Below, one piece after another: positions 1 through 64,000 of a DNA stretch of 64,000 nt. Where the stretch lies: contig NZ_CP094975.1 of the NCBI RefSeq assembly GCF_023509015.1, positions 3,775,501-3,839,500 of the forward strand, in the 5' to 3' direction. This DNA comes from Pseudomonas abieticivorans (GTDB taxonomy: Bacteria; Pseudomonadota; Gammaproteobacteria; Pseudomonadales; Pseudomonadaceae). The position numbers and the translations under genes are program-made. Position 1 is the stretch's first letter, and every line of letters begins with the position of its first letter. The notes beneath the pieces were generated by a model. That model saw only the letters and a program-made list of their open reading frames with translations. It did no database searches and had not been told where the DNA came from.

Positions 1-104
1 ATGACCTGCTGGCGCTGGGGCTGGTCAACAGCCTGGACGTGCACACCTTCAACGACGCGACCACCCAAGGCGTCGCGACACCGTGGCACCTCAAGGTCAG
101 TTGA
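1..104 (+). CDS. 3' end of an unidentified gene
   Basis: Only the last 33 codons are inside the window, read in the frame that starts at base 3 and stops with TGA at 102-104. The visible tail runs from DLLALGLVNSL to a TPWHLKVS terminus. The remainder lies to the left of the window. The tail is too short to assign to a family, and no catalytic motif is visible. The stop lies close to the next gene, so the two could be co-transcribed. Confidence 0.5.
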   Translation, partial: DLLALGLVNSLDVHTFNDATTQGVATPWHLKVS

Positions 105-148
105 GGTTTACAATGGCGGCCTTTGATCAATGGGCCGGGAACCGCAAC

Positions 149-379
149 ATGGCACGTAGAGAGTTTGCACAACACGAAGCAGTATCGGCCGTAGTGCCGG
201 GCGAGGGCGGCTACAGTGCAGCCATCGCGATAAAAGGCCTGGGCGCTGGCGGCGTACCACGCTTTCACAAGGTGCTGGAAGGCACCACCTTTGCCAAAGC
301 CTTTGAAGCCGATGATGCAGCCACTGCCGAGCTGGCGCGCCTTGCCGATGTGAGCGAAGACGGCGAGCTGGTCTGGTAA
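149..379 (+). CDS. small conserved hypothetical protein, 76 aa
   Basis: Short soluble protein without signal peptide or membrane segment, starting MARREFAQ and ending SEDGELVW, with an Ala-rich acidic second half. I do not recognise a domain. The start is ambiguous. The ATG at 149 has a GGGA about nine bases upstream, and the ATG at 113, which would add 12 residues, has a better-spaced GAGG at 103-106. I prefer 149 because the region in between looks non-conserved in character (AFDQWAGNRN), but this is a weak judgement. It follows a truncated gene by under 50 bp and faces the flavin reductase gene convergently. Confidence 0.6.
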   Translation: MARREFAQHEAVSAVVPGEGGYSAAIAIKGLGAGGVPRFHKVLEGTTFAKAFEADDAATAELARLADVSEDGELVW

Positions 380-426
380 ATCGCGTCGTTCTTTTCGCGG
401 ATGCTCCTACCCTGGGCGTACAGGCT

Positions 427-1050
427 TCAAGCCTTGGGGCGGTGCATCTTGAACAACGCCTCGGGGCCCAGCTGGAAGTAGTCGGCCGGGCCGCCGCCAC
501 GCAAAATCGGCTCGCCGGCAGCGGTGTCGTAGATGCCGTCCTTGAGCAGGTGCCTGGCGATGTGCACGGCCACCACCTCGCCCAGGATCAACCAGGTGGG
601 CACCACCTGTTGGTCGGCGCGTTGTAGCTGAATGATCTGGGTAACCTTGCATTCGAACGACACCGGGCTTTCCTGCACCCGTGGCACGCTGATCACCCTG
701 GAGGCGACCGGCGTCAGGCCGCTCAGCACAAACTCGTCCACTTCGGGGGCCACCGGCGCACAGCTCTGGTTCATCTGCTCGGCCAAGGGCCGGGTGGCCA
801 GGTTCCAGGCGAACTCGCCGGTTTTCTCGATGTTGTTCAGGCTGTCTTTGCGGCCAACGCTGGCAAAACCGATGATGGGCGGGATGTAGTTGAAGGCGTT
901 GAAGAAGCTGTAGGGCGCCAGGTTCAGTTTGCCTGCTTCGTCGTGGGACGAGATCCAGCCAATCGGCCGTGGGCCGACGATGGCGTTGAAGGGGTCGTGT
1001 GGCAGGCCGTGGCCCTGGGCGGGTTCGTAGTAATAGGTGTCGTCGGGCAT
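427..1050 (-). CDS. flavin reductase family protein (FMN-binding split barrel)
   Basis: A 207-residue protein with the flavin-reductase-like pattern near the N-terminus: FNAIVGPRPIGWISS followed by NLAPYSFFNAF, typical of FMN-binding split-barrel proteins that reduce flavin or act as DIM6/NTAB-type oxidoreductases. No signal peptide is visible, so it is cytoplasmic. The start is set at the MPDDTYYY methionine. The open frame extends 15 codons further, but that extension translates a palindromic repeat (the SGFIREP string) at 1069-1092, so it is not real coding sequence. The physiological electron acceptor cannot be told from the sequence. It is flanked by the repeat pair on its 5' side and stands alone as a transcription unit. 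Confidence 0.85.
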   Translation of the reverse strand: MPDDTYYYEPAQGHGLPHDPFNAIVGPRPIGWISSHDEAGKLNLAPYSFFNAFNYIPPIIGFASVGRKDSLNNIEKTGEFAWNLATRPLAEQMNQSCAPVAPEVDEFVLSGLTPVASRVISVPRVQESPVSFECKVTQIIQLQRADQQVVPTWLILGEVVAVHIARHLLKDGIYDTAAGEPILRGGGPADYFQLGPEALFKMHRPKA

Positions 1051-1068
1051 TGTGAAACTCCGGGCTGG

Positions 1069-1146
1069 TTCGCGGATAAATCCGCTCCTACACAATGAAG
1101 ATTCGGTTGGTCATGTTCAACCTGTAGGAGCGGTTTTATCCGCGAA
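1069..1146. repeat. inverted pair of REP-type palindromes
   Basis: Two copies of the GTAGGAGCGG..ATCCGCGAA extragenic palindrome in opposite orientation, at 1069-1092 and 1123-1146, separated by about 30 bp. This is a REPIN-like arrangement. It lies between the flavin reductase start and the end of the MHS permease gene. Confidence 0.85.
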
Positions 1147-1152
1147 AAGGGC

Positions 1153-2469
1153 TCAGTCAGTCTCGATGCGCGAATGCGTGCGGGTGTCCTTCATGAACAC
1201 ATACACCAGCAACGAACAGGCAATGCACGCCGTCACGTACCAGTAGTACCCCGTCTCCATGCCAATGCTCTTGAACCACAGCGCGATGAATTCAGCCGTG
1301 CCGCCGAAGATCGACACGGTCAGCGCGTACGGCAGGCCCACGCCCAGGGCGCGGATCTCGGTAGGGAACAGCTCGGCCTTTACCACGGCGTTGATCGAGG
1401 TGTAGCCGCTGACAATGATCAGCGCCGCCATGATCAGGAAGAATGCCCCCCACCAGGACTGGATGGTGTGCAGGGTGGTGAGGATCGGCACGGTGCAGAT
1501 CGTGCCCAGCACGCCGAAGGCGATCAAAATCGGGCGGCGGCCGATCTTGTCCGACAGCGCGCCGATCACCGGTTGCAGGCACATGAACAAAAACAACGTG
1601 GCGGCGGAGATGGTGGTGGAATCGCCCTTGCTCATGCCCACCGTGTTCACCAGGTATTTTTGCATGTAGGTGGTGTAGGTGTAGAAGGCCAGGGTGCCGC
1701 CCATGGTCAGGCCGACCACGGTCAGCAGCTCCTTGGGGTGGCGCATCAGGGTGCGCATCAGGCTTTCCGTGGGCGCTTCCTTTTTCTTGCTGAACGACTC
1801 GGTTTCTTCCATGCCGCGGCGCAGGTACAGCGCGACCACTGCGCACAGGGCGCCGATCACGAACGGCACGCGCCAGCCCCAGCTCAGCAGCTGCGCTTCG
1901 GTCAGGGTGTTTTGCAGCACGATCAACACGGCCAGGGCGATGAGTTGGCCGGAGATGAGCGTCACGTACTGGAAGCTTGAGAAGAAGCCGCGTTTGTCCT
2001 TGGTTGCCATCTCGCTCAGGTAGGTGGCCGAGGTGCCGTACTCACCGCCCACCGACAAGCCCTGCAGCAGGCGCGCGAACACCAGCAGGATCGGTGCGCC
2101 GACGCCGATGGTTTCATAACCTGGGGTGAGGGCGATGATCAGCGAGCCAAAGCACATCAGCAACACCGAGGCCATCAGCGCTGCCTTGCGGCCCTTGCGG
2201 TCGGCGTACAGGCCCATCAGCCAGCCACCGATGGGGCGCATCAGAAAGCCCACGGCGAAGATCGCGGCGGTATTGAGCAATTGAGCGGTCAGGTCGTTTT
2301 TAGGGAAGAACACCTGGGCAAAGTACAGCGAGAACGCGGCGTACACGTACCAGTCGTACCACTCGACCATATTGCCGACCGAGCCGCTGAAGATCGACTT
2401 GAGCCGGCTGCCGGTGGTTTTTTCCTGGACCGGTGCAGTGGCTGCCCCGGCAGTAAGAGAGTTATCCAT
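1153..2469 (-). CDS. MHS-family MFS permease, alpha-ketoglutarate/dicarboxylate type
   Basis: A 438-residue, 12-helix major facilitator of the metabolite:proton symporter family, which includes KgtP and PcaT. Visible signatures are the early NMVEWYDWYVYAAFS helix, the loop 2-3 motif LMGLYADRKGRKAAL, the RLLQGLSVGGEYG motif, and SDKIGRRP in the second half. It probably imports alpha-ketoglutarate or a similar dicarboxylate with protons across the inner membrane. The start at 2469 is supported by AAAGGAT at the right distance; the frame is open 26 codons further without support. It lies directly downstream of a DctD-type activator and DctB-type kinase and has a sigma-54 promoter at 2526-2542, so it is the obvious target of that pair. 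In P. aeruginosa the MifS/MifR system controls the related PcaT for alpha-ketoglutarate. Substrate is inferred. Confidence 0.9.
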   Translation of the reverse strand: MDNSLTAGAATAPVQEKTTGSRLKSIFSGSVGNMVEWYDWYVYAAFSLYFAQVFFPKNDLTAQLLNTAAIFAVGFLMRPIGGWLMGLYADRKGRKAALMASVLLMCFGSLIIALTPGYETIGVGAPILLVFARLLQGLSVGGEYGTSATYLSEMATKDKRGFFSSFQYVTLISGQLIALAVLIVLQNTLTEAQLLSWGWRVPFVIGALCAVVALYLRRGMEETESFSKKKEAPTESLMRTLMRHPKELLTVVGLTMGGTLAFYTYTTYMQKYLVNTVGMSKGDSTTISAATLFLFMCLQPVIGALSDKIGRRPILIAFGVLGTICTVPILTTLHTIQSWWGAFFLIMAALIIVSGYTSINAVVKAELFPTEIRALGVGLPYALTVSIFGGTAEFIALWFKSIGMETGYYWYVTACIACSLLVYVFMKDTRTHSRIETD

Positions 2470-2483
2470 GACGGATCCTTTCA

Positions 2484-2491
2484 TTGTTTTT
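2484..2491 (-). promoter_or_regulatory. A-rich Hfq/Crc-type motif in permease leader
   Basis: On the minus strand the leader reads AAAAACAA immediately before the Shine-Dalgarno region of the permease. It fits the AANAANAA motif through which Hfq and Crc repress translation of carbon-uptake genes in Pseudomonas. Binding is inferred from sequence alone. Confidence 0.5.
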
Positions 2492-2525
2492 ATGAAGCGC
2501 GCACAAGCGCTGCCTGCAAGGGCTA

Positions 2526-2542
2526 TAGCAGGAGCCGTGCCA
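2526..2542 (-). promoter_or_regulatory. sigma-54 (-24/-12) promoter of the permease gene
   Basis: Read on the minus strand the site is TGGCACGGCTCCTGCTA. It has GG and GC separated by exactly 10 bp and the full TGGCACG -24 block. The predicted transcript start is near 2516, giving a leader of about 47 bases to the ATG at 2469. A sigma-54 activator gene lies just upstream, which matches. Confidence 0.75.
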
Positions 2543-2584
2543 GGCACTGAAGGCCTGTTTTAGAGGGGGTTGCTCTGAGAAATG

Positions 2585-2629
2585 AGCGGATTTTCGCTTA
2601 GCCATGTGTTGGCATAAGCGGAAATCCGC
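2585..2629 (-). promoter_or_regulatory. two dyads, candidate enhancer sites for the DctD-like activator
   Basis: AGCG-6-CGCT is centred near 2591 and GCGGAAATCCGC is centred near 2623. The two dyads are 32 bp apart (about three helical turns) and start roughly 45-50 bp upstream of the -24 element. Both carry a GCGGA half site. The arrangement matches paired upstream activating sequences for a sigma-54 activator dimer of dimers. They sit in the gap between the regulator stop codon and the promoter. Confidence 0.6.
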
Positions 2630-2633
2630 CTAT

Positions 2634-3983
2634 CTATGCGCGCTCATCCTTGATGAAGGCGTCGCGCTGCAAGCCGTGGCGTTGCATCTTCTCGTTGAGG
2701 GTGCGGCGCGGCAGTTGCAACTCGTTAAGCACTGCCTTGATGTCACCCTGGTGCCGGGCCAGTGCCGCGCGCAGGCACTGCGCCTCGAAGGCCTCTTGCT
2801 GCGCGGCCAGTGACAAGCCGCCGCTGACGGGCAGCGCCTCGATGTCACCCAGGCCCAAGGCGTGGCGCTCGGCAGCGTTGATCAGTTCGCGTACGTTGCC
2901 AGGCCAGTCGTGGGTCAGCAAGTTGGCCAGTTGGCCGGCACTCGTCGGCGGCGCCTTGCGGCCCAGGCGTTGGGCGCACTCGCGGGCGAAATGCGCGAAC
3001 AGTAGCGGGATGTCTTCACGGCGATCGCGCAAGGGCGGCAGGCGCAGCGGGGCGACGGTCAGGCGGTAGGCCAGGTCCTCGCGAAAGCGCCCGGCGCGGG
3101 CCTCGTCCAGCAGGTCGGGCTTGGTCGCGGCGATGATGCGCAGGTCCACCGAGATGCTTTTGTTGGAGCCCAACCGCTCGAGTTTCTGTTCCTGTAGCAC
3201 GCGCAGCAGTTTGGCTTGTTGGGCCAGCGGCAGGCTTTCGACCTCATCGAGGAACAGGGTGCCGCCGTCGGCATATTCCAGCTTGCCAATGCGCTTGCCT
3301 TGAGCACCGGTGAACGCCCCGCTTTCATGGCCGAACAGCTCGGCTTCGAACAGCTGCTCGGGGATCGCCGCGCAATTGAGTGCGACAAACTGCTGATCGG
3401 CTCGCGGGCCAAAGTCATGCAGGCAACGGGCGACGCGCTCCTTGCCGCTGCCGGTTTCGCCGCGGATCAGCACGTTGACCGGCAGTTGGGCCAGGTCCAG
3501 CACCTGCCGGCGCAACTGCACCATGCCCGGCGACACGCCCAGCAGGCTGGCGTCGAGGCGGTCCTTGAGATCTACACGTTGGTGCAGGCGCATGTTTTCC
3601 AGCACCAGCTGGCGTTTTTCCAGAGCCCGGCCGATGCTGCCGAGCAAGTCTTCGGGGCTGAAGGGTTTTTCCAGGAAGTCGTAGGCACCGGCGCGCATGG
3701 CCTGCACTGCCATGGGCACATCGCCGTGGCCGGTGAGCAGGATCACCGGCAGGTCGGGGTCGCGGCCCTGCAGTTGGGCCAGCAATTCCAGGCCACCCAT
3801 GCCGGGCATGCGCACGTCGCTGAGGATTACCCCGGGAAAATGAGCGGGCAGGGCGGCCAGGCAGTCCTCGGCGCGGCTGAACAATTGCACCGTGAAGCCC
3901 GACAGGCTCAGCCACTGCTCGACGGCGCTGCGGATACTGGGCTCGTCATCAACCACAATCACCGAGTTCAGGGCAGGGGTCAA
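2634..3983 (-). CDS. sigma-54-dependent response regulator, DctD/MifR-like
   Basis: A 449-residue NtrC-family activator. The N-terminal receiver domain has the acidic pair DDE near residue 12 and the phospho-acceptor Asp56 in SDVRMPG. The central AAA+ domain has Walker A GETGSGKE at about 175 and the sigma-54 contact loop GAFTGA at about 222. It ends in a Fis-type helix-turn-helix where PRRTLNEKM is visible. Once phosphorylated by the neighbouring kinase it should drive sigma-54 RNA polymerase at the permease promoter. The start ATG overlaps the end of the kinase gene by 4 bp, so translation is coupled. Its own 3' end is followed by the presumed binding sites. Family assignment is firm; the exact signal is inferred. 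Confidence 0.93.
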
Positions 3984-5728
3984 AAGGCTGTCTCCGTGTC
4001 GGCTGGCAGGGCCAGGCTGAAATGGGCGCCGCCAGCCAGGTTGGCGGCGCTCAGGCGCCCGCCCAGTTCGGTGACGATGGCATAGGATATCGCAAGCCCC
4101 AGCCCTAAACCGTCACCCACGGGCTTGGTGGTGAAAAACGGTTCGAACAGATCGGCCAGGTGGGCGTCGTCAATGCCGCCACCGCTGTCGATCACCGACA
4201 AGCGCCAATTGCCTTGGTCGGCATCGATGCGCACCTCGAGGCGTTTGAGTGGCTGGTTGGCCATGGCGTCCAGGGCGTTGCGCAGTAGGTTGATCAGTAC
4301 TTGTTCCAGGCGGATGGCGTCGCCGCGCACCCAGGCCGGGCGCGCCAGGTGCAGCACGGTGCTGATCCGTTCGGCGTGGATGCGCGGTTCCAGTAGAAGC
4401 AGTGCCTGGTCGACCACGCATGCCAGGTCCAGGCGTTCACGTAACCCAGCGGGGCTTTTGCGCGCGAAGGTCTTTAAATGGCTGGTGAGGGCTGCCATGC
4501 GGCTGAGCATCTGCTCCAACGGCGCCAAGGCCTGGTAGGCATCGTCGACACGACCATGGTCCAACAGCAGGCGCAGGCTGGCCAGTTGCATGCGCTGGGC
4601 GGTGAGGGGCTGGTTGATTTCGTGGGCCAAGGCCGCCGACATCTGCCCCAGGGCGGCCAGCTTGGCAGACTGCACCAGGCCCTCCTGGGCGGTGCGCAAT
4701 TCGGCGGTGCGCTCCTGCACCAGTCGTTCCAGTTCTTCACGGCTGCGCTGGCGCAGTCGGGCCAAGCGCCAGCGTTGGTTGAGCAACAGCAACAGCAGGG
4801 CCCCGCTCAACCACAGGCCGGCCGCGGCCAACGCCGCATTGCGGCTGTCTTCGGCTGCCAGCAATGGGCGGCGCAGCAGGTGCAGGGTCCAGCCGTCGTC
4901 GCCCAGGGCTTGGGATTCCCACAAGTAGTCGGCCCAGCCGTCGGGGGTGTTGACGCGCACCAGGTCGCTGTCATCGTCAAAGCGTTGCAGGCTTTGGTGT
5001 TCCAGAGGGGTCAGTGGCTGTTGGTCATATTGGCGGGTAGAGGTCAGTTCGGCGCGGTCGTTGTTGCTCAGCGGGTGCAGTTCGCGGTAGCGCCACCCGG
5101 GTTGGTTGGCAATGAACACAATGCCGCGGGCATCGCTGACCAGCAGGGTGTCCGAGCCCTGGCGCCATTCGCGCTCCAGCTCCGGGAATTCCAGCTTGAC
5201 CACCATGGCCCCCAGGAACTCGCCTTGGTCGTTGGTCACAGCGCTGGACAGGAAGTAACCCGGAATGCCGCTGGTCACCCCAACCGCGTAGAAGCGCCCG
5301 CTGCCCTGGGTGCGGGTTTGCAGGAAGTAGGGCCGAAAGCCGTAGTTCTGGCCGACGTAGCTGGTAGGCAGTTGCCAGTTGCTGGCGGCGATGGCCAGGC
5401 CGTTGCGGTCCAGAAGCTCGAGAGTCGAGGAGCGGGCCGCGCCGTTGATGGCCTGCAGCTTGCGGTTGAGGCGCTCTTGAGTGGCGGGGCTGACCGGGCC
5501 GTGCAGGGCAGCGATCAGTTCCGGGTCCAGGGCCAGCACGGCCGGCAGGGTGCGGAAGCGTTCGATCAGGGTATGCAGCGAATTGGCGTACAGCCCCAGC
5601 GGCTCGCGGGCGCGAGCGGCCTCCTCGATCATGGCCGTGCGCTCGGCGTGGCGCATGGCCAGAAGCGCTGCCAGCACTGCGCCGCCGACGATGAGCAGGG
5701 CAAGGAGGGGCCAGCGTAGGCGATTCAT
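3980..5728 (-). CDS. membrane sensor histidine kinase, DctB/MifS-like
   Basis: A 582-residue kinase. It has a membrane segment at about residues 6-24, a large periplasmic region (about 25-295) of the double-Cache type expected for organic-acid sensors, a second membrane segment at about 297-317, a short coiled linker, the phospho-acceptor His369 in ALAHEINQPL, and a C-terminal ATPase domain with N (INLLRNALDAM), G1 (DSGGGI) and G2 (GDGLGLGLAIS) boxes. The FFTTKPVGDGLGLGL run is typical of DctB. It overlaps the activator gene by 4 bp and forms a two-gene operon, with the target permease downstream. Ligand is probably a dicarboxylate such as alpha-ketoglutarate, by context. Confidence 0.92.
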   Translation of the reverse strand: MNRLRWPLLALLIVGGAVLAALLAMRHAERTAMIEEAARAREPLGLYANSLHTLIERFRTLPAVLALDPELIAALHGPVSPATQERLNRKLQAINGAARSSTLELLDRNGLAIAASNWQLPTSYVGQNYGFRPYFLQTRTQGSGRFYAVGVTSGIPGYFLSSAVTNDQGEFLGAMVVKLEFPELEREWRQGSDTLLVSDARGIVFIANQPGWRYRELHPLSNNDRAELTSTRQYDQQPLTPLEHQSLQRFDDDSDLVRVNTPDGWADYLWESQALGDDGWTLHLLRRPLLAAEDSRNAALAAAGLWLSGALLLLLLNQRWRLARLRQRSREELERLVQERTAELRTAQEGLVQSAKLAALGQMSAALAHEINQPLTAQRMQLASLRLLLDHGRVDDAYQALAPLEQMLSRMAALTSHLKTFARKSPAGLRERLDLACVVDQALLLLEPRIHAERISTVLHLARPAWVRGDAIRLEQVLINLLRNALDAMANQPLKRLEVRIDADQGNWRLSVIDSGGGIDDAHLADLFEPFFTTKPVGDGLGLGLAISYAIVTELGGRLSAANLAGGAHFSLALPADTETAF

Positions 5729-5737
5729 CAGGCCTCC

Positions 5738-5823
5738 TGTAGGAGCGGATTAATCCGCGAAGCTCACTGCGCGGTGTGTCTGGAATATCGCGGTGTGTTT
5801 TTCGCGGATAAGTCCGCTCCTAC
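5738..5823. repeat. inverted pair of REP-type palindromes
   Basis: Copies of the GTAGGAGCGG..CCGCGAA element at 5738-5761 and, inverted, at 5801-5823. They fill the space between the kinase start and the end of bglX. No other signal is evident in this gap. Confidence 0.85.
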
Positions 5824-5836
5824 TGCGGTACCTGCG

Positions 5837-8131
5837 TTACAGCAGGGTGAAACTCTGCTGCTTAACGTTCTGCGAGTCCAGGCCGATCTGCACCTCGAAC
5901 TCCCCGGCCTCGGCTGCGTACTTGAGCTGGGCGTTGTAGAACTTGAGGTCGTCTTCCTTGATGCTGAAATGCACCACCTTCGATTCGCCAGGCTTGAGCG
6001 TGACGTTCTGGAAGTTCTTCAGCTCCTTGACCGGCCGCGCCATGGAGGCCGTCACGTCGTGCAGGTAGAGCTGCACCACGGTACTGCCCGCCACCTTGCC
6101 GGTGTTGCTCACGGTGATGCTGGCATCCACGCTGCCATTGCGCTTCATGGTCTGCGCCGACAGGGTGACGTCCGACAGGCTGAAGTCGGTGTAGCTCAGG
6201 CCATAGCCAAACGGATACAGCGGGCCGGTTTCCTCGTCGAAATACTGCGAGGTGTAGTTACCGGGCTTGCCTTCGGTAAACGGCCGGCCAATGGTCAGGT
6301 GGCTGTAGTACACCGGGATCTGCCCCACCGAACGCGGGAAGCTGATGGGCAGCTTGCCCGACGGGTTGTAGTCGCCGAACAGCACGTCGGCGATCGCGTT
6401 GCCGCCTTCGGTGCCGGAGAACCAGGTTTCCAGCATGGCGTCGGCTTGTTGCTGTTCTTGTACCAGGGACAGCGGCCGGCCGTTCATCAGTACCAACACC
6501 AACGGCTTGCCGGTGGCTTTCAGGGCCTTGATCAGGTCGCGCTGGGTGCCAGGGATTTCCAGGGTGGTGCGGCTGGCGGACTCGTGGGACATGCCCCGCG
6601 CCTCGCCTACCGCGGCCACGATCACGTCGGCCTGCTGCGCGGCCTGCACCGCTTCGGCAATGATCTGCTCGGCCGGGCGTGGGTCGATGTCGACTTCCTT
6701 GCGGTCGAAAATGATCCGATTGAGGAAGGCCACGGCCTCCTTGTTGTCGATGATGTTCGCGCCCTTGGCGTAGACGATTTTGGCCTTGTCGCCCACGGCA
6801 TTGCGCAGGCCCTGCAGCAGGGTGATGGACTGTTCGGGGCGCCCAGCCGCCGACCAGCTGCCCATCATGTCGATTGGCGAGTTGGCCAGGGGGCCGACCA
6901 AGGCGATGGTGCCCTGTTTTTTCAAGGGCAGGGTGTTGTTGTGGTTCTCCAGCAATACCAGGCTCTTGCGCGCCACTTCACGGGCGGCGTCGCGGTGCAG
7001 GCGGCTCTCGGCATTTACGTCGGCCGGGTCGTTGCTGGCCTTGCCGATGCGCCGGTATGGGTCGGCGAACAGGCCCAGGTCGTACTTGGTGGCCAGTACC
7101 TCGCGCACGGCGTTGTCGATGTCGGCCTGGCTGATCTCGCCATCCTTGAGCAAGCCTGGCAGCTCCTTGCCGTACACCTGATCGTTCATGCTCATGTCGA
7201 TGCCGGCCTTGATTGCCAGCTTGGCGGCTTCACGGTCATCGCGGGCCACGCCGTGCTTGATCAGCTCGTGAATGGCGCCATGGTCGCTGACGGTCAGGCC
7301 CTTGAAGCCCCAGCTTTTGCGCAGCAGGTCCTGCATCAGCCAGGTGTTGGCGGTGGCCGGCACGCCGTTCACCGAGTTCAGTGCCACCATCACCCCGCCG
7401 GCGCCTGCGTCCACGGCGGCACGGTAGGGCGGCAGGTAGTCCTGGAACATGCGTTGCGGGCTCATGTCGACGATGTTGTAGTCACGCCCGCCTTCCACCG
7501 CGCCATACAGGGCGAAGTGCTTGACTGCGGCCATGATGCTGTCGGGCGCCGCGACGTCCTTGCCCTGGTAACCCTGCACCATCACCTTGGCGATGCGCGA
7601 GACCAGGTAGGTATCCTCGCCAAAGCCTTCGCTGGTGCGGCCCCAGCGCGGGTCGCGGGCGATGTCGACCATCGGCCCGTAGGTCATGTCGATGCTGTCG
7701 GCGCTGGCCTCGACGGCCGCGGTGCGTGCGCTCAGGCCGATGGCGTCCATGTCCCAGCTCGAGGCCAGGGCCAGGCTGATCGGGAACAAGGTGCGCTGGC
7801 CATGGATCACGTCATAGGCGAAGAACATCGGGATCTTGAGCCGGCTGTCATTGATGGCCGCGTCCTGCATCGGGCGGTTTTCCGCAGGCGTCACCGAGTT
7901 GAAGGTACCGCCGATGTTGCCGGCGGCGATCTCCTTGCGGATCTGCTCGTGGGTCATTTCCGGCCCGATGGAAATCAGCCGCAGTTGGCCGATCTTCTCT
8001 TGCAGGGTCATCTTCTTCATCAGGTCGGCGATGAAGGCTTCCTTGGTTTTCAGCGGCGAAGGTGGTGTGGCGGCCAGCACCGGTTGACAGGCCAGGCCGA
8101 CGAGCAGGCCCAGCAAACACAGCTTCTTCAT
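5837..8131 (-). CDS. bglX: periplasmic beta-glucosidase, glycoside hydrolase family 3
   Basis: A 764-residue secreted enzyme with signal peptide MKKLCLLGLLVGLACQPVLA. The N-terminal GH3 barrel shows the KHFALYG and SDHGAI motifs, with Asp283 as the likely nucleophile. It is followed by the GH3 C-terminal domain and a fibronectin-type-III-like domain near the end (VTVSNTGKVAGSTVVQLYL). It hydrolyses beta-glucosides in the periplasm. Length and architecture match BglX. It is transcribed alone, divergent from the lipoprotein gene at 8401. Confidence 0.93.
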   Translation of the reverse strand: MKKLCLLGLLVGLACQPVLAATPPSPLKTKEAFIADLMKKMTLQEKIGQLRLISIGPEMTHEQIRKEIAAGNIGGTFNSVTPAENRPMQDAAINDSRLKIPMFFAYDVIHGQRTLFPISLALASSWDMDAIGLSARTAAVEASADSIDMTYGPMVDIARDPRWGRTSEGFGEDTYLVSRIAKVMVQGYQGKDVAAPDSIMAAVKHFALYGAVEGGRDYNIVDMSPQRMFQDYLPPYRAAVDAGAGGVMVALNSVNGVPATANTWLMQDLLRKSWGFKGLTVSDHGAIHELIKHGVARDDREAAKLAIKAGIDMSMNDQVYGKELPGLLKDGEISQADIDNAVREVLATKYDLGLFADPYRRIGKASNDPADVNAESRLHRDAAREVARKSLVLLENHNNTLPLKKQGTIALVGPLANSPIDMMGSWSAAGRPEQSITLLQGLRNAVGDKAKIVYAKGANIIDNKEAVAFLNRIIFDRKEVDIDPRPAEQIIAEAVQAAQQADVIVAAVGEARGMSHESASRTTLEIPGTQRDLIKALKATGKPLVLVLMNGRPLSLVQEQQQADAMLETWFSGTEGGNAIADVLFGDYNPSGKLPISFPRSVGQIPVYYSHLTIGRPFTEGKPGNYTSQYFDEETGPLYPFGYGLSYTDFSLSDVTLSAQTMKRNGSVDASITVSNTGKVAGSTVVQLYLHDVTASMARPVKELKNFQNVTLKPGESKVVHFSIKEDDLKFYNAQLKYAAEAGEFEVQIGLDSQNVKQQSFTLL

Positions 8132-8400
8132 GAAATGGTCTCGTGGCTCGCAAGGGTTCCCGACGGGAGGAACGGGCCAGCCTAAAAGGGTTTAAGCGAA
8201 TTTTTTGTAATGTGCTGGCATCTTTTAGCCGATTGAGTGGCATCAGGCCAGAGGTGATTTGTAAGGGGGTGAAATAAGGCCGGTGCCTGCGAATACTTAT
8301 CCAGCCGCGCCGGTGCGGTCGGGGGCGCTTTGGCCGAGGGCTCAAGAACAATCCTTTGCGGCCGAGAAAGGTGTTTCTGAATGGATTTCTGGAGACTGCT

Positions 8401-9786
8401 GTGCGTCGTATGATCCTGGCGATTTCGATCGCCACCCTGGCCGGTTGCGCCACCCCCTCGCAAAAGGTCGATCAGTTGCTGGAGGGCCTGCTGTCGCAAC
8501 CGCTGACCCCGGACAGCGTGTACCGCGATGGCGACACCCTGAGCTTCGGCGTGGTCGGCGATACCACGCTCGACAAGGTACCGCGCAGCGCGCAGTTCGA
8601 GGCCACGTGCAGTGCCCAGTCGGTCAACATTATGTACCTGGACGGCATGCGCCGCCTGTACCTGGGCGGCAACGGCCGCAGTTACTATGAACCGCATCGC
8701 TTGCAGGCCAATGTCGCCGCGGCCCTTTACCGAAATCCCTCGTTTACCCAGGCCTGCGCCCAGACAGCCAAGCCTGACTGGCGCATCGTCAAGGCCGACG
8801 CTCACCAGAACTGGGTGATGATCGACCGCAACAGCCTGGCCGACGATGGCCGTGAGGTTAAGTTCTGGGGCGCGTACGATCAGCCCGAGATCCTCACAGA
8901 CATGCCCTACAACGCCCCTTACGCACAGAAGCGCGAGCGTTATGCAGTGAACTGTTCGAGCAAACAGTGGCGCATGCTGGCCGGCTACGACGTGAACGCC
9001 AGCAACCAGGTGACCGACGGGCGAATCGAGGCTGCGCCGCAGGCCAAGCCGTTCAATGAGGCCTCGGCTGATTACGCCGTGTTGATCAATCAAGTGTGCG
9101 AAGGCCGTGGTGCATTGGCCCAGTTACCGGCCTATACGCCTCGGCCCAAGGTGTCGGCGCCGATGGCCCTGCGCCCGGTCAGCCCGCAGGTGCTCGATAG
9201 CATCGCCAGGTCTGGCCTGCCAGCGCCGGCCAAGACGCTGAGCTACCTGCGCATGGGGGGGACCTCCACCAGCCGTGGCAGCACCACGCCATTGGTCGAA
9301 GAGTTGTTCATCACTCGCGACGCAACGACCGGGCAGTTGGCGACCACCCTGCGTGGCAAGGGGTATGAGGGTAACCGCATCAGCTGGCGCGGCCTGGTGT
9401 CGCTGAGTGAAGCGACCCGCTATGGCACCAGCATGTCGGAAACCTCCAGCGTGACCCAATTGAGCCTGGAAGGTGATTGGCGGAACATGCCGGTGGGTTC
9501 GCAGCTGACCTACACCCGCCAGGGCTCCACCTTGAACAGCATCGTCGGCAGTTACGGCGATAAGCCAATGGTGACCGACTGTAAGGTGACCGGCGAGCGC
9601 GCAGCCAATGAACTGAACCCGGCCTTGAGTGGCGGGGCCAAGACGTTGGATTGCATGAGCCGCGAGGACAAGTACAAGCAGTTGGGGCATTACGTGTACC
9701 TGCAGGACTATGGCTTCTTCCTGACGACCGGCAGTGACAAGAACAGCTTCTTTTACTCGGAGCGCCATATCGAGCAGGTGCAATAA
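8401..9786 (+). CDS. predicted lipoprotein of unknown function, 461 aa
   Basis: The N-terminus MILAISIATLAGC ends in a good lipobox (LAGC), so the product should be lipid-anchored in the envelope. No known domain is recognised in the rest; several Cys residues (for example in FEATCSAQS, TQACAQT, AVNCSSKQ) could form disulphides in the periplasm. GGAG at 8391-8394 is six bases from the GTG at 8401, which decides the start; the in-frame ATG at 8410 is too far away. The same frame is open to 8356 without a ribosome site. It is divergent from bglX and followed at a distance of 100 bp by the methyltransferase gene. Confidence 0.75.
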   Translation: MRRMILAISIATLAGCATPSQKVDQLLEGLLSQPLTPDSVYRDGDTLSFGVVGDTTLDKVPRSAQFEATCSAQSVNIMYLDGMRRLYLGGNGRSYYEPHRLQANVAAALYRNPSFTQACAQTAKPDWRIVKADAHQNWVMIDRNSLADDGREVKFWGAYDQPEILTDMPYNAPYAQKRERYAVNCSSKQWRMLAGYDVNASNQVTDGRIEAAPQAKPFNEASADYAVLINQVCEGRGALAQLPAYTPRPKVSAPMALRPVSPQVLDSIARSGLPAPAKTLSYLRMGGTSTSRGSTTPLVEELFITRDATTGQLATTLRGKGYEGNRISWRGLVSLSEATRYGTSMSETSSVTQLSLEGDWRNMPVGSQLTYTRQGSTLNSIVGSYGDKPMVTDCKVTGERAANELNPALSGGAKTLDCMSREDKYKQLGHYVYLQDYGFFLTTGSDKNSFFYSERHIEQVQ

Positions 9787-9886
9787 CCCCTCAAATATCC
9801 CTGTGCCCGGCCGGCCTTCATCCGTAAAATGTGCGCAATCACTTTTTTACTGCTGTGCCACTGGGCACGCCCCAGGATCATTTGTC

Positions 9887-11101
9887 ATGTCTGCCTCCAC
9901 CCTTGCCAGCCAAACCGCACCGGATCACCACGCCGATTTTCTCGCGCTGCTCGACACCGGCCTTCAGCAGAACGCCGTGGTCAAGTTGGTGCTGGCGCGT
10001 TACGTGGGCAGCGAGGCAGACCTGCAGCGGGTCACCATCAAGCCGTTGCTGGTCAAGGATCAGCCGTGCCTGACCTTCGTTTACCGCTATAAAACCCGCG
10101 ACATCACCAAGAATTTTCCGCTGGCCGAGGCCCAGGCGCTAATCGCCGAGTGGCTGCCGGGCTCGTTCAAGAATGCTCACCTGCTGACCCTCACCGACGA
10201 GGTGCAGTTGGAGTTCAGCAAAAAGAACAAGCCCATGCTGCACCGTAACAAGGCCCAGCAGGTACGCGAAGTGCAGGCCGCCGGGCATGACCGCGAGAAG
10301 AAGCGCTACCTGGAACTCAGCCGGCCGTTCCTCAAGGACCTGGGCGTGACCAATGCCCAGCATGAGCTGATCCCGGCCATGTCGCGCAAATGGAAGCAGA
10401 TCAACAAGTTCATCGAGGTGTTTTCCCACGCCTTCGCCAGCGCAGCCATCCCGGCCGACCAGGCGGTGCGCGTGGCTGACTTTGGTTCGGGCAAGGGCTA
10501 CCTGACGTTTGCCATCCACGATTACTTGAGTAACAGCCTGCAGCGTGAAGCCCAGGTCAAGGGCGTGGAGCTGCGCGAAGACATGGTCACCCTGTGCAAC
10601 AACGCCGCTGCGCATCTGGAGCACCCGGGCCTGGTGTTCGAGCATGGCGACGTGCGTACGGTGGTGCCCAGCGCCATCGACGTGATGATTGCCTTGCATG
10701 CCTGCGACATTGCCACTGACTACGCCATCCATACCGGCATTCGCACGGGCGCTGCGATCATCATGTGCTCGCCATGCTGCCACAAGCAGATCCGCCTGCA
10801 GATCCAGAGCCCGGGCCTGCTCAAACCGATGCTGCAATACGGCCTGCACTTGGGCCAGCAGGCCGAGATGGTCACCGACAGCTTGCGTGCGCTGTACCTG
10901 GAAGCCTGTGGCTACGAGACCAAGGTGTTCGAGTTCATCTCGTTGGAACACACCAACAAGAACAAAATGATTTTGGCGGTGAAACGTGCGGGGCCGGTGA
11001 ACCCGGCCCCGCTGTTGGAGAAGATCGAGGCGTTGAAGGCGTTCTATGCCATCAACGAGCATTGCCTGGAGACCTTGCTCAAGGCCGATGGATTGATTTG
11101 A
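9887..11101 (+). CDS. SAM-dependent methyltransferase (Methyltransf_32-like)
   Basis: A 404-residue cytoplasmic protein. The Rossmann methyltransferase core has VADFGSGKGYLTFA as the SAM-binding motif, then the acidic strand end GVELRED and the conserved IMCSPCCHK segment with paired cysteines. The long N-terminal part (about 180 residues) precedes the core. The substrate is unknown; the PCCH segment occurs in a family that includes eukaryotic GSTCD-like methyltransferases. AGGA at 9873-9876 supports the ATG at 9887; the frame is open to 9734 but would overlap the lipoprotein gene. Confidence 0.8.
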   Translation: MSASTLASQTAPDHHADFLALLDTGLQQNAVVKLVLARYVGSEADLQRVTIKPLLVKDQPCLTFVYRYKTRDITKNFPLAEAQALIAEWLPGSFKNAHLLTLTDEVQLEFSKKNKPMLHRNKAQQVREVQAAGHDREKKRYLELSRPFLKDLGVTNAQHELIPAMSRKWKQINKFIEVFSHAFASAAIPADQAVRVADFGSGKGYLTFAIHDYLSNSLQREAQVKGVELREDMVTLCNNAAAHLEHPGLVFEHGDVRTVVPSAIDVMIALHACDIATDYAIHTGIRTGAAIIMCSPCCHKQIRLQIQSPGLLKPMLQYGLHLGQQAEMVTDSLRALYLEACGYETKVFEFISLEHTNKNKMILAVKRAGPVNPAPLLEKIEALKAFYAINEHCLETLLKADGLI

Positions 11102-11105
11102 GGCT

Positions 11106-11152
11106 TTCGCGGATAAATCCGCCCCTACAGGGTGGGGCGGATTTATTTGCGA
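11106..11152. repeat. REP-type palindrome forming a long hairpin
   Basis: Two inverted copies of the GGATAAATCCGCCCC element are separated by only a few bases, giving a long hairpin right between two convergent genes (the methyltransferase and tctA). It may serve as a bidirectional transcription stop, although no long T tract follows. Confidence 0.75.
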
Positions 11153-11167
11153 ACCAGGCGCGGGCGC

Positions 11168-12685
11168 TTAAACCGCGTCAGCCACCACTCGCCGCGCCAG
11201 CACGCGCTTGCGCCAGATGCGAACCAGCGGCAGCAGCAGCATGATCGCCGTCAACACCCATACCCCGAAGGTGATCGGGCTGGACCAGAGGATCTGCAAC
11301 TCGCCGTTGGAAATCGACAGCGCCCGGCGCAGGTTCTGTTCCATCAGCCCGCCCAGGATGAACCCCAGCAACACCGGCGACAGCGGGAAGTCCAGCTTGC
11401 GCAGGATGTAGCCGAAGATGCCGATGCCGATCATCAGGAACAGGTCGAAGGTGGTGGCGTGCACCGCGTAAACGCCGATCGCGGTGATGATCGCGATCAC
11501 CGGCACCAGCGCCCAGTTCGGCACGGCGAGGATACGGGTGAAGATGCGGATCATCGGGATGTTAAGGATCACCAGCATGATGTTGGCGATGAACAGCGAG
11601 GCGATCAGGCCCCAGACGATGTCCGGTTGCTGTTGAAACAGCAGGGGGCCGGGGGTGATGTTGTACAGCGACAGCGCGCCGATCATCACCGCCGTGGTGC
11701 CGGAGCCGGGGACGCCCAGGGTCAGCATCGGCACCAGGGCGCCGCAGGCCGAAGCGCCGATAGCCGTTTCAGGCGCCGCCAGGCCGCGCTTGTCGCCCTG
11801 GCCGAAAGTGCCGCTGGCGCCCGCCATGCGTTTTTCGGTCATGTAGGCCACGGCGCTGGCCAGGGTGGCGCCGGCACCCGGCAACACGCCCATGATAAAG
11901 CCCAATAGCCCACAGCGGATGTTGACCGCGAACACCGAGGCCGCTTCCTTGAAGTTGAACATCATGCGCCCGGTGGCTTTTACCGCCTCCTGGCCACGAT
12001 GGGTTTTTTCCAGCAACAGCAGGATTTCGCTGATGGAGAACAGCCCCAGCACCAGCACCACGAACTGGATGCCGTCGGCCATGTGGATGCTGTCACCGGT
12101 AAATCGGTACACGCCGCTGTTGGCGTCGATGCCGACGCTGGATAGAAACAGCCCGATCAGCGCCGCCACGAAGGTTTTCAGCGGCCGGTTGCCGGCCATG
12201 CCACCCAGGCAGACGATGGCGAACACCATCAACACGAAGTATTCCGCCGGGCCGAAAGCGATCGCCCATTTGGCCAGTAGCGGCGCAAACAGCACCATGC
12301 CGCAGGTGGCGATGAACGCGCCGATGAACGAGCTCCACGCCGACAACGACAGCGCCACGCCGGCCATGCCCTGGCGGGCCATGGGGTAGCCGTCCAGGGT
12401 GGTCATCACGGTGGAGGCCTCGCCCGGGATGTTCAGCAGGATCGAACTGATGCGCCCGCCGTATTCGCAGCCCAGGTACACCGCCGCCAGCAGGATCAGT
12501 GCCGACTCCGGTGGCAGGCCCAGGGCGAAGGCGATGGGGATCAGCAGCGCCACGCCGTTGATCGGGCCCAGGCCCGGCAGCAGGCCGACCACGGTGCCGA
12601 TCAAGGTGCCGCACAGCGCGGTGACCAGGTTGTAGGGGCTCAGCGCGACGCCGAAGCCCTGGCCCAGATAGCCTAAAGTATCCAT
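11168..12685 (-). CDS. tctA: tripartite tricarboxylate transporter, large permease TctA
   Basis: A 505-residue inner-membrane protein with about 10-12 hydrophobic segments. It carries the two family signatures GLLPGLGPINGVAL near residue 40 and GVLPGAGATLASAV in the middle, reflecting an internal duplication. It forms the channel part of a citrate/tricarboxylate uptake system with TctB and the binding protein TctC. It is separated from tctB by one base and is last in the porin-tctC-tctB-tctA unit. Confidence 0.95.
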   Translation of the reverse strand: MDTLGYLGQGFGVALSPYNLVTALCGTLIGTVVGLLPGLGPINGVALLIPIAFALGLPPESALILLAAVYLGCEYGGRISSILLNIPGEASTVMTTLDGYPMARQGMAGVALSLSAWSSFIGAFIATCGMVLFAPLLAKWAIAFGPAEYFVLMVFAIVCLGGMAGNRPLKTFVAALIGLFLSSVGIDANSGVYRFTGDSIHMADGIQFVVLVLGLFSISEILLLLEKTHRGQEAVKATGRMMFNFKEAASVFAVNIRCGLLGFIMGVLPGAGATLASAVAYMTEKRMAGASGTFGQGDKRGLAAPETAIGASACGALVPMLTLGVPGSGTTAVMIGALSLYNITPGPLLFQQQPDIVWGLIASLFIANIMLVILNIPMIRIFTRILAVPNWALVPVIAIITAIGVYAVHATTFDLFLMIGIGIFGYILRKLDFPLSPVLLGFILGGLMEQNLRRALSISNGELQILWSSPITFGVWVLTAIMLLLPLVRIWRKRVLARRVVADAV

Positions 12686-12686
12686 C

Positions 12687-13145
12687 TCAATTCTCCAGAA
12701 CGTCGAGCAGGCCCAGGGGCAGTGGAACGTCCATGACCTTGTCGAACAGCAGATAAAGGCCGACGCTCATCAGGCTGATGATCACAATGCTGGGCAGCCA
12801 GCGGCCGCCGTACAGGCGGGCCATGGGAATGCCGATCAGGATGCTGCTGAGCACGAAGCCCAGCGGCTCGAACAGCCCGGCGAACACCAGCAGCAGCGCC
12901 ACGCAGATGCCGATCTTGGTCAGGGTTTCGCGGTCCAGCGGCGGCTCGTCGTCGCTGTGCACGATGGGGGCCGGGCGAAAGACCATGTACAGCAGCGCCA
13001 GGCTCATCAGCCCAAGCATCAGCAGTGGATAGGCGCGCGGGCCCACCGGTTCGTAGGAAAACGCCGCCTGGTAGGGCCAGGCCATGGCCGCGAGGCAGGC
13101 ACAGGCCAGCAGCAGGGCGCCGGCAAACAGTCGTTGCAGGATCAT
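12687..13145 (-). CDS. tctB: tripartite tricarboxylate transporter, small permease TctB
   Basis: A 152-residue protein with four predicted membrane helices, including a C-terminal region ending in PLGLLDVLEN. Length and position between tctC and tctA are as expected for TctB, the small membrane subunit that works with TctA. Sequence conservation in this family is low, so the call leans on context. Confidence 0.9.
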   Translation of the reverse strand: MILQRLFAGALLLACACLAAMAWPYQAAFSYEPVGPRAYPLLMLGLMSLALLYMVFRPAPIVHSDDEPPLDRETLTKIGICVALLLVFAGLFEPLGFVLSSILIGIPMARLYGGRWLPSIVIISLMSVGLYLLFDKVMDVPLPLGLLDVLEN

Positions 13146-13170
13146 GGGGAAGCTCTCCGCAAAATGGGGC

Positions 13171-14154
13171 TTACTGGATCAGGCCGAATTCCTTGGCCAG
13201 TACCTTGTAGTCCGCCACCTGTTTCTTCACGTAGGTGTCCAGCTCCGGGCCAGTCATGGCGAAGGGGAACAACTCGCGCTGGTCACGCAGCTTGTCGAAG
13301 TCCTCGGAGGCCAGCATTTTGTCGAAGGCGGCCTTCCACCAGTTGTATTCCTCGTCGGTCACTTTCGGCCCCACGTAGAAGCCGCGCACTACCGGCCAGA
13401 CGATGTCGTAGCCCTGTTCCTTGGCGGTGGGGATGTCTTTCATTTCCGGCTCGTCGATGCGCTTGTCGGCGAACACCGCCAGCAGGCGCATGTCGCCGCT
13501 CTGGATGTGCGGCATGGAGTCGGAAATGTCGGTGCTGCCCACCTGGATGTGCCCGCCGAGCAATGCCGTGGCGATTTCGCCACCACCTTCCAGGGCCACG
13601 TAGCGCAGGTCACGCGGGTTGATGCCGGCGGCCTTGGCGATCAAGGCGGTTTGCATCCAGTCCTGGCTGCCAACGGTGCCGCCCGAGCCGATCACCACTT
13701 TGCTCGGGTCTTTTTTCAGCGCCTGTACCAGGTCGTCGAGGTTCTTGTAGGGCGAGTCACTCTTGACCGCGATGGCGCCGTAGCTGGTGCCGACCGCGGC
13801 CAGCCAGCGTACGGCGTTCTCGTCGAAGCGGCCGAACTTGCCTTGGGCCAGGTTGAGCAGCGAGCCACTGGACCAGGCCACCAAGGTGCCGGCATCGGCC
13901 GGGCGCTGGGCAACCACGGCGTTGTAGGCCACTGCGCCCACGCCGCCAGGCATGTAGGTGACGCGCATGGGTTTGGTGAGGATTTTTTCGTTGATCAGCG
14001 CGCTTTGTACCAGCTTGCAGGTCAGGTCGAAACCGCCGCCGGGTGAGGCCGGGGCGATGCATTCGGGGCGCTTGGGCTCGTCGGCGGCGAACAAGGGCGC
14101 GGCCAACAGCAGGCAGCCGGCAGCGATGAACAACGTACGCAGGGTAGGGGTCAT
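13171..14154 (-). CDS. tctC: tricarboxylate-binding periplasmic protein TctC
   Basis: A 327-residue protein with signal peptide ending LLLAAPLFAA. The mature part has the TctC/Bug-family features: APASPGGGFDLTCKLVQ near the start, and GSGGTVGSQDW in the middle. It captures citrate-like tricarboxylates in the periplasm and delivers them to TctAB. It is preceded by opdH in the same orientation; the 32-bp gap carries a CGGAG ribosome site and an A-rich motif. Confidence 0.94.
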   Translation of the reverse strand: MTPTLRTLFIAAGCLLLAAPLFAADEPKRPECIAPASPGGGFDLTCKLVQSALINEKILTKPMRVTYMPGGVGAVAYNAVVAQRPADAGTLVAWSSGSLLNLAQGKFGRFDENAVRWLAAVGTSYGAIAVKSDSPYKNLDDLVQALKKDPSKVVIGSGGTVGSQDWMQTALIAKAAGINPRDLRYVALEGGGEIATALLGGHIQVGSTDISDSMPHIQSGDMRLLAVFADKRIDEPEMKDIPTAKEQGYDIVWPVVRGFYVGPKVTDEEYNWWKAAFDKMLASEDFDKLRDQRELFPFAMTGPELDTYVKKQVADYKVLAKEFGLIQ

Positions 14155-14169
14155 GGGTCAGTCTCCGAA

Positions 14170-14180
14170 ATTATTGTTAT
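14170..14180 (-). promoter_or_regulatory. A-rich Hfq/Crc-type motif upstream of tctC
   Basis: The minus strand reads ATAACAATAAT just upstream of the tctC ribosome site. It matches the AANAANAA pattern of Hfq/Crc targets and would allow repression of tctC translation separately from the porin. Confidence 0.45.
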
Positions 14181-14186
14181 GGGGGA

Positions 14187-15476
14187 TTACCAAAGAGCCA
14201 CGCTGTAGCTGACCAACAGCCGCACTTCATCCGCATCGCGTGCGAAGTTTGAGCGGTAGGTGGCATTACGCAAGCGTACCGCGACGTTTTTCAGGGCGCC
14301 GCTTTGCACCACGTATTTGATTTCGCTGTTGCGCTCCCATTCCTTGCCGGTGCTGCCGTTGGCCAGTTCGACGTTGTCGCCGCTGATGTAGCGGCTCATG
14401 AAGCTCAGGCCCGGCAGGCCGATGGCGGCGAAGTCATAGTCGTAGCGGGCCTGCCAGGAGTGCTCCTGGGCACCGGCGAAGTCGTTGATCTGCACGAAGT
14501 TGACCAGGTAAGGGTCGCTGCCGTCGACGTAGGGGAAGGCCGTGTCGCCGGACATGTGCTGGTAGGCCGCGCTGAATTTGTGCCCGCTGAGGCTGTAGCT
14601 GAGGATGCCGTTGAGCGAGGTGTTGTCGATGTTGCCACCGCGCGCCTGGCCCTGGTCACCGCTCAAGGCCATGCGCAGGTCATAACCGAACTTGCCGACG
14701 CTCAAGGGCTGGTTGCCGACCAGGCCGACGAAATGCTGGCGGTACACGTCGTCCAGTTGCGCGAAGTGGTAGCTGCCGACCAGACGCTCGCTAAACTTGT
14801 AGTCCACGCCGGCCATGTCGAAGTGGTTGCCCGCCACCGTGCCCAAGAAGCGGCTGTTCTTGTTGTTCAGGGCGATGTCTTCGAAGCTGGTGTCGTCGCG
14901 GTCCTTGGCTTTCTCCAGGCGCCCGCCGGTGAAGGTCAGGTTTTTCAGTTCCTTGGAGGTCAGCAAGCCGCCTTCGAACGTTTGCGGCAGGATGCGCCCG
15001 TCATTGGGGCGCAAGGTCGGCAGCTCGGGGATCAGGGTGCCGATCTTGAACTCGGTGGCGCTGACCTTCACTTTACCGGTCAGGCCCAGCTTGGAATATT
15101 CGTCGGCGGCGCGGCCGTCATCGTGGGTGGGCAACAGGCCGGTGCCGGTGCGGTCGGGGCTGGAGTCCAGCTTGACCCCGAGCATGCCCAGGGCATCGAC
15201 GCCAAAGCCGACGGTGCCTTCGGTGTAGCCCGACTGTAGGTTGAGCATGAAGCTCTGGGCCCATTCGTCGCGCTTGGACTGCTGCGCGCTGGTGCCGTCG
15301 CGAAAGTCGCGGTTGAAGTACATGTTGCGGGTTTCGAAGGTGGCGCTGCTGTCTTCGAAGAAATCGGCCTGGCTGACGGGGCTCAAGCCCATAAGGGCGG
15401 CGGCACTGGCCAGGGCGGTGGGGCGAAGACGGGGAAAGCGGGAAGGCAGGCACGCCTGCAGCTGCATGGACGGCAT
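14187..15476 (-). CDS. opdH: OprD-family outer-membrane porin, tricarboxylate type
   Basis: A 429-residue beta-barrel precursor with a signal sequence ending GLSPVSQA and a C-terminal aromatic residue (VSYSVALW), as needed for barrel assembly. The sequence is OprD-like (FFEDSSATFETRNMYFNRDF start of the mature chain). OpdH in P. aeruginosa imports cis-aconitate/tricarboxylates and lies beside tctCBA, as here. The ATG at 15476 has GGAG nine bases upstream; the ATG at 15491 would add five residues and has no ribosome site. It is the first gene of the uptake unit and divergent from tctD. Confidence 0.9.
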   Translation of the reverse strand: MPSMQLQACLPSRFPRLRPTALASAAALMGLSPVSQADFFEDSSATFETRNMYFNRDFRDGTSAQQSKRDEWAQSFMLNLQSGYTEGTVGFGVDALGMLGVKLDSSPDRTGTGLLPTHDDGRAADEYSKLGLTGKVKVSATEFKIGTLIPELPTLRPNDGRILPQTFEGGLLTSKELKNLTFTGGRLEKAKDRDDTSFEDIALNNKNSRFLGTVAGNHFDMAGVDYKFSERLVGSYHFAQLDDVYRQHFVGLVGNQPLSVGKFGYDLRMALSGDQGQARGGNIDNTSLNGILSYSLSGHKFSAAYQHMSGDTAFPYVDGSDPYLVNFVQINDFAGAQEHSWQARYDYDFAAIGLPGLSFMSRYISGDNVELANGSTGKEWERNSEIKYVVQSGALKNVAVRLRNATYRSNFARDADEVRLLVSYSVALW

Positions 15477-15489
15477 CGTCGGTGACTCC

Positions 15490-15507
15490 ATTATTGTTCT
15501 TGTTTTT
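15490..15507 (-). promoter_or_regulatory. extended A-rich Hfq/Crc-type motif at the opdH translation start
   Basis: The minus strand reads AAAAACAAGAACAATAAT, six consecutive AAN triplets. It directly abuts the GGAG that serves the opdH start. This is a strong fit to Hfq/Crc binding, which would block ribosome entry when preferred carbon sources are present. Confidence 0.6.
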
Positions 15508-15511
15508 AGCG

Positions 15512-15531
15512 AAAACGCATCGAGGCGTTTT
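15512..15531. repeat. 7-bp inverted repeat in the opdH leader
   Basis: AAAACGC and GCGTTTT are separated by six bases. It lies upstream of the opdH ribosome site. It could be an mRNA hairpin or a protein-binding dyad; nothing more can be said. Confidence 0.4.
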
Positions 15532-15580
15532 TCGTGTGCGGCGGGTGGGCAAACCTGCCGTTACGTGATGCTAGGGGGTG

Positions 15581-15599
15581 AACCTTTCGCTAACCTTTC
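15581..15599 (+). promoter_or_regulatory. direct repeat, candidate TctD-binding site
   Basis: AACCTTTC occurs at 15581-15588 and again at 15592-15599, with an 11-bp period. Tandem repeats about one helical turn apart are the usual target of OmpR-type response regulators such as TctD, and this lies in the divergent opdH/tctD control region. Confidence 0.5.
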
Positions 15600-15602
15600 A
15601 AC

Positions 15603-15617
15603 ACACAATCATTGTGT
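15603..15617. promoter_or_regulatory. 15-bp palindrome in the opdH/tctD control region
   Basis: ACACAAT-C-ATTGTGT has perfect 7-bp arms, adjacent to the tandem AACCTTTC repeat. It is a plausible second operator, but the factor is unknown. Confidence 0.4.
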
Positions 15618-15699
15618 TTCACGCTTCACGGGGGCTTTCGCGGCTGTACACTGCGCCCGATAACAAGGCCGCAGGCCCCTCGTTTACCCGGAGAACACC

Positions 15700-16371
15700 A
15701 TGCGAGTGCTGCTCGTCGAAGACCACCCCCAGTTGGCTGAAAGCGTGGCCCAGGCCCTCAAGTCCGCAGGCTTGACCGTCGACGTGCTGCACGATGGCGT
15801 GGCGGCCGACCTGGCTTTGGGTAGCGAGGAATACGCCATGGCGATCCTTGACGTGGGCCTGCCGCGCATGGACGGCTTCGAGGTACTGGCGCGGGTGCGT
15901 GCCCGTGGCAAGAACCTGCCGGTGCTGATGCTGACCGCGCGCAGCGATGTGAAAGACCGGGTGCATGGCCTGAACCTGGGCGCCGACGACTACCTGGCCA
16001 AACCGTTCGAGCTCACCGAACTTGAAGCGCGGGTCAAGGCGCTGTTGCGTCGCTCGGTGCTGGGCGGCGAGCGCCAGCAGCGCTGCGGCCCGTTGGTGTA
16101 TGACCTGGACACGCGGCGCTTTACCCTGGGCGAGGATCTGCTGCAGTTGACCTCGCGCGAGCAATCGGTGCTGGAGGCGTTGATCGCCCGGCCAGGCAGG
16201 GTCATGAGCAAAGAACAGTTGGCGGCCCAGGTATTTGGCCTGGACGAGGAAGCCAGCGCCGACGCCATCGAGATCTACGTGCACCGGCTGCGCAAGAAGC
16301 TCGATGGCCAGGCCATCGCCATCGTCACCTTCCGTGGCCTGGGCTACCTGCTCGAGAGCCGCGATGCGTAA
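15700..16371 (+). CDS. tctD: response regulator TctD, OmpR/PhoB type
   Basis: A 223-residue regulator. The receiver domain has acidic residues EDH at 7-9, the phospho-acceptor Asp51 in ILDVGLPRMDG and the conserved Lys of YLAKPF. The winged-helix DNA-binding domain occupies the C-terminal 90 residues (LTSREQSVLEAL, then YVHRLRKKL). It should activate the divergent opdH-tctCBA genes when citrate-like compounds are present. It overlaps tctE by 8 bp. Confidence 0.93.
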   Translation: MRVLLVEDHPQLAESVAQALKSAGLTVDVLHDGVAADLALGSEEYAMAILDVGLPRMDGFEVLARVRARGKNLPVLMLTARSDVKDRVHGLNLGADDYLAKPFELTELEARVKALLRRSVLGGERQQRCGPLVYDLDTRRFTLGEDLLQLTSREQSVLEALIARPGRVMSKEQLAAQVFGLDEEASADAIEIYVHRLRKKLDGQAIAIVTFRGLGYLLESRDA

Positions 16372-17749
16372 CGTGCGCAGCCTGCGTGGGCGGCTACTGT
16401 GGAATCTGGCGGTGCTGCTGGTGGTGCTGATGATCGCCAGTGGCCTGAGCGCCTACTGGAATGGTCGCGAGGCCGCCGACACCGCCTACGACCGCACCCT
16501 GCTGGCCTCGGCGCGGACCATTGCGGCCGGGCTGTCCCAGCGCGACGGCAGCTTGAGCGCCGATGTGCCTTACGTGGCCCTGGACACCTTTGCCTACGAC
16601 AGCGCCGGGCGCATTTACTACCAGGTCAATGACATCCACCAGAAGCTGATTTCCGGCTACGAAAACATCCCGCCGCCGCCGCCCGGCACGCCGCGCACCG
16701 ATGACTACCCGGCCTTGGCGCGTTTCTACAACGGCGAGTATCAGGGGCAGGATGTGCGCGTGGTCAGCCTGTTGAAGGCGGTGACCGAGCCGAACATGAA
16801 TGGCATGGCCGAAATTCGCGTGGCCGAGACCGAGGAGGCGCGGGTGCGCATGGCCCGCAGCCTGATGGCCGATACCCTGCTGCGCCTGGGCATGCTGGGC
16901 CTGGGCGCGCTGTTGCTGGTGTGGTTCGCGGTGAGCGCGGCGTTGCGGCCCCTGGAGCGCTTGCGCCGGGAAGTCGAGACCCGCCAACCCGACGATTTGC
17001 GGCCGTTGCCGCTGGTGGAGGTGCAGCGCGAGCTGTGGCCGCTGGTGGGTTCGCTCAACCACTTCACCGAACGCCTGCGGGTGCAATTCGAGCGCCAGGC
17101 GCAATTTATCGCCGACGCGGCCCACGAGCTGCGCACGCCGTTGGCGGCCTTGAAGGCGCGGGTCGAGTTGGGCTTGCGCAGCGACCAACCGCCGGTGTGG
17201 CGGGAAACCTTGGAGTCGGCAGCGCAAGGCACCGATCGGCTGACCCACCTGGCCAATCAGCTGTTGTCCCTGGCCCGGGTGGAGAACGGCGCGCGGGCGA
17301 TCGCCGAGGGCGGTGCGCAGTTGCTCGACCTGAGCCAGTTGGCGCGCGAGCTGGGCATGGCCATGGCGCCGCTGGCCCATGCCCGCGGCGTTGCCCTGGC
17401 GCTGGAGGCTGACCAGCCGGTGTGGCTGCGCGGCGAGCCGACCTTGCTCAACGAGTTGCTTAGCAACCTGGTGGACAATGCCCTGGCCCATACCCCGGTC
17501 GGCGGCAACGTGATCTTGCGGGTGATGGCGCCGGCGGTGCTGGAAGTGGAAGACGACGGGCCCGGTATCCCCGTGGCCGATCGCGAGCGGGTGTTCGAGC
17601 GCTTCTACCGGCGCAAGGCGCAAGGCATGGGCGCAGGTCTGGGCCTGGCGATCGTCGGCGAGATCTGCCGTGCGCACCTGGCCCAGATCAGCTTGCACGA
17701 TGGGGCTCGGACAGGCTTGCGGGTGCGGGTGAGTTTTGTCGCCGGTTAG
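16364..17749 (+). CDS. tctE: sensor histidine kinase TctE
   Basis: A 461-residue kinase. It has a membrane helix at about 14-31, a periplasmic sensor with a PPPPPGTP stretch, a second helix near 165-190, a HAMP-like linker, the phospho-acceptor His254 in DAAHELRTPLAAL, and an ATPase domain with NLVDNALAHTP and EDDGPGIP. It partners TctD in sensing tricarboxylates. The start at 16364 overlaps tctD by 8 bp; the frame is open to 16235, but the upstream part only shadows tctD. The stop overlaps the convergent HDOD gene by 4 bp. Confidence 0.92.
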   Translation: MRNVRSLRGRLLWNLAVLLVVLMIASGLSAYWNGREAADTAYDRTLLASARTIAAGLSQRDGSLSADVPYVALDTFAYDSAGRIYYQVNDIHQKLISGYENIPPPPPGTPRTDDYPALARFYNGEYQGQDVRVVSLLKAVTEPNMNGMAEIRVAETEEARVRMARSLMADTLLRLGMLGLGALLLVWFAVSAALRPLERLRREVETRQPDDLRPLPLVEVQRELWPLVGSLNHFTERLRVQFERQAQFIADAAHELRTPLAALKARVELGLRSDQPPVWRETLESAAQGTDRLTHLANQLLSLARVENGARAIAEGGAQLLDLSQLARELGMAMAPLAHARGVALALEADQPVWLRGEPTLLNELLSNLVDNALAHTPVGGNVILRVMAPAVLEVEDDGPGIPVADRERVFERFYRRKAQGMGAGLGLAIVGEICRAHLAQISLHDGARTGLRVRVSFVAG

Positions 17750-18540
17750 CGGAACATTTGCCTGGCTGCCAGCAACTCGTGCTCGTCGAGCAACGGCAGG
17801 GGCTGCCCCAGCTGCTTGAACGCGGGCAACTCGCACAGCGCCTGGCCACGGTTCAGCGCGCTGGCGATCTGCACCAGGTCGGCATAGTCCAGGCGGTTCG
17901 ATTGACGGGTCAGGTCCAGGTAATGCCCGGGCACTTGGGCGACGGTCGAGGGGAACTCCCACACGGCCAGTATCCGATCACCAATGATCGGGTGGATGGC
18001 CTCGATCACATGGTTCAGGCACACCGGGTCAGACAGCAAGTCGTTGCAGTCCTGGGCGTAGGTCAGGATGGGCAGCACGCCAATCTGGTGCACCAGCCCC
18101 GCCAAAGCCGCCTGGTCGGTGTGCAGTGCACTATAACGGCGGCAAAGTTCGGCGCAAATGCCCGCCACTTCAAGGCTGTTTTCCCATACTTCACGCATTT
18201 TGCTTTCGACCGCAGGCGAGCGGGCATGAAAGATCTGCTCGATCACCAGGCCGATCGCCAGGTTGCAGCTGTAATTGACCCCCAGGCGGGTAATGGCCGT
18301 GTTCAGCCCGGTCACCTCGCTGCTGACCCGCAGCAGCGGGCTGTTGACCACTTTGATTAACCGCGCCGCCAAGGCCGGGTCACTGCCGATCACCCGGCCC
18401 AGGGCGTTCAGGCTGATGTTCTGGTCTTCGGCAGCCTCGCGAATGCGCCAGGCCACCTCGGGCAGGGTTGGCAGCACGAGGTCGTCATTGGCGATCGCCT
18501 CGAGCAGTTGCGTTTGAACCGTTTGCGCCAGCTTGCTCAT
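17746..18540 (-). CDS. HDOD domain protein
   Basis: A 264-residue protein whose bulk is an HDOD domain, recognisable by LPTLPEVAWRIREAAED, the region SDPALAARLIKVVNSP, and AALAGLVHQIGVLPIL. HDOD domains are catalytically dead relatives of HD phosphohydrolases and appear in signalling proteins. No second effector domain is present, so its output is unknown. The start is the ATG at 18540, preceded by AGAGAG. It converges on tctE with a 4-bp overlap and lies just downstream of ygfZ in the same orientation. Confidence 0.85.
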   Translation of the reverse strand: MSKLAQTVQTQLLEAIANDDLVLPTLPEVAWRIREAAEDQNISLNALGRVIGSDPALAARLIKVVNSPLLRVSSEVTGLNTAITRLGVNYSCNLAIGLVIEQIFHARSPAVESKMREVWENSLEVAGICAELCRRYSALHTDQAALAGLVHQIGVLPILTYAQDCNDLLSDPVCLNHVIEAIHPIIGDRILAVWEFPSTVAQVPGHYLDLTRQSNRLDYADLVQIASALNRGQALCELPAFKQLGQPLPLLDEHELLAARQMFR

Positions 18541-18558
18541 CAATGCTCTCTAAAAAGC

Positions 18559-19500
18559 TTAACGCTGAATCTCGCGGTCGCGGTCCAGTGTGTAAGGCAG
18601 GTCGAGCAGTTGCAGGGGCGCGCCTTCCAGGCTGCCCAGGTGGATGTTGCCATCCTCCACGGCCTCGGCTTGAAGCACCGCCAGGAGTTCAACGCCACCG
18701 TCGGCACGGGCAGCCAGGGCGACCTCACCGATGGCGCTGTTGTGTTTGGGTGAAAACAGCGCGGCCCCCGGCAGCGGCAGTTCATCGCCGGCCAGGCTCA
18801 GGCGGTACAGGCGACGCTTGAGCTTACCCAGGTACTGCATGCGCGCGACGATTTCCTGGCCGGTGTAGCAGCCCTTCTTGAAGCTGACGCCGCCCACGGC
18901 TTGCAGGTTGAGCATTTGCGGGATGAAGGTTTCGCGGGTTTCGGGCATCACCTGGGCAACACCGGCGCGCACCTGCCCCAGTAGCCAGGCATTGAGATCG
19001 CCTTCGGCCAGGCTGGCCGACAAACGGGCCTTGATGGCATCGGCTTGCTCGGCAGCAACCCAGAGTTCGGCGCGCGCTGGCGACACGCGAATGGCGATCA
19101 AATCGTCGTGGCGGGCCACGCTGTGAGTGTCTTGTGGCAGTTCCAGGCCCAGTTCGCTCAGTACTTGATCCGCTTCGCTCAAGCCCAATCGCACCCAGGC
19201 AGCACTCTCGTCGGTGAGCTTGGACTTGGAAAACACCGCGTACTTTTTCAGGTCCGCCAGTTGCGGTTCGATCAGCTCGCGGGCCATGGCCAGCAGGCAG
19301 CCGTCGCCTTGCAGCAGGATGCGGAAGCTGGACTGCATGCGACCCTTTTGCGTGCAGCGCGCGCCCAGGCTGGCGGTGGTGTCGTTGAGGTAGTTGATGT
19401 TGCAGGTCAACTGGCCCTGCAAAAACTTGCCGGCATCGGAGCCGCGGACGGCGAGAACGCCTTCATGGGTGAGCGTGCAGAAAAAAGCGGAATCGGCCAT
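18559..19500 (-). CDS. ygfZ: folate-binding Fe-S cluster assembly protein YgfZ
   Basis: A 313-residue protein of the GcvT-like family. The diagnostic KGCYTGQEIVARM motif is present, with its conserved Cys. YgfZ binds tetrahydrofolate and helps maintain certain Fe-S enzymes, such as MiaB. The start at 19500 gives MADSAFFC; the frame begins four codons earlier at a weaker site. It is divergent from sdhE-ygfX, a common neighbourhood in gammaproteobacteria. Confidence 0.93.
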   Translation of the reverse strand: MADSAFFCTLTHEGVLAVRGSDAGKFLQGQLTCNINYLNDTTASLGARCTQKGRMQSSFRILLQGDGCLLAMARELIEPQLADLKKYAVFSKSKLTDESAAWVRLGLSEADQVLSELGLELPQDTHSVARHDDLIAIRVSPARAELWVAAEQADAIKARLSASLAEGDLNAWLLGQVRAGVAQVMPETRETFIPQMLNLQAVGGVSFKKGCYTGQEIVARMQYLGKLKRRLYRLSLAGDELPLPGAALFSPKHNSAIGEVALAARADGGVELLAVLQAEAVEDGNIHLGSLEGAPLQLLDLPYTLDRDREIQR

Positions 19501-19588
19501 GGGAGATCGCAAGGGCTAAAAGACTGGGCACCATCATAGAGCGGCGGTGGGAAAATAGGTAGGCGACGATTGGGTAAGGGGGCCCGGG

Positions 19589-19629
19589 TTCGCGGATACA
19601 CGGGCCCTTAGGCGCGGATTTATCCGCGT
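19589..19629. repeat. degenerate REP-type palindromes
   Basis: Decayed versions of the TTCGCGGATA..CCGCG element, with an intervening GGGCCC, between the divergent ygfZ and sdhE genes. Compared with other copies in the window they have lost the GTAGGAGC end. Confidence 0.55.
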
Positions 19630-19695
19630 AAAGGCCACCGCGCTTTCACTTTGCTACAAGAGTCGTATGGACATGCCCCCTTGCGTTCAGCTCTG

Positions 19696-19701
19696 TATAC
19701 T
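19696..19701 (+). promoter_or_regulatory. candidate -10 box of sdhE
   Basis: TATACT lies 24 bases before the sdhE start codon, preceded by CTG. No convincing -35 was found, so this is only a partial promoter call. Confidence 0.35.
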
Positions 19702-19725
19702 GGCCGCCTATTTGAGGAGAGCTCC

Positions 19726-19980
19726 ATGGTCGAAGATGTTGAACTCAACCGACTCTACTGGCACAGCCGCCGCGGCATGCTGGAACTGGACGTGTTGCTG
19801 GTGCCTTTTGTCCGTGAGGTCTACGCGCACCTCAACGATGTCGACCGCGACGTGTATCGCCGTCTGCTGGAGTGCGAAGACCAGGACATGTTCGGCTGGT
19901 TCATGGAACGCGCCGAGTCCGAAGACCCTGAGCTGCAGCGCATGGTTCGCATGATCCTGGACCGTGTCCAGCCCAAGTGA
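19726..19980 (+). CDS. sdhE: FAD assembly factor SdhE
   Basis: An 84-residue protein with the conserved RGMLELD (RGxxE) motif near residue 17. SdhE attaches FAD covalently to succinate dehydrogenase flavoprotein and to fumarate reductase. A strong GAGGAG lies 6 bases before the ATG at 19726. It overlaps ygfX by 17 bp, the standard two-gene unit. Confidence 0.95.
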
Positions 19981-20416
19981 CCGCTTCGAATGCCGCTGGC
20001 GCGCCTCGGGGCGGTTGCTGGCGGCGTACCTGGCGGCTCAGGGGCTGGCACTGATCGCCTTGCTGCTGCTCGATATTCCCTTCTTGTTGACCTTCGCTGG
20101 CGTATTGCTGTGCCTGGCCCATGGGGCCTGGGTGTTGCCACGGCAAGTGCTGCTCAGCCACCCCCACGCCTATACCCGTTTGCGTCGCAGCCCTGACGGC
20201 TGGGCGCTGTGGTGTGCCCGTGACGGTTGGCAACCGGTGCAATTGCTGCCCGACAGCCTGGCATTGCCAGGGCTGGTGGTGTTGCGTTTTCGCCGCAAGG
20301 GCCGGTGGTGGGGGCAGGGGCTATGCATCCCCGCCGACGCGTTGGCGCCGGATCAACACCGGCGCCTGCGCTTGCGGCTCAAGTTCAGTCGCCGAAGGTG
20401 GGCGGCGTCAGAATAG
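19964..20416 (+). CDS. ygfX: membrane protein YgfX
   Basis: A 150-residue protein with two adjacent hydrophobic helices at about residues 18-55 ([37 protein letters not shown]), then a basic cytoplasmic tail rich in Arg. This is the YgfX/CptA type encoded downstream of sdhE. It begins with GTG inside the 3' end of sdhE. Its last 32 bp overlap the 3' end of nadB on the other strand. Confidence 0.85.
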
Positions 20417-22001
20417 TGTCCAGCGCCTCGGGCAGCATGTCCGGGTAATCCAGCGTGTAGTGCAAGCCACGACTTTCCTTGCGCTGCATGGCCGAGCGGA
20501 TCATCAGCTCGGCCACCTGGGCCAGGTTGCGCAACTCGATCAGGTCGCGGCTGACCTTGTAGTTGCTGTAGAACTCGTCGATCTCGTCCAGCAGCAGGCG
20601 CACCCGGTGTTCGGCGCGTTGCAGGCGCTTGGTGGTGCGCACGATCCCCACGTAGTCCCACATGAACCGCCGCAGTTCGTCCCAGTTGTGCGCGATGATC
20701 ACGTCCTCGTCCGAGTCGGTCACCTGGCTTGCATCCCAGCCGGGCAGTTGCTCGGGCATGGGCGTGTGGCCCAGTTGCTCGATGATGTGGGTGGCAGCCG
20801 AGCGGCCATACACGAAGCATTCGAGCAGCGAGTTGCTGGCCATGCGGTTGGCGCCATGCAGGCCGGTGAAGCTGGTTTCGCCGATGGCGTACAGGCCGGG
20901 CACGTCGGTGCGGCCTTGATCGTCGACCATCACGCCGCCGCAGGTGTAATGCGCGGCGGGTACCACGGGGATCGGCTGGCGGGTAATGTCGATGCCAAAC
21001 GCCAGGCAGCGCTCGTACACGGTGGGGAAGTGCGCTTTGACGAATTCGGCGGGCTTGTGGCTGATGTCCAGGTACACGCAGTCCACGCCCAGGCGTTTCA
21101 TTTCATGGTCGATGGCCCGGGCCACGATGTCCCGTGGGGCCAGTTCGGCGCGCTCATCGAAGCGCGGCATGAAGCGCTCGCCGTTGGGCAGCTTGAGCAA
21201 CGCACCTTCGCCGCGCAGGGCTTCGGTCACCAGGAAACTCTTGGCCTGCGGGTGGTACAGGCAGGTGGGGTGGAACTGGTTGAACTCAAGGTTGGCTACC
21301 CGGCAACCGGCACGCCAGGCCATGGCGATGCCATCGCCGCAGGCGCCGTCGGGGTTGCTGGTGTAGAGGTACACCTTGGCCGCGCCGCCTGAGGCCAGCA
21401 CCGTGAAGCGTGCGCCGTAGGTGTCGACCTCGCCGGTGGTGCGGTTCAGTACATAAGCACCCAGGCAGCGCTCGCCGGTCTGGCCCAGGCGGCGCTCGGT
21501 GATCAGGTCCACGGCCACGCGCTGTTCCAGCAGTTCGATGTTCGGCCGCAGGCGCGCCTGGGCCAGCAGCGTGGTGAAAATCGCGGCGCCGGTGGCGTCG
21601 GCGGCATGGATGATGCGCCGGTGGCTGTGGCCGCCTTCGCGGGTCAGGTGGAACTCGAAGGCGTTTTCGTCGTGGTCCGGGTCGTCGTCGCGGGTAAACG
21701 GCACGCCCTGGTCGATGAGCCACTGGATGGCTTCGCGGCTGTGCTCCACGGTGAAGCGCACCGCGTCTTCATGGCACAACCCGCCGCCAGCGTTCAGGGT
21801 GTCCTCGACATGGGACTGCACGGTGTCGGTGTCATCGAGCACCGCGGCCACGCCGCCCTGTGCCCAAAAGGTCGAGCCATTGGCCAGGTCACCCTTGCTC
21901 AACACGGCGATGCGCAGATGGCCCGGCAGATTAAGGGCCAGGCTCAGGCCGGCGGCGCCGCTGCCAATCACTAGAACGTCATGCTGATACTGCTGGCTCA
22001 T
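20385..22001 (-). CDS. nadB: L-aspartate oxidase NadB
   Basis: A 538-residue flavoprotein that oxidises L-aspartate to iminoaspartate, the first step of de novo NAD synthesis. The FAD-binding motif [15 protein letters not shown] is at residues 10-24; further family motifs are [17 protein letters not shown] and [16 protein letters not shown]. The length is normal. It is divergent from algU and convergent with ygfX, with a 32-bp overlap. Confidence 0.96.
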
Positions 22002-22308
22002 GGGTGAATTCCGCGAATACGACCGTTGCTGTTTTTATTGGGTTTCAAGCGAGAGGGCGAAGTCTCGTTCACCCCGGTAGGCAAGCGCAATGCTCATTTG
22101 GTAGCGGGCCGGCGCTCAGGTGCGGGGCCCACTAGTATATAGAGAGGGCGAACGGCACAATAGCGTCGCCCTCATGGCATTCTGAAACCACGGTGCCTGA
22201 CCAACGGGTTACCGCCCGATCGCGACCCACAAGGCTGTTTCATGGCTGAAACAATCGCGTATCGGCGATTTTTGACAGAATGTCCTGGGTAACCCCGCAA
22301 AATCATGG

Positions 22309-22335
22309 GAACTTTCCGCAAGCGCCCGGTATCCA
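22309..22335 (+). promoter_or_regulatory. upstream AlgU-type promoter of algU
   Basis: GAACTT at 22309-22314 is followed after 17 bp by TCCA at 22332. It fits the AlgU/sigma-E consensus GAACTT-16/17-TCNNA. It implies self-activation from a distal start. Confidence 0.65.
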
Positions 22336-22502
22336 TAAGGGGTTACCCATAGTACGGGAACAGCGTCGGCCATGGGTGGTGCTGAAAACTTGGCACCGCA
22401 AGCGGATTCGACGACAAGATTATTGACGCAGCCGGCCATGACCGAGCGGCGTTTTTCGTGTAGGCCGGAATGACCGCCTGCAGGAAACTTGTTTGGAGGG
22501 GA

Positions 22503-22528
22503 GAACTTTTGCGAAAAGCCCGAGTCTA
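22503..22528 (+). promoter_or_regulatory. proximal AlgU-type promoter of algU
   Basis: GAACTT at 22503-22508, a 16-bp spacer and TCTA at 22525-22528. It lies about 60 bp before the algU start codon and matches the autoregulatory promoter known for algU. Confidence 0.7.
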
Positions 22529-22588
22529 TGTTTGCAAGCCTGAACGATGGCTGAAGCAACGCTCCTTCAAGACCACCGAGGAGTGTTC

Positions 22589-23170
22589 ATGCTAACCCAG
22601 GAAGAGGATCAGCAGCTGGTAGAGCGCGTTCAGCGCGGCGACCGGCGAGCTTTCGATCTGTTGGTGCTGAAGTATCAGCACAAGATTCTCGGGTTGATCG
22701 TGCGTTTCGTGCACGACACCCATGAAGCCCAGGATGTGGCGCAGGAGGCCTTTATCAAGGCCTATCGAGCGCTGGGGAATTTTCGCGGCGACAGTGCGTT
22801 CTACACCTGGCTGTATCGAATCGCCATTAACACGGCGAAAAACTATTTGGTTTCCCGCGGTCGCAGGCCGCCAGACAGTGATGTGAGTTCTGAGGATGCC
22901 GAGTTCTACGACGGCGATCATGGCCTGAAGGATCTGGAGTCACCGGAGCGTGCGTTGCTACGCGATGAGATCGAAGGCACTGTCCATCGGACCATCCAGC
23001 AACTGCCAGAAGATTTGCGTACGGCGCTAACTTTACGTGAATTTGATGGTCTGAGTTACGAGGACATTGCGAGCGTCATGCAGTGTCCGGTTGGCACCGT
23101 GCGCTCCCGGATTTTCCGCGCTCGGGAGGCCATCGATAAAGCCTTGCAGCCTTTGTTGCAGGAAACCTGA
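22589..23170 (+). CDS. algU: extracytoplasmic stress sigma factor AlgU (RpoE/sigma-22)
   Basis: A 193-residue ECF sigma factor, the exact length of AlgU. Region 2 (FDLLVLKYQHKILGLIVRF, then DVAQEAFIKAYRAL) and region 4 (LPEDLRTALTLREFDGLSYEDIA) are clear. It directs envelope-stress, alginate and osmotic genes, and is held inactive by MucA. The start MLTQEEDQQ at 22589 is preceded by GAGGAG; the frame is open 14 codons more. It is first in algU-mucA-mucB-mucD. Confidence 0.97.
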   Translation: MLTQEEDQQLVERVQRGDRRAFDLLVLKYQHKILGLIVRFVHDTHEAQDVAQEAFIKAYRALGNFRGDSAFYTWLYRIAINTAKNYLVSRGRRPPDSDVSSEDAEFYDGDHGLKDLESPERALLRDEIEGTVHRTIQQLPEDLRTALTLREFDGLSYEDIASVMQCPVGTVRSRIFRAREAIDKALQPLLQET

Positions 23171-23201
23171 GACAGCGGCGACAGCCAAGAGAGGAACCGC
23201 C

Positions 23202-23798
23202 ATGAGTCGTGAAGCTTTGCAGGAATCGCTGTCCGCGGTGATGGATAACGAAGCGGACGAACTGGAATTACGCCGGGTTATCAACGCCCTGGACGATTCT
23301 GACACCCGTGCAACCTGGAACCGTTACCAGATTGCCCGTGCAGTAATGCATAAGGATTTGCTGGACCCACGCCTGGACCTGGCTGCCGCCGTTTCGGCTG
23401 CGCTGGCCGACGAAGTGGCTCCCGTAAAGGCCAAGAGCGGCCCGTGGCGCAGCATTGGCCGCCTGGCTGTTGCCGCTTCGGTAACCGTTGCCGTGTTGGC
23501 AGGTGTACGCCTGTACAACCAGGACGAAGTGACCGGTGCCCAGCAATTGGCTCAGCAGCAGCCGGCTCAGCCGACGCTGAATGTGCCACAGGTACAAGGG
23601 CCGGCCGTATTGGCGGGCTACACTGAAAGCAATGACCAGGCCACAGGCCCCATGGCTAACGGTGTATTGCAAGGTCAGGCCGGTGCGCACGATCCGCGTC
23701 TGCCAGGTTACCTGCGTCAACATGCACAGGAAGCTGCACTGAAAGGTACTGAAAGCGCGCTGCCCTACGCACGTGCCGCCAGCCTGGAAAACCGCTAA
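23202..23798 (+). CDS. mucA: anti-sigma factor MucA
   Basis: A 198-residue inner-membrane protein. The cytoplasmic N-terminal domain (MSREALQESLSAVMDNEADELE) binds AlgU; a membrane helix lies at about 88-105 (LAVAASVTVAVLAGVRLY); the remaining periplasmic part is bound by MucB. The gene is intact, with no mucA22-like truncation, so a non-mucoid state is expected. A GAGAGGAA ribosome site precedes the ATG. Cleavage by site proteases on stress would release AlgU. Confidence 0.96.
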   Translation: MSREALQESLSAVMDNEADELELRRVINALDDSDTRATWNRYQIARAVMHKDLLDPRLDLAAAVSAALADEVAPVKAKSGPWRSIGRLAVAASVTVAVLAGVRLYNQDEVTGAQQLAQQQPAQPTLNVPQVQGPAVLAGYTESNDQATGPMANGVLQGQAGAHDPRLPGYLRQHAQEAALKGTESALPYARAASLENR

Positions 23799-23806
23799 GG
23801 AGGATC

Positions 23807-24763
23807 ATGCGCGCCATACCTCTACTACCGCTCTTGCTCGGTACTTGCCTGAGCGTCCCTGCCTTTGCTGCAGACGACGCTTCCCAATGGCTTAACCGCC
23901 TGGCGCAGGCCGAGCAAAAGCAGAGTTTCCAAGGCACTTTCGTTTACGAACGCAACGGCAGTTTCTCTACCCACGATATCTGGCATCGAGCCCTGAACGG
24001 CAAGGTCGACGAGCGTTTACTACAGCTCGATGGCTCCGCCCAGGAAGTGGTGCGGGTGGACGGTCGTACGCAATGCGTGAGCGGTGCCCTGGTTCCGGGT
24101 GTGAGCGAAGCACCTGATTCCTCCAGCCGTGTGCTTGACCCGCTGAAGCTGATGTCCTGGTACGACCTCAAGGTCGCCGGGGAGTCACGTGTGGCGGGCA
24201 GGGACGCAGTCATCGTGACGCTGAGCCCCAAGGATCAGCATCGCTATGGTTTTGAATTGCACCTGGACAAGCAAACCGGTTTGCCACTCAAGTCGTTGCT
24301 GCTGGACGACAAGGGGCGATTGCTGGAGCGCTTCCAGTTCACTTCGCTGAGCGACACCGTCCCCACCGATACTGACCTCAAGCCCAGCGACAACTGCAAG
24401 GCCATCGGCCCCGCAGTTGCCAAGCAGGCGAGCAATGTCAGCACCGGTTGGCGCTCGGATTGGCTACCGCCCGGTTTCGAGTTGGCCAGCAGTTCGGTAC
24501 GCAAGGACGAAAATACCAAGACCACCGTCAGCAGCCTGATGTATGACGATGGCCTTGCGCGCTTCTCGGTGTTCCTGGAACCCCTGAACGGCACCACCGG
24601 CACCGATACCCGCACGCAATTGGGCCCGACCGTCGCCGTGTCGCGCCACCTGACCACCCCTAAGGGGGACGTGATGGTGACTGTGGTGGGTGAAATTCCG
24701 ATTGGCACGGCCGAGCGAATCGCCCTGTCGATGCGCGCCCAAGATGGGCAGGCCAAGCAGTGA
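23807..24763 (+). CDS. mucB: periplasmic regulator MucB (RseB family)
   Basis: A 318-residue exported protein with signal peptide ending SVPAFAA. It has the two-domain MucB/RseB build: an N-terminal lipoprotein-sensor-like domain (KQSFQGTFVYERNG) and a C-terminal domain that contacts MucA (WRSDWLPPGFEL). It shields MucA from the site-1 protease and dissociates under envelope stress. It follows mucA by 8 bp with AGGAGG near the junction. Confidence 0.95.
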   Translation: MRAIPLLPLLLGTCLSVPAFAADDASQWLNRLAQAEQKQSFQGTFVYERNGSFSTHDIWHRALNGKVDERLLQLDGSAQEVVRVDGRTQCVSGALVPGVSEAPDSSSRVLDPLKLMSWYDLKVAGESRVAGRDAVIVTLSPKDQHRYGFELHLDKQTGLPLKSLLLDDKGRLLERFQFTSLSDTVPTDTDLKPSDNCKAIGPAVAKQASNVSTGWRSDWLPPGFELASSSVRKDENTKTTVSSLMYDDGLARFSVFLEPLNGTTGTDTRTQLGPTVAVSRHLTTPKGDVMVTVVGEIPIGTAERIALSMRAQDGQAKQ

Positions 24764-24865
24764 AATGGCCGTGCCAAGGCCTCGCCCTTGGCATCGCGCG
24801 CTGCCCGCCAGCGCGATCCGACACGTTTAGACTGAATTTCCCAGATGAAATTTAGGTCATCTAGC

Positions 24866-24894
24866 TTGCAACTCCCCCGGATTTTTTCTATAGG
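24866..24894 (+). promoter_or_regulatory. candidate sigma-70 promoter between mucB and mucD
   Basis: TTGCAA at 24866-24871, a 17-bp spacer and TATAGG at 24889-24894. The predicted start is near 24901, within the first hairpin of the candidate small RNA and about 145 bp upstream of mucD. Confidence 0.5.
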
Positions 24895-24895
24895 T

Positions 24896-24993
24896 CAGAC
24901 CCTCAAGGGTCTGGCCTTGTTTGTCGTTTCAGGATCAGCACGGATGATCAACCAGGCCCGGTCAGCACTCATCGAGTGCAGCCCGGGTTTTTT
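24896..24993 (+). ncRNA. candidate small RNA or attenuated leader between mucB and mucD
   Basis: The segment opens with a perfect hairpin CAGACCC-TCAA-GGGTCTG (24896-24913). It continues with two GGA-containing words (AGGA and ACGGA), and ends in a terminator at 24957-24993. With the sigma-70-like promoter just upstream, it has the layout of a transcript of about 95 bases. It occupies the position where P. aeruginosa carries mucC. It could instead be a mucD leader with an attenuator. No covariation or expression evidence is available. Confidence 0.45.
24957..24993 (+). terminator. rho-independent terminator upstream of mucD
   Basis: Outer stem CCCGG/CCGGG and inner stem GCACTC-ATC-GAGTGC, followed by six T residues at 24988-24993. 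It lies between mucB and mucD, so read-through into mucD would be limited or regulated. Confidence 0.7.
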
Positions 24994-25044
24994 GTGCCTG
25001 CTGGTCCCAATTGCTTAACCATGCTCGTTGTTAACGGGAGCCGT

Positions 25045-26481
25045 ATGTCGATACCACGCTTGAAGCCTTATCTGTCCTTGTTTGCCGCCGTGCTGCTGTT
25101 CGGGCAGGTGGTCAACGCCCAGGCCGAGGCACTGCCTGACTTCACCACCCTGGTCGAGCAAGCCTCGCCGGCCGTGGTCAATATCAGTACCACGCAGAAG
25201 CTGCCGGACCGTAAGGTCGCCGACAGCCAGATGCCGGACCTGGAAGGCCTGCCGCCGGCGTTCCGGGATTTCTTCCGCAACATGCCGCGCCAGCCCGGTT
25301 CGCCCAACTCGCCTCGCGGCGACCGCCAGCGCCAGACTCAGTCGCTGGGCTCCGGTTTCATCATTTCCGATGATGGCTATGTGCTTACCAACAACCACGT
25401 AATCGAAGATGCCGACGAAATCGTCGTGCGCCTGTCCGACCGCAGCGAACTCAAGGCCAAGTTGGTGGGCACCGACCCGCGAACCGACGTGGCCGTGTTG
25501 AAGATCGAAGGCAAGAATCTGCCGACCGTCAAGTTGGGTGATTCCGACAAGCTGAAGGTCGGGGAGTGGGTGCTGGCCATTGGCTCGCCGTTCGGCTTCG
25601 ATCACTCGGTTACCAAGGGTATCGTCAGCGCCAAGGGCCGCACCCTGCCTAACGACACCTATGTGCCGTTCATCCAGACCGACGTTGCCATCAACCCGGG
25701 TAACTCCGGTGGCCCGCTGTTCAACATGAATGGCGAAGTCGTGGGCATCAACTCGCAGATCTTCACCCGCTCCGGCGGCTTCATGGGCCTGTCGTTCGCC
25801 ATCCCGATCGACGTGGCGATGGATGTGGCCAATCAGCTGAAGAAAGACGGCAAGGTCAGCCGCGGCTGGCTCGGCGTGGTGATCCAGGAGGTCAACAAAG
25901 ACCTGGCTGAATCCTTCGGCCTGGACAAACCAGCCGGCGCGCTGGTAGCCCAGGTGATGGAAGACGGCCCGGCGGCCAAGGGTGGCGTGCAGGTAGGTGA
26001 CGTGATCCTGAGCATGAACGGCCAGCCGATCGACATGTCGGCCGACTTGCCGCATCTGGTCGGTAGCCTGAAAGAGGGCACCAAGGCCAACCTGGAAGTG
26101 ATCCGCGAGGGCAAGCGCAAAACCCTGACCGTGACGGTCGGTGCGCTGCCGGATGAAGATCCGGAGCTGGGCGACAACCCAAAAGCCGGCGCCGAGCGCA
26201 GCAGCAACCGCCTGGGTGTTTCGGTGGCCGACCTGACCGCCGATCAGAAAAAGACCCTGGACCTCAAGGGGGGCGTGCTGATCAAGGACATCCAGGACGG
26301 CCCAGCCGCAATGATCGGCCTGCAGCCGGGTGACGTGATCACCCACCTGAACAACCAGGCCATCGGTTCGGCCAAGGAGTTCACAGACGTGGCACAGGGC
26401 CTGCCGAAGAATCGTTCGGTGTCCATGCGCGTGCTGCGACAGGGGCGTGCCAGTTTCATCACGTTCAAGCTGAACGAGTAA
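25045..26481 (+). CDS. mucD: periplasmic serine protease MucD (DegP/HtrA family)
   Basis: A 478-residue protease/chaperone with signal peptide ending FGQVVNAQA. The trypsin-like domain shows the triad in TNNHVIED (His), RTDVAVLKI (Asp) and NPGNSGGPLF (Ser). Two PDZ domains follow (PAKGGVQVGDVILS and PAAMIGLQPGDVITH). It degrades misfolded envelope proteins and limits AlgU activation. GGGAG lies four bases before the ATG at 25045; an in-frame ATG at 25021 is possible. It is separated from mucB by 281 bp, with no mucC. Confidence 0.95.
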   Translation: MSIPRLKPYLSLFAAVLLFGQVVNAQAEALPDFTTLVEQASPAVVNISTTQKLPDRKVADSQMPDLEGLPPAFRDFFRNMPRQPGSPNSPRGDRQRQTQSLGSGFIISDDGYVLTNNHVIEDADEIVVRLSDRSELKAKLVGTDPRTDVAVLKIEGKNLPTVKLGDSDKLKVGEWVLAIGSPFGFDHSVTKGIVSAKGRTLPNDTYVPFIQTDVAINPGNSGGPLFNMNGEVVGINSQIFTRSGGFMGLSFAIPIDVAMDVANQLKKDGKVSRGWLGVVIQEVNKDLAESFGLDKPAGALVAQVMEDGPAAKGGVQVGDVILSMNGQPIDMSADLPHLVGSLKEGTKANLEVIREGKRKTLTVTVGALPDEDPELGDNPKAGAERSSNRLGVSVADLTADQKKTLDLKGGVLIKDIQDGPAAMIGLQPGDVITHLNNQAIGSAKEFTDVAQGLPKNRSVSMRVLRQGRASFITFKLNE

Positions 26482-26486
26482 CTGGA

Positions 26487-26511
26487 AAAGCGACCTTCGG
26501 GTCGCTTTTTT
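26487..26511 (+). terminator. terminator after mucD
   Basis: AAAGCGACC-TTCG-GGTCGCTTT: a stem with a stable TTCG loop and a run of six T residues. It is positioned 6 bp after the mucD stop. Confidence 0.92.
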
Positions 26512-26531
26512 GGGCCTGGAGCACTGGAGTG

Positions 26532-26599
26532 CCCGGTTCGCGGATAAATCCGCTCCTACGCAGCCCCCCCTGTAGGAGCGGATTTATCCGCGAACCGGG
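26532..26599. repeat. REP-type pair with perfect 27-bp arms
   Basis: Arms at 26532-26558 and 26573-26599 are perfect reverse complements around a 14-bp centre. They contain the GTAGGAGCGGATTTATCCGC element and extend into CCCGG/CCGGG. It lies between mucD and lepA. The lack of any mismatch suggests a recent insertion or conversion. Confidence 0.9.
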
Positions 26600-26709
26600 C
26601 GCCACATCTGCCAAGGAACCCCAATTTCCCCATGCAACCGTTATTCAGGTACAATTCCCGGCTATTTTTCGTTGGGCGTCCGGCCCGCAGCCTTTTTGAG
26701 TGTTGATCC

Positions 26710-28509
26710 GTGAGTGATTTGAGTCATATCCGCAATTTCTCCATCATCGCCCACATTGACCACGGCAAGTCGACGCTGGCCGATCGGTTCATTCAGATGT
26801 GCGGTGGCCTCGCCGAGCGCGAAATGGAAGCCCAGGTATTGGACTCCATGGACCTTGAGCGCGAGCGCGGCATCACCATCAAGGCCCACAGCGTTACCCT
26901 GTATTACAAGGCAAAAGACGGTGTCACCTACCAGCTGAACTTCATTGACACCCCCGGCCACGTCGACTTCACCTACGAAGTCAGCCGTTCGCTGGCGGCC
27001 TGCGAAGGTGCGCTGCTGGTGGTCGATGCCGGTCAAGGCGTCGAGGCACAGTCGGTTGCCAACTGCTACACCGCCATCGAGCAGGGCCTTGAGGTCATGC
27101 CGGTGCTGAACAAGATCGACCTGCCGCAGGCCGATCCTGATCGCGTGAAAGAAGAAATCGAGAAGATCATCGGCATCGACGCCACCGACGCCGTCACCTG
27201 CAGCGCCAAAACGGGCCTGGGTGTCGACGAAGTGCTCGAGCGCCTGGTGACCACCATCCCCGCGCCAACCGGCAACATCGAAGATCCGCTGCAAGCGTTG
27301 ATCATCGACTCCTGGTTCGACAACTACCTGGGCGTTGTGTCCCTGGTACGCGTGCGCCATGGCCGCGTGAAAAAGGGCGACAAGATTCTGGTCAAATCCA
27401 CCGGCAAGATCCACCTGGTGGACAGCGTCGGTGTATTCAACCCCAAGCACACCGCCACCGTTGACCTGAAAGCCGGCGAAGTGGGCTTCATCATCGCCGG
27501 CATCAAGGACATCCACGGTGCACCGGTAGGTGACACCCTGACCTTGAACACCACGCCGGACGTCGACGTGTTGCCAGGCTTCAAGCGCATTCAGCCCCAG
27601 GTCTACGCCGGTCTGTTCCCGGTCAGCTCCGATGACTTCGAGGACTTTCGCGAAGCCCTGCAGAAGCTGACCCTCAACGACAGCTCCCTGCAGTACACCC
27701 CGGAAAGCTCCGACGCCCTGGGCTTCGGCTTCCGTTGCGGGTTCCTGGGCATGCTGCACATGGAGATCATCCAGGAGCGCCTGGAGCGCGAATACGACCT
27801 GGACCTGATCACCACCGCGCCGACGGTAATCTTCGAGCTGTTGCTCAAGAACGGCGAGACCATCTACGTCGACAACCCGTCCAAGCTGCCTGACCTGTCG
27901 GCCATCGAAGACATGCGCGAACCGATCGTGCGGGCCAATATCCTGGTACCGCAGGAGCATCTGGGCAACGTCATCACCCTGTGCATCGAGAAGCGCGGCG
28001 TGCAACACGACATGCTGTTCCTTGGCAGCCAGGTGCAGGTCACCTACGACCTGCCGATGAACGAAGTGGTGCTGGACTTCTTCGACCGCCTGAAGTCCAC
28101 CAGCCGTGGCTATGCTTCGCTGGACTATCATTTCGACCGTTACCAGTCGGCTAACCTGGTCAAGCTGGACGTGCTGATCAACGCCGAGAAGGTCGATGCC
28201 TTGGCCCTGATCGTGCACCGCGACAACGCCCACTACAAAGGCCGCGCGCTGACCGAGAAGATGAAAGAACTGATTCCTCGGCAGATGTTCGACGTTGCGA
28301 TCCAGGCCGCCATCGGTGGCCAGATCGTTGCCCGGACCACTGTCAAGGCGCTCAGAAAGAACGTACTGGCCAAATGCTACGGTGGCGACGTGAGCCGTAA
28401 GCGCAAGCTGTTGGAAAAGCAGAAGGCCGGTAAAAAACGCATGAAGCAAGTGGGCAACGTGGAAATTCCACAAGAAGCCTTCCTTGCGGTGCTCAGGTTG
28501 GATAGTTAG
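26710..28509 (+). CDS. lepA: elongation factor 4 (LepA)
   Basis: A 599-residue translational GTPase. It has G1 AHIDHGKS near the start, the G3 segment DTPGHVDF, and NKID as G4. Domains II, III and V and the LepA-specific C-terminal domain (ending [10 protein letters not shown]) are all present. It acts on stalled or mistranslocated ribosomes. The start is GTG at 26710. It is first in the lepA-lepB-rnc-era cluster, with lepB only 5 bp downstream. Confidence 0.97.
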
Positions 28510-28514
28510 GTCCT

Positions 28515-29369
28515 ATGTCACTAAATTTCCCGCTGTTGCTGGTCATTGCTGTCGCCGTCTGCGGTTTGCTGGCCCTGTTCGATCTGGTTGTCCTTGCGCC
28601 CAAGCGCAAGGCGGCGATCGCCAACTACGAGGGCAGTGTCAGTAACCCCGAGATGGCTGTCGTCGAGCAGTTGAACAAAGAGCCGATGCTGGTGGAGTAC
28701 GGCAAGTCGTTCTTCCCGGTGCTGTTTATCGTGCTGGTGCTGCGATCGTTTCTGGTCGAGCCGTTCCAGATTCCGTCGGGGTCGATGATCCCGACGCTGG
28801 AAGTGGGCGATTTCATCCTGGTGAACAAATTCTCGTACGGGATCCGCTTGCCGGTGATCGACAAGAAGGTGATCCCGGTGGGTGATCCGCAGCGCGGGGA
28901 CGTGATGGTGTTCCGTTACCCCAGCGACCCGAGCGTGAACTACATCAAGCGGGTCATCGGCCTGCCAGGTGACAAGATCAGCTACACCCAGGACAAGCAG
29001 CTCTACGTGAACGGCCAGCTGGTTTCCAAGCAGTTGGTGGGCACGGAAAACGGCAGCCTTGGCACCGCCGAGCTATACAAGGAAAAGCTGGGTGACGTCG
29101 AGCATTTGATTCGTCAGCAGATGGGTCGCTACAACATGCCACCGGACAACGAGTGGACGGTGCCCGCCGATCATTACTTCATGATGGGCGACAACCGCGA
29201 CAACTCCAACGACAGCCGTTACTGGGATGACCCCAAGATTCCCAAGGAACTGCTGGGCATGGTCCCGGACCACAATATCGTCGGCAAGGCCTTCGCGGTC
29301 TGGATGAGTTGGCCGGAACCGAAGATAGGCCACTTCCCGAATTTTTCGCGAGTGGGCCTGATCAAGTAG
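28515..29369 (+). CDS. lepB: signal peptidase I
   Basis: A 284-residue inner-membrane protease with two N-terminal hydrophobic helices (about 5-27 and 62-80). The catalytic serine is in PSGSMIPT; the general-base lysine is in NYIKRVIGLPGD; box E is GDNRDNSNDSRYW. It removes signal peptides from exported proteins, including those of MucB and MucD nearby. It is translated immediately after lepA. Confidence 0.96.
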   Translation: MSLNFPLLLVIAVAVCGLLALFDLVVLAPKRKAAIANYEGSVSNPEMAVVEQLNKEPMLVEYGKSFFPVLFIVLVLRSFLVEPFQIPSGSMIPTLEVGDFILVNKFSYGIRLPVIDKKVIPVGDPQRGDVMVFRYPSDPSVNYIKRVIGLPGDKISYTQDKQLYVNGQLVSKQLVGTENGSLGTAELYKEKLGDVEHLIRQQMGRYNMPPDNEWTVPADHYFMMGDNRDNSNDSRYWDDPKIPKELLGMVPDHNIVGKAFAVWMSWPEPKIGHFPNFSRVGLIK

Positions 29370-29377
29370 TCGAGCGC

Positions 29378-29400
29378 GGCGCTGCCCTTGGGGCAGCGCC
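29378..29400 (+). terminator. strong hairpin between lepB and the DUF4845 gene
   Basis: GGCGCTGCCC-TTG-GGGCAGCGCC: a perfect 10-bp stem with a three-base loop, followed by GAATGCTTTTC. The T tract is short, so it may be an attenuator, a processing site or an mRNA stabiliser rather than a full terminator. Confidence 0.45.
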
Positions 29401-29439
29401 GAATGCTTTTCTGGCGTCGCAAGGAAGGGGAGGTCGGGC

Positions 29440-29817
29440 ATGAACGTCGCTACTTCGCAGAAAGGCGTATCGCTGCTGGGCGGTTTGTTGATCCTGGTTG
29501 TGCTGGGCTTTGCCTTCAGCGCCGGGTTGAAACTGGCGCCGCACTACTTCGACTATTGGTCGTTGAAAAAAATCATCAGCTCGGTGGAAACCGAGAAGGC
29601 CGTGCCGATCAGCACTGTCAGCGACTTTTACAACCATGTGCGCGCTGGCATGCAGGTCAACAATATTCAGGATGTGGATTTGAACAAGGCGTTAAGTGTG
29701 ACATTGGAGGACAATGTGTTCCTCGCCCATTTGAAATATGAAGAGCGTGAGCCACTGATCCAGAACATCGATCTGGTGGTGAAGTTCGACCACGAATTCA
29801 GCGTGCGTAAACCGTGA
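29440..29817 (+). CDS. DUF4845 family membrane protein
   Basis: A 125-residue protein with a single N-terminal membrane helix ([22 protein letters not shown]) and a periplasmic remainder. The same gene sits between lepB and rnc in other pseudomonads. Its role is unknown; the N-terminal region resembles a pilin-like or prepilin-like hydrophobic start. A GGGGAGG ribosome site lies seven bases before the ATG. The stop overlaps the rnc GTG. Confidence 0.88.
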
Positions 29818-30503
29818 GCGTTTCCTTGAGCCGTCTCGAGCGTCAGCTCGGCTACACCTTCAAAGATCAGGAACTGATGGTCCTGGCCTTGACTCACCGC
29901 AGCTTCGCCGGGCGTAACAACGAACGCCTGGAGTTTCTGGGTGATGCCATCCTCAATTTCGTGGCCGGCGAGGCGCTGTTCGAGCGTTTCCCCCTGGCCC
30001 GCGAAGGTCAGCTGTCGCGCCTGCGGGCCCGTCTGGTAAAGGGCGAGACCCTGGCCGTGCTGGCCCGTGGTTTCGACTTGGGCGAGTACCTGCGCCTGGG
30101 TTCGGGTGAATTGAAAAGCGGTGGTTTTCGCCGCGAATCGATCCTGGCCGATGCCCTCGAAGCGCTGATTGGTGCCATCTACCTGGACTCGGGCATGGAA
30201 GTGGCCCGTGAACGCGTATTGGCCTGGCTGACCGGCGAGTTCGAAGGCCTGACCCTGGTCGACACCAACAAAGACCCCAAGACCCGCCTGCAAGAGTTCC
30301 TGCAGTCGCGTGCCTGTGAACTGCCACGTTACGAAGTGGTGGATATCCAGGGCGAACCGCATTGCCGGACGTTTTTCGTCGAATGTGAAATCACCCTTTT
30401 GAACGAAAAAAGCCGTGGGCAGGGCGTCAGCCGTCGTATTGCCGAACAGGTAGCGGCCGCTGCAGCACTGATCGCCCTGGGCGTGGAGAATGGCAATGAC
30501 TGA
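29814..30503 (+). CDS. rnc: ribonuclease III
   Basis: A 229-residue enzyme. The catalytic signature [12 protein letters not shown] is present with its conserved Glu and Asp, and the C-terminal double-stranded-RNA-binding domain begins near residue 155 ([12 protein letters not shown]). It processes rRNA precursors and cuts double-stranded RNA. The GTG start at 29814 overlaps the preceding stop, and the 3' end overlaps era by 8 bp. Confidence 0.97.
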
Positions 30504-31398
30504 AACAACTCAAACCCGCTGTGGCTACGTGGCCATCGTTGGTCGCCCTAACGTGGGCAAATCCACGCTGCTGAACCACATCCTGGGTCAAAAGCTGGCA
30601 ATCACCTCGCGCAAGCCGCAAACCACCCGCCACAACATGCTGGGCATCAAGACCGAGGGCGAGATCCAGGCGATCTACGTCGATACCCCCGGCATGCACA
30701 AGAGCAACGAAAAGGCGCTCAACCGCTACATGAACAAGACCGCTTCGGCGGCGTTGAAAGACGTCGACGTGGTGATCTTCGTGGTCGACCGCACCAAGTG
30801 GACCGACGAAGACCAGTTGGTACTGGAGCGTGTGCAGTATGTGCAGGGCCCGGTGATCCTGGCGATCAACAAGACCGACCGCATCGAAGACAAGGCCGAT
30901 TTGATGCCGCACCTGAGCTGGCTTCAGGAGCAACTGCCGAACGCGCAGATCGTACCGATTTCCGCGCAGCAGGGGCACAACCTCGAGGCGCTGGAAGGCC
31001 TGATCGCCAAGCACCTGCCGGAAAACGATCACTTCTTCCCGGAAGACCAGATCACCGACCGCAGCAGCCGCTTCCTGGCCGCAGAGCTGGTGCGTGAAAA
31101 GATCATGCGCCAACTGGGTGCTGAGTTGCCGTACCAGATCACCGTCGAGATCGAAGAGTTCAAGCAGCAGGGCAAAACCCTGCACATCCACGCCTTGATC
31201 CTGGTCGAGCGTGATGGCCAGAAGAAGATCATCATCGGCGACAAGGGCGAGCGCATCAAACGCATCGGCACCGAAGCGCGCAAGGACATGGAGCTGCTGT
31301 TCGACTCCAAGGTCATGCTCAACCTGTGGGTCAAGGTCAAGGGTGGCTGGTCCGACGACGAACGCGCCCTGCGTTCCCTCGGTTACAACGACCAGTAA
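30496..31398 (+). CDS. era: ribosome assembly GTPase Era
   Basis: A 300-residue GTPase. It has G1 GRPNVGKS, G3 DTPGMH, G4 NKTD and a C-terminal KH RNA-binding domain ([15 protein letters not shown]). It binds 16S rRNA during 30S maturation. I use the ATG at 30496, because the GGAG at 30485-30488 is 7 bases from it and only one base from the ATG at 30490. It overlaps rnc by 8 bp, giving coupled translation. Confidence 0.96.
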
Positions 31399-31406
31399 TA
31401 CCCCCC

Positions 31407-31491
31407 CTGTGGGAGCCAAGCTTGCTTGCGACGAAGCCCGATCAGGCACACCGTGCTCAAAGGCTATCGCGAGTAAGCGCTGCTCCCACAG
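31407..31491. repeat. REPIN of the TGTGGGAGC family
   Basis: Opposed copies of CTGTGGGAGC..GCTTGC and ..GCGCTGCTCCCACAG between era and recO. This family differs from the GTAGGAGCGG elements found elsewhere in the window, and is seen only here. Confidence 0.85.
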
Positions 31492-31511
31492 TGCCAGGGT
31501 TCAGGATTGCC

Positions 31512-32195
31512 ATGGCCACCCCCCAAGCCCAACCCGCCTACGTGCTCCACTCCCGTGCATACCGCGAAAGCAGTGCGCTGGTGGACTTCCTCACGCCCCA
31601 AGGCCGCCTGCGTGCGGTGCTGCGCAGCGCCCGTGGCAAGGCGGGCACCTTGGCGCGGCCGTTCGTGCCCCTGGAAGTTGAATTTCGTGGCAAGGGCGAG
31701 CTGAAGAACGTCGGGCGCATGGAAGGCGTGGGCGTGGCCGCCTGGATGGTCGGTGATGCCCTGTTTAGCGGTTTGTACCTCAACGAGCTGCTGATCCGCC
31801 TGCTGCCCGCCGAAGACCCGCACCCCCACGTATTTGATCACTACGCCGCGACCTTGCAGGCGCTGGCCGCCGGCCTACCACTGGAGCCGTTGCTGCGCTC
31901 CTTCGAATGGCGCTTGCTCGACAGCCTGGGCTACGGCTTTGCCCTGCACCAGGACATCAATGGCGATGCGATCGAGGAAGGCGGGCTGTATCGGCTGAAG
32001 GTCGACGCGGGCCTTGAGCGTATCTGGTTGCTGCAACCTGGCGTGTTCAACGGCATCGAGCTGATGGCCATGGCCCAGGCCGACTGGGCCGTGCCCGGCG
32101 CGTTGGCCGCGGCCAAGCGGCTGATGCGCCAGGCGTTGGCCGTGCATCTGGGCGGCAAGCCGCTGGTCAGCCGCGAACTGTTCCGCAAGCCGTAG
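31512..32195 (+). CDS. recO: DNA repair protein RecO
   Basis: A 227-residue recombination mediator. It has an OB-fold at the N-terminus ([20 protein letters not shown]) and a helical C-terminal domain. RecO loads RecA with RecR. No Cys4 zinc site is visible, which is usual for the pseudomonad form. The ATG at 31512 follows AGGA at 31503-31506; the longer open frame upstream runs across the REPIN and is not real. Confidence 0.93.
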
Positions 32196-32249
32196 CCGCG
32201 GCGCCAGTCTGGCCGTATCCTAGTGGGCTCAAACCTTAGGAGCGCTCCC

Positions 32250-32990
32250 GTGACCACCAGCAATCGCATTCTTCTTGGCGTGAACATCGACCACGTGGCC
32301 ACCCTGCGTCAGGCGCGTGGCACCCGCTACCCTGACCCGGTCAAAGCCGCACTGGACGCCGAAGAAGCGGGCGCCGATGGCATCACTGTGCACCTGCGCG
32401 AAGACCGCCGGCACATCCAGGAGCGCGACGTGCTGGTGCTCAAGGACGTGCTGCAAACGCGCATGAACTTCGAGATGGGCGTGACCGAAGAGATGCTTGC
32501 CTTTGCCGAACGCATCCGCCCGGCGCACATCTGCCTGGTGCCGGAAACCCGCCAGGAGTTGACCACCGAAGGCGGCCTCGACGTGGCCGGCCAAGAGGCG
32601 CGGATCAAGGCCGCAGTCGAGCGCCTGGCCAAGATCGGCTGTGAAGTGTCGTTGTTCATCGACCCGGACGAACGTCAGATCGCCGCATCCAAGCGTGTCG
32701 GCGCACCCGCGGTCGAGTTGCACACCGGCCGTTATGCCGATGCCGAGAATCCGACCGAGGTGGCTGAAGAGCTCAAGCGCATCGCCGACGGCGTGGCCTT
32801 TGGCGTGGCCCAGGGTTTGATCGTCAATGCCGGCCACGGCCTGCATTACCACAACGTGCAGGCCGTGGCCGCGATCAAGGGCATCAATGAATTGAACATA
32901 GGCCACGCGCTGGTGGCTCACGCTTTGTTCGTAGGGTTCAAGGCGGCGGTGGCCGAGATGAAGGCGTTGATCGCCCAATCCAGCCGCTAA
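32250..32990 (+). CDS. pdxJ: pyridoxine 5'-phosphate synthase PdxJ
   Basis: A 246-residue TIM-barrel enzyme that joins 1-deoxyxylulose 5-phosphate and 3-amino-2-oxopropyl phosphate in vitamin B6 synthesis. The N-terminal [17 protein letters not shown] signature and the HLREDRRHI segment are typical. TAGGAG lies seven bases before the GTG at 32250. It closes the lepA-pdxJ cluster. Confidence 0.96.
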
Positions 32991-32997
32991 TAACGAC

Positions 32998-33040
32998 GCG
33001 GATGAATGTGCTCTTTTGTAGGAGCGGATTCATCCGCGAA
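32998..33040. repeat. REP-type palindrome with a partial partner
   Basis: One full GTAGGAGCGGATTCATCCGCGAA copy at 33017-33040 and a truncated inverted CGCGGATGAAT copy just before it. It lies in the convergent gap between pdxJ and the amidohydrolase gene, where it may act as a transcript end. Confidence 0.75.
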
Positions 33041-33054
33041 CCAGACAGCGCGAT

Positions 33055-34233
33055 TTACGCCAAATACCCCTCGACCAACTCCACCCAGCACGCCGCGCCC
33101 AGCGGTATCACCGCGTCATCGAAATCATAATGGTCGTTGTGCACCGAGCACCCGGTGAACTCGCCCGTACCATTGCCTAGCACGAAATAGCAGCCCGGTC
33201 GGGCCTGCAGCATCCAGGCAAAGTCTTCGCTGCCCATCAGCCGTACCGGCATTTTATTCAGCACGTTGTGCTCACCCAGTACCTTACGGGCCACTGCGCG
33301 CATGCGTTCGGTTTCGGCCTCGGTATTGACCAGCACCGGCGCCAGCAGTGTGTAGTCGACCTGGGCCGTTACGCCGAAACTTGCGGCTTGGCCTTCGATG
33401 ATTTCACGGATGCGCTTTTCCACGCGGTCGCGGATCTGCGGCGCGGCGGTGCGCACGCTGAGCATCAGTTGGGCGGTTTCCGGGATAATGTTGTAGGCCG
33501 TGCCCGCGTGCACCATGCCCACGCTGATCACCGCCGCGTCGTCGGCCGCCAGGTTGCGTGACACCACGGTTTGCAGGGCGGCAATAATACTGGCCAGGGC
33601 CGGTATCGGGTCCACCGCGCGCTCGGGCATGGCGCCGTGGCCGCCACGGCCGGTCAGGGTGATGGTCACCCGTTCCGAGGAGGCCATCAGGCCGCCAGCC
33701 TGCACCACCGCCTGGCCCACGTTCAGGCCCGGCATATTGTGGAAGGCGTACACCGCGTCGCACGGGAAGCGCGTGAACAGGTCGTCCTCGATCATCAGCT
33801 TGGCGCCGGCCAGGCCTTCTTCGTCGGGCTGAAAGATCAGGTTCAGCGTGCCGTTGAACTCGGCGCTGGTGGCAAGCTGTTCTGCCGCCGCCAGCAAGGT
33901 CGCGGTGTGCCCATCGTGGCCGCAGGCGTGCATGCGCCCGGCGTGCTGGCTGGCCCAGGGCAGGCCGTTCTTTTCCAGGATCGGCAGGGCGTCCATGTCG
34001 GCGCGAATGCCCAGGGTGCGGTTGCCGTCGCCCTTGCGCAGTACGCCGACCACGCCTTGGCCGCCGACGCCTTCATGCACTTCATAGCCCCAGGCACCGA
34101 GCATTTCCGCCACCAGGGCCGAGGTGCGTTGGGTATCACCGCCCAGCTCCGGAAAACGGTGGATGTCGCGGCGGATAACGGCGAAATGCTCGGCCGTGCC
34201 TTGCAGGTTCTGCTTGATGATCAGGTTGGTCAT
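33055..34233 (-). CDS. M20-family amidohydrolase (HipO/carboxypeptidase-like)
   Basis: A 392-residue metallohydrolase. It has the metal-binding MHACGHDGHTA motif, the catalytic FQPDEEG segment, and a C-terminal His region (GSEDFAW). The closest named activities are hippurate hydrolase and N-acyl-amino-acid amidohydrolases; the true substrate is unknown. It lies 27 bp downstream of an MHS-type transporter in the same orientation, so the two probably form an uptake-and-cleavage pair. Confidence 0.88.
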   Translation of the reverse strand: MTNLIIKQNLQGTAEHFAVIRRDIHRFPELGGDTQRTSALVAEMLGAWGYEVHEGVGGQGVVGVLRKGDGNRTLGIRADMDALPILEKNGLPWASQHAGRMHACGHDGHTATLLAAAEQLATSAEFNGTLNLIFQPDEEGLAGAKLMIEDDLFTRFPCDAVYAFHNMPGLNVGQAVVQAGGLMASSERVTITLTGRGGHGAMPERAVDPIPALASIIAALQTVVSRNLAADDAAVISVGMVHAGTAYNIIPETAQLMLSVRTAAPQIRDRVEKRIREIIEGQAASFGVTAQVDYTLLAPVLVNTEAETERMRAVARKVLGEHNVLNKMPVRLMGSEDFAWMLQARPGCYFVLGNGTGEFTGCSVHNDHYDFDDAVIPLGAACWVELVEGYLA

Positions 34234-34260
34234 GGAGGGGCTTCCTTATTTTGGCAGTAA

Positions 34261-35562
34261 TCAGTCGCGGCCTGGGTGTTCTGGAAACAGGCGCAGGGCA
34301 AACAGGCTCACCAGGCACGCCGCGATCAGGTAGAAGGCGGGGGTCAGCGGGTTACCGGTGACGCCGATCAGCCAGGTCACCAGCAGCGGCGAGAAACCGC
34401 CGAAAATCGTCACGCCAAAGCTGTAGATGATCGATAGCCCCGTTACTCGCTGCTCACGGGGGAAGGCCTCCATCATCATCGCAAGGCTGGGGCCCACGCC
34501 CACGGCCAGCGGCATCACCAGCAGGGTGATCGCCAGCATGCACAGCAAGGTGCTTTGCCCGCCCAGCAGCAGGAAGGCTGGGTAGACCATCACCAACGGC
34601 AGGCACACCGTCCAGTAAAGGATGGTTTTGCGGCTGGCCAGGCGGTCGGCGTAGCGCGCGGCGAACGGTGGGATGATCGCCAGCAGCGCGCTGGCCAGGC
34701 CCACCAGGGCGAAGGCGAAGGTGCCGGGGTAGTGCAGGGTGTTGACCAGGTAGGTAGGCATGTAGAACACCACCATGTACATGGACACGGTGGCCGCTGC
34801 CATCCACAAAATGCCCAGCACCAAGGTGCGGCCTTGGTTGCGCAGCAGGGCGGCCAGTGGCGTGGGGTTGTGCGGGGCGCTGTGGGTTTCGTCCAGGTGC
34901 TGGCGAATGTACCAGCCCACCGGCCCGATCAGCAGGCCGATCACGAACGGCACGCGCCAGCCCCAGCTGTGCAGGGCCTCCTGGGTCAGGTTGCTGGTCA
35001 GCAACAGGCCGGTCAAGGCACCCAGCAACGCCGCTGCACCTTGGCTGGCGCCTTGCCAACTGACCATGAAGCAGCGGTTGTCGGTGCGCCCCGATTCCAT
35101 CAGGAAAGCCGAGGCGGTACCCACTTCGCCACCCGCCGAAATCCCCTGCAGCAGGCGACCGAACACCAGCAGCGCGGTGGCGGTGATGCCGATGCTGGCG
35201 TAGGTGGGAGTAAAGGCGATCAAGCCGGTGCCCACGGTCATCAAGCCAATGGTCAGCGACAGCGCTGCCTTGCGCCCGCAGCGGTCGGCGACCCGGCCAA
35301 TGATCACCGCGCCCAGCGGGCGCATCAGAAAGCCCACGGCAAAGGTCGCCAGTGACATCAGCAGCGAAGCCAGGGCCGAGTCATTGGGGAAGAACAGTTG
35401 GCCAATGATCACCGCGAAGAAGCTGTACACGGTGAAATCGTAGATCTCCAGGCCGTTGCCCAACGAGGAGGCAATGACCACCCGGCGCATGGTGCGGGCT
35501 TGAGGCGTGGCGGTCGATGCGCCGATGGTGCTGACAGGGGTACTGGCTGGCGTGGTCTTCAT
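34261..35562 (-). CDS. MHS-family MFS transporter
   Basis: A 433-residue, 12-helix permease. It has the NGLEIYDFTVYSFFA first helix, IIGRVADRCGRKAAL as the loop 2-3 motif and RLLQGISAGGEVG, as in ShiA/ProP/KgtP relatives. It likely imports a small organic acid or acyl amino acid using protons, passed on to the amidohydrolase downstream. The ATG at 35562 has AGGA at a good distance; an ATG at 35571 is touched by that AGG and is less likely. It lies downstream of a LysR-type gene, beyond a 545-bp gap. Confidence 0.88.
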   Translation of the reverse strand: MKTTPASTPVSTIGASTATPQARTMRRVVIASSLGNGLEIYDFTVYSFFAVIIGQLFFPNDSALASLLMSLATFAVGFLMRPLGAVIIGRVADRCGRKAALSLTIGLMTVGTGLIAFTPTYASIGITATALLVFGRLLQGISAGGEVGTASAFLMESGRTDNRCFMVSWQGASQGAAALLGALTGLLLTSNLTQEALHSWGWRVPFVIGLLIGPVGWYIRQHLDETHSAPHNPTPLAALLRNQGRTLVLGILWMAAATVSMYMVVFYMPTYLVNTLHYPGTFAFALVGLASALLAIIPPFAARYADRLASRKTILYWTVCLPLVMVYPAFLLLGGQSTLLCMLAITLLVMPLAVGVGPSLAMMMEAFPREQRVTGLSIIYSFGVTIFGGFSPLLVTWLIGVTGNPLTPAFYLIAACLVSLFALRLFPEHPGRD

Positions 35563-36107
35563 GCTGGTCATCCTGAGCCCGATTGAACGGTGTGGGCGCA
35601 GTTTTGGGCATGTTGGAGCGTCATGCACTTGGCATTTCTGCAAGGCCCTCACCAATAGTGTGGGAAAGCTCCGGCCTGTGCGTACCCCTGTGTCGACATC
35701 TGGGCAATTTTGACTCGACGTGCACAAACCCGGTGCCCTGGCAGTGGGGCAATCGGTAACCAGTGGGCGCCGGAGATGGTTTTTTCTGATAACGGCAGGT
35801 GAGTTTTCTGATCGGCCGGCACTGAAACAGGCTGTGGCAGACGGGTTTCGGGCACTTTGCTCAAGGGCTTGAGTATTGGTGAAGTGGGCCGAGGGCCACA
35901 GTCATCAAAGATTCAAAGCGCAATGCGCACCGACAACCCCGCCAACACCGCCCCGACAGGGTAATCAGCAGGTTCACCACGAAACTCACGCTGGTTTGCT
36001 CGCTGCCCAGCACCAGGCTTTGGCTCAGTACGTGTTGAATATCAGCAACCCGTGGGGAGCCAGGTTCATTGGCGTTCCTTGTCAGTTAATCAACGTGGCG
36101 AGTCCAT
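35563..36107. other. intergenic region with a decayed gene
   Basis: A 545-bp stretch between the MFS transporter and the LysR gene. It contains the gene remnant described separately (35899-36070). I saw no clear promoter, terminator or other repeat in the rest. Confidence 0.5.
35899..36070 (-). pseudogene. remnant of a membrane protein gene, possibly LysE-like
   Basis: Reading the minus strand from an ATG at 36070 gives MNLAPHGLLIFNTY and a stop. Shifting frame continues VLSQSLVLGSEQTSV and FVVNLLITLSG, and a second shift gives AVLAGLSVRIAL and a stop. The hydrophobic pattern and the GLSVRIAL ending recall the end of LysE/RhtB exporters joined to a short N-terminus, suggesting internal deletion plus frameshifts. 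Similarity is by eye only. Confidence 0.3.
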
Positions 36108-37016
36108 TCAGGCGTTCTGTAACGCCCGCTGCAACATAATAAACAACTGCCCGGCCGTCTTGGTCAGGTAGCTGCGGTTCACACACACCAAGTTAATGAA
36201 GTAATCGGGCACCGGTTCCTGGATGTCCACCTGCTGCAAGTACTTGGACATGTCGCTCAGGCCCACCAAGTCGTGGCCCAGGGCGGGTTCGCTCATGATC
36301 ATGACGGCGTCGCTGTCGATCAGCAGTTTGATCGCCAGGTTCATCGCCGTGCATTCCAGGGTCTTGCGCGGGCGGGCCAGGGCGCTGGCTTCGAACAGCT
36401 GGTTGAATTGCGACTGGTTGTCGGCCAACGGGTCCACGCTGATCCATTGCGATTGCTGCAGCAGGCGCAGCGTGCGGACATTACGCAACGGGTGCTCCTT
36501 GCGCACCACTACCGCACCGTTGATCTGGCGCAGTGGCTGCCAGTCCAGGCCCACGGTGCTGGCCGGTAGTTGCGAGGTCACGGCAAAGTCCAGCAGGCCA
36601 TCGCGCAGGTGTTGCAGCAATTGCGCCGGGCGCAGTTCCAGCACCCGCAACGAGGCCTGCGGGTAGGCCTGCTGGAACTCCAGCAACACGTCTTTGAGGG
36701 GCTGCAGGATGGCGGTGACCGGGGTCACGCCGATGGTGATCTCGCTGACCACCAAGCCCTTCATGTCTTCGATCTCCTGGCGCGCGCGGCGCACGCTTTC
36801 CAGCGCCTGGCGAGCGTGGCCCAGCATGCGCTGGCCGTATTCGGTCAAGGTCATGCCCTTGTTCGAGCGTACCAGCAGGGTGATGCCCAACTCGTTTTCC
36901 ATTTCTTTGATTGCCCGGCTCAAGGCGGACTGGGTCAGGTGCAGCACGTTGGAGGCGTCCTGCAGGCTGCCGGTTTCATGGATGGCGACGAGTGCGCGTA
37001 GTTGATGCAGTTTCAT
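36108..37016 (-). CDS. LysR-family transcriptional regulator
   Basis: A 302-residue regulator. It has an N-terminal winged helix-turn-helix (ALVAIHETGSLQDASNVLHLTQSALSRAIKEME) and a two-lobed effector-binding domain. Its target is unknown; the MFS/amidohydrolase pair downstream and the gene remnant between are candidates. GGGA lies a few bases before the ATG at 37016; the frame begins five codons earlier. An AATAACAA motif overlaps the start region. Confidence 0.9.
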   Translation of the reverse strand: MKLHQLRALVAIHETGSLQDASNVLHLTQSALSRAIKEMENELGITLLVRSNKGMTLTEYGQRMLGHARQALESVRRARQEIEDMKGLVVSEITIGVTPVTAILQPLKDVLLEFQQAYPQASLRVLELRPAQLLQHLRDGLLDFAVTSQLPASTVGLDWQPLRQINGAVVVRKEHPLRNVRTLRLLQQSQWISVDPLADNQSQFNQLFEASALARPRKTLECTAMNLAIKLLIDSDAVMIMSEPALGHDLVGLSDMSKYLQQVDIQEPVPDYFINLVCVNRSYLTKTAGQLFIMLQRALQNA

Positions 37017-37023
37017 TGTTATT
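37016..37023 (-). promoter_or_regulatory. A-rich Hfq/Crc-type motif overlapping the LysR start
   Basis: The minus strand reads AATAACAA ending at the first base of the LysR start codon. It is a perfect AANAANAA match, placed where it could block translation initiation. Confidence 0.4.
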
Positions 37024-37126
37024 CCCGACAACGGCCACCGGCCAGAGAGGTTATGGACGGAGTTTGCCAGAAGTGCACCCGCGCGTGCGCCCAGGCGTTG
37101 TACCTGGGCGTGTACGCGTGTTGCGA

Positions 37127-38380
37127 TCAGTGAGCGTAAACGGGAAAGCGCCGGGTTAATTCAGCCACGCGGGTGGCCACTTCGGCTTCCACGTCGGCAT
37201 CGCCCAGGTGGTCGAGGATGTCGCAGATCCAGCCTGCCAGCGCTTGGCACTCAACCAGGCCCAAACCTCGGGTAGTGACTGCCGGTGTACCGATGCGCAA
37301 GCCCGACGTCACGAAGGGTGATTGAGGATCGTTCGGCACGGCGTTCTTGTTGACCGTGATGTGGGCCCGGCCCAGGGCCGCGTCAGCGTCCTTGCCGGTG
37401 ATGCCGCGGGCAATCAGGCTGACCAGGAACAAGTGGTTGTCGGTGCCGCCCGACACCACCTCGTAACCGCGCTCTATAAACACCGCGGCCATGGCCTGGG
37501 CGTTGTCGATCACTTGTTGTTGATACACCTTGAACTCGGGTGCCAGCGCTTCCTTGAAGCACACGGCCTTGGCGGCGATCACATGCATCAGCGGCCCACC
37601 TTGACCACCGGGGAACACCGCGGAGTCGAACTTTTTCTCCAGTGCCGGATTGGCCCGCGCCAGAATCAGCCCCCCGCGTGGCCCACGCAGGGTTTTGTGC
37701 GTGGTGGTGGTGACGACGTCGGCGTAGGGCAGCGGGTTAGGGTAGAGCCCCGCGGCCACCAGCCCCGCGACGTGAGCCATGTCGACGAACAGGTAAGCCC
37801 CGACCTTGTCGGCGATGGCGCGAAAGCGCGCGAAGTCCAGGGTTTTGGAATAGGCCGAGAAGCCGGCGATGATCATTTTCGGCTGATGCTCCACGGCCAG
37901 GCGCTCGATTTCGTCGTAGTCGATCAGGCCCTGGTCGTTCACGCCATATTGCACGGCGTTGTACAGCTTGCCCGAGAAGCTCACCTTGGCGCCGTGGGTC
38001 AGGTGCCCGCCGTGGGCCAGGCTCATGCCCAGCACGGTGTCGCCGGCTGCCAGCAGGGCGAGGAACACGGCGGCATTGGCCTGCGAGCCGGAGTGCGGCT
38101 GCACGTTGACGTAGTCGGCACCGAACAGCAACCTGGCCCGCTCGATGGCCAGGCGCTCGACCAGGTCGACGTGCTCGCAGCCGCCGTAATAGCGCTTGCC
38201 GGGGTAGCCTTCGGCGTATTTGTTGGTGAGCTGCGAGCTCTGGGCCTGCATGACTTGGGGGCTGGTGTAGTTTTCCGAGGCGATCAGTTCGATGTGCTGT
38301 TCCTGGCGCCGGGCTTCCTGATGCATGGCCTGGGCAAGGGCGGGGTCAAAATCGGACAGGGTGAGGCTTTTCTCGAACAT
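37127..38380 (-). CDS. glyA: serine hydroxymethyltransferase
   Basis: A 417-residue PLP enzyme converting serine and tetrahydrofolate to glycine and methylene-tetrahydrofolate. The PLP-lysine motif [14 protein letters not shown] is present, as are IELIASENY and the GSQANAAVF segment. Length and sequence are normal. AGGA lies about nine bases before the ATG. It stands alone, with an unusual AT-rich repeat region upstream. Confidence 0.95.
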
Positions 38381-38450
38381 GCTCGCATTCCTGATACGGG
38401 GGAGGATGATCAGGAACAGAGCAAAGTCGATGCCAGTGTGTAAAACCCAA

Positions 38451-38475
38451 TAAAAACAATAGGTTATTGTTTTTT
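38451..38475. promoter_or_regulatory. 10-bp inverted repeat upstream of glyA
   Basis: AAAAACAATA-GGT-TATTGTTTTT forms a perfect dyad about 75 bp before the glyA start. It could be a terminator of the upstream same-strand gene (A and T tracts on both sides) or an operator. Confidence 0.5.
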
Positions 38476-38487
38476 AGTGATTTTTAC

Positions 38488-38607
38488 TGTAACGATTTCA
38501 ATCCAATTGAAACGGTATTAAGCCGCTTTTCACTATCAATATGCCAATAAAGACAGACATCCGGCTTTGCTTGGATCAAAAGCATTCCAGTGTAATGATT
38601 TCAATCC
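38488..38607. repeat. 17-bp direct repeat, 103 bp apart
   Basis: TGTAACGATTTCAATCC at 38488-38504 recurs as TGTAATGATTTCAATCC at 38591-38607, with one mismatch. The second copy overlaps the last codons of the AbrB-type gene. The first copy also forms TTTCAAT-CCA-ATTGAAA with its flank. Confidence 0.7.
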
Positions 38608-39686
38608 GTTTTCGAGCGCTCGCTCACCCGGATAATCAGTCGGGCCAGATACGCACCGGTAAAGATCACCCCGAACAAACGTAACGTCTGCATGGCCAGC
38701 ACCAGGCCAACATCCGAATGGGTGTCCACGGCAATGATCGCCATCGAGTCCAAGCCGCCCGGGCTGGTGGCCAGGTACACCGAGAGGAAGTCCTTGCCCA
38801 GCATCCAGGCAATCAGCCAGGCCGAGAGCGCGCACAGCACGATCAGCATCAGTGAGCCACCGATCATGGCCGGCAGGCGCCGCCATACGTACTGCATGGT
38901 TTCGCGATCAAAGCGCAAGCCAATGTAGCAACCGATACCCCCGTAGGCGATGCTCAGCAGCCAAGGCGGCAAGGTGATCTGCAACACGCCGCTCAACTGC
39001 AACGCGCCCCCCAGCAGAATCGGTACTAGCAGGGCGCCGGCCGGGACCCGGGTGCCAGCCCATACGCCGAACACGATCACGGCCAGGCTAAAGCCCAGGT
39101 TCAGCCAGTGGTCGGCATGTATTGCCACCGGTGCGCTGTGGGCGTCGGTGCCGCTGCCTTCCACCCCCAGCAAGTGGCTGACCAGCGCGCCGATCATCAC
39201 CACGCATACCACGCGCACGTATTGCATGGTGGCCACCACGCGCCCGTCGGCGCCGTTGTCCTCGGCCATGGAGACCATGGCCGACGCTGCGCCCGGCGAG
39301 GTGCCCCAGGCCGCAGTGCCCGCGCTGATACCGCCATAGCGCACCATGCCCAGGCCGACCAGGGTACTGAGCAGCACCGTCAACACGGTGGCAAACAGCA
39401 TCACGTGCCAGCTTTGCACCACCGCCAGTAACACCGCGAAGGTGATCGAATGGGCCACCAGCAAGCCGACGCAGCCTTGGCCCAGCTTGAACAGTTGCCG
39501 GGGTATGCGCACCTGCGCGCCGCTTACGCCAAAGCCGATGGCCACCAGCATGGGGCCGACGAACTGCCCGGCGGGCAAGTTGAAGTGTTTGAGCAACTGG
39601 CCGAACGCGCCGGCGGACAGTATCAGCAACAGCCACTGCACCTGAACGGGCCAGTAGCGTAAAGCGAGGGATGTTTGATGCGACAA
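38601..39686 (-). CDS. AbrB-family membrane protein (putative transporter)
   Basis: A 361-residue protein with about 10 hydrophobic segments and the internal duplication of the bacterial AbrB/ammonia-monooxygenase-like membrane family (GTAAWGTSPGAASAM in the first half and YLATSPGGLDSMAI in the second). It is likely a permease or exporter; the substrate is unknown. I use the TTG at 39686, because GGAGAG lies six bases upstream. An ATG at 39752 would extend into the divergent control region. It is divergent from a LysR gene that probably controls it. Confidence 0.8.
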   Translation of the reverse strand: MSHQTSLALRYWPVQVQWLLLILSAGAFGQLLKHFNLPAGQFVGPMLVAIGFGVSGAQVRIPRQLFKLGQGCVGLLVAHSITFAVLLAVVQSWHVMLFATVLTVLLSTLVGLGMVRYGGISAGTAAWGTSPGAASAMVSMAEDNGADGRVVATMQYVRVVCVVMIGALVSHLLGVEGSGTDAHSAPVAIHADHWLNLGFSLAVIVFGVWAGTRVPAGALLVPILLGGALQLSGVLQITLPPWLLSIAYGGIGCYIGLRFDRETMQYVWRRLPAMIGGSLMLIVLCALSAWLIAWMLGKDFLSVYLATSPGGLDSMAIIAVDTHSDVGLVLAMQTLRLFGVIFTGAYLARLIIRVSERSKTD

Positions 39687-39778
39687 CGTGAACTCTCCAA
39701 GGCCCGGATCAGAGCCGGGCGCGGGGAAATTATCGACAGTGCAATCGATCAAGTCTATTTTCTAATACTGATCAACCG

Positions 39779-39793
39779 ATAACTGGCAGTTAT
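39779..39793. promoter_or_regulatory. LysR-type operator palindrome
   Basis: ATAACTG-G-CAGTTAT is a perfect 15-bp palindrome that contains a T-N11-A core. It ends five bases before the start codon of the LysR gene at 39799, suggesting autorepression and control of the divergent membrane protein gene. Confidence 0.6.
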
Positions 39794-39798
39794 GAATC

Positions 39799-40698
39799 AT
39801 GGACCTGCGCGACCTCACCTATTTTGAAACCATCGCCGAGCTTGGCCACCTGGGCCGCGCCGCCGAGAAGCTCAACCGCAGCCAGCCGGCGTTGACCAAG
39901 AGTATCCAGCGTCTGGAGGAGTCGCTGGGCACCAAACTGTTCCAGCGTGATGGCCGGCGGATCAAGCTGACCGACGTGGGTGAACTGCTATTGGCGCGTG
40001 GCAAGCAATTGCAACAAAGCATTGCCGAGACCGAGCGAGAGGTGAGGGACTTCGCCATTGGTGCGGTGGGCAACATCCGCCTGGGGTGCGCATCGAGCAT
40101 GGCCGAGTACCTGTTGCCGCGGTTGACCGCCGCATTGTTGGCGCGGGCACCGGACATCACCTTAAGCCTGGTGATCGGCCAGGACGACTTGTTGCGCGAA
40201 TCGCTGTTGTCGGGGCGGCTGGACATGATCATCTGTTCGATGATTTCCAGTGACCCGCAATTGCAAAGCCATTCGTTGCTCAAGGACGAGGCCGTGGTGG
40301 TGGCCAGCGCCAACCATCCGATCTTCGATGGGCCCTACAAGATGGCCGACCTTAACCGCTACCGCTGGGTGCTACCGGGGCCCAGCGTGTCATCGCGGCG
40401 TTGGGTGGAAAACGCCTTTGCGTCCCGGCAATTGCCACCGCCGTTCGTGCAGATCGAGACCAACACCATTTCGGTGCTGCCACGCTTGATCGCCCACACT
40501 AACCTGCTGAGTTTTCTGGCCAGGGAGTCGCTGGAATATGGGCAGGGCATGAGCCTGCTGCGCGAGGTGCCGCTGGCGCAAACCACCATGACCCGTACCA
40601 TTGGCGTGACGGTGCGGGCCGGGGCGTACCAGTCACCCGCGGCCCAGGTCATGCTGAGCATGCTCAAGGATCGCGGGCAAAGTTTCTTCAGCGGCTAG
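39799..40698 (+). CDS. LysR-family transcriptional regulator
   Basis: A 299-residue regulator. It has a DNA-binding helix-turn-helix (TIAELGHLGRAAEKLNRSQPALTKSIQRLEE) and a substrate-binding-like C-terminal domain. It is divergent from the AbrB-type membrane protein gene and probably regulates it. The stop is only three bases from the end of convergent nadE. Confidence 0.92.
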   Translation: MDLRDLTYFETIAELGHLGRAAEKLNRSQPALTKSIQRLEESLGTKLFQRDGRRIKLTDVGELLLARGKQLQQSIAETEREVRDFAIGAVGNIRLGCASSMAEYLLPRLTAALLARAPDITLSLVIGQDDLLRESLLSGRLDMIICSMISSDPQLQSHSLLKDEAVVVASANHPIFDGPYKMADLNRYRWVLPGPSVSSRRWVENAFASRQLPPPFVQIETNTISVLPRLIAHTNLLSFLARESLEYGQGMSLLREVPLAQTTMTRTIGVTVRAGAYQSPAAQVMLSMLKDRGQSFFSG

Positions 40699-40701
40699 GG
40701 C

Positions 40702-41529
40702 TCACGGGGTAAACGGCAGCACGCGCTTGTGCTGGGAGTTGTCGTAGGTGCGCACGATGATCGCGTAGGCCTCGTCGCTGACCGGCTGGCCATGCAGGAA
40801 GGCGTCGATCTGCGCGTAGCTCACGCCGTGGGACTCTTCGTCCGGCTTGCCTGGGCGCAGTTCTTCAAGGTCGGCGGTGGGTACTTTTTCCACCAGGCTT
40901 TGCGGCGCGCCCAAGTGACGGGCGATGGCGCGCACCTGGTTTTTCACCAGGCCACTCAGGGGCGCCAGGTCGCAAGCGCCGTCGCCGAACTTGGTGAAGA
41001 AACCCATCACCGCTTCGGCGGCGTGGTCGGTGCCGATCACCAGGCCGTTGTTGGCGTTGGCGATGGTGTACTGGGCCACCATGCGGATACGTGCCTTGGC
41101 GTTGCCAATGACAAAGTCACGGCGGGCGTCGGTCAGGCCGTGCAGGTGCACCACTTGCTCGGACAGGCCGAGCACGGCGCCGGCGATGTTCACGGTGTCT
41201 TCGACGTCGGCCTTGATGAACTGCATGGAGGCGGCGGCATCGTGTTCGTCGTGCTGCACGTTGTAGGGCAGGCGCACGGCGATGAAGCGGTAGTCGTTGT
41301 CAGCGGTTTCGGCGCGCAACTCCTCGACGCTCAACTGGGCCAGGCGCCCGGCGGTCAGCGAGTCGACGCCGCCGCTGATGCCCAGCACCAGCACTTTGAG
41401 GTGGGCGTTGCGCAGGCACTGCTTGATGAATGCCTTGCGCCGCTCGACCTCGGCCACGAGGGCCGCGGTGTCGGCGAAGGGTGGAACCACCTCCAGGGCC
41501 GCGGCGATTTCCTGTTGACGATTGCTCAT
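40702..41529 (-). CDS. nadE: NH3-dependent NAD synthetase
   Basis: A 275-residue enzyme that amidates nicotinic acid adenine dinucleotide to NAD. The ATP pyrophosphatase loop LGISGGVDS is present, with later motifs [19 protein letters not shown] and [14 protein letters not shown]. No glutaminase domain is present, so ammonia is the donor. GGAGG precedes the ATG at 41529. It is last in pncA-pncB-nadE. Confidence 0.96.
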
Positions 41530-41554
41530 GTCTAACCTCCTTGAGGGGTGCAAT

Positions 41555-42748
41555 TCAGACGCGAAAAACATGTTTGAGGTAAGTGACGAAATTCTCATCC
41601 AGGCACTGGGTCTTGCCCGGCGTATCGGAGATCTTCGCCACCGGCTGACCGTTGCAGGCAGTCATTTTGATCACGATGTTCATGGGCGTGACGCCCGGGA
41701 TGTCGCAGGTCAGGTTGGTGCCGATGCCAAAGCTTACATTGATCTGCCCGTGCAGCGCCCGATAGAGTTCCAGCGCCTTGGGCATATTCAGCCCGTCGCT
41801 GAAGATCAGGGTCTTGCTCATGGGGTCGATGCCCAGTTTTTCGTAGTGGGCAATGGCCTTGTTGGCCCATGCCAGCGGGTCGCCGGAATCGTGGCGCAGG
41901 CCGTCGAAGAGCTTGGCGAAATACAGGTCGAAGTCCTTGAGGAAGGCGTCCATGGTGATGCAGTCGGTCAGGGCGATGCCCAGCAGGCCCCGGTACTCGC
42001 GCACCCAGCAATCGAGGGCGGCGATCTGGCTGTCGATCAGCCGTGGGCCCAGTTGCTGGTGGGCCATCAACCATTCATGGGCCATGGTGCCAATCGGTTT
42101 GACGTCCAGTTCGCGGGCCAAATGCACGTTGCTGGTGCCCACGAATCGCCCGGGGAAGTCGCGCTTCAAGATACGCAGCACTTCTTCCTGGGTGCGGTAC
42201 GAGAAGCGCCGGCGCGTACCGAAGTCGGCCAACTGAAAACCTTCCAGCTCGCTGATGCTGGCCTCGGCTTTCAGCCAGTCGAGTTTTTTGTACAGCTGCT
42301 CGCTGACGTTCTCCATGACCACGTCGCGGTAGCGATAGCGGTTGCGTACCTCGCTGATGATGGCCAGCAGCGGGATTTCATAAAGGATCACGTGCAGCCA
42401 GGGCCCGCGCAAGCGGATGCATAACTGGCCGTCCTCGATGCTGGTATGCACGTAACGCAGATTGAAGCGGAACAGGCTCAAAAAGCGGATGAAGTCCGGC
42501 TTCATGAACGGGATGCGCTCCAGGAACTGCAACTGGTCGGCGGTGATGGAGATCTCGGCCAGGCGCTCGATCTGGTGGCGGATCTCGGCCAGGTACGGGG
42601 TCAGGTCCTCGTTGTTACGACAGCGAAACTCCCATTCCACCTCGGCGTTGGGGTAGTTGTGCAGTACCGCCTGCATCATGGTCAGCTTGTAAAAGTCGGT
42701 ATCAAGCAGGTTCTGCACGATCCGGTCGGCAAATACGCTCTCGGCCAT
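41555..42748 (-). CDS. pncB: nicotinate phosphoribosyltransferase
   Basis: A 397-residue enzyme that converts nicotinate and PRPP to nicotinate mononucleotide in the Preiss-Handler salvage path. Recognisable segments are [38 protein letters not shown] and [10 protein letters not shown], the last around the phosphoribosyl site. It starts 2 bp after pncA and is followed by nadE, so one transcript covers nicotinamide to NAD apart from the adenylyltransferase. Confidence 0.96.
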
Positions 42749-42750
42749 GG

Positions 42751-43392
42751 TCAGGCCTCCTTCTGGGGCACGGCGGCGGCCAGTTGCGCGGCGCTGTCAT
42801 AAAGTTCGACGCCTTCACTGCGCATCTGCTCGCAGGCTTGTGCTGCTGTGTGGTCAGCGATGGCGCGGCAGGCGGGCAAGTACACGCCCACCCTGAAGCC
42901 TGCGCGGCGCAGTTGCAGGGCGGTGGTCTTCACGCAGTAGTCCAGCGCCAAGCCACCGACCAGCACGGTGTCGACCTGCTGCTGGCGCAGGTACTCGATG
43001 ACCCCGGTGCTGCGGGTGTCGGCCAAGTCGTGGTAGCAGGCGCCGTAAGGGTGTAAGTCCGGCTCCACGCCTTTCCACACGAAGTAGTCGTAGGCCAACG
43101 GCGCGGGCAGGGTGTCGAGCAATTCGAAGCCCGGCGTGCCCGGTACGCAGTGGCTGACCCAGGTCAGGTCGGCGTTGGCCAGTTCGAGCGGCTGCAACAT
43201 CTCGGCTTGGGTTTGCACCACCCAGGCGGCCTGCGGGCTGTGGGCGTCCTTGCTGCCCAGGCGCAGCTCGGCGAAGCTTGCCAAGTGGTTGAGTGCGCCA
43301 GCGATCAGGTGGCCTTCGGGCACCGGCAACTCGTCCGGGCACAGGGGCGTGAAGCCTTTTTGCGCGTCGATGTCGAAGCTGGCGATTTTCAT
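42751..43392 (-). CDS. pncA: nicotinamidase
   Basis: A 213-residue isochorismatase-fold hydrolase that deamidates nicotinamide to nicotinate. The catalytic Asp lies in [10 protein letters not shown], and the nucleophile Cys is in [20 protein letters not shown] lies before the ATG. It is first in pncA-pncB-nadE and divergent from nrtR, with the presumed operator between them. Confidence 0.94.
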
Positions 43393-43417
43393 GGGCGGTA
43401 TCTCCTGCGTTGTGCGT

Positions 43418-43450
43418 GACTACATATTCCACCTGATGTAATATGTGGTC
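43418..43450. promoter_or_regulatory. 33-bp dyad, candidate NrtR operator
   Basis: Arms GACTACATATT and AATATGTGGTC match at 10 of 11 positions around a centre at 43434. It lies midway between divergent pncA and nrtR. NrtR proteins repress NAD salvage genes by binding palindromes in such positions and release when ADP-ribose binds. Confidence 0.65.
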
Positions 43451-43500
43451 AAGCACATTTTGGCAAACACCGCCGTCGGTGGGCGCGGCAGGGGGGATCA

Positions 43501-44193
43501 ATGAATACCGCACAAGTACTCGCCAGCGTCGACATTGTCGCCCTGCGCCTTAACCCCCAGTTGGGCCTGGAGCTGTTGCTGATCCGCCGCGCCCGCGAAC
43601 CCTTCGCCCAGCAGTGGGCTCTGCCTGGTGTGTTGGTCAACGGTCGCTGCGCCGATACCAGCCTGGACCAGGCTGCCGGGCGCGCCCTGAATGAAAAGGC
43701 CCGGGTCCGCCCGCAATACCTGGAACAGGTGGCCACCGTGGGCAGCGCCACGCGGGACCCGCGCGGCTGGTCGCTGAGCACCATCTACCTGGCGTTGCTG
43801 GGCCCAGGCACCGTGTTGGAAGGGGGGGATTTGTGTTTCGTGGCGCTGGCGCAGGTGCTCGACGGCAGCTACGGCTTACCGTTCGACCACGCAGCCTTGG
43901 TGGCCCAGGCCTGGGAGCGGCTGTCGGGCAAGGCGGTGTACACCTCGCTGCCGCTGCATTTGCTGGCGCCGCGCTTTACCGTGACCGAGGCTTTGGGCAC
44001 CTTCCAGGCGTGCCTGGGCCAGGCGGTGCAGCACACCACCTTGCGCGGGCGGCTGGAGCGGATGAAAGCGCAGGGCTGGATCAAGGATACCGGCGAAAAG
44101 AACTACCCGAAAATGGGCCGCCCGCAACACCTGCTGCAGCATTGCCCGCAGCAGGGTGGGGTGTTCGTGTTCGACCGCAGCGTGCTGGTGTAG
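43501..44193 (+). CDS. nrtR: NUDIX-type transcriptional repressor NrtR
   Basis: A 230-residue protein with an N-terminal Nudix fold (VDIVALRLN, LLLIRRAREPF, WALPGVLVN) and a C-terminal winged-helix domain. The Nudix box is degenerate: the usual GX5EX7REUXEEXGU pattern is replaced by a run around DQAAGRALNEKARV that lacks the Glu cluster, so it probably senses ADP-ribose rather than hydrolysing it. It is divergent from pncA-pncB-nadE, which it should repress. Confidence 0.9.
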   Translation: MNTAQVLASVDIVALRLNPQLGLELLLIRRAREPFAQQWALPGVLVNGRCADTSLDQAAGRALNEKARVRPQYLEQVATVGSATRDPRGWSLSTIYLALLGPGTVLEGGDLCFVALAQVLDGSYGLPFDHAALVAQAWERLSGKAVYTSLPLHLLAPRFTVTEALGTFQACLGQAVQHTTLRGRLERMKAQGWIKDTGEKNYPKMGRPQHLLQHCPQQGGVFVFDRSVLV

Positions 44194-44197
44194 TGGC

Positions 44198-45154
44198 TTA
44201 CTTGCGAGCCTTGATCACCGCACGCATCGGCGCTGGCAGGCCTTCGATGGTCTTGCTGTGATCGTCCGGGTCAAGGAAGTGGCTCAAGGACTGGTAGCGC
44301 ATCCAGTCGGTGCTGCGTTGCTCCTCGACGCTGGTCACGCTGACGTCCACGCACTGCACGTCGCTGAAGCCGGCGCGGCGCAGCCAGCGTTCCAGCGCCG
44401 GCACTGAGGGCAGGAACCACACGTTGCGCATTTGCGCGTAACGGTCTTCGGGTACCAGCACCTGGTTGACGTCGCCATCGATCACCAGGGTTTCCAGCAC
44501 CAGTTCGCCACCCTTCACCAGGCAGTCTTTCAAGGCCAGCAGGTGTTCGATGGGCGAGCGGCGGTGGTAGAACACGCCCATGGAGAACACGGTGTCAAAG
44601 CCTTCCAGGTTGGCCGGCAGGTCTTCCAGGGCGAATGGCAGGTGCCAGGCGGGCAAGTCCGGTAGAAAACGTTGCACGGCCTGGAACTGGCAGAAGAATA
44701 GCCAGTTGGGGTCTACCCCGATCACGCTGTCGGCACCGGCACCCAGCATGCGCCACTGGTAGTAGCCATTGCCGCAGCCGACATCCAGCACGCGCTTGCC
44801 TTTAAGGTCCAGGTGCGGCGCTACCCGCGACCACTTCCAGTCTGAGCGCCATTCGGTGTCCACGTGCACGCCGAACAGGTCGAACGGGCCCTTGCGCCAG
44901 GGCGACAAGCCCATCAGCGCAGTGCGCATCTGCTCGCGGGTGGCGTCGTCGCAGTCGCAGTTGAGGTTCAGGCCGTTCACCAGGTCGATCTGGCTGGGCA
45001 TCACGGCCGGGATTGCGTCGAGCGCGGCCTGCCAGCGCTCCAGGTCGCCGTGGCCTTTTTCCATTTTGGCGTCGAGCTGGGTTTGCAGGCCGTTGGCCCA
45101 TTCGGCCAGGGGGGTGCCCGCCAGGCGGCGGACCAGTGGGGCGAGATCAATCAT
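44198..45154 (-). CDS. cmoB: tRNA U34 carboxymethyltransferase CmoB
   Basis: A 318-residue enzyme using carboxy-SAM to convert 5-hydroxyuridine at tRNA position 34 to 5-oxyacetyluridine. The methyltransferase core has [15 protein letters not shown] as the SAM motif; [11 protein letters not shown] precedes it, as is typical of CmoB. It overlaps cmoA by 4 bp, converges with nrtR and ends 4 bp from it. Confidence 0.95.
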
Positions 45155-45894
45155 GGCAGGGCAATCAACGAGGCAAAGTTAAGGCATTGGAACCAGGGCA
45201 CCACCTTGGAAAAGCCGGCCGCCAGCAGGCGGTCGCGGTGTTCTTCCAGGCTGTCGGGTTTCATCACGTTCTCGATGGCGCTGCGCTTCTGGGCAATTTC
45301 CAGTTCGCTGTAGCCATTGGCGCGTTTGAAGGCGATGTGCAGGTCGGTGAGCAGTGCGTGTTCTTCAAGGTCGTTGAAGCGCAGTTTTTCCGAGAGGATC
45401 ATCGCCCCGCCGGGCACCAGGGCCTGGCGGATACGGCCCAGCAGGGCCAGGCGCTGCTCGGGGGCGATGAACTGCAGGGTGAAGTTCAGCGCCACCACCG
45501 ACGCGGGCTTGAAGTCCAGGGCCAGGATGTCGCCTTCGATGACCTGCACTGGCAGCAACTCCTGGAACATCGAGTCCTGGGCATTGAGGTATTCGCGGCA
45601 GCGCTCGACCATGGCCTGGGAGTTGTCCACGGCAATCACATGGCAGTCGTCCACCCGCACATGGCGGCGCAACGACTGGGTGACGGCGCCTAGGGAGCTG
45701 CCCAGGTCGTACAGCGTGGTGTGCGGCTGGGCGAACTGCGCCGCCAGCACGCCAAGGTTCTCGACGATGGTCGGGTAACCCGGCACCGAGCGCTTGATCA
45801 TGTCCGGGAACACCCGCACCACGTCTTCGTTGAAGGCGAAGTCGGGCACCTGGGCCAGCGGCTGGGAGAATAGGCGGTCGGGCTCTTTGCTCAC
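45151..45894 (-). CDS. cmoA: carboxy-SAM synthase CmoA
   Basis: A 247-residue enzyme that makes carboxy-S-adenosylmethionine from SAM and prephenate for CmoB. Conserved features are [25 protein letters not shown] and the SAM-binding [11 protein letters not shown]. The start is GTG at 45894 with a weak ribosome site. The 4-bp overlap with cmoB fixes the operon. Confidence 0.94.
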
Positions 45895-46120
45895 GGGGGT
45901 GTTCCGGTGCTGTCGGCTGAAATGAGGGGCGGTATTTTAACCGGTATGGCGCGGTTTCACACCTGTGGCGAGGCCGAAGGCTGCAATGCTGTTGCTTCAT
46001 CCCACGAAACTCAGTAATGGTCACTAACGATTGGCTGATTGTTAATGATCGATGCTTCTGTAGGACAGTAGGTAGGAAGTTTCCGTATTTTTATGTGGGG
46101 CACCCAGGTTATTGTCATTA

Positions 46121-46150
46121 TTGATGTGCGCGGGTACTGTTTTGTATATC
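46121..46150 (+). promoter_or_regulatory. candidate promoter of the GNAT-like gene
   Basis: TTGATG at 46121-46126, an 18-bp spacer and TATATC at 46145-46150, about 30 bp before the ATG at 46182. It lies in an AT-rich stretch that differs from the flanks. Confidence 0.4.
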
Positions 46151-46181
46151 TGATCTTAGGGTTGCTTACGGATTTTATTCA

Positions 46182-46718
46182 ATGCTTCAGGAGTCGCGTT
46201 ATTACAACTTGCGCTATCAAGCCTTTAAGGCGGCAGCTCGCAAAATTGCTTATGAAAGGGTAAAGGCAGAGCCTGGCTTCTTGAAGGCGGGAATCGATCC
46301 GGCGATGGTTCGTTATGATGCTATAGATGCCGAGGCCATTGCGGCTAGTCACTTATGGGGGGCAGAGGTAGTCCTATACCCTTGGGAAAACGTGCGAGGC
46401 TGGAAACGCAAGGATCCGCGAGGTTTAGATGTCTCTCTCTGGTATGGTAAGGAGCTTTGTGGTTTATGTTACGCGACCCCAAGAAAAAGCAGTATTTGTA
46501 TTAAAGTTATCTTGCTGGAAGGTAAGCCAAATAAATTTCATCCACTAAGAGGTGTAGTTGCATCACTCGCCATCGTGTCGATAGATATCTATGCTCGGAT
46601 GCTGGGCTGTGAAGAGATAGAAATTCAAGAACCCAGCCAAGGGGCCGCGCATTGGTATCTAGAACTTGGTTTTGAATATAATGCTCAAGGGCGCCTTGTT
46701 ATGCCGGTGAAGGCGTAA
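46182..46718 (+). CDS. putative GNAT-fold protein, 178 aa
   Basis: The N-terminal half (MLQESRYYNLRYQAFK) has no recognised domain. The C-terminal half looks like an acetyltransferase fold: a basic loop KPNKFHPLRGVVASLAI could wrap coenzyme A, and AHWYLELGFEY resembles the terminal Y-x-x-x-GF element of GNAT enzymes. No target can be named. Codon usage is visibly AT-richer, with TTA, ATA and AGA-type codons that are rare in the neighbours, suggesting transfer. It is followed by a 56-residue gene 38 bp downstream and then a terminator. Confidence 0.6.
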   Translation: MLQESRYYNLRYQAFKAAARKIAYERVKAEPGFLKAGIDPAMVRYDAIDAEAIAASHLWGAEVVLYPWENVRGWKRKDPRGLDVSLWYGKELCGLCYATPRKSSICIKVILLEGKPNKFHPLRGVVASLAIVSIDIYARMLGCEEIEIQEPSQGAAHWYLELGFEYNAQGRLVMPVKA

Positions 46719-46755
46719 TAATATGCAGACTATCGTCAGATTACTCGAGGTGCCT

Positions 46756-46926
46756 ATGAAAGCCGCACATCATACCGCCAAGGCGTTGCTCATCGCTCAG
46801 TTTGAAGAAGACGCTCGTCGGCTGGCGGGCGACATTTCCTCCAATCAACGCCGCCTCCTCAAGGTAGGCTTGGAGAAAGGCAAGGTGCTTGAGCCTGTAG
46901 GTCGGCTGGCAGGGCCAGAGGCCTGA
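46756..46926 (+). CDS. small hypothetical protein, 56 aa
   Basis: MKAAHHTAKALLIAQF begins a mostly helical, charged protein ending VGRLAGPEA. No domain is recognised. GAGG lies before the ATG at 46756, which is preferred to the ATG at 46723. It shares the short transcript of the GNAT-like gene, and the pair might act together, but it does not look like a classical ribbon-helix-helix antitoxin. It ends just before the terminator. Confidence 0.55.
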   Translation: MKAAHHTAKALLIAQFEEDARRLAGDISSNQRRLLKVGLEKGKVLEPVGRLAGPEA

Positions 46927-46937
46927 ATCCACTTTAT

Positions 46938-46966
46938 AAAAAACCGCCCAAATGGCGGTTTTTTTA
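46938..46966. terminator. bidirectional terminator
   Basis: AACCGCC-CAAAT-GGCGGTT with A residues before and seven T residues after. It ends the two-gene islet on the plus strand and can also serve the inhibitor gene on the minus strand. Confidence 0.9.
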
Positions 46967-46995
46967 TCTACAGGTGATTCAAGTGATAGCAATAT

Positions 46996-47391
46996 TTACT
47001 TCACGGTAATAGCACAATCGAAGGTTTGCACCGGCTTCACTTCCGGCGCCCACGGCTGTTGATACACCAGCAGCAAGTGCCCATCGCCCGCGTTTTGCGC
47101 CTGGAACTGCCACACCGACTGGCCGGCGCTGCCGACCAGGCCCGCGTCTTCCGGGTTGCTGTAAACCTCGGGGCCCAGGCTGCGCAAAATTCCGGGTGCA
47201 GGGTTCTGCACCTTCCAGCGGTAGCCGGTGGTGGGGTTGCTGGGCAGGGTCAGAATCAGGTGCTGGCCGGTGTGCAAGGCCAGGGGGCAGTCGCTTTGCT
47301 TGGCCAGGCTGACGTTCTGTTTGGGCGCTTGTTGGGCGCAGGCGGCGAGCAGGGCAAGGCTCAGCGGGACGAGCAGGCGGGCTGGTTTCAT
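46996..47391 (-). CDS. chagasin-like protease inhibitor (I42 family) lipoprotein
   Basis: A 131-residue envelope protein. The signal region MKPARLLVPLSLALLAAC ends in a LAAC lipobox. The mature part carries the I42 loop NPTTGYRW, and later the QQPWAPE segment, both used by chagasin-type inhibitors to occupy the active site of papain-like cysteine proteases. The biological target in a pseudomonad is unknown. The start at 47391 is preferred over one five codons upstream because it begins the signal sequence cleanly. It lies downstream of lon on the same strand. Confidence 0.85.
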   Translation of the reverse strand: MKPARLLVPLSLALLAACAQQAPKQNVSLAKQSDCPLALHTGQHLILTLPSNPTTGYRWKVQNPAPGILRSLGPEVYSNPEDAGLVGSAGQSVWQFQAQNAGDGHLLLVYQQPWAPEVKPVQTFDCAITVK

Positions 47392-47491
47392 GAAGGCTCC
47401 GGGCAATCAGGGATGGCGCCAGCATAACCGAAGATGAGGGCAAAGCCATTTGGCTGCATTGCCGCACAGGGGCAATGCAGCCAAACGAGTG

Positions 47492-49912
47492 TCAGAACAA
47501 CACTTTTGCGACGTCAGAGAAGCGCTTGGCGAAGTGCACGGTCAGGCCCTGTTTCAGGTAGTCCGGCAGCTCTTCGAAGTTGCCACGGTTGGGCTCCGGC
47601 AGGATCAGCTCATGGATCTTCTGGCGCCGCGCGGCAATCACCTTCTCGCGCACGCCACCAATGGGCAGCACGTGCCCGGTCAGGGTCAGTTCGCCGGTCA
47701 TGGCCACGCCTTTTTTCGGCGCCTGGTTGCGGGCCAGGGACAGCAGGGCGCTGGCCATGGTCACCCCGGCACTCGGGCCGTCCTTGGGCGTGGCGCCTTC
47801 CGGTACGTGCAGGTGCACGAAGGCTTCGTCGAAGAAGGTCGGATCCGCCCCGTATTGCTTGAGGTTGGAGCTGACATAGCTGTAGGCGATCTCTGCCGAC
47901 TCCTTCATCACCTCACCCAATTGCCCGGTCAGCTTGAAGCCGCGGTTCAGCGTGTGGATGCGCGTGGCTTCGATCGGTAGGGTGGCGCCGCCCATGCTGG
48001 TCCAGGCAAGGCCGGTGATCACGCCCTTGCCCGACAGCACTTGCTCGCTGCGGAACACCGGCATGCCCAGGGCGGCTTCCAGGTCCTTGGTGCCGATTTT
48101 GATTGGCGTGCCCGGGGCGTCGAGCAGTTTGACCACGGCCTTGCGCACCAGTTTGCCTAGCTGTTTCTCCAGCTGGCGCACCCCGGCTTCGCGGGCATAG
48201 CCTTCGATCACCGCGCGCAGGGCGCCGTCGCTGATGCCCAGGGTGGCCTTGTCTACGCCGGCTTTTTCCAGCTGCTTGGGCCACAGGTGGCGCTTGGCGA
48301 TGGCCATTTTTTCTTCGGTGATGTAGCCCGACAGGCGGATCACTTCCATGCGGTCCAGCAACGGCCCGGGGATCGAGTCCAAGGTGTTGGCGGTGCACAC
48401 GAACAGCACCTTGGACAGGTCCAGGCGCAGGTCCAGGTAGTGGTCCAGGAAGTCGACGTTCTGTTCCGGGTCCAGGGTTTCCAGCAGCGCCGAGGCTGGG
48501 TCGCCCTGGAAGCTCTGGCCCATCTTGTCGATTTCGTCGAGCATGATCACCGGGTTCATCACCTCGACGTCTTTCAACGCCTGCACCAGCTTGCCCGGTT
48601 GGGCGCCGATGTAGGTGCGCCGGTGGCCCTTGATCTCGGCCTCGTCACGCATGCCGCCGACGCTGAAGCGATAGAACGGCCGGCCCAGGGATTGCGCGAT
48701 GGACTTGCCGACGCTGGTCTTGCCCACGCCCGGCGGCCCCACCAGCAGCACGATGGAACCGGCGATCTCACCCTTATAGGCGCCTACCGCGAGGAACTCC
48801 AGGATGCGTGTCTTGATGTCATCCAGCCCCGCGTGATGCTGGTCGAGCACCTTGCGTGCGTGCTTGAGGTCCAGTTTGTCCTTGCCGTACACGCCCCAGG
48901 GCAGGGCGGTGGCCCAATCCAGGTAGTTGCGGGTAACGGCGTACTCCGGCGAGCCGGTTTCCAGGATGCCCAGCTTGCCCATCTCTTCGTCGATGCGTTT
49001 TTTCGCCTGGGCGGGTAGGGTCTTGCCCTCCAGACGCTGCTGGAATTGTTCGACGTCGGCGCTGCGGTCGTCCTTGGTCAGGCCCAGCTCCTGCTGGATA
49101 ACCTTGAGTTGTTCTTTCAGGAAAAACTCGCGCTGATGTTCGCCGATCTGCCGGTTCACTTCCGCAGAGATCTCTTTTTGCAGATGCGCGACCTCGACCT
49201 CCTTGCGCAGCATGGGCAGCACTTTTTCCATGCGCTTGAGCATCGGCACGCAGTCCAGCACCTGTTGCAGCTCGGGGCCTGTGGCCGAAGTCAGGGCGGC
49301 GGCGAAGTCGGTCAACGGCGACGGGTCGTTGGGGCTGAAGCGGTTGAGGTAGTTTTTCAGCTCCTCGCTGTACAGCGGGTTGAGCGGCAACAGTTCCTTG
49401 ATCGCATTGATCAACGCCATGCCGTAGGCCTTGACCTCGTCGGTCGGCTCGCTGGGCTGGTGCGGGTATTCGACCTCGACCAGGTAGGGCGGGCGATGAT
49501 GCTTGAGCCAGGTGCGGATGCGCACCCGGGACAGGCCCTGGGCGACAAACTGCAGCTTGCCGTTCTCTTTGCTGGCGTGGTGGATCTTTACCAAGGTGCC
49601 GTACAGCGGCAGGTTGGAGGTGTCGAAATGCCGAGTGTCTTCCGGCGGCGTTTCCATGAAGAACAACGCCAGCGAGTGATGCGGGGTCTTGGCCACCAGG
49701 TCCAGGGTTTCGGCCCAGGGCTCTTCGTTGACGATGACCGGCAACACCTGCGCCGGGAAAAACGGCCGGTTGTGGATCGGGATGATGTACACCTTGTCCG
49801 GCAGGTTTTGCCCGGGCAGGGTCAGTTCGGTGCTGGAGTGAGTCGAATGCTCGATGTGTTCGCTTTCCAGGTGTTCGGAGGGATTCTCGGGGAAGTCCTG
49901 CTGGTTGCTCAT
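47492..49912 (-). CDS. lon: ATP-dependent protease Lon
   Basis: An 806-residue LonA-type protease. It has an N-terminal substrate-recognition domain (VYIIPIHNRPFFPAQVLPVI), a AAA+ module with Walker A GPPGVGKTS and Walker B MLDEIDKM, and a C-terminal proteolytic domain with the Ser of GPSAGVTMA and the Lys of GGVREKVIAARR. It degrades misfolded and regulatory proteins in the cytoplasm. The acidic, His-rich N-terminal extension (SEHLESEHIEHSTH) and its position away from clpPX suggest it is the second Lon copy that pseudomonads carry, not the main one. Start at 49912. Confidence 0.93.
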   Translation of the reverse strand: MSNQQDFPENPSEHLESEHIEHSTHSSTELTLPGQNLPDKVYIIPIHNRPFFPAQVLPVIVNEEPWAETLDLVAKTPHHSLALFFMETPPEDTRHFDTSNLPLYGTLVKIHHASKENGKLQFVAQGLSRVRIRTWLKHHRPPYLVEVEYPHQPSEPTDEVKAYGMALINAIKELLPLNPLYSEELKNYLNRFSPNDPSPLTDFAAALTSATGPELQQVLDCVPMLKRMEKVLPMLRKEVEVAHLQKEISAEVNRQIGEHQREFFLKEQLKVIQQELGLTKDDRSADVEQFQQRLEGKTLPAQAKKRIDEEMGKLGILETGSPEYAVTRNYLDWATALPWGVYGKDKLDLKHARKVLDQHHAGLDDIKTRILEFLAVGAYKGEIAGSIVLLVGPPGVGKTSVGKSIAQSLGRPFYRFSVGGMRDEAEIKGHRRTYIGAQPGKLVQALKDVEVMNPVIMLDEIDKMGQSFQGDPASALLETLDPEQNVDFLDHYLDLRLDLSKVLFVCTANTLDSIPGPLLDRMEVIRLSGYITEEKMAIAKRHLWPKQLEKAGVDKATLGISDGALRAVIEGYAREAGVRQLEKQLGKLVRKAVVKLLDAPGTPIKIGTKDLEAALGMPVFRSEQVLSGKGVITGLAWTSMGGATLPIEATRIHTLNRGFKLTGQLGEVMKESAEIAYSYVSSNLKQYGADPTFFDEAFVHLHVPEGATPKDGPSAGVTMASALLSLARNQAPKKGVAMTGELTLTGHVLPIGGVREKVIAARRQKIHELILPEPNRGNFEELPDYLKQGLTVHFAKRFSDVAKVLF

Positions 49913-50071
49913 GGGGCACCTGCGCAATTGGCTATGGTGCTTAGATGGGGCAGTTCGTCGGTGGTTTCAATGGCAGCCCTTCAGCTTTACCAAACCCTGA
50001 CGATATCTATGAAAACCTCTCTGAAACGACGCTAGGGTTGTGTCAGTGGGCCAGTATTACCGTTCGTCTCC

Positions 50072-50100
50072 TTTGCCGCGTAATGGCAAAAGGCTACAAT
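50072..50100 (+). promoter_or_regulatory. candidate promoter of the cupredoxin operon with overlapping dyad
   Basis: TTTGCC at 50072-50077, a 17-bp spacer and TACAAT at 50095-50100. TTTGCC and GGCAAA (50085-50090) form an inverted repeat that covers the -35 box, a typical layout for a repressor or activator site. It would leave a leader of about 90 bases. Confidence 0.5.
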
Positions 50101-50197
50101 ATATAACGTGCGCTTCCTTTATGTGCCGGGTAACCTGCTTTAACGTTTCACTTGAACGCCAGGGTCGGCTCTTGTTCTGTCTTGCCGAGTTTCCCGC

Positions 50198-50905
50198 ATG
50201 CGCAAAGTGCTGATTGCTGTTTTGACCCTGTTGGCCCTGCTGCCAGTGGCTGCCGACGTCCAGGCGGCGAGCCTGGACGCGCAAATGCTCGACCAGGACG
50301 GCAAGCCGCTGCGCAACGCGGTGTTGACCTTGAGCGGCAATGGCCTCAAGGCGCCGGTTGCCGGCAAGGCCGACATGGACCAGCACGACAAGCAGTTCGC
50401 GCCCCATGTGTTGGTGGTGCACACCGGCACACAGGTCAAGTTCCCCAACAGCGATGACATCCGCCACCAGGTCTATTCGTTCTCCGAACCCAAGCGTTTC
50501 GAGTTGCGCCTCTATCAAGGCACGCCCAGCCAACCCCTATTGTTCGATAAGCCAGGCGTGGTGGTGCTGGGGTGCAACATTCACGACACCATGCTTGGCT
50601 ACGTCTACGTGACCGCCGACCCAGTGTTTGCCGTGAGTGACGACAAGGGGCGCATCCACCTGGCCGACCTTGCGCCCGGGCAGTACACCGCGACCCTGTG
50701 GCACCCGCAATCGGCCGACCTGCGTACCCAGCCTGCGGGCGACATCCAGGTGCCCGCCGCGGGGCTTAAACAAAGTTTCAAGGTGACGGTGCAACCCGCC
50801 ACTGGCGAGGCAATGGGTGACATGGATGGCATGGACATGAGCGAACACTCACAGAGCGACTTTGGCAATGCCTTTGATCAAGCTGCCCGTGAACCTGCGA
50901 AATAG
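50198..50905 (+). CDS. periplasmic cupredoxin-like protein (MauL-annotated family)
   Basis: A 235-residue exported protein, signal peptide ending VAADVQA. It begins with a short beta domain (DQDGKPLRNAVLTL) and then a cupredoxin fold. The likely type-1 copper ligands are His90 in DIRHQVYSF, Cys126 and His129 in GCNIHDTM, and Met132. The C-terminus is rich in Met, Asp and His (GDMDGMDMSEH) and may bind extra metal. Such proteins are often labelled methylamine utilization, without evidence for that role here. It overlaps the EAL gene by 38 bp. Confidence 0.82.
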   Translation: MRKVLIAVLTLLALLPVAADVQAASLDAQMLDQDGKPLRNAVLTLSGNGLKAPVAGKADMDQHDKQFAPHVLVVHTGTQVKFPNSDDIRHQVYSFSEPKRFELRLYQGTPSQPLLFDKPGVVVLGCNIHDTMLGYVYVTADPVFAVSDDKGRIHLADLAPGQYTATLWHPQSADLRTQPAGDIQVPAAGLKQSFKVTVQPATGEAMGDMDGMDMSEHSQSDFGNAFDQAAREPAK

Positions 50906-53243
50906 CTTCCAGGCGCGCATCGCCTGCGTATTGATCCTGCTGTTGATGGTAGTGATCGGTGCGTTGACGTTTGCAGTCAAGGGGGCCACCAACGAAGCCG
51001 TGCGTGCCCAGGCCAATGAACAGCTGGAGGTAGGTGCGCGGGTATTCGAGCGCTTGCTCGATGCCCGCGGGCGCCGCCTGCGCGATGGCGTGCAGGTGCT
51101 GGCGCAGGATTTCGGTTTTCGCGATGCGGTGGCCAGTGGCGATTCGGCCACCATCCGCTCGGCACTGGTCAACCACGGCATGCGCATCAATGCCAGTGAC
51201 GTGTTCCTGCTGGGCATGGACGGTCGGGTGCTGTCGAGCACCCTGGACAGTGTCGCGGTTGGCACACCGTTCCGCTTTGACCAGGCCCTGCGCGACATGC
51301 GCCGCAGCAAGCAATCGATGTTGATCGTGCCGTTGGCCGGGCAACCGCACTTGCTGGTGGAGGCGCCGGTGATGGCGCCCCTGCCGATCGCCCGGGTGGT
51401 GATGGGCTTCAGCATGGACAGCGCGTTCGCCCAGGAACTGCGCTCGATGACCAACTTGCAGGTATCGTTCCTGGCCATCGACAATGCCCAACCGGGCGCG
51501 TTGGTCAGTACCCAGCCGGCCGGCTTGCTGGGCAGCCTGAGTATCTGGATGCAGGGCAATCAGAAAGCCCATGGCGTCACCCTGACTGTCTTTGGTGGTG
51601 AGAACTACCTCAGCCAGCCGGTGCTGCTGGGCAACGACAGCAGCGGTCAAGGCCAGGTCGTCGCGTTGCTGCAAAGCCCGCTGGACGAAGCGATGCGCGC
51701 CTTCGCCCCGCTGGACCAGAACATCCTCGGCATCTCGTTGCTGGCCTTGCTGGCATCTTTGGTCGGCGCGTTGTTGCTGGCACGCAGCGTTTCGCAACCG
51801 GTGCAGGCCTTGGCCCAAGCCGCCGGGCGCATCCGCAAGGGTGACTACCAGACGCCTCTGCAAATGACCCGCAGCGACGAGTTGGGCCTGTTGGCCACCG
51901 CTTTCAACCAGATGCAGGAGGGCATCGCCGAACGTGAGCAACTGATCGCCCACAACGCCTTGCACGACAGCCTGACGGGCCTGCCCAACCGCGCGTTGGC
52001 CATGGAGCGCCTGGGCAGTGCAATCGCCGCGCAACGGCCGGTGGCCTTGCTGTACCTGGGCATCGATAACCTGCGCTCGCTCAGTGAAAACGGTGGGCCG
52101 GCCTTTGTCGACAGCCTGTTGCAACGGGTTAGCCAACGCCTTCTGGCAGCAGTTCGCCCGGGCGATACCGTGGCGCACCTGATTGCCGACGAGTTCCTGT
52201 TGCTGCTTGAAGGCATCGACAGCGACAGCGCGGTGGCCATGGCCGACCAGGTGCAGCAATTGCTGCTCAAGCCCCAGCGTATTGGCGGGCACGACATCGC
52301 CATCGATTGCCGTATCGGTATCGCGGCCTATCCTGCCGATGGCGTGACCTGCGACGAGTTACTGGCCCGCGCCGCCATCGCCATGAAAGACGCTGCCGAC
52401 ATACCCGGTCGCCTGCAGGTGTATGAGCACGGCCGCGACCTGGCGCACCAGCGCCAGATCAGCTTGATCCGTGACTTGCGCCGCGCCGCGGCGAACGGCG
52501 AACTGTTGCTCAACTATCAACCCAAGCTCGACATCCGCCAGGGCAGGGTGCGCCAGGCCGAGGCCTTGTTGCGTTGGCAGCACCCGCAGTTCGGCATGGT
52601 CTCGCCGGCTGAGTTCATCGAGCTGGCCGAGCGTACCGGCAGCATCCAGAGCCTGACGCGCTGGGTGATCGGCGAGGGCATCCGGCAGTTGAGCGAATGG
52701 AACAAGCGCGGCATGCGCGTGCAGTTGTCGTTGAACATTTCCGCCGATGACCTGCATGGCCAGGACCTGGCCGAGCAGGTGACGCGAGTGCTCAAGCAGC
52801 ACAACGTGCCGGCCGAGCAACTGATTTTCGAGATCACCGAAAGCGCCGTGATGCGTGAGCCGGAATCGGCGCTCAAGGTGCTCAACCGTCTGCGCGAGTG
52901 CGGCATCAGCCTGTCGGTGGATGACTTCGGCACCGGCTATTCATCGCTGGCCCACCTTAAGCGCCTGCCGGTGCAAGAGCTCAAGATCGACCAGTCCTTT
53001 GTGCGCAACCTGGATGAAACAAGCGAAGACGCGGTGATCGTGCGCTCCACCATCGAGATGAGCCACAACCTGGGGCTCAAGGTGGTGGCCGAGGGCGTCG
53101 AATACGAACATAGCCTGCGCTTACTCGAGCGCTGGCACTGCGATACCGCCCAGGGTTACCTGATCAGCCGGCCGCTCACTGCGGCGGCGTTCGAGGCCTG
53201 GGTCAAACAACCGCTCACCACCCCGTTTGCCATGGTTCATTGA
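50868..53243 (+). CDS. membrane c-di-GMP phosphodiesterase (degenerate GGDEF + EAL)
   Basis: A 791-residue protein: membrane helix at about 16-38, a periplasmic sensor of about 245 residues, a second helix near 287-310, a HAMP linker, a GGDEF domain from about 361, and an EAL domain from about 530. The GGDEF signature is changed to IADEF (near residue 439), so cyclase activity is unlikely. The EAL residues are all present: EALLRW, LNIS, ITES, DDFGTGYSS, KIDQSF, VAEGVE and AQGY. It should therefore hydrolyse c-di-GMP in response to a periplasmic signal, perhaps from the cupredoxin. Start at the ATG 50868. Confidence 0.9.
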   Translation: MPLIKLPVNLRNSFQARIACVLILLLMVVIGALTFAVKGATNEAVRAQANEQLEVGARVFERLLDARGRRLRDGVQVLAQDFGFRDAVASGDSATIRSALVNHGMRINASDVFLLGMDGRVLSSTLDSVAVGTPFRFDQALRDMRRSKQSMLIVPLAGQPHLLVEAPVMAPLPIARVVMGFSMDSAFAQELRSMTNLQVSFLAIDNAQPGALVSTQPAGLLGSLSIWMQGNQKAHGVTLTVFGGENYLSQPVLLGNDSSGQGQVVALLQSPLDEAMRAFAPLDQNILGISLLALLASLVGALLLARSVSQPVQALAQAAGRIRKGDYQTPLQMTRSDELGLLATAFNQMQEGIAEREQLIAHNALHDSLTGLPNRALAMERLGSAIAAQRPVALLYLGIDNLRSLSENGGPAFVDSLLQRVSQRLLAAVRPGDTVAHLIADEFLLLLEGIDSDSAVAMADQVQQLLLKPQRIGGHDIAIDCRIGIAAYPADGVTCDELLARAAIAMKDAADIPGRLQVYEHGRDLAHQRQISLIRDLRRAAANGELLLNYQPKLDIRQGRVRQAEALLRWQHPQFGMVSPAEFIELAERTGSIQSLTRWVIGEGIRQLSEWNKRGMRVQLSLNISADDLHGQDLAEQVTRVLKQHNVPAEQLIFEITESAVMREPESALKVLNRLRECGISLSVDDFGTGYSSLAHLKRLPVQELKIDQSFVRNLDETSEDAVIVRSTIEMSHNLGLKVVAEGVEYEHSLRLLERWHCDTAQGYLISRPLTAAAFEAWVKQPLTTPFAMVH

Positions 53244-53246
53244 TTG

Positions 53247-54110
53247 ATGAAATTCAGAGTTTCCTTTGTGTTGTGTTCATTGGCGTTGGGGTGGGTTGCT
53301 CCGGTGCTGGCCGATCAGGGGCGCTTGTTGGCTACCGGGGGTGCATCCAGTATCGAAGGCGCGGCGGGTGGCGGCATCACGCCGTGGGCGGTGCTGGCCG
53401 GGTACGGCGAGCAGGGCGAGTGGGGCGCCACGGTGTTCGGCACCACGGTCAACCTGCCGGACTACCGCCTGGACGTGGTGGGCATGGCGGCCAGTTATGA
53501 CAACCGCATTGAAGTGTCCTATGCCCGTCAGCGCTTTGACTTGGGCTCGCTGGTGCACAAGCTCGGCCTGCCCGAAGACAGCCTCAGCCAAGACGTGTTC
53601 GGCCTCAAGGTGCGCCTGTTTGGCGACCTGATCTACGACGACTTGCCGCAAGTGTCGCTGGGCCTTGAGTACAAGCACCAGCGCGATTTCCTGATCCCGA
53701 GCCTGGTGGGCGCCAAGCGCGACCACGACGTGGAAGGCTACCTGGCCGCCAGCCGGTTGTTCCTCGGCGCGGCGTTTGGCTACGACCTGCTGGTGAACGG
53801 CAACCTGCGCTACAGCCGGGCCAACGAGCTGGGCGTGCTGGGGTTTGGCGGCGACCGGCGTGACACGCGCAGCGTGCTCAAGGAAGGCTCGGTGGCCGTG
53901 ATGTTCAACCCGCGTTGGGCCATGGGCGTGGAGTATCGAGAAAAGCCGGACAACCTGTCGTTCTCGGGTGAAAGCGATTGGGCCGATGTGTTCGTCGGCT
54001 GGTTCCCGACCAAGCATGTAGCCTTTGTGCTGGCATATGCCCGCCTGGGCGAGATCGCCACCCTGGACAACCAGAACGGCACCTACCTGTCCGTGCAGGG
54101 GAGTTTCTGA
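53247..54110 (+). CDS. DUF3034 family envelope protein
   Basis: A 287-residue protein with signal peptide ending WVAPVLA. The rest is rich in alternating beta strands and ends in an aromatic residue (VQGSF), consistent with a small outer-membrane barrel. The family has no known function. GATGG-type turns (RLLATGGASSIEGAAGGGITP) are conserved near the mature N-terminus. It starts 3 bp after the EAL stop, and its stop overlaps the globin start. Confidence 0.82.
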   Translation: MKFRVSFVLCSLALGWVAPVLADQGRLLATGGASSIEGAAGGGITPWAVLAGYGEQGEWGATVFGTTVNLPDYRLDVVGMAASYDNRIEVSYARQRFDLGSLVHKLGLPEDSLSQDVFGLKVRLFGDLIYDDLPQVSLGLEYKHQRDFLIPSLVGAKRDHDVEGYLAASRLFLGAAFGYDLLVNGNLRYSRANELGVLGFGGDRRDTRSVLKEGSVAVMFNPRWAMGVEYREKPDNLSFSGESDWADVFVGWFPTKHVAFVLAYARLGEIATLDNQNGTYLSVQGSF

Positions 54111-54538
54111 TGAAGCCATTGATCGCCGCAGCCCTGGGCCTTGCGCTGTTGTGGGGTTGCAGCGCGCAACAGCCCGCGCGTGATGACAGCCTGTATCAAG
54201 CGCTGGGCCAGCGCGCCGGTATCCAGAAAATCGTCGAAGGCATGCTCTTGAACATCGCCCGCGACCCGCGCATCGTCGAGCACTTTCGCAAGATCGACAT
54301 CGCCCGCCTGCGCGACAAGCTGGTGGAGCAGTTTTGCGTGGAGGCCGGTGGGCCTTGCGTTTATACCGGCGACAGCATGGCCGAGAGCCACAAGGGCCAA
54401 CACCTGACCCGCAGCGATTTCAACGCCTTGGTGGAAGACCTGATCAAGGCCATGGAAGCGCAGAACGTGCCGGTGCCGGCGCAGAACCGGTTGTTGGCAA
54501 GGCTTGCGCCGATGCGCGGTGAAGTGATCGAAAAATAA
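54110..54538 (+). CDS. truncated haemoglobin (group 1) lipoprotein
   Basis: A 142-residue protein. The N-terminal hydrophobic stretch ends in LLWGC, an imperfect lipobox, so it is probably exported and lipid-anchored, unusual for a globin. The globin part has LYQALGQRAGIQKIVEGML as its first helix, and the proximal haem His lies in ESHKGQHLT. Such globins bind O2, NO or CO. It is last in the cupredoxin-EAL-DUF3034-globin operon, with a terminator 14 bp later. Confidence 0.88.
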   Translation: MKPLIAAALGLALLWGCSAQQPARDDSLYQALGQRAGIQKIVEGMLLNIARDPRIVEHFRKIDIARLRDKLVEQFCVEAGGPCVYTGDSMAESHKGQHLTRSDFNALVEDLIKAMEAQNVPVPAQNRLLARLAPMRGEVIEK

Positions 54539-54552
54539 CGTTTCACAGGCAT

Positions 54553-54593
54553 AAAAAAACCGCCGCGCCCTTCCGGGAGCGGCGGTTTTTTTT
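54553..54593. terminator. bidirectional terminator between the globin gene and gcd
   Basis: CCGCCGC pairs with GCGGCGG around an inner CCC-TTCC-GGG stem. It is flanked by seven A residues before and eight T residues after, so it works in both directions for these convergent genes. Confidence 0.93.
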
Positions 54594-54601
54594 AACCGGC
54601 C

Positions 54602-57022
54602 TTACTCAGCCAGTTTGTAGGCGATGATGTAGTCGCCCATCTTGGTGCCCAGCGAGCCATGGCCGCCAACCACCGACAGCACGTACTGCGCGCCATCCTT
54701 GCCGGTGTAGGTCATTGGCGTGGACTGGCCACCAGCCGGCAGGCGGCTGGACCACAGCTCCTTGCCGTTGCGCACGTCATAGGCGCGGATGTACTGGTCC
54801 AGGGTGCCGCTCAGGAAGCCGACGCCGCCGGCCGTCACCATGGAGCCGCCCATGCTTGGCACACCCAGGTTCAGGCCCAGTGGCACGGGCGAGCTGTCAC
54901 GGCTGGTGCCATTCTTGTGCTTCCAGACGACCTTGGCCGTGGTCATGTCGATACCGGCCACGTAGCCCCAGGCAGGTGCCTGGCACGGTACGCCGAACGG
55001 CGACATCAAGGGGTGCATGATCACCGCGTAAGGCGCGCCAGCGTTAGGTTGCACGCCGCTGGTTTCGCTTTCGCGCTTGCTGTTGGCGTCGACTTTGGCG
55101 CGTGGCACCAGTTGCGATACGAACGCCATGTAGTTAGGGCTGGTGAACAGCATCTGGCGGACTGGGTCTACCGATACCGCGCCCCAGTTGAACACACCGA
55201 CGTTGCCTGGGTAGATGATGCTGCCCTGGACCGACGGAGGGGTGTACTGGCCTTCATAACGCAGCGACTTGAACTGAATACGGCACAGCAGTTGGTCGAA
55301 CGGGGTCACGCCCCACATGGATTTTTCGTTCAGCTCTGGTGCCAGCAGGTTCAGCTCGGAGCGTGCTTGGGTCGGCGAGGTATGATCACCCTCGACAGCG
55401 CCTTGCGGTACCGAGATTTCCTGGATCGGCACGATCGGCGTACCGGTGCGACGGTCCAACACGTACAGGCTGCCTTGCTTGGTCGGCTGAATCAGCGCCG
55501 GCTTCACGCCTTCGGCGGTCTTCATGTCGAGCAGGGTCGGTTGGCTCGGTACGTCCATGTCCCACAGGTCGTGGTGGGTGAACTGGTAGTTCCAGCGCAG
55601 TTTGCCGGTGTCGATGTCCAGGGCCACGGTGCCGGCGCTGAATTTCTCCGACTCTGGGGTACGGTTGCCGCCCCATTGGTCAGGCATCTGGTTGCCCAAT
55701 GGCAGGTAGATCAGGCCCAGCTTCTCGTCGACGCTGGCCAGCGACCACATGTTCGGCGAGTTGCGGGTGTAGGTCTGGCCTTCGGCGATCGGCGCGGTAG
55801 CGTCCGGGTTGCCGGCATCCCAGTTCCATACCAGGTGACCGTCGTGCACGTCGAACGCACGGATCACGCCCGATGGCTCGTTGGTGGATTCGTTGTCGGT
55901 CACGTGGCCGCCAATGATCACCAGGTTACGGGTGATGGCAGCGGGGGAAGTGGCGTAGTAGCCACCTGGGGTGAACGAGCCGATGTTGGCGCGCAGGTTC
56001 ACCACGCCTTTGTTGCCGAAGTCTTCGCAGACTTTACCGGTGTCGGCGTTCAGCGCGATCAGGCGGGCGTCGGCGGTCGGCAGGAACAGGCGACGCGGGC
56101 AACTGGTGGCGACGGCCTGGCCAGCGGTCGACAGGGCTGCCGGGGTGCTGATGGCGTCAGACTTGCTGTAGTTGGCTTCGTCGTAGTACGACACGCCACG
56201 GCAGGTCATGTGCGCCCAGCCACGGAAGTCATTGCCGTTAGGGCCTTGGATTTCAGGGTCGAATCGCCAGATTTCCTTGCCGGTGTCCGGGTCCAGGGCC
56301 AGCACCTTGCTGTGGGCGGTGCAGGCATACAGCATGCCGTTGACCTTCAGCGGGGTGTTCTGGTTGGTCAACTCGACCGGGTCTTTGTCGGTCGGCATGT
56401 CGCCGGTGCGGATACGCCACACTTCTTTCAACTTGCCGACGTTAGCCGCGGTGATCTGCTTGAGCGGCGAGTAACGCTCGCCGAACTCGGTACGGCCATA
56501 CGACTGCCATTCGCCATCGGGCTGGGTTGGCGCGGCGCTGGCCATGTCGGCGGTATCGCGGCCCAGGTCGCCCTTGATTTCACCCGGGTTGGTGAACTGG
56601 CTGGCCACCGCGCAAGCGCCGGCGATGATCACGGCAGCACCCAGTGCGCGGGTGGCGACCGGCGCAGGGCCGTTGCGCAGCAAAGGCACGCGGAAGGCTG
56701 GCAGCCACAGCAGCGCACCCAGCACGAACCACAGCGACAGGCGTGGGACCAGTTGCCACCAGTCCAGGCCGACTTCATACAAGGACCAGACGGTGCTGGC
56801 GAACAGGAACAGCGCGTACAAGCCGATCGCGGCCTGGCGACCGGTCAGCAGCAGGATACCGTTGATCACCAGAACAACACCGGCGATCACGTAGTAAAGC
56901 GAGCCGCCCAGGGTGGCCAGTTTGATACCCAGGCCTAGCAAACCCAAACCAAGCAATAGAAATACCAGGCCCAACAAGTTGGGCCACAGGCGAGATCTAC
57001 TCAAAGCACCGTCAGTGCTCAT
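54602..57022 (-). CDS. gcd: PQQ-dependent membrane glucose dehydrogenase
   Basis: An 806-residue quinoprotein that oxidises glucose to gluconolactone in the periplasm and feeds electrons to ubiquinone. The first 150 residues hold five membrane helices; the rest is the eight-bladed PQQ propeller (EWQSYGRTEFGERYSPLKQI; WGYVAGIDMTTAKVVW; GKDGAQYVLSVVGG). It is followed upstream by oprB on the same strand, as in P. putida, so glucose entry and oxidation are encoded together. GGAG lies before the ATG at 57022. Confidence 0.96.
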   Translation of the reverse strand: MSTDGALSRSRLWPNLLGLVFLLLGLGLLGLGIKLATLGGSLYYVIAGVVLVINGILLLTGRQAAIGLYALFLFASTVWSLYEVGLDWWQLVPRLSLWFVLGALLWLPAFRVPLLRNGPAPVATRALGAAVIIAGACAVASQFTNPGEIKGDLGRDTADMASAAPTQPDGEWQSYGRTEFGERYSPLKQITAANVGKLKEVWRIRTGDMPTDKDPVELTNQNTPLKVNGMLYACTAHSKVLALDPDTGKEIWRFDPEIQGPNGNDFRGWAHMTCRGVSYYDEANYSKSDAISTPAALSTAGQAVATSCPRRLFLPTADARLIALNADTGKVCEDFGNKGVVNLRANIGSFTPGGYYATSPAAITRNLVIIGGHVTDNESTNEPSGVIRAFDVHDGHLVWNWDAGNPDATAPIAEGQTYTRNSPNMWSLASVDEKLGLIYLPLGNQMPDQWGGNRTPESEKFSAGTVALDIDTGKLRWNYQFTHHDLWDMDVPSQPTLLDMKTAEGVKPALIQPTKQGSLYVLDRRTGTPIVPIQEISVPQGAVEGDHTSPTQARSELNLLAPELNEKSMWGVTPFDQLLCRIQFKSLRYEGQYTPPSVQGSIIYPGNVGVFNWGAVSVDPVRQMLFTSPNYMAFVSQLVPRAKVDANSKRESETSGVQPNAGAPYAVIMHPLMSPFGVPCQAPAWGYVAGIDMTTAKVVWKHKNGTSRDSSPVPLGLNLGVPSMGGSMVTAGGVGFLSGTLDQYIRAYDVRNGKELWSSRLPAGGQSTPMTYTGKDGAQYVLSVVGGHGSLGTKMGDYIIAYKLAE

Positions 57023-57122
57023 AGTGTGTTTCTCCGTTACGTTTTAAGTAGTGGAGCGTAGTTCAGAATTTTCCTACGCTCCTGCTGAGGTACTACAGCG
57101 AACGAATAGTTCGCTTTTAAAT

Positions 57123-58505
57123 TCAGAAAGAACTTTGAATCTTGATGCCACCGACCCAGGCGTTATCCACTTCGGAGACGCCGCCAGGGTGGCGCACGTA
57201 CTGCAGGTTGGGGCGCACGGTCAGCCAATTGGCCACGTGCACGCCGTAATTGAGTTCGGCGCTGGATTCGGTGCGTTGGATCGGCAAGTAGCTGGGGTCG
57301 TCGTAGTCATACACGGCGTTGGCGAGGTTCTGCGCCTCGGCGTTTTTGCGGTAGGCAGGGTTCACGTGGATGCGCGCCACGGCAAAGCCGATGTCATCCT
57401 TGGGGCGGGCGTCGAACAGGCCCTTGTACACCACGCCGGCCTGCACATAGTTGTCGACCATGTTGGTTTTCTTGTCGTGCACGGTCACGTTGCCGAACAC
57501 GCTCAGGCCGCGCGAGTGGTCGCTCGCCAGGCTGGTCAGTTGCTGGTTCAGGCCCAGCCAGTAGCCGTGCTTGCTCGAACTCGAGCGGTAGTCATCGCCG
57601 CTGAGGGCGGCCGGTTGGCCTTGGTTGTCTTTATAGACGTCCTTGGCGTTGGCGGTGCTGTAGTAGTAACCGGCACGGTATTCGCCCGGCAGGCCGTTCA
57701 GGGTTGGGGTCCACACCAGTTCCACGGGCAGTACCGCGCCTTGGGTGCCGCTGCCGCTCAATTTGAAACCGTTACCATTTTCCAGGTTGGACGGGTTCTG
57801 CTCGTAGGCGCCAACCTGTGCGTAAACCTCTGGGGTGATGTGGTACTTGACGCGCATCGCCCATTGGCTGACCGGCCAGTTGTACCAGATGGAACCGGCC
57901 CAGTTGCCAACTTGCGAGCCGCAGAACGCCAGGTTCTGGAAGTCGCAGTTGAAGCTGTTGAAGTCTTCGCCTTCGCCAAAGCGGCCGACCTTGATGTCGA
58001 GCTTGCGGTCCAAAAACTTCTGTTGGTAGTACATCTGGGTCAGGCGCACGATGCTGCCGCGGCCATAAACTTCCTGGGACGAGCTGATGCCGCCGGTGCG
58101 CGGGTCGGCCACGCGGTCGTTGGTGATGTTGTCACCGTTGCGGTCGGTCAGGGTCAGTTGGAACTCGGCGTCGTGCCAGCCCAGGATTTTCTGCAGGTCC
58201 ATGTGCATGCCCAAGGCGAACTGGTCGCTGTAGCGGGTGGCGTGGTCGTGATTGTAGCCGCCGTGCAGGTTGCTGCCGGTCTCGCCCACGTAGTCCAGCT
58301 TGAAGTCGTAACCGGCGTTAGCCAGCTCGGTACGCTTGCCGCCCCAGTCGCCCAGCATCCACGGGGAGTCGCTGTCGAATGCCGGTGCGGCCTGGGCGCA
58401 GGTGGCCAAGCCCAGGGCAGTCATGCCGCCCAGCAGTCGGAGGGCCTTTGCACAGGCCAGGGAAGTGCGAGCGACGCGAGGACGCTGGAAGTCGATATCG
58501 GGCAT
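57123..58505 (-). CDS. oprB: carbohydrate-selective porin OprB
   Basis: A 460-residue outer-membrane protein. It has a signal region ending LATCAQA, the OprB mature start (WMLGDWGGKRTELANAGYDFKLDYVGE) and a C-terminal Phe (GGIKIQSSF). It lets glucose and other sugars into the periplasm, where Gcd acts. The ATG at 58505 has only a weak ribosome site, AAGAA; no better start is visible. It is the first gene before gcd in the same orientation. Confidence 0.93.
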   Translation of the reverse strand: MPDIDFQRPRVARTSLACAKALRLLGGMTALGLATCAQAAPAFDSDSPWMLGDWGGKRTELANAGYDFKLDYVGETGSNLHGGYNHDHATRYSDQFALGMHMDLQKILGWHDAEFQLTLTDRNGDNITNDRVADPRTGGISSSQEVYGRGSIVRLTQMYYQQKFLDRKLDIKVGRFGEGEDFNSFNCDFQNLAFCGSQVGNWAGSIWYNWPVSQWAMRVKYHITPEVYAQVGAYEQNPSNLENGNGFKLSGSGTQGAVLPVELVWTPTLNGLPGEYRAGYYYSTANAKDVYKDNQGQPAALSGDDYRSSSSKHGYWLGLNQQLTSLASDHSRGLSVFGNVTVHDKKTNMVDNYVQAGVVYKGLFDARPKDDIGFAVARIHVNPAYRKNAEAQNLANAVYDYDDPSYLPIQRTESSAELNYGVHVANWLTVRPNLQYVRHPGGVSEVDNAWVGGIKIQSSF

Positions 58506-58901
58506 TTTTTATACGATTCTTAATTATTAACTAAACGGTACATTATGTTTGCGGGGTGTTTATCCGGAAACGATAAATGTAGGTTTTATTACGAAAGTTA
58601 AACGCTTCAGTTTGCAGCGCGCGAAGGATATAGAGGTTTTTTTGTGAATTAAAGATGTTAAAGCAACATGAATAATTGCTCAGCGTGTAACAATGAAGCT
58701 AATAACCCCGCACGGTGTAAGTGTTCTTTGCGCGGCGCTCCAGCCGCTAGACTGAGCGAATGGCTAATTGGCAATTTTCAGAAACGCCCTACAGGCGCTT
58801 GCAAAAGAGCCTATTCAACCACCAAGGCCACTGCGATAGGCTCTTCCCCCTGCCTGACGGCTCGGCTATGGTGCGCACCTTTCACTCGGCTGGAGCCCGG
58901 C
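58506..58901. other. AT-rich intergenic region upstream of oprB
   Basis: This 396-bp gap separates divergent oprB and the VF530-like gene. It is AT-richer near oprB and contains an ATGTT-5-AACAT dyad near 58650 and a 9-bp inverted repeat at 58806-58844. I could not assign a firm promoter for oprB. No gene is credible here. Confidence 0.5.
58806..58844. repeat. 9-bp inverted repeat upstream of the VF530-like gene
   Basis: AGAGCCTAT and ATAGGCTCT are perfect arms around a 21-bp loop. It lies about 60-95 bp before the start of the gene at 58902. Confidence 0.45.
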
Positions 58902-59126
58902 ATGACCGATACCCCCAATAACCCGCTGCACGGCGTTACCCTTGAGCAGATCCTCAATGCGTTGGTCGCCCACTACGAGTGGTCGGGGCTGGCCGAACGC
59001 ATCGATATCCGCTGCTTCAAGAGCGACCCCAGCATCAAGTCCAGCCTGACGTTCCTGCGCAAGACGCCGTGGGCACGGGAGAAGGTCGAGCGCTTGTATG
59101 TGAAGCTGCAGCGCACCAAACGCTGA
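58902..59126 (+). CDS. VF530-family DNA-binding protein
   Basis: A 74-residue basic protein matching the DUF2132/VF530 family: [16 protein letters not shown] and [26 protein letters not shown]. Members adopt a small helical fold and are thought to bind DNA; their role is unknown. TGGAG lies before the ATG at 58902. It is followed 18 bp later by a membrane protein gene in the same orientation. Confidence 0.9.
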
Positions 59127-59144
59127 TTGCCAAGGAAGAGTTGC

Positions 59145-59807
59145 ATGCCCCACGAGATGTCCCGACCCCTGAAGTGGTTCACCCAGGGTGCGGCCTGGAT
59201 GGCCTGGGTGGCCTTGGCCTTGCAGCTGTACATCACCTTGATGGTGCGCTGGCAAAATGAAGCGAGCCTGTTGGGCGGGGTGGTCAATTTCTTCAGTTAC
59301 TTCACGATCCTCACCAATACCCTGGTGGCTGTCGTGTTGACCAGTGCGGTGGTAGGGCGAGCGTCCAGGGGGCGGGATTTTTTCCGACAGCCCTGGGTAA
59401 GTTCCGGGGTGGCGGTCAGCATTGCGCTGGTGGGGTTGGTCTACAGCTTGCTGCTACGTGATCTGTGGCATCCCGAGGGGTTGCAGTGGTGGGTCAACGA
59501 ATTGCTGCATGACGTGCTGCCACCGGTGTTCCTGTGCTTCTGGTGGTGCTGTGTGCCCAAGGGCCAGCTACGCGTGCGGCATGTCCTGCGGTGGATGCTG
59601 TACCCCACCGTCTACTTCGCCTACAGCTTGTTGCGCGGCCATGTGATCGGGACTTACCCATACGGGTTCATGGACGTCGGCGAGTTGGGCTACACGCAGG
59701 TGTTCATCAATTGCCTGGTGATTTTGGTGGGTTTCATTGCCATGTCACTGTTGCTGATTGGCCTGGATCACTGGCAGGGCAAGCGCCAGGCCGTCAGCAT
59801 TTCGTGA
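59145..59807 (+). CDS. Pr6Pr family membrane protein
   Basis: A 220-residue protein with six hydrophobic helices, typical of the Pr6Pr (FAR-17a/AIG1-like) family: FFSYFTILTNTLVAVVL, LHDVLPPVFLCFWW and YPTVYFAYSLLRG. The YFTILTN segment and the HD-containing helix are the conserved parts. Function in bacteria is unknown; eukaryotic relatives hydrolyse fatty-acid esters of hydroxy fatty acids. GGAAGAG lies four bases before the ATG at 59145. It is convergent with the ferric-reductase gene, with no gap. Confidence 0.85.
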   Translation: MPHEMSRPLKWFTQGAAWMAWVALALQLYITLMVRWQNEASLLGGVVNFFSYFTILTNTLVAVVLTSAVVGRASRGRDFFRQPWVSSGVAVSIALVGLVYSLLLRDLWHPEGLQWWVNELLHDVLPPVFLCFWWCCVPKGQLRVRHVLRWMLYPTVYFAYSLLRGHVIGTYPYGFMDVGELGYTQVFINCLVILVGFIAMSLLLIGLDHWQGKRQAVSIS

Positions 59808-60587
59808 TCAGCCCTCGTCGTTTTCGTCCAGGCGCCAGTAGCCGGCGGCCTTGACTTGGCCTTCGTTCAGGCCGCGAGCCTGCAACAGCACTTTACGCAC
59901 GCGGCGTGACAGGGCCGCCTCGGTGGCAATCCAGGCGTACAACTCGCCTTTGGGCAGTTCCAGGTCGGTGACCACGCTCTCCAGGTCGCCGGTGTGGCGC
60001 TTGACCCAGATCACTTCCACGCTTGCCGCGCTCTGGAACGCTTGTTTTTCCTCGGCGTTCTCGATTTCCACTACCACCAGGGCAGTGCGGCCGGCCGGCA
60101 GTTCTTCCAGGCGCCGGGCGATGGCCGGGATGGCGGTTTCGTCGCCGATCAGCAAGTAGCTGTCGAAAATGTCCGGCACGATCATCGAGCTGCGCGGCCC
60201 ACCGATGTACAGGTGCTGGCCAGGTTTGCATTGCTCGGCCCAGGTCGAGGCAGGGCCGTCGCCGTGCAGCACGAAGTCGATGTCCAGTTCGCCGCCGGCC
60301 AGGTCGATGCGCCGCGGGGTGTAGTCGCGCATGGCCGGCTTCACGCCGTCTGCGCCGGGCGCGCCGAGCACCATGGTTTCCAGGGCTGCTTGTTCCTCTG
60401 GGGTGCGGGGGAACATCAACTTGATGTGGTCGTCGCTGCCCAAGCTCAGGAAACCTGCCAGCTCTGGGCCGCCCAGGGTGATGCGGCGCATGCGTGGGGT
60501 CAGGTCGACCACGCGCAGCACGTCCAGGCGGCGGCGTTTGATTTCGTGCATGACGCGGTGTACGCCTTGGGTGTTCTCAGCCTTCAT
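59808..60587 (-). CDS. siderophore-interacting protein, YqjH-like ferric reductase
   Basis: A 259-residue NAD(P)H/FAD oxidoreductase. The FAD-binding part shows MRDYTPRRID and GPASTWAEQ; the NAD-binding part begins at YLLIGDETAIPAIARRLEE. YqjH-type enzymes (also named NfeF) reduce ferric siderophores to release iron in the cytoplasm. It overlaps the PadR-type regulator gene by 4 bp. The regulator upstream has a His-rich N-terminus like YqjI, which represses yqjH in E. coli; the function here follows from that pairing. Confidence 0.9.
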   Translation of the reverse strand: MKAENTQGVHRVMHEIKRRRLDVLRVVDLTPRMRRITLGGPELAGFLSLGSDDHIKLMFPRTPEEQAALETMVLGAPGADGVKPAMRDYTPRRIDLAGGELDIDFVLHGDGPASTWAEQCKPGQHLYIGGPRSSMIVPDIFDSYLLIGDETAIPAIARRLEELPAGRTALVVVEIENAEEKQAFQSAASVEVIWVKRHTGDLESVVTDLELPKGELYAWIATEAALSRRVRKVLLQARGLNEGQVKAAGYWRLDENDEG

Positions 60588-61165
60588 TGAGCTTTCTCCT
60601 GGGTCTGTGGGCCGTCGACGATGGCCTTGGCGGTGGTGTTGAGCAGGTCGCGCACACGCAGGATTTCTTCCGGGCTCCAGCGACCATGGTGCAATTGCAG
60701 GGCGTGGCGCAGGTTGTGCACCGCTTCGTGAATCTCGGCTGGGCGGTCGTGGCCGCGCAGCGAGCGTTTGCTCACGTCGATGCGGGTGCGCACGCCGTCC
60801 AGGGCGATGGCCTGGTCCAGCAAGGACTGGCGACCCGCTTGGGTCACGCTGTAGAGCTTTTTGCCGCCTTGGGCATCGCCGCTGATCATTTCGCTTTCTT
60901 CAAGGAAGGTCAGGGTCGGGTAGATCACGCCAGGGCTGGGGCTGTAGGCGCCATCGAACATGCCTTCGATCTGGCGGATCAGGTCGTAGCCGTGGCAAGG
61001 CTGTTCCGCCACCAGGGCCAACAGCAGCAGTTTCAGGTCGCCGGGGGCAAATACCCGTGGGCCGCGGCCGCCGCGCTCACGGCCGGGGCGGCGTTCGAAG
61101 CCATCGCGGCCATCGCCCAGCTCGCGGCCGGAATGGGGGTGGTGGGGGTGGTTGTGCTCTCTCAT
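60584..61165 (-). CDS. PadR-family regulator, YqjI-like, His-rich N-terminus
   Basis: A 193-residue PadR-type winged-helix regulator. The helix-turn-helix region LLLLALVAEQPCHGYDLIRQIE and SPGVIYPTLTFLEE are typical. The N-terminus HNHPHHPHSG can bind metal, as in YqjI (NfeR) of E. coli, a nickel/iron-responsive repressor of yqjH. Here it precedes the ferric-reductase gene in a two-gene operon and has a strong palindrome just upstream, so autoregulation is expected. Confidence 0.9.
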   Translation of the reverse strand: MREHNHPHHPHSGRELGDGRDGFERRPGRERGGRGPRVFAPGDLKLLLLALVAEQPCHGYDLIRQIEGMFDGAYSPSPGVIYPTLTFLEESEMISGDAQGGKKLYSVTQAGRQSLLDQAIALDGVRTRIDVSKRSLRGHDRPAEIHEAVHNLRHALQLHHGRWSPEEILRVRDLLNTTAKAIVDGPQTQEKAQ

Positions 61166-61184
61166 CTCGTCTTCTCCTGTCTAG

Positions 61185-61212
61185 TTAAGATATACCTTAA
61201 GATATATCTTAA
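61185..61212. promoter_or_regulatory. overlapping operator palindromes for the PadR/YqjI-like regulator
   Basis: TTAAGATATATCTTAA at 61197-61212 is a perfect 16-bp palindrome. A near-copy with two mismatched positions, TTAAGATATACCTTAA, lies at 61185-61200; the two share TTAA. They sit about 20-47 bp upstream of the regulator start codon. Confidence 0.75.
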
Positions 61213-61228
61213 TCAGGATCAAGAGCAG

Positions 61229-61310
61229 CTTTAAGCTTCAAGCCTCAAGCTGGACCGACGGGAGCCGGCCTACGGTGCACCACTTGAAGCTTGCAGCTTC
61301 AAACTGGCAG
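61229..61310. repeat. inverted AAGCTTCAAG repeat overlapping a gene end
   Basis: AAGCTTCAAG at about 61233-61242 pairs with CTTGAAGCTT at about 61283-61292, with further AGCTT words around both. The right arm lies within the 3' end of the large gene at 61270, so its last codons are made of repeat sequence. Confidence 0.55.
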
Positions 61311-64000
61311 CGGGTGCCGGCCCCCGGCACTCAGTATTTGCGCCGGGCTGCAAGTAGGGCGTGAGGATCGGCGCCATGCCCTTGAGCACCTGCACCGGCA
61401 GCGCCGAGGTAAATTTGAATGCCTCCGAGGCCCGGCCCGGCACAAACGCGGTCAGGGTGCCGAAGTGGTTGTCGCCGATAAAGAACACGAAGGTGGCCGT
61501 GCGGTTGATGGATTTGGAGCCCAGCACCCGGCCGCGGGCACCAAAGCTTTCGATGCGGTTGTCACCGGTGCCGGTCTTGCCGCCCATCACCAGCGAGGTG
61601 CCATCGGCGGTTTTGAAGCTGCCCGAGACGCGCCGCGCAGTACCGGCGTCCACCACTTGCGACAGGGCTTCGCGCATGGCCCCGGCTACTTCCGAAGGCA
61701 ATACCCGCTTGGCTTTGCTCGGGTCACTGATGATCTGGGTTTCGTAGGGGGTGCCTTCGGCGAAGTGCAGGGAGTCGATGCGCATGACCGGCAGGCGCAC
61801 GCCATCGTTCTGGATGATCCCGATCAGCTCGGCCAGCGCGGCGGGGCGGTCGCCCGAGCTGCCGATGGCGGTGGCCAGGGACGGTACCAGGTGGTCGAAC
61901 GGGTAGCCCAGGCGCTGCCAGCGGCGGTGGATGTCCAGGAAGGCCTCGATCTCGAGCATGGTGCGGATACGGCTGTCACGGGCGCTCTTGTGTTTGCTTT
62001 TGAACAGCCAGCTGTATACCTCTTGGCGTTCGAAGTGGCTGGCGGTGGTGGCTTCGCTGAACTTGGCGTCGGGTTTTTTCATCAGGTAGCCCACCAGCCA
62101 CAGGTCCAGTGGGTGAACCCGAGCGATATAGCCTTGGTCGGGCAGGTCCCAGTGGCCGGGGCCGTAACTGGTGTAGTACTCGCCCAGGCGTTTGTCGGTG
62201 ACGCTGTCGCCTTTTTTCAGGTGCGAACGGACGAAGGTGTTGAAAGTGGCCGGGTCGGCGTCCGGGTACAGGTAGCGGTGCACGGCGGCCAAGTGCGAGG
62301 CGGTAGGGTGCATGCCGTCGAGGAAGGTATCCAGGCGCGCGGCATTGTCCTTGTGTTGGTAGCGCTTCCAGAAGCGCAACAGGAACTCTGTGCCTTCGCG
62401 GTCGGCAAAGCGCGCCAGGTATTCCTGGCGGCGCGGGTCGCCATCGTCCTTGAGCAGTTGCGCGCTGTTATTGGGCGCCTGGTAGGTGCTGTAGCGCACC
62501 AAGTCGCGCATCAGGCGGATAAAGGGCAGGTTGATCGACTCGCGCAGCGCTTCCTTGAGGGTGGGGATACGGCCGTTGTCCTCACGGCGGAAGTTGACGA
62601 AGCTGTGCATGCCGCCGCCGGTGAAAAAGCTTTCACCGGGGCTGGCTGAATACTTGCGCTCCAGCGCTGCCTCCAGCATGGCCTTGAGGTTCTGGTCCTT
62701 ATTTTGGATTAGGTAGTCGACGGCCCAGCGGGTCAGGCGATCGTTTTCGTTGATGTCCACCTTTTTCAGGTCGGCGGGTGCTTGCCCGGCAAAACGGTCG
62801 TGCAGTTCGCTGATGATCTCCAGGTAACTGGTGAGCACGCGCATTTTGGCCGTGGAGCCCAGTTCCAGCTTGCTGCCCTCATTGATATCGAACGGCTGGT
62901 CGGTGCTGTCGGTTTGCACCCGCACCCGATCACCGTCCGGGGTGCGCTCGAACAGAGTGAAGCTGTAGTTCACTTGCGAGGTACTGGTGGGGGTCAGCAA
63001 GTGCTCGCCGATCAGGCCCAGTTGCTGGGCCACGGTGGGGTCGGCAAGTTTTTTGATGTAGTCGGTGGCCTGGCGCTGCAGGTCACTTTGCAAGGTGGTG
63101 GTGGCCGACAGGTCCAGGCGGTCCAGGTCGTACAGTGGCCGGTTGAGCAGCACCGAAAGGCGCGTACGTGCCGCACTGATGCCTTTGTTGGTTTCGATCG
63201 GTTGAATCGTCGGCTGTTGAACCCAGTCGCGGTAGCTGACCTTGCTGGCCAGGGCGGCGTCGCCAAGTTTGCGGTCGATCACGTTATTGGCGGCCAACAA
63301 GCGGATATGGCTGTCGGTCAGTTGCGCCAGTTCGTCGTGGCCCTTGTTCAAAAAGTGCGAAGGCCGGCGCTGGGCAATCATCAAGGACAGCACCTCGCGC
63401 AGGGCCAGGCCGCGGGCAGCCAGCCTGGTCGGGTCGGTGGCGGTGGCGTTGAGGTCCTTGTTGACCTGGTTGAAGTCGGCGCCGTACCACACGCGCAGGC
63501 CCTCGGCCATGCCGTGCACTTCGCCATGGCCGGGTACTGCCGAAAGCGGCACGCTGTTGAGGTAGTCGCGCACGATGCGCTGGCGCGCTTCCAGGGTTTG
63601 CGGGCCGTCTTGGTAAGCACGTACGCTGGCCGAGAGCATTTGGCGAATTTTTTCGCTGCCCGAAACGGTGAGGCCGTCGGGCGAGTGGCGGTACTTTTCC
63701 AGTTGCGTGGCCAAGGTGCTGCCACCTGCAGACTGGCCGGGCAGCGACAGCAATTTGGCCACCTGGGAGTAGGCCGCCATGCCGAAGCGCGGCCAGTCGA
63801 CCGCCGGATTCATCAGCGGTTCGCTGTGGCTGAGCAGGTCGCGGTCTTCGATGAACAACAGGCTATTGACCACCACCGGTGGAATTGACTGGAAACTGGG
63901 GTACAACAGTTGCGGATAGTGAAAACCGTACAGCAATTCGTCGCGGCAGTCGGTAATCGACAAGCCCGCCTGGATTTTCTCGGAGTAGGGCACGAACAGC
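61270..64000 (-). CDS. class A penicillin-binding-protein-like transglycosylase/transpeptidase (5' end outside window)
   Basis: At least 909 codons are visible and the frame stays open to the right edge, so the start is missing. The visible N-terminal part is a glycosyltransferase family 51 domain: LFIEDRDLLSHSEP, then GQSAGGSTLATQLEKYRHSP. The C-terminal half is a penicillin-binding transpeptidase with STAK (SxxK motif) in KLELGSTAKMRVL and the KTG triad in GGKTGTGDN. It probably builds peptidoglycan at the inner membrane face. The catalytic EDxxFxxH pattern is altered to EDRDLLSH. The last residues (ASLKLQASSGAP) come from a repeat. Confidence 0.85.
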   Translation of the reverse strand, partial: LFVPYSEKIQAGLSITDCRDELLYGFHYPQLLYPSFQSIPPVVVNSLLFIEDRDLLSHSEPLMNPAVDWPRFGMAAYSQVAKLLSLPGQSAGGSTLATQLEKYRHSPDGLTVSGSEKIRQMLSASVRAYQDGPQTLEARQRIVRDYLNSVPLSAVPGHGEVHGMAEGLRVWYGADFNQVNKDLNATATDPTRLAARGLALREVLSLMIAQRRPSHFLNKGHDELAQLTDSHIRLLAANNVIDRKLGDAALASKVSYRDWVQQPTIQPIETNKGISAARTRLSVLLNRPLYDLDRLDLSATTTLQSDLQRQATDYIKKLADPTVAQQLGLIGEHLLTPTSTSQVNYSFTLFERTPDGDRVRVQTDSTDQPFDINEGSKLELGSTAKMRVLTSYLEIISELHDRFAGQAPADLKKVDINENDRLTRWAVDYLIQNKDQNLKAMLEAALERKYSASPGESFFTGGGMHSFVNFRREDNGRIPTLKEALRESINLPFIRLMRDLVRYSTYQAPNNSAQLLKDDGDPRRQEYLARFADREGTEFLLRFWKRYQHKDNAARLDTFLDGMHPTASHLAAVHRYLYPDADPATFNTFVRSHLKKGDSVTDKRLGEYYTSYGPGHWDLPDQGYIARVHPLDLWLVGYLMKKPDAKFSEATTASHFERQEVYSWLFKSKHKSARDSRIRTMLEIEAFLDIHRRWQRLGYPFDHLVPSLATAIGSSGDRPAALAELIGIIQNDGVRLPVMRIDSLHFAEGTPYETQIISDPSKAKRVLPSEVAGAMREALSQVVDAGTARRVSGSFKTADGTSLVMGGKTGTGDNRIESFGARGRVLGSKSINRTATFVFFIGDNHFGTLTAFVPGRASEAFKFTSALPVQVLKGMAPILTPYLQPGANTECRGPAPAASLKLQASSGAP

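What the first reader, a model, noticed from the sequence alone, without database searches (positions are those of the whole stretch)
50198..54538. Cupredoxin / EAL phosphodiesterase / DUF3034 / exported globin operon
Four tightly spaced or overlapping genes encode a periplasmic type-1 copper protein (ligands His90, Cys126, His129, Met132), a membrane phosphodiesterase with a large periplasmic sensor, a DUF3034 barrel-like protein and a truncated haemoglobin that appears lipid-anchored. All but the EAL output face the periplasm. The simplest model is that copper redox state or a gas (O2/NO) bound by the globin is sensed in the periplasm and lowers c-di-GMP. Family facts: EAL domains hydrolyse c-di-GMP, group 1 globins bind NO/O2. 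The linkage into one pathway is inference.
Basis: partly seen in the sequence, partly recalled or inferred. Interest (0 to 1): 0.72.

Follow-up and report, generated by a model that had tools for sequence, protein, structure and literature searches.

The report
Copper-haem envelope cassette controlling c-di-GMP breakdown
Four neighbouring genes, encoding a copper protein, a membrane enzyme that destroys the biofilm signal c-di-GMP, an outer-membrane channel and a lipid-anchored haemoglobin, stay together across many bacteria, which suggests that they form an undescribed sensing system running from the cell surface to the inner membrane.

Summary
Genes at 50198-54538 encode a cupredoxin, a dCache_3-HAMP-GGDEF-EAL phosphodiesterase, a DUF3034 protein and a lipoprotein truncated globin. 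In 149 congeneric genomes DUF3034 and this globin (>180 bits) occur in the same 47; the cupredoxin (>200 bits) in those plus one. Of 143 distinct DUF3034 loci, 124 keep the full order. Elsewhere the genes are rearranged or split, yet 38 of 39 DUF3034 genomes in a 398-genome phylum sample still hold the cupredoxin.

Models make DUF3034 a 12-stranded outer-membrane barrel and the cupredoxin an amicyanin/plastocyanin-like domain nested in a transthyretin-like domain. Copper ligands and EAL catalytic residues are (nearly) invariant. The globin has an apolar distal pocket and a cysteine pair in 142 of 143 sequences. Cupredoxin-EAL pairs also occur alone, so the core is a cupredoxin-partnered phosphodiesterase with an outer-membrane haem accessory. 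Redox gating is the best mechanism, but it is untested and the signal is unknown.

The parts
50198..50905 (+). Exported cupredoxin gene (235 aa): cupredoxin domain about residues 55-140 nested in a transthyretin-like (carboxypeptidase-regulatory-like) domain made of about 24-50 and 141-199
   Evidence: Ligands H90, C126, H129, M132 invariant; profile hits in the PDB almost only copper proteins; AF2 pLDDT 88; Foldseek and VIA-align
50360..50617 (+). Cupredoxin domain (codons 55-140); copper ligands at codons 90, 126, 129, 132 (C-x2-H-x2-M loop)
50868..53243 (+). Inner-membrane c-di-GMP phosphodiesterase, 791 aa: TM about 12-41, dCache_3, TM about 284-309, HAMP, GGDEF-like, EAL
   Evidence: Pfam; hydropathy and residue positions; closest solved GGDEF-EAL proteins
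51006..51482 (+). dCache_3 periplasmic sensor domain with the D-F-G-F...A...T..S...N...R motif (DFGF at residue 81)
   Evidence: Pfam; motif conservation; only dCache_3 match found in this genome
51957..52394 (+). Degenerate GGDEF domain (ADEF at residue 440)
52470..53174 (+). EAL phosphodiesterase domain with complete catalytic set (E565, N623, E655, D685, D686, K706, E742, Q762)
53247..54110 (+). DUF3034 protein (287 aa): signal peptide, invariant Gly-rich N-terminal segment, 12-stranded outer-membrane beta-barrel
   Evidence: PF11231; AF2 pLDDT 72, 12 strands; matches to FapF, the COG4313 channel, NanC and KdgM
54110..54538 (+). Group 1 truncated globin lipoprotein (142 aa): lipobox Cys17, Leu46 (B10), Leu67 (E7), Leu71 (E11), Cys76, Cys83, proximal His94
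   Evidence: Bac_globin; alignment to M. tuberculosis HbN; conservation; numbering checked
54553..54592 (+). Hairpin with U-tract, probable transcription terminator of the cassette
   Evidence: z -4.8; not listed by the pattern scan

Best explanation
The four genes encode one envelope-spanning signalling unit. Its core is the cupredoxin and the inner-membrane phosphodiesterase: the exported copper protein acts as the input partner of the dCache_3 domain and sets EAL activity through HAMP. DUF3034 (outer-membrane barrel) and the lipoprotein globin are an accessory pair at the outer membrane. In the most likely mechanism the globin haem meets a small reactant (NO, O2, nitrite or peroxide) under or beside the barrel and changes the redox state of the cupredoxin by one-electron transfer; oxidised and reduced cupredoxin act differently on the phosphodiesterase, so envelope redox chemistry changes c-di-GMP and hence attachment or dispersal. 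Shown by sequence, linkage and models: that the four are one unit, copper and haem ligands, complete EAL site, likely locations. Inferred: cupredoxin-dCache contact, globin-cupredoxin electron transfer, the ligand and the sign of the response.
For: Strict co-occurrence in the genus sample (47 of 149) and 38 of 39 in the phylum sample against 20 of 359 genomes without DUF3034. Linkage kept through three arrangements and no fifth recurrent gene outside the Pseudomonas family. Cupredoxin-EAL pairs without DUF3034-globin (L145; 15 of 28 unlinked cupredoxin loci) and cupredoxin near PAS-histidine kinases (L255, L256) point to the cupredoxin as a sensor partner. Copper ligands and fold, EAL residues, barrel, haem ligand and Cys pair. 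The dCache motif is kept in 143 of 147 cupredoxin-adjacent EAL proteins at DUF3034 loci (duplicates not removed) and lost in 14 distinct tandem paralogues without their own cupredoxin.
Against: No experiment and no complex model; electron transfer and contacts are inference. 10 of 28 unlinked cupredoxin loci have no EAL or kinase neighbour (one is cut by a contig end), and 8 of 15 unlinked cupredoxin-adjacent EAL proteins lack the dCache motif, so that motif is not required. The tandem paralogues probably descend from one duplication. DUF3034-globin exists without any cupredoxin hit in G225. L122 has no EAL beside it and L137 no cupredoxin. A cupredoxin of the same family (139 bits) occurs in G123 without DUF3034. 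Co-occurrence counts ignore shared descent. No regulator motif was found.
Confidence: 0.42

Rival explanations
1. Copper-ion sensing: the cupredoxin is a periplasmic copper receptor whose metal loading, not redox state, sets the phosphodiesterase; DUF3034 is a copper or copper-chelate channel and the globin only protects or supports.
Against: Does not explain why a haem globin goes with DUF3034 at every intact locus examined. The Met-rich tail of this cupredoxin is not conserved (gap in 73-76 of 77). No copper-regulator-like motif enrichment.
Confidence: 0.2
2. Detoxification enzyme with a regulator: cupredoxin and globin form a periplasmic NO- or peroxide-consuming redox pair; the phosphodiesterase is merely co-expressed.
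For: Two one-electron cofactor proteins in one compartment; truncated globins are known for NO and peroxide chemistry (abstracts and passages).
Against: The cupredoxin pairs with EAL or kinase sensors without any globin. The globin lacks Tyr B10 and Gln E11 of HbN.
Confidence: 0.15
3. Regulated outer-membrane transport: DUF3034 imports or exports an unknown molecule (its best fold match is the amyloid exporter FapF), and the phosphodiesterase adjusts biofilm matrix output to it; cupredoxin and globin are assembly or redox helpers.
For: Barrel matches to FapF, COG4313 channel, NanC and KdgM; unlinked cupredoxin-EAL loci often carry a different ~410-aa secreted protein with weak porin matches (5 of 8 tested).
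Against: Identity to FapF is only 12-14%; no cargo gene recurs in the neighbourhood.
Confidence: 0.1
4. Chance or inherited synteny without functional linkage.
For: lon lies beside the locus in the window, L145 and L146, so position is partly inherited.
Against: Three arrangements in distant taxa, absence of strong cupredoxin and globin matches from 101 and 102 of the 102 genus genomes without DUF3034, and no persistent flanking family outside the Pseudomonas family.
Confidence: 0.03

Closest known systems
YfiBNR (TpbB) system of Pseudomonas (recalled)
   Same: Outer-membrane lipoprotein, periplasmic regulator and inner-membrane c-di-GMP enzyme encoded together
   Different: YfiN makes c-di-GMP; partners there are not a cupredoxin, globin or DUF3034 barrel
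NspS-MbaA of Vibrio cholerae (recalled)
   Same: Periplasmic protein controls a membrane GGDEF-EAL phosphodiesterase through its periplasmic domain
   Different: NspS is a polyamine-binding protein, not a copper protein; no globin or barrel
Haem-based c-di-GMP regulation: DosP (its PDB entries matched the GGDEF-EAL part), H-NOX and NosP systems (recalled)
   Same: A haem protein linked to a c-di-GMP enzyme
   Different: Those haem sensors are cytoplasmic or fused; here haem is exported. No H-NOX or FIST protein was found in this genome
TrHbN-2 globins such as Shewanella benthica HbN (PMC11904497, passages)
   Same: Hydrophobic B10, E7 and E11
   Different: Here a lipoprotein with a Cys pair at E16 and seven residues on; SbHbN has Cys at E16 and F10, which the paper calls too far apart for a disulfide
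Amicyanin, plastocyanin, pseudoazurin
   Same: Fold and ligand set; C-x2-H-x2-M loop as in amicyanin (loop spacing of amicyanin recalled)
   Different: Nested in a transthyretin-like domain and encoded with a signalling enzyme
FapF outer-membrane exporter
   Different: 12-14% identity; no fap gene context seen; other 12-stranded barrels score nearly as high

Membership tests
EAL c-di-GMP phosphodiesterase | Complete metal- and substrate-binding residue set | tested here: met
   Eight positions identical in 75 of 75; 77 of 77 except Gln in 76 of 77
EAL c-di-GMP phosphodiesterase | Hydrolysis of c-di-GMP | not testable with these tools
   Needs an enzyme assay
GGDEF diguanylate cyclase | Intact GG(D/E)EF motif | tested here: not met
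   ADEF in the window; degenerate in most pseudomonad relatives, GGDEF in some other lineages
Type-1 copper cupredoxin | His-Cys-His-Met ligands | tested here: met
   77 of 77 and 77 of 77
Type-1 copper cupredoxin | Cupredoxin fold | tested here: met
Type-1 copper cupredoxin | Copper binding and blue absorption | not testable with these tools
   Needs purified protein
Group 1 truncated globin | Globin family match and proximal His | tested here: met
   PF01152 1.7e-12; HbN matches; His94 in 84 of 84 and 80 of 80
HbN-type (TrHbN-1) NO dioxygenase | Tyr B10 with Gln E11 | tested here: not met
   Leu46 and Leu71 in the window; no Tyr B10 or Gln E11
TrHbN-2 | Hydrophobic B10, E7, E11 | tested here: met
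   (one Asn at B10 among 84); criterion from PMC11904497 passages; no tree was built
12-stranded outer-membrane barrel | Barrel fold | tested here: met
FapF | fap operon context and amyloid export | tested here: inconclusive
   No fap-like neighbour was noticed, but fap genes were not searched for; export not testable
YfiBNR | GGDEF output enzyme (YfiN) | tested here: not met
   Output is EAL with degenerate GGDEF
YfiBNR | YfiR and YfiB homologues as partners | tested here: not met
   Partners are cupredoxin, DUF3034 and globin by Pfam and fold

The most novel reading that the evidence does not exclude
An electron-transfer-gated c-di-GMP system: a haem globin held at the outer membrane with its own channel exchanges electrons with a copper protein, and the copper redox state, read by a dCache domain, switches c-di-GMP hydrolysis. 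It would be a second-messenger enzyme gated by a cupredoxin, a modular input reused elsewhere with other outer-membrane barrels and with histidine kinases.
Probability: 0.25. Interest if true: 0.9.

Novelty: new variant of a known kind. Interest (0 to 1): 0.72.

Why it matters
c-di-GMP phosphodiesterases help decide whether pseudomonads and xanthomonads stay attached, and many of their periplasmic inputs are unknown. Here the input parts can be named from sequence: a copper protein that travels with the enzyme even alone, plus an outer-membrane haem unit nearly always found in the same genome. It gives DUF3034, a family without described function, a probable location and partners, and gives exported truncated globins a testable role. 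If redox gating is right, it links envelope redox or NO chemistry to biofilm behaviour in a genome where no H-NOX or FIST (NosP-type) protein was found (other NO sensors were not searched).

Tried and rejected
Promoter and regulator motifs: ANR/FNR, sigma-54-like, NsrR-like, Fur-like, NorR-like and copper-regulator-like patterns (recalled consensus) upstream of 153 cupredoxin genes (duplicates between sets not removed) gave 8 against 6.4 in shuffles, 118/112.4, 5/2.8, 2/1.6, 59/100.6 and 1/15.6; none is claimed. The one sigma-70-like site (50073-50100) is at chance level.

A fifth conserved gene was sought in 32 loci outside the Pseudomonas family; the most widespread neighbour family reached 4 loci, so none was added.

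[quoted passage not shown] Of 19 unlinked control globins, 12 have Tyr B10 and 7 do not. The Cys pair separates better: 2 of 19 controls (L288, L305) have it.

The dCache motif as a strict mark of cupredoxin partnership was rejected: 7 of 15 unlinked cupredoxin-adjacent EAL proteins have it.

Literature (open-access library). DUF3034: 2 papers listed, not opened. Truncated hemoglobin + cyclic di-GMP + Pseudomonas: 2 listed; passages of PMC3770913 read, which do not describe the cassette; the other not opened; 0 papers; 1 each: 2, none opened. PMC12093952 on cable bacteria, listing only, contains the phrase periplasmic truncated hemoglobin; 16 held, 12 listed; passages of PMC4720485 and PMC11904497 read. 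Subscription papers are not covered, so 'undescribed' holds for these searches only.
Full report
What is there. Four + strand genes overlap or nearly touch: cupredoxin 50198-50905, phosphodiesterase 50868-53243, DUF3034 53247-54110, globin 54110-54538. Overlaps of 38 and 1 nt and a 3-nt gap suggest one transcript, and a strong hairpin with a U-tract follows. The upstream neighbour on the opposite strand is lon, the convergent downstream neighbour a PQQ dehydrogenase.

Is the linkage real? DUF3034 (PF11231) is in 47 of 149 genomes of the genus and 39 of 398 of the phylum. The globin at >180 bits is in exactly the same 47 of 149, plus one weak globin (37.5 bits) in G093; the cupredoxin at >200 bits is in those 47 plus G079. 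G123, without DUF3034, has a more distant cupredoxin (139 bits), and ten genomes give only marginal matches of 20-30 bits, among them G000 itself as a second match. In the phylum sample 38 of 39 DUF3034 genomes have a cupredoxin match at E <= 1e-6, against 20 of the 359 others (Fisher p 3.5e-37, which ignores shared descent). In 299 phylum genomes every globin match of 78 bits or more lies at a DUF3034 locus, except one in G300.

Gene order. Around every DUF3034 hit I fetched up to 13 kb (84 loci), and took 80 named loci. By phmmer, 66 of 84 have cupredoxin-EAL-DUF3034-globin on one strand; 6 have EAL-cupredoxin divergent from DUF3034-globin (all six genomes listed as same phylum only); 3 have DUF3034-globin followed by cupredoxin (L077, L140, and L128 with EAL after it); 6 have DUF3034-globin alone; L122 lacks EAL; L137 lacks cupredoxin; L086 is a broken second copy in G225. 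Of the named loci 77 of 80 have the full order; L182, L196 and L201 lack part, each close to a contig end. The script mis-sorted L128 and L219 because of long open frames; I counted them by eye. In L156 the EAL gene is in three open frames. The sets overlap: 163 loci give 143 distinct DUF3034 ends, 124 of them with the full order. Outside the Pseudomonas family no other gene family recurs in more than 4 of 32 loci. Where the four are split, both halves often persist: G069, G405, G358, G370, G390 and G533 each keep a cupredoxin-EAL pair elsewhere. G405 has a 5'-truncated DUF3034 with an intact globin. G225 has DUF3034-globin and no cupredoxin match.

The cupredoxin-EAL pair looks like the core. 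G079 keeps the pair without DUF3034 or globin (L145). At 28 cupredoxin loci away from DUF3034, 15 have an EAL protein next door, one (L254) a weak EAL match, two (L255, L256) a PAS-histidine kinase two genes on, and 10 no such neighbour (one, L232, cut by a contig end). Ten of these loci carry a ~410-aa secreted protein near the cupredoxin; 5 of the 8 tested have porin or OM-barrel matches, all below Pfam's cut-offs.

A possible contact site. At these loci 143 of 147 cupredoxin-adjacent EAL proteins (>=250 bits, duplicates not removed) keep a D-F-G-F...A...T..S...N...R motif in the dCache domain; the exceptions are L079, L081, L084 and L224. EAL paralogues that sit in tandem without their own cupredoxin lack it (20 loci, 14 distinct sequences). 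Four rows have the motif without a cupredoxin by my distance rule: L128, L130 and L211, where the rule missed the neighbour, and L137, which lacks it. Two more rows without it are fragments (L156, L182). This is probably one duplication event, and 8 of 15 unlinked pairs lack the motif, so it is a lead, not proof.

How it most likely works. Type-1 copper proteins normally carry single electrons and often meet haem proteins (recalled). One of them as the regular companion of a phosphodiesterase, with a haem globin as second partner in the same compartment, makes redox gating the simplest reading. The apolar pocket predicts weak O2 stabilisation (passages of PMC4720485 and PMC11904497), which speaks against HbN-type NO dioxygenation and tight O2 binding; NO, CO, nitrite, peroxide or low-affinity O2 stay open. 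The sign of the response is unknown.

Relation to what is known. It works like YfiBNR and NspS-MbaA (periplasmic partner controlling an inner-membrane c-di-GMP enzyme; recalled) but is a member of neither. The parts belong to known families; the combination was not found in the searches listed under Tried and rejected. I rate it a new variant of a known kind.

Verdict. Observation confirmed. Estimates of mine: unit-hood about 0.9; cupredoxin as direct input partner of the phosphodiesterase about 0.6; the whole redox-relay mechanism 0.42 at most; NO as the specific ligand about 0.3.

Noticed in passing
L090, L095, L098, L101, L105, L108, L117, L151-L154, L156, L160-L162, L172 (upstream); L065, L112, L158, L175 (downstream): A second, tandem EAL paralogue (about 910-980 bits to the window protein) without its own cupredoxin sits beside the cassette; its dCache motif is lost. 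The one tested (L065) has EAL, GGDEF and HAMP but no dCache_3 match at 1e-3.
   Followed up: yes
L233, L240, L242, L243, L248-L253: Cupredoxin loci without DUF3034 carry a ~410-aa secreted protein close by; 5 of 8 tested have weak, sub-threshold porin or OM-barrel matches. It may be an alternative outer-membrane partner.
   Followed up: partly
L255, L256: Cupredoxin relatives two genes from a PAS-histidine kinase with receiver domain, suggesting that the cupredoxin input is reused with another output.
   Followed up: partly
L288 (G300) and L254 (same genome): A globin with the Cys pair (102 bits) stands without DUF3034, in a genome that has a distant cupredoxin beside a weak EAL match elsewhere.
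   Followed up: partly
L219: EAL and DUF3034 matches fall in one continuous open frame (3583-6825) in this Xanthomonas locus; mutation, sequencing error or fusion not resolved.
   Followed up: no
window 46996-49927 (-) and 54602-58505 (-): Neighbours: chagasin-family (I42) inhibitor and Lon protease upstream; PQQ-dependent dehydrogenase and OprB-family porin downstream.
   Followed up: partly
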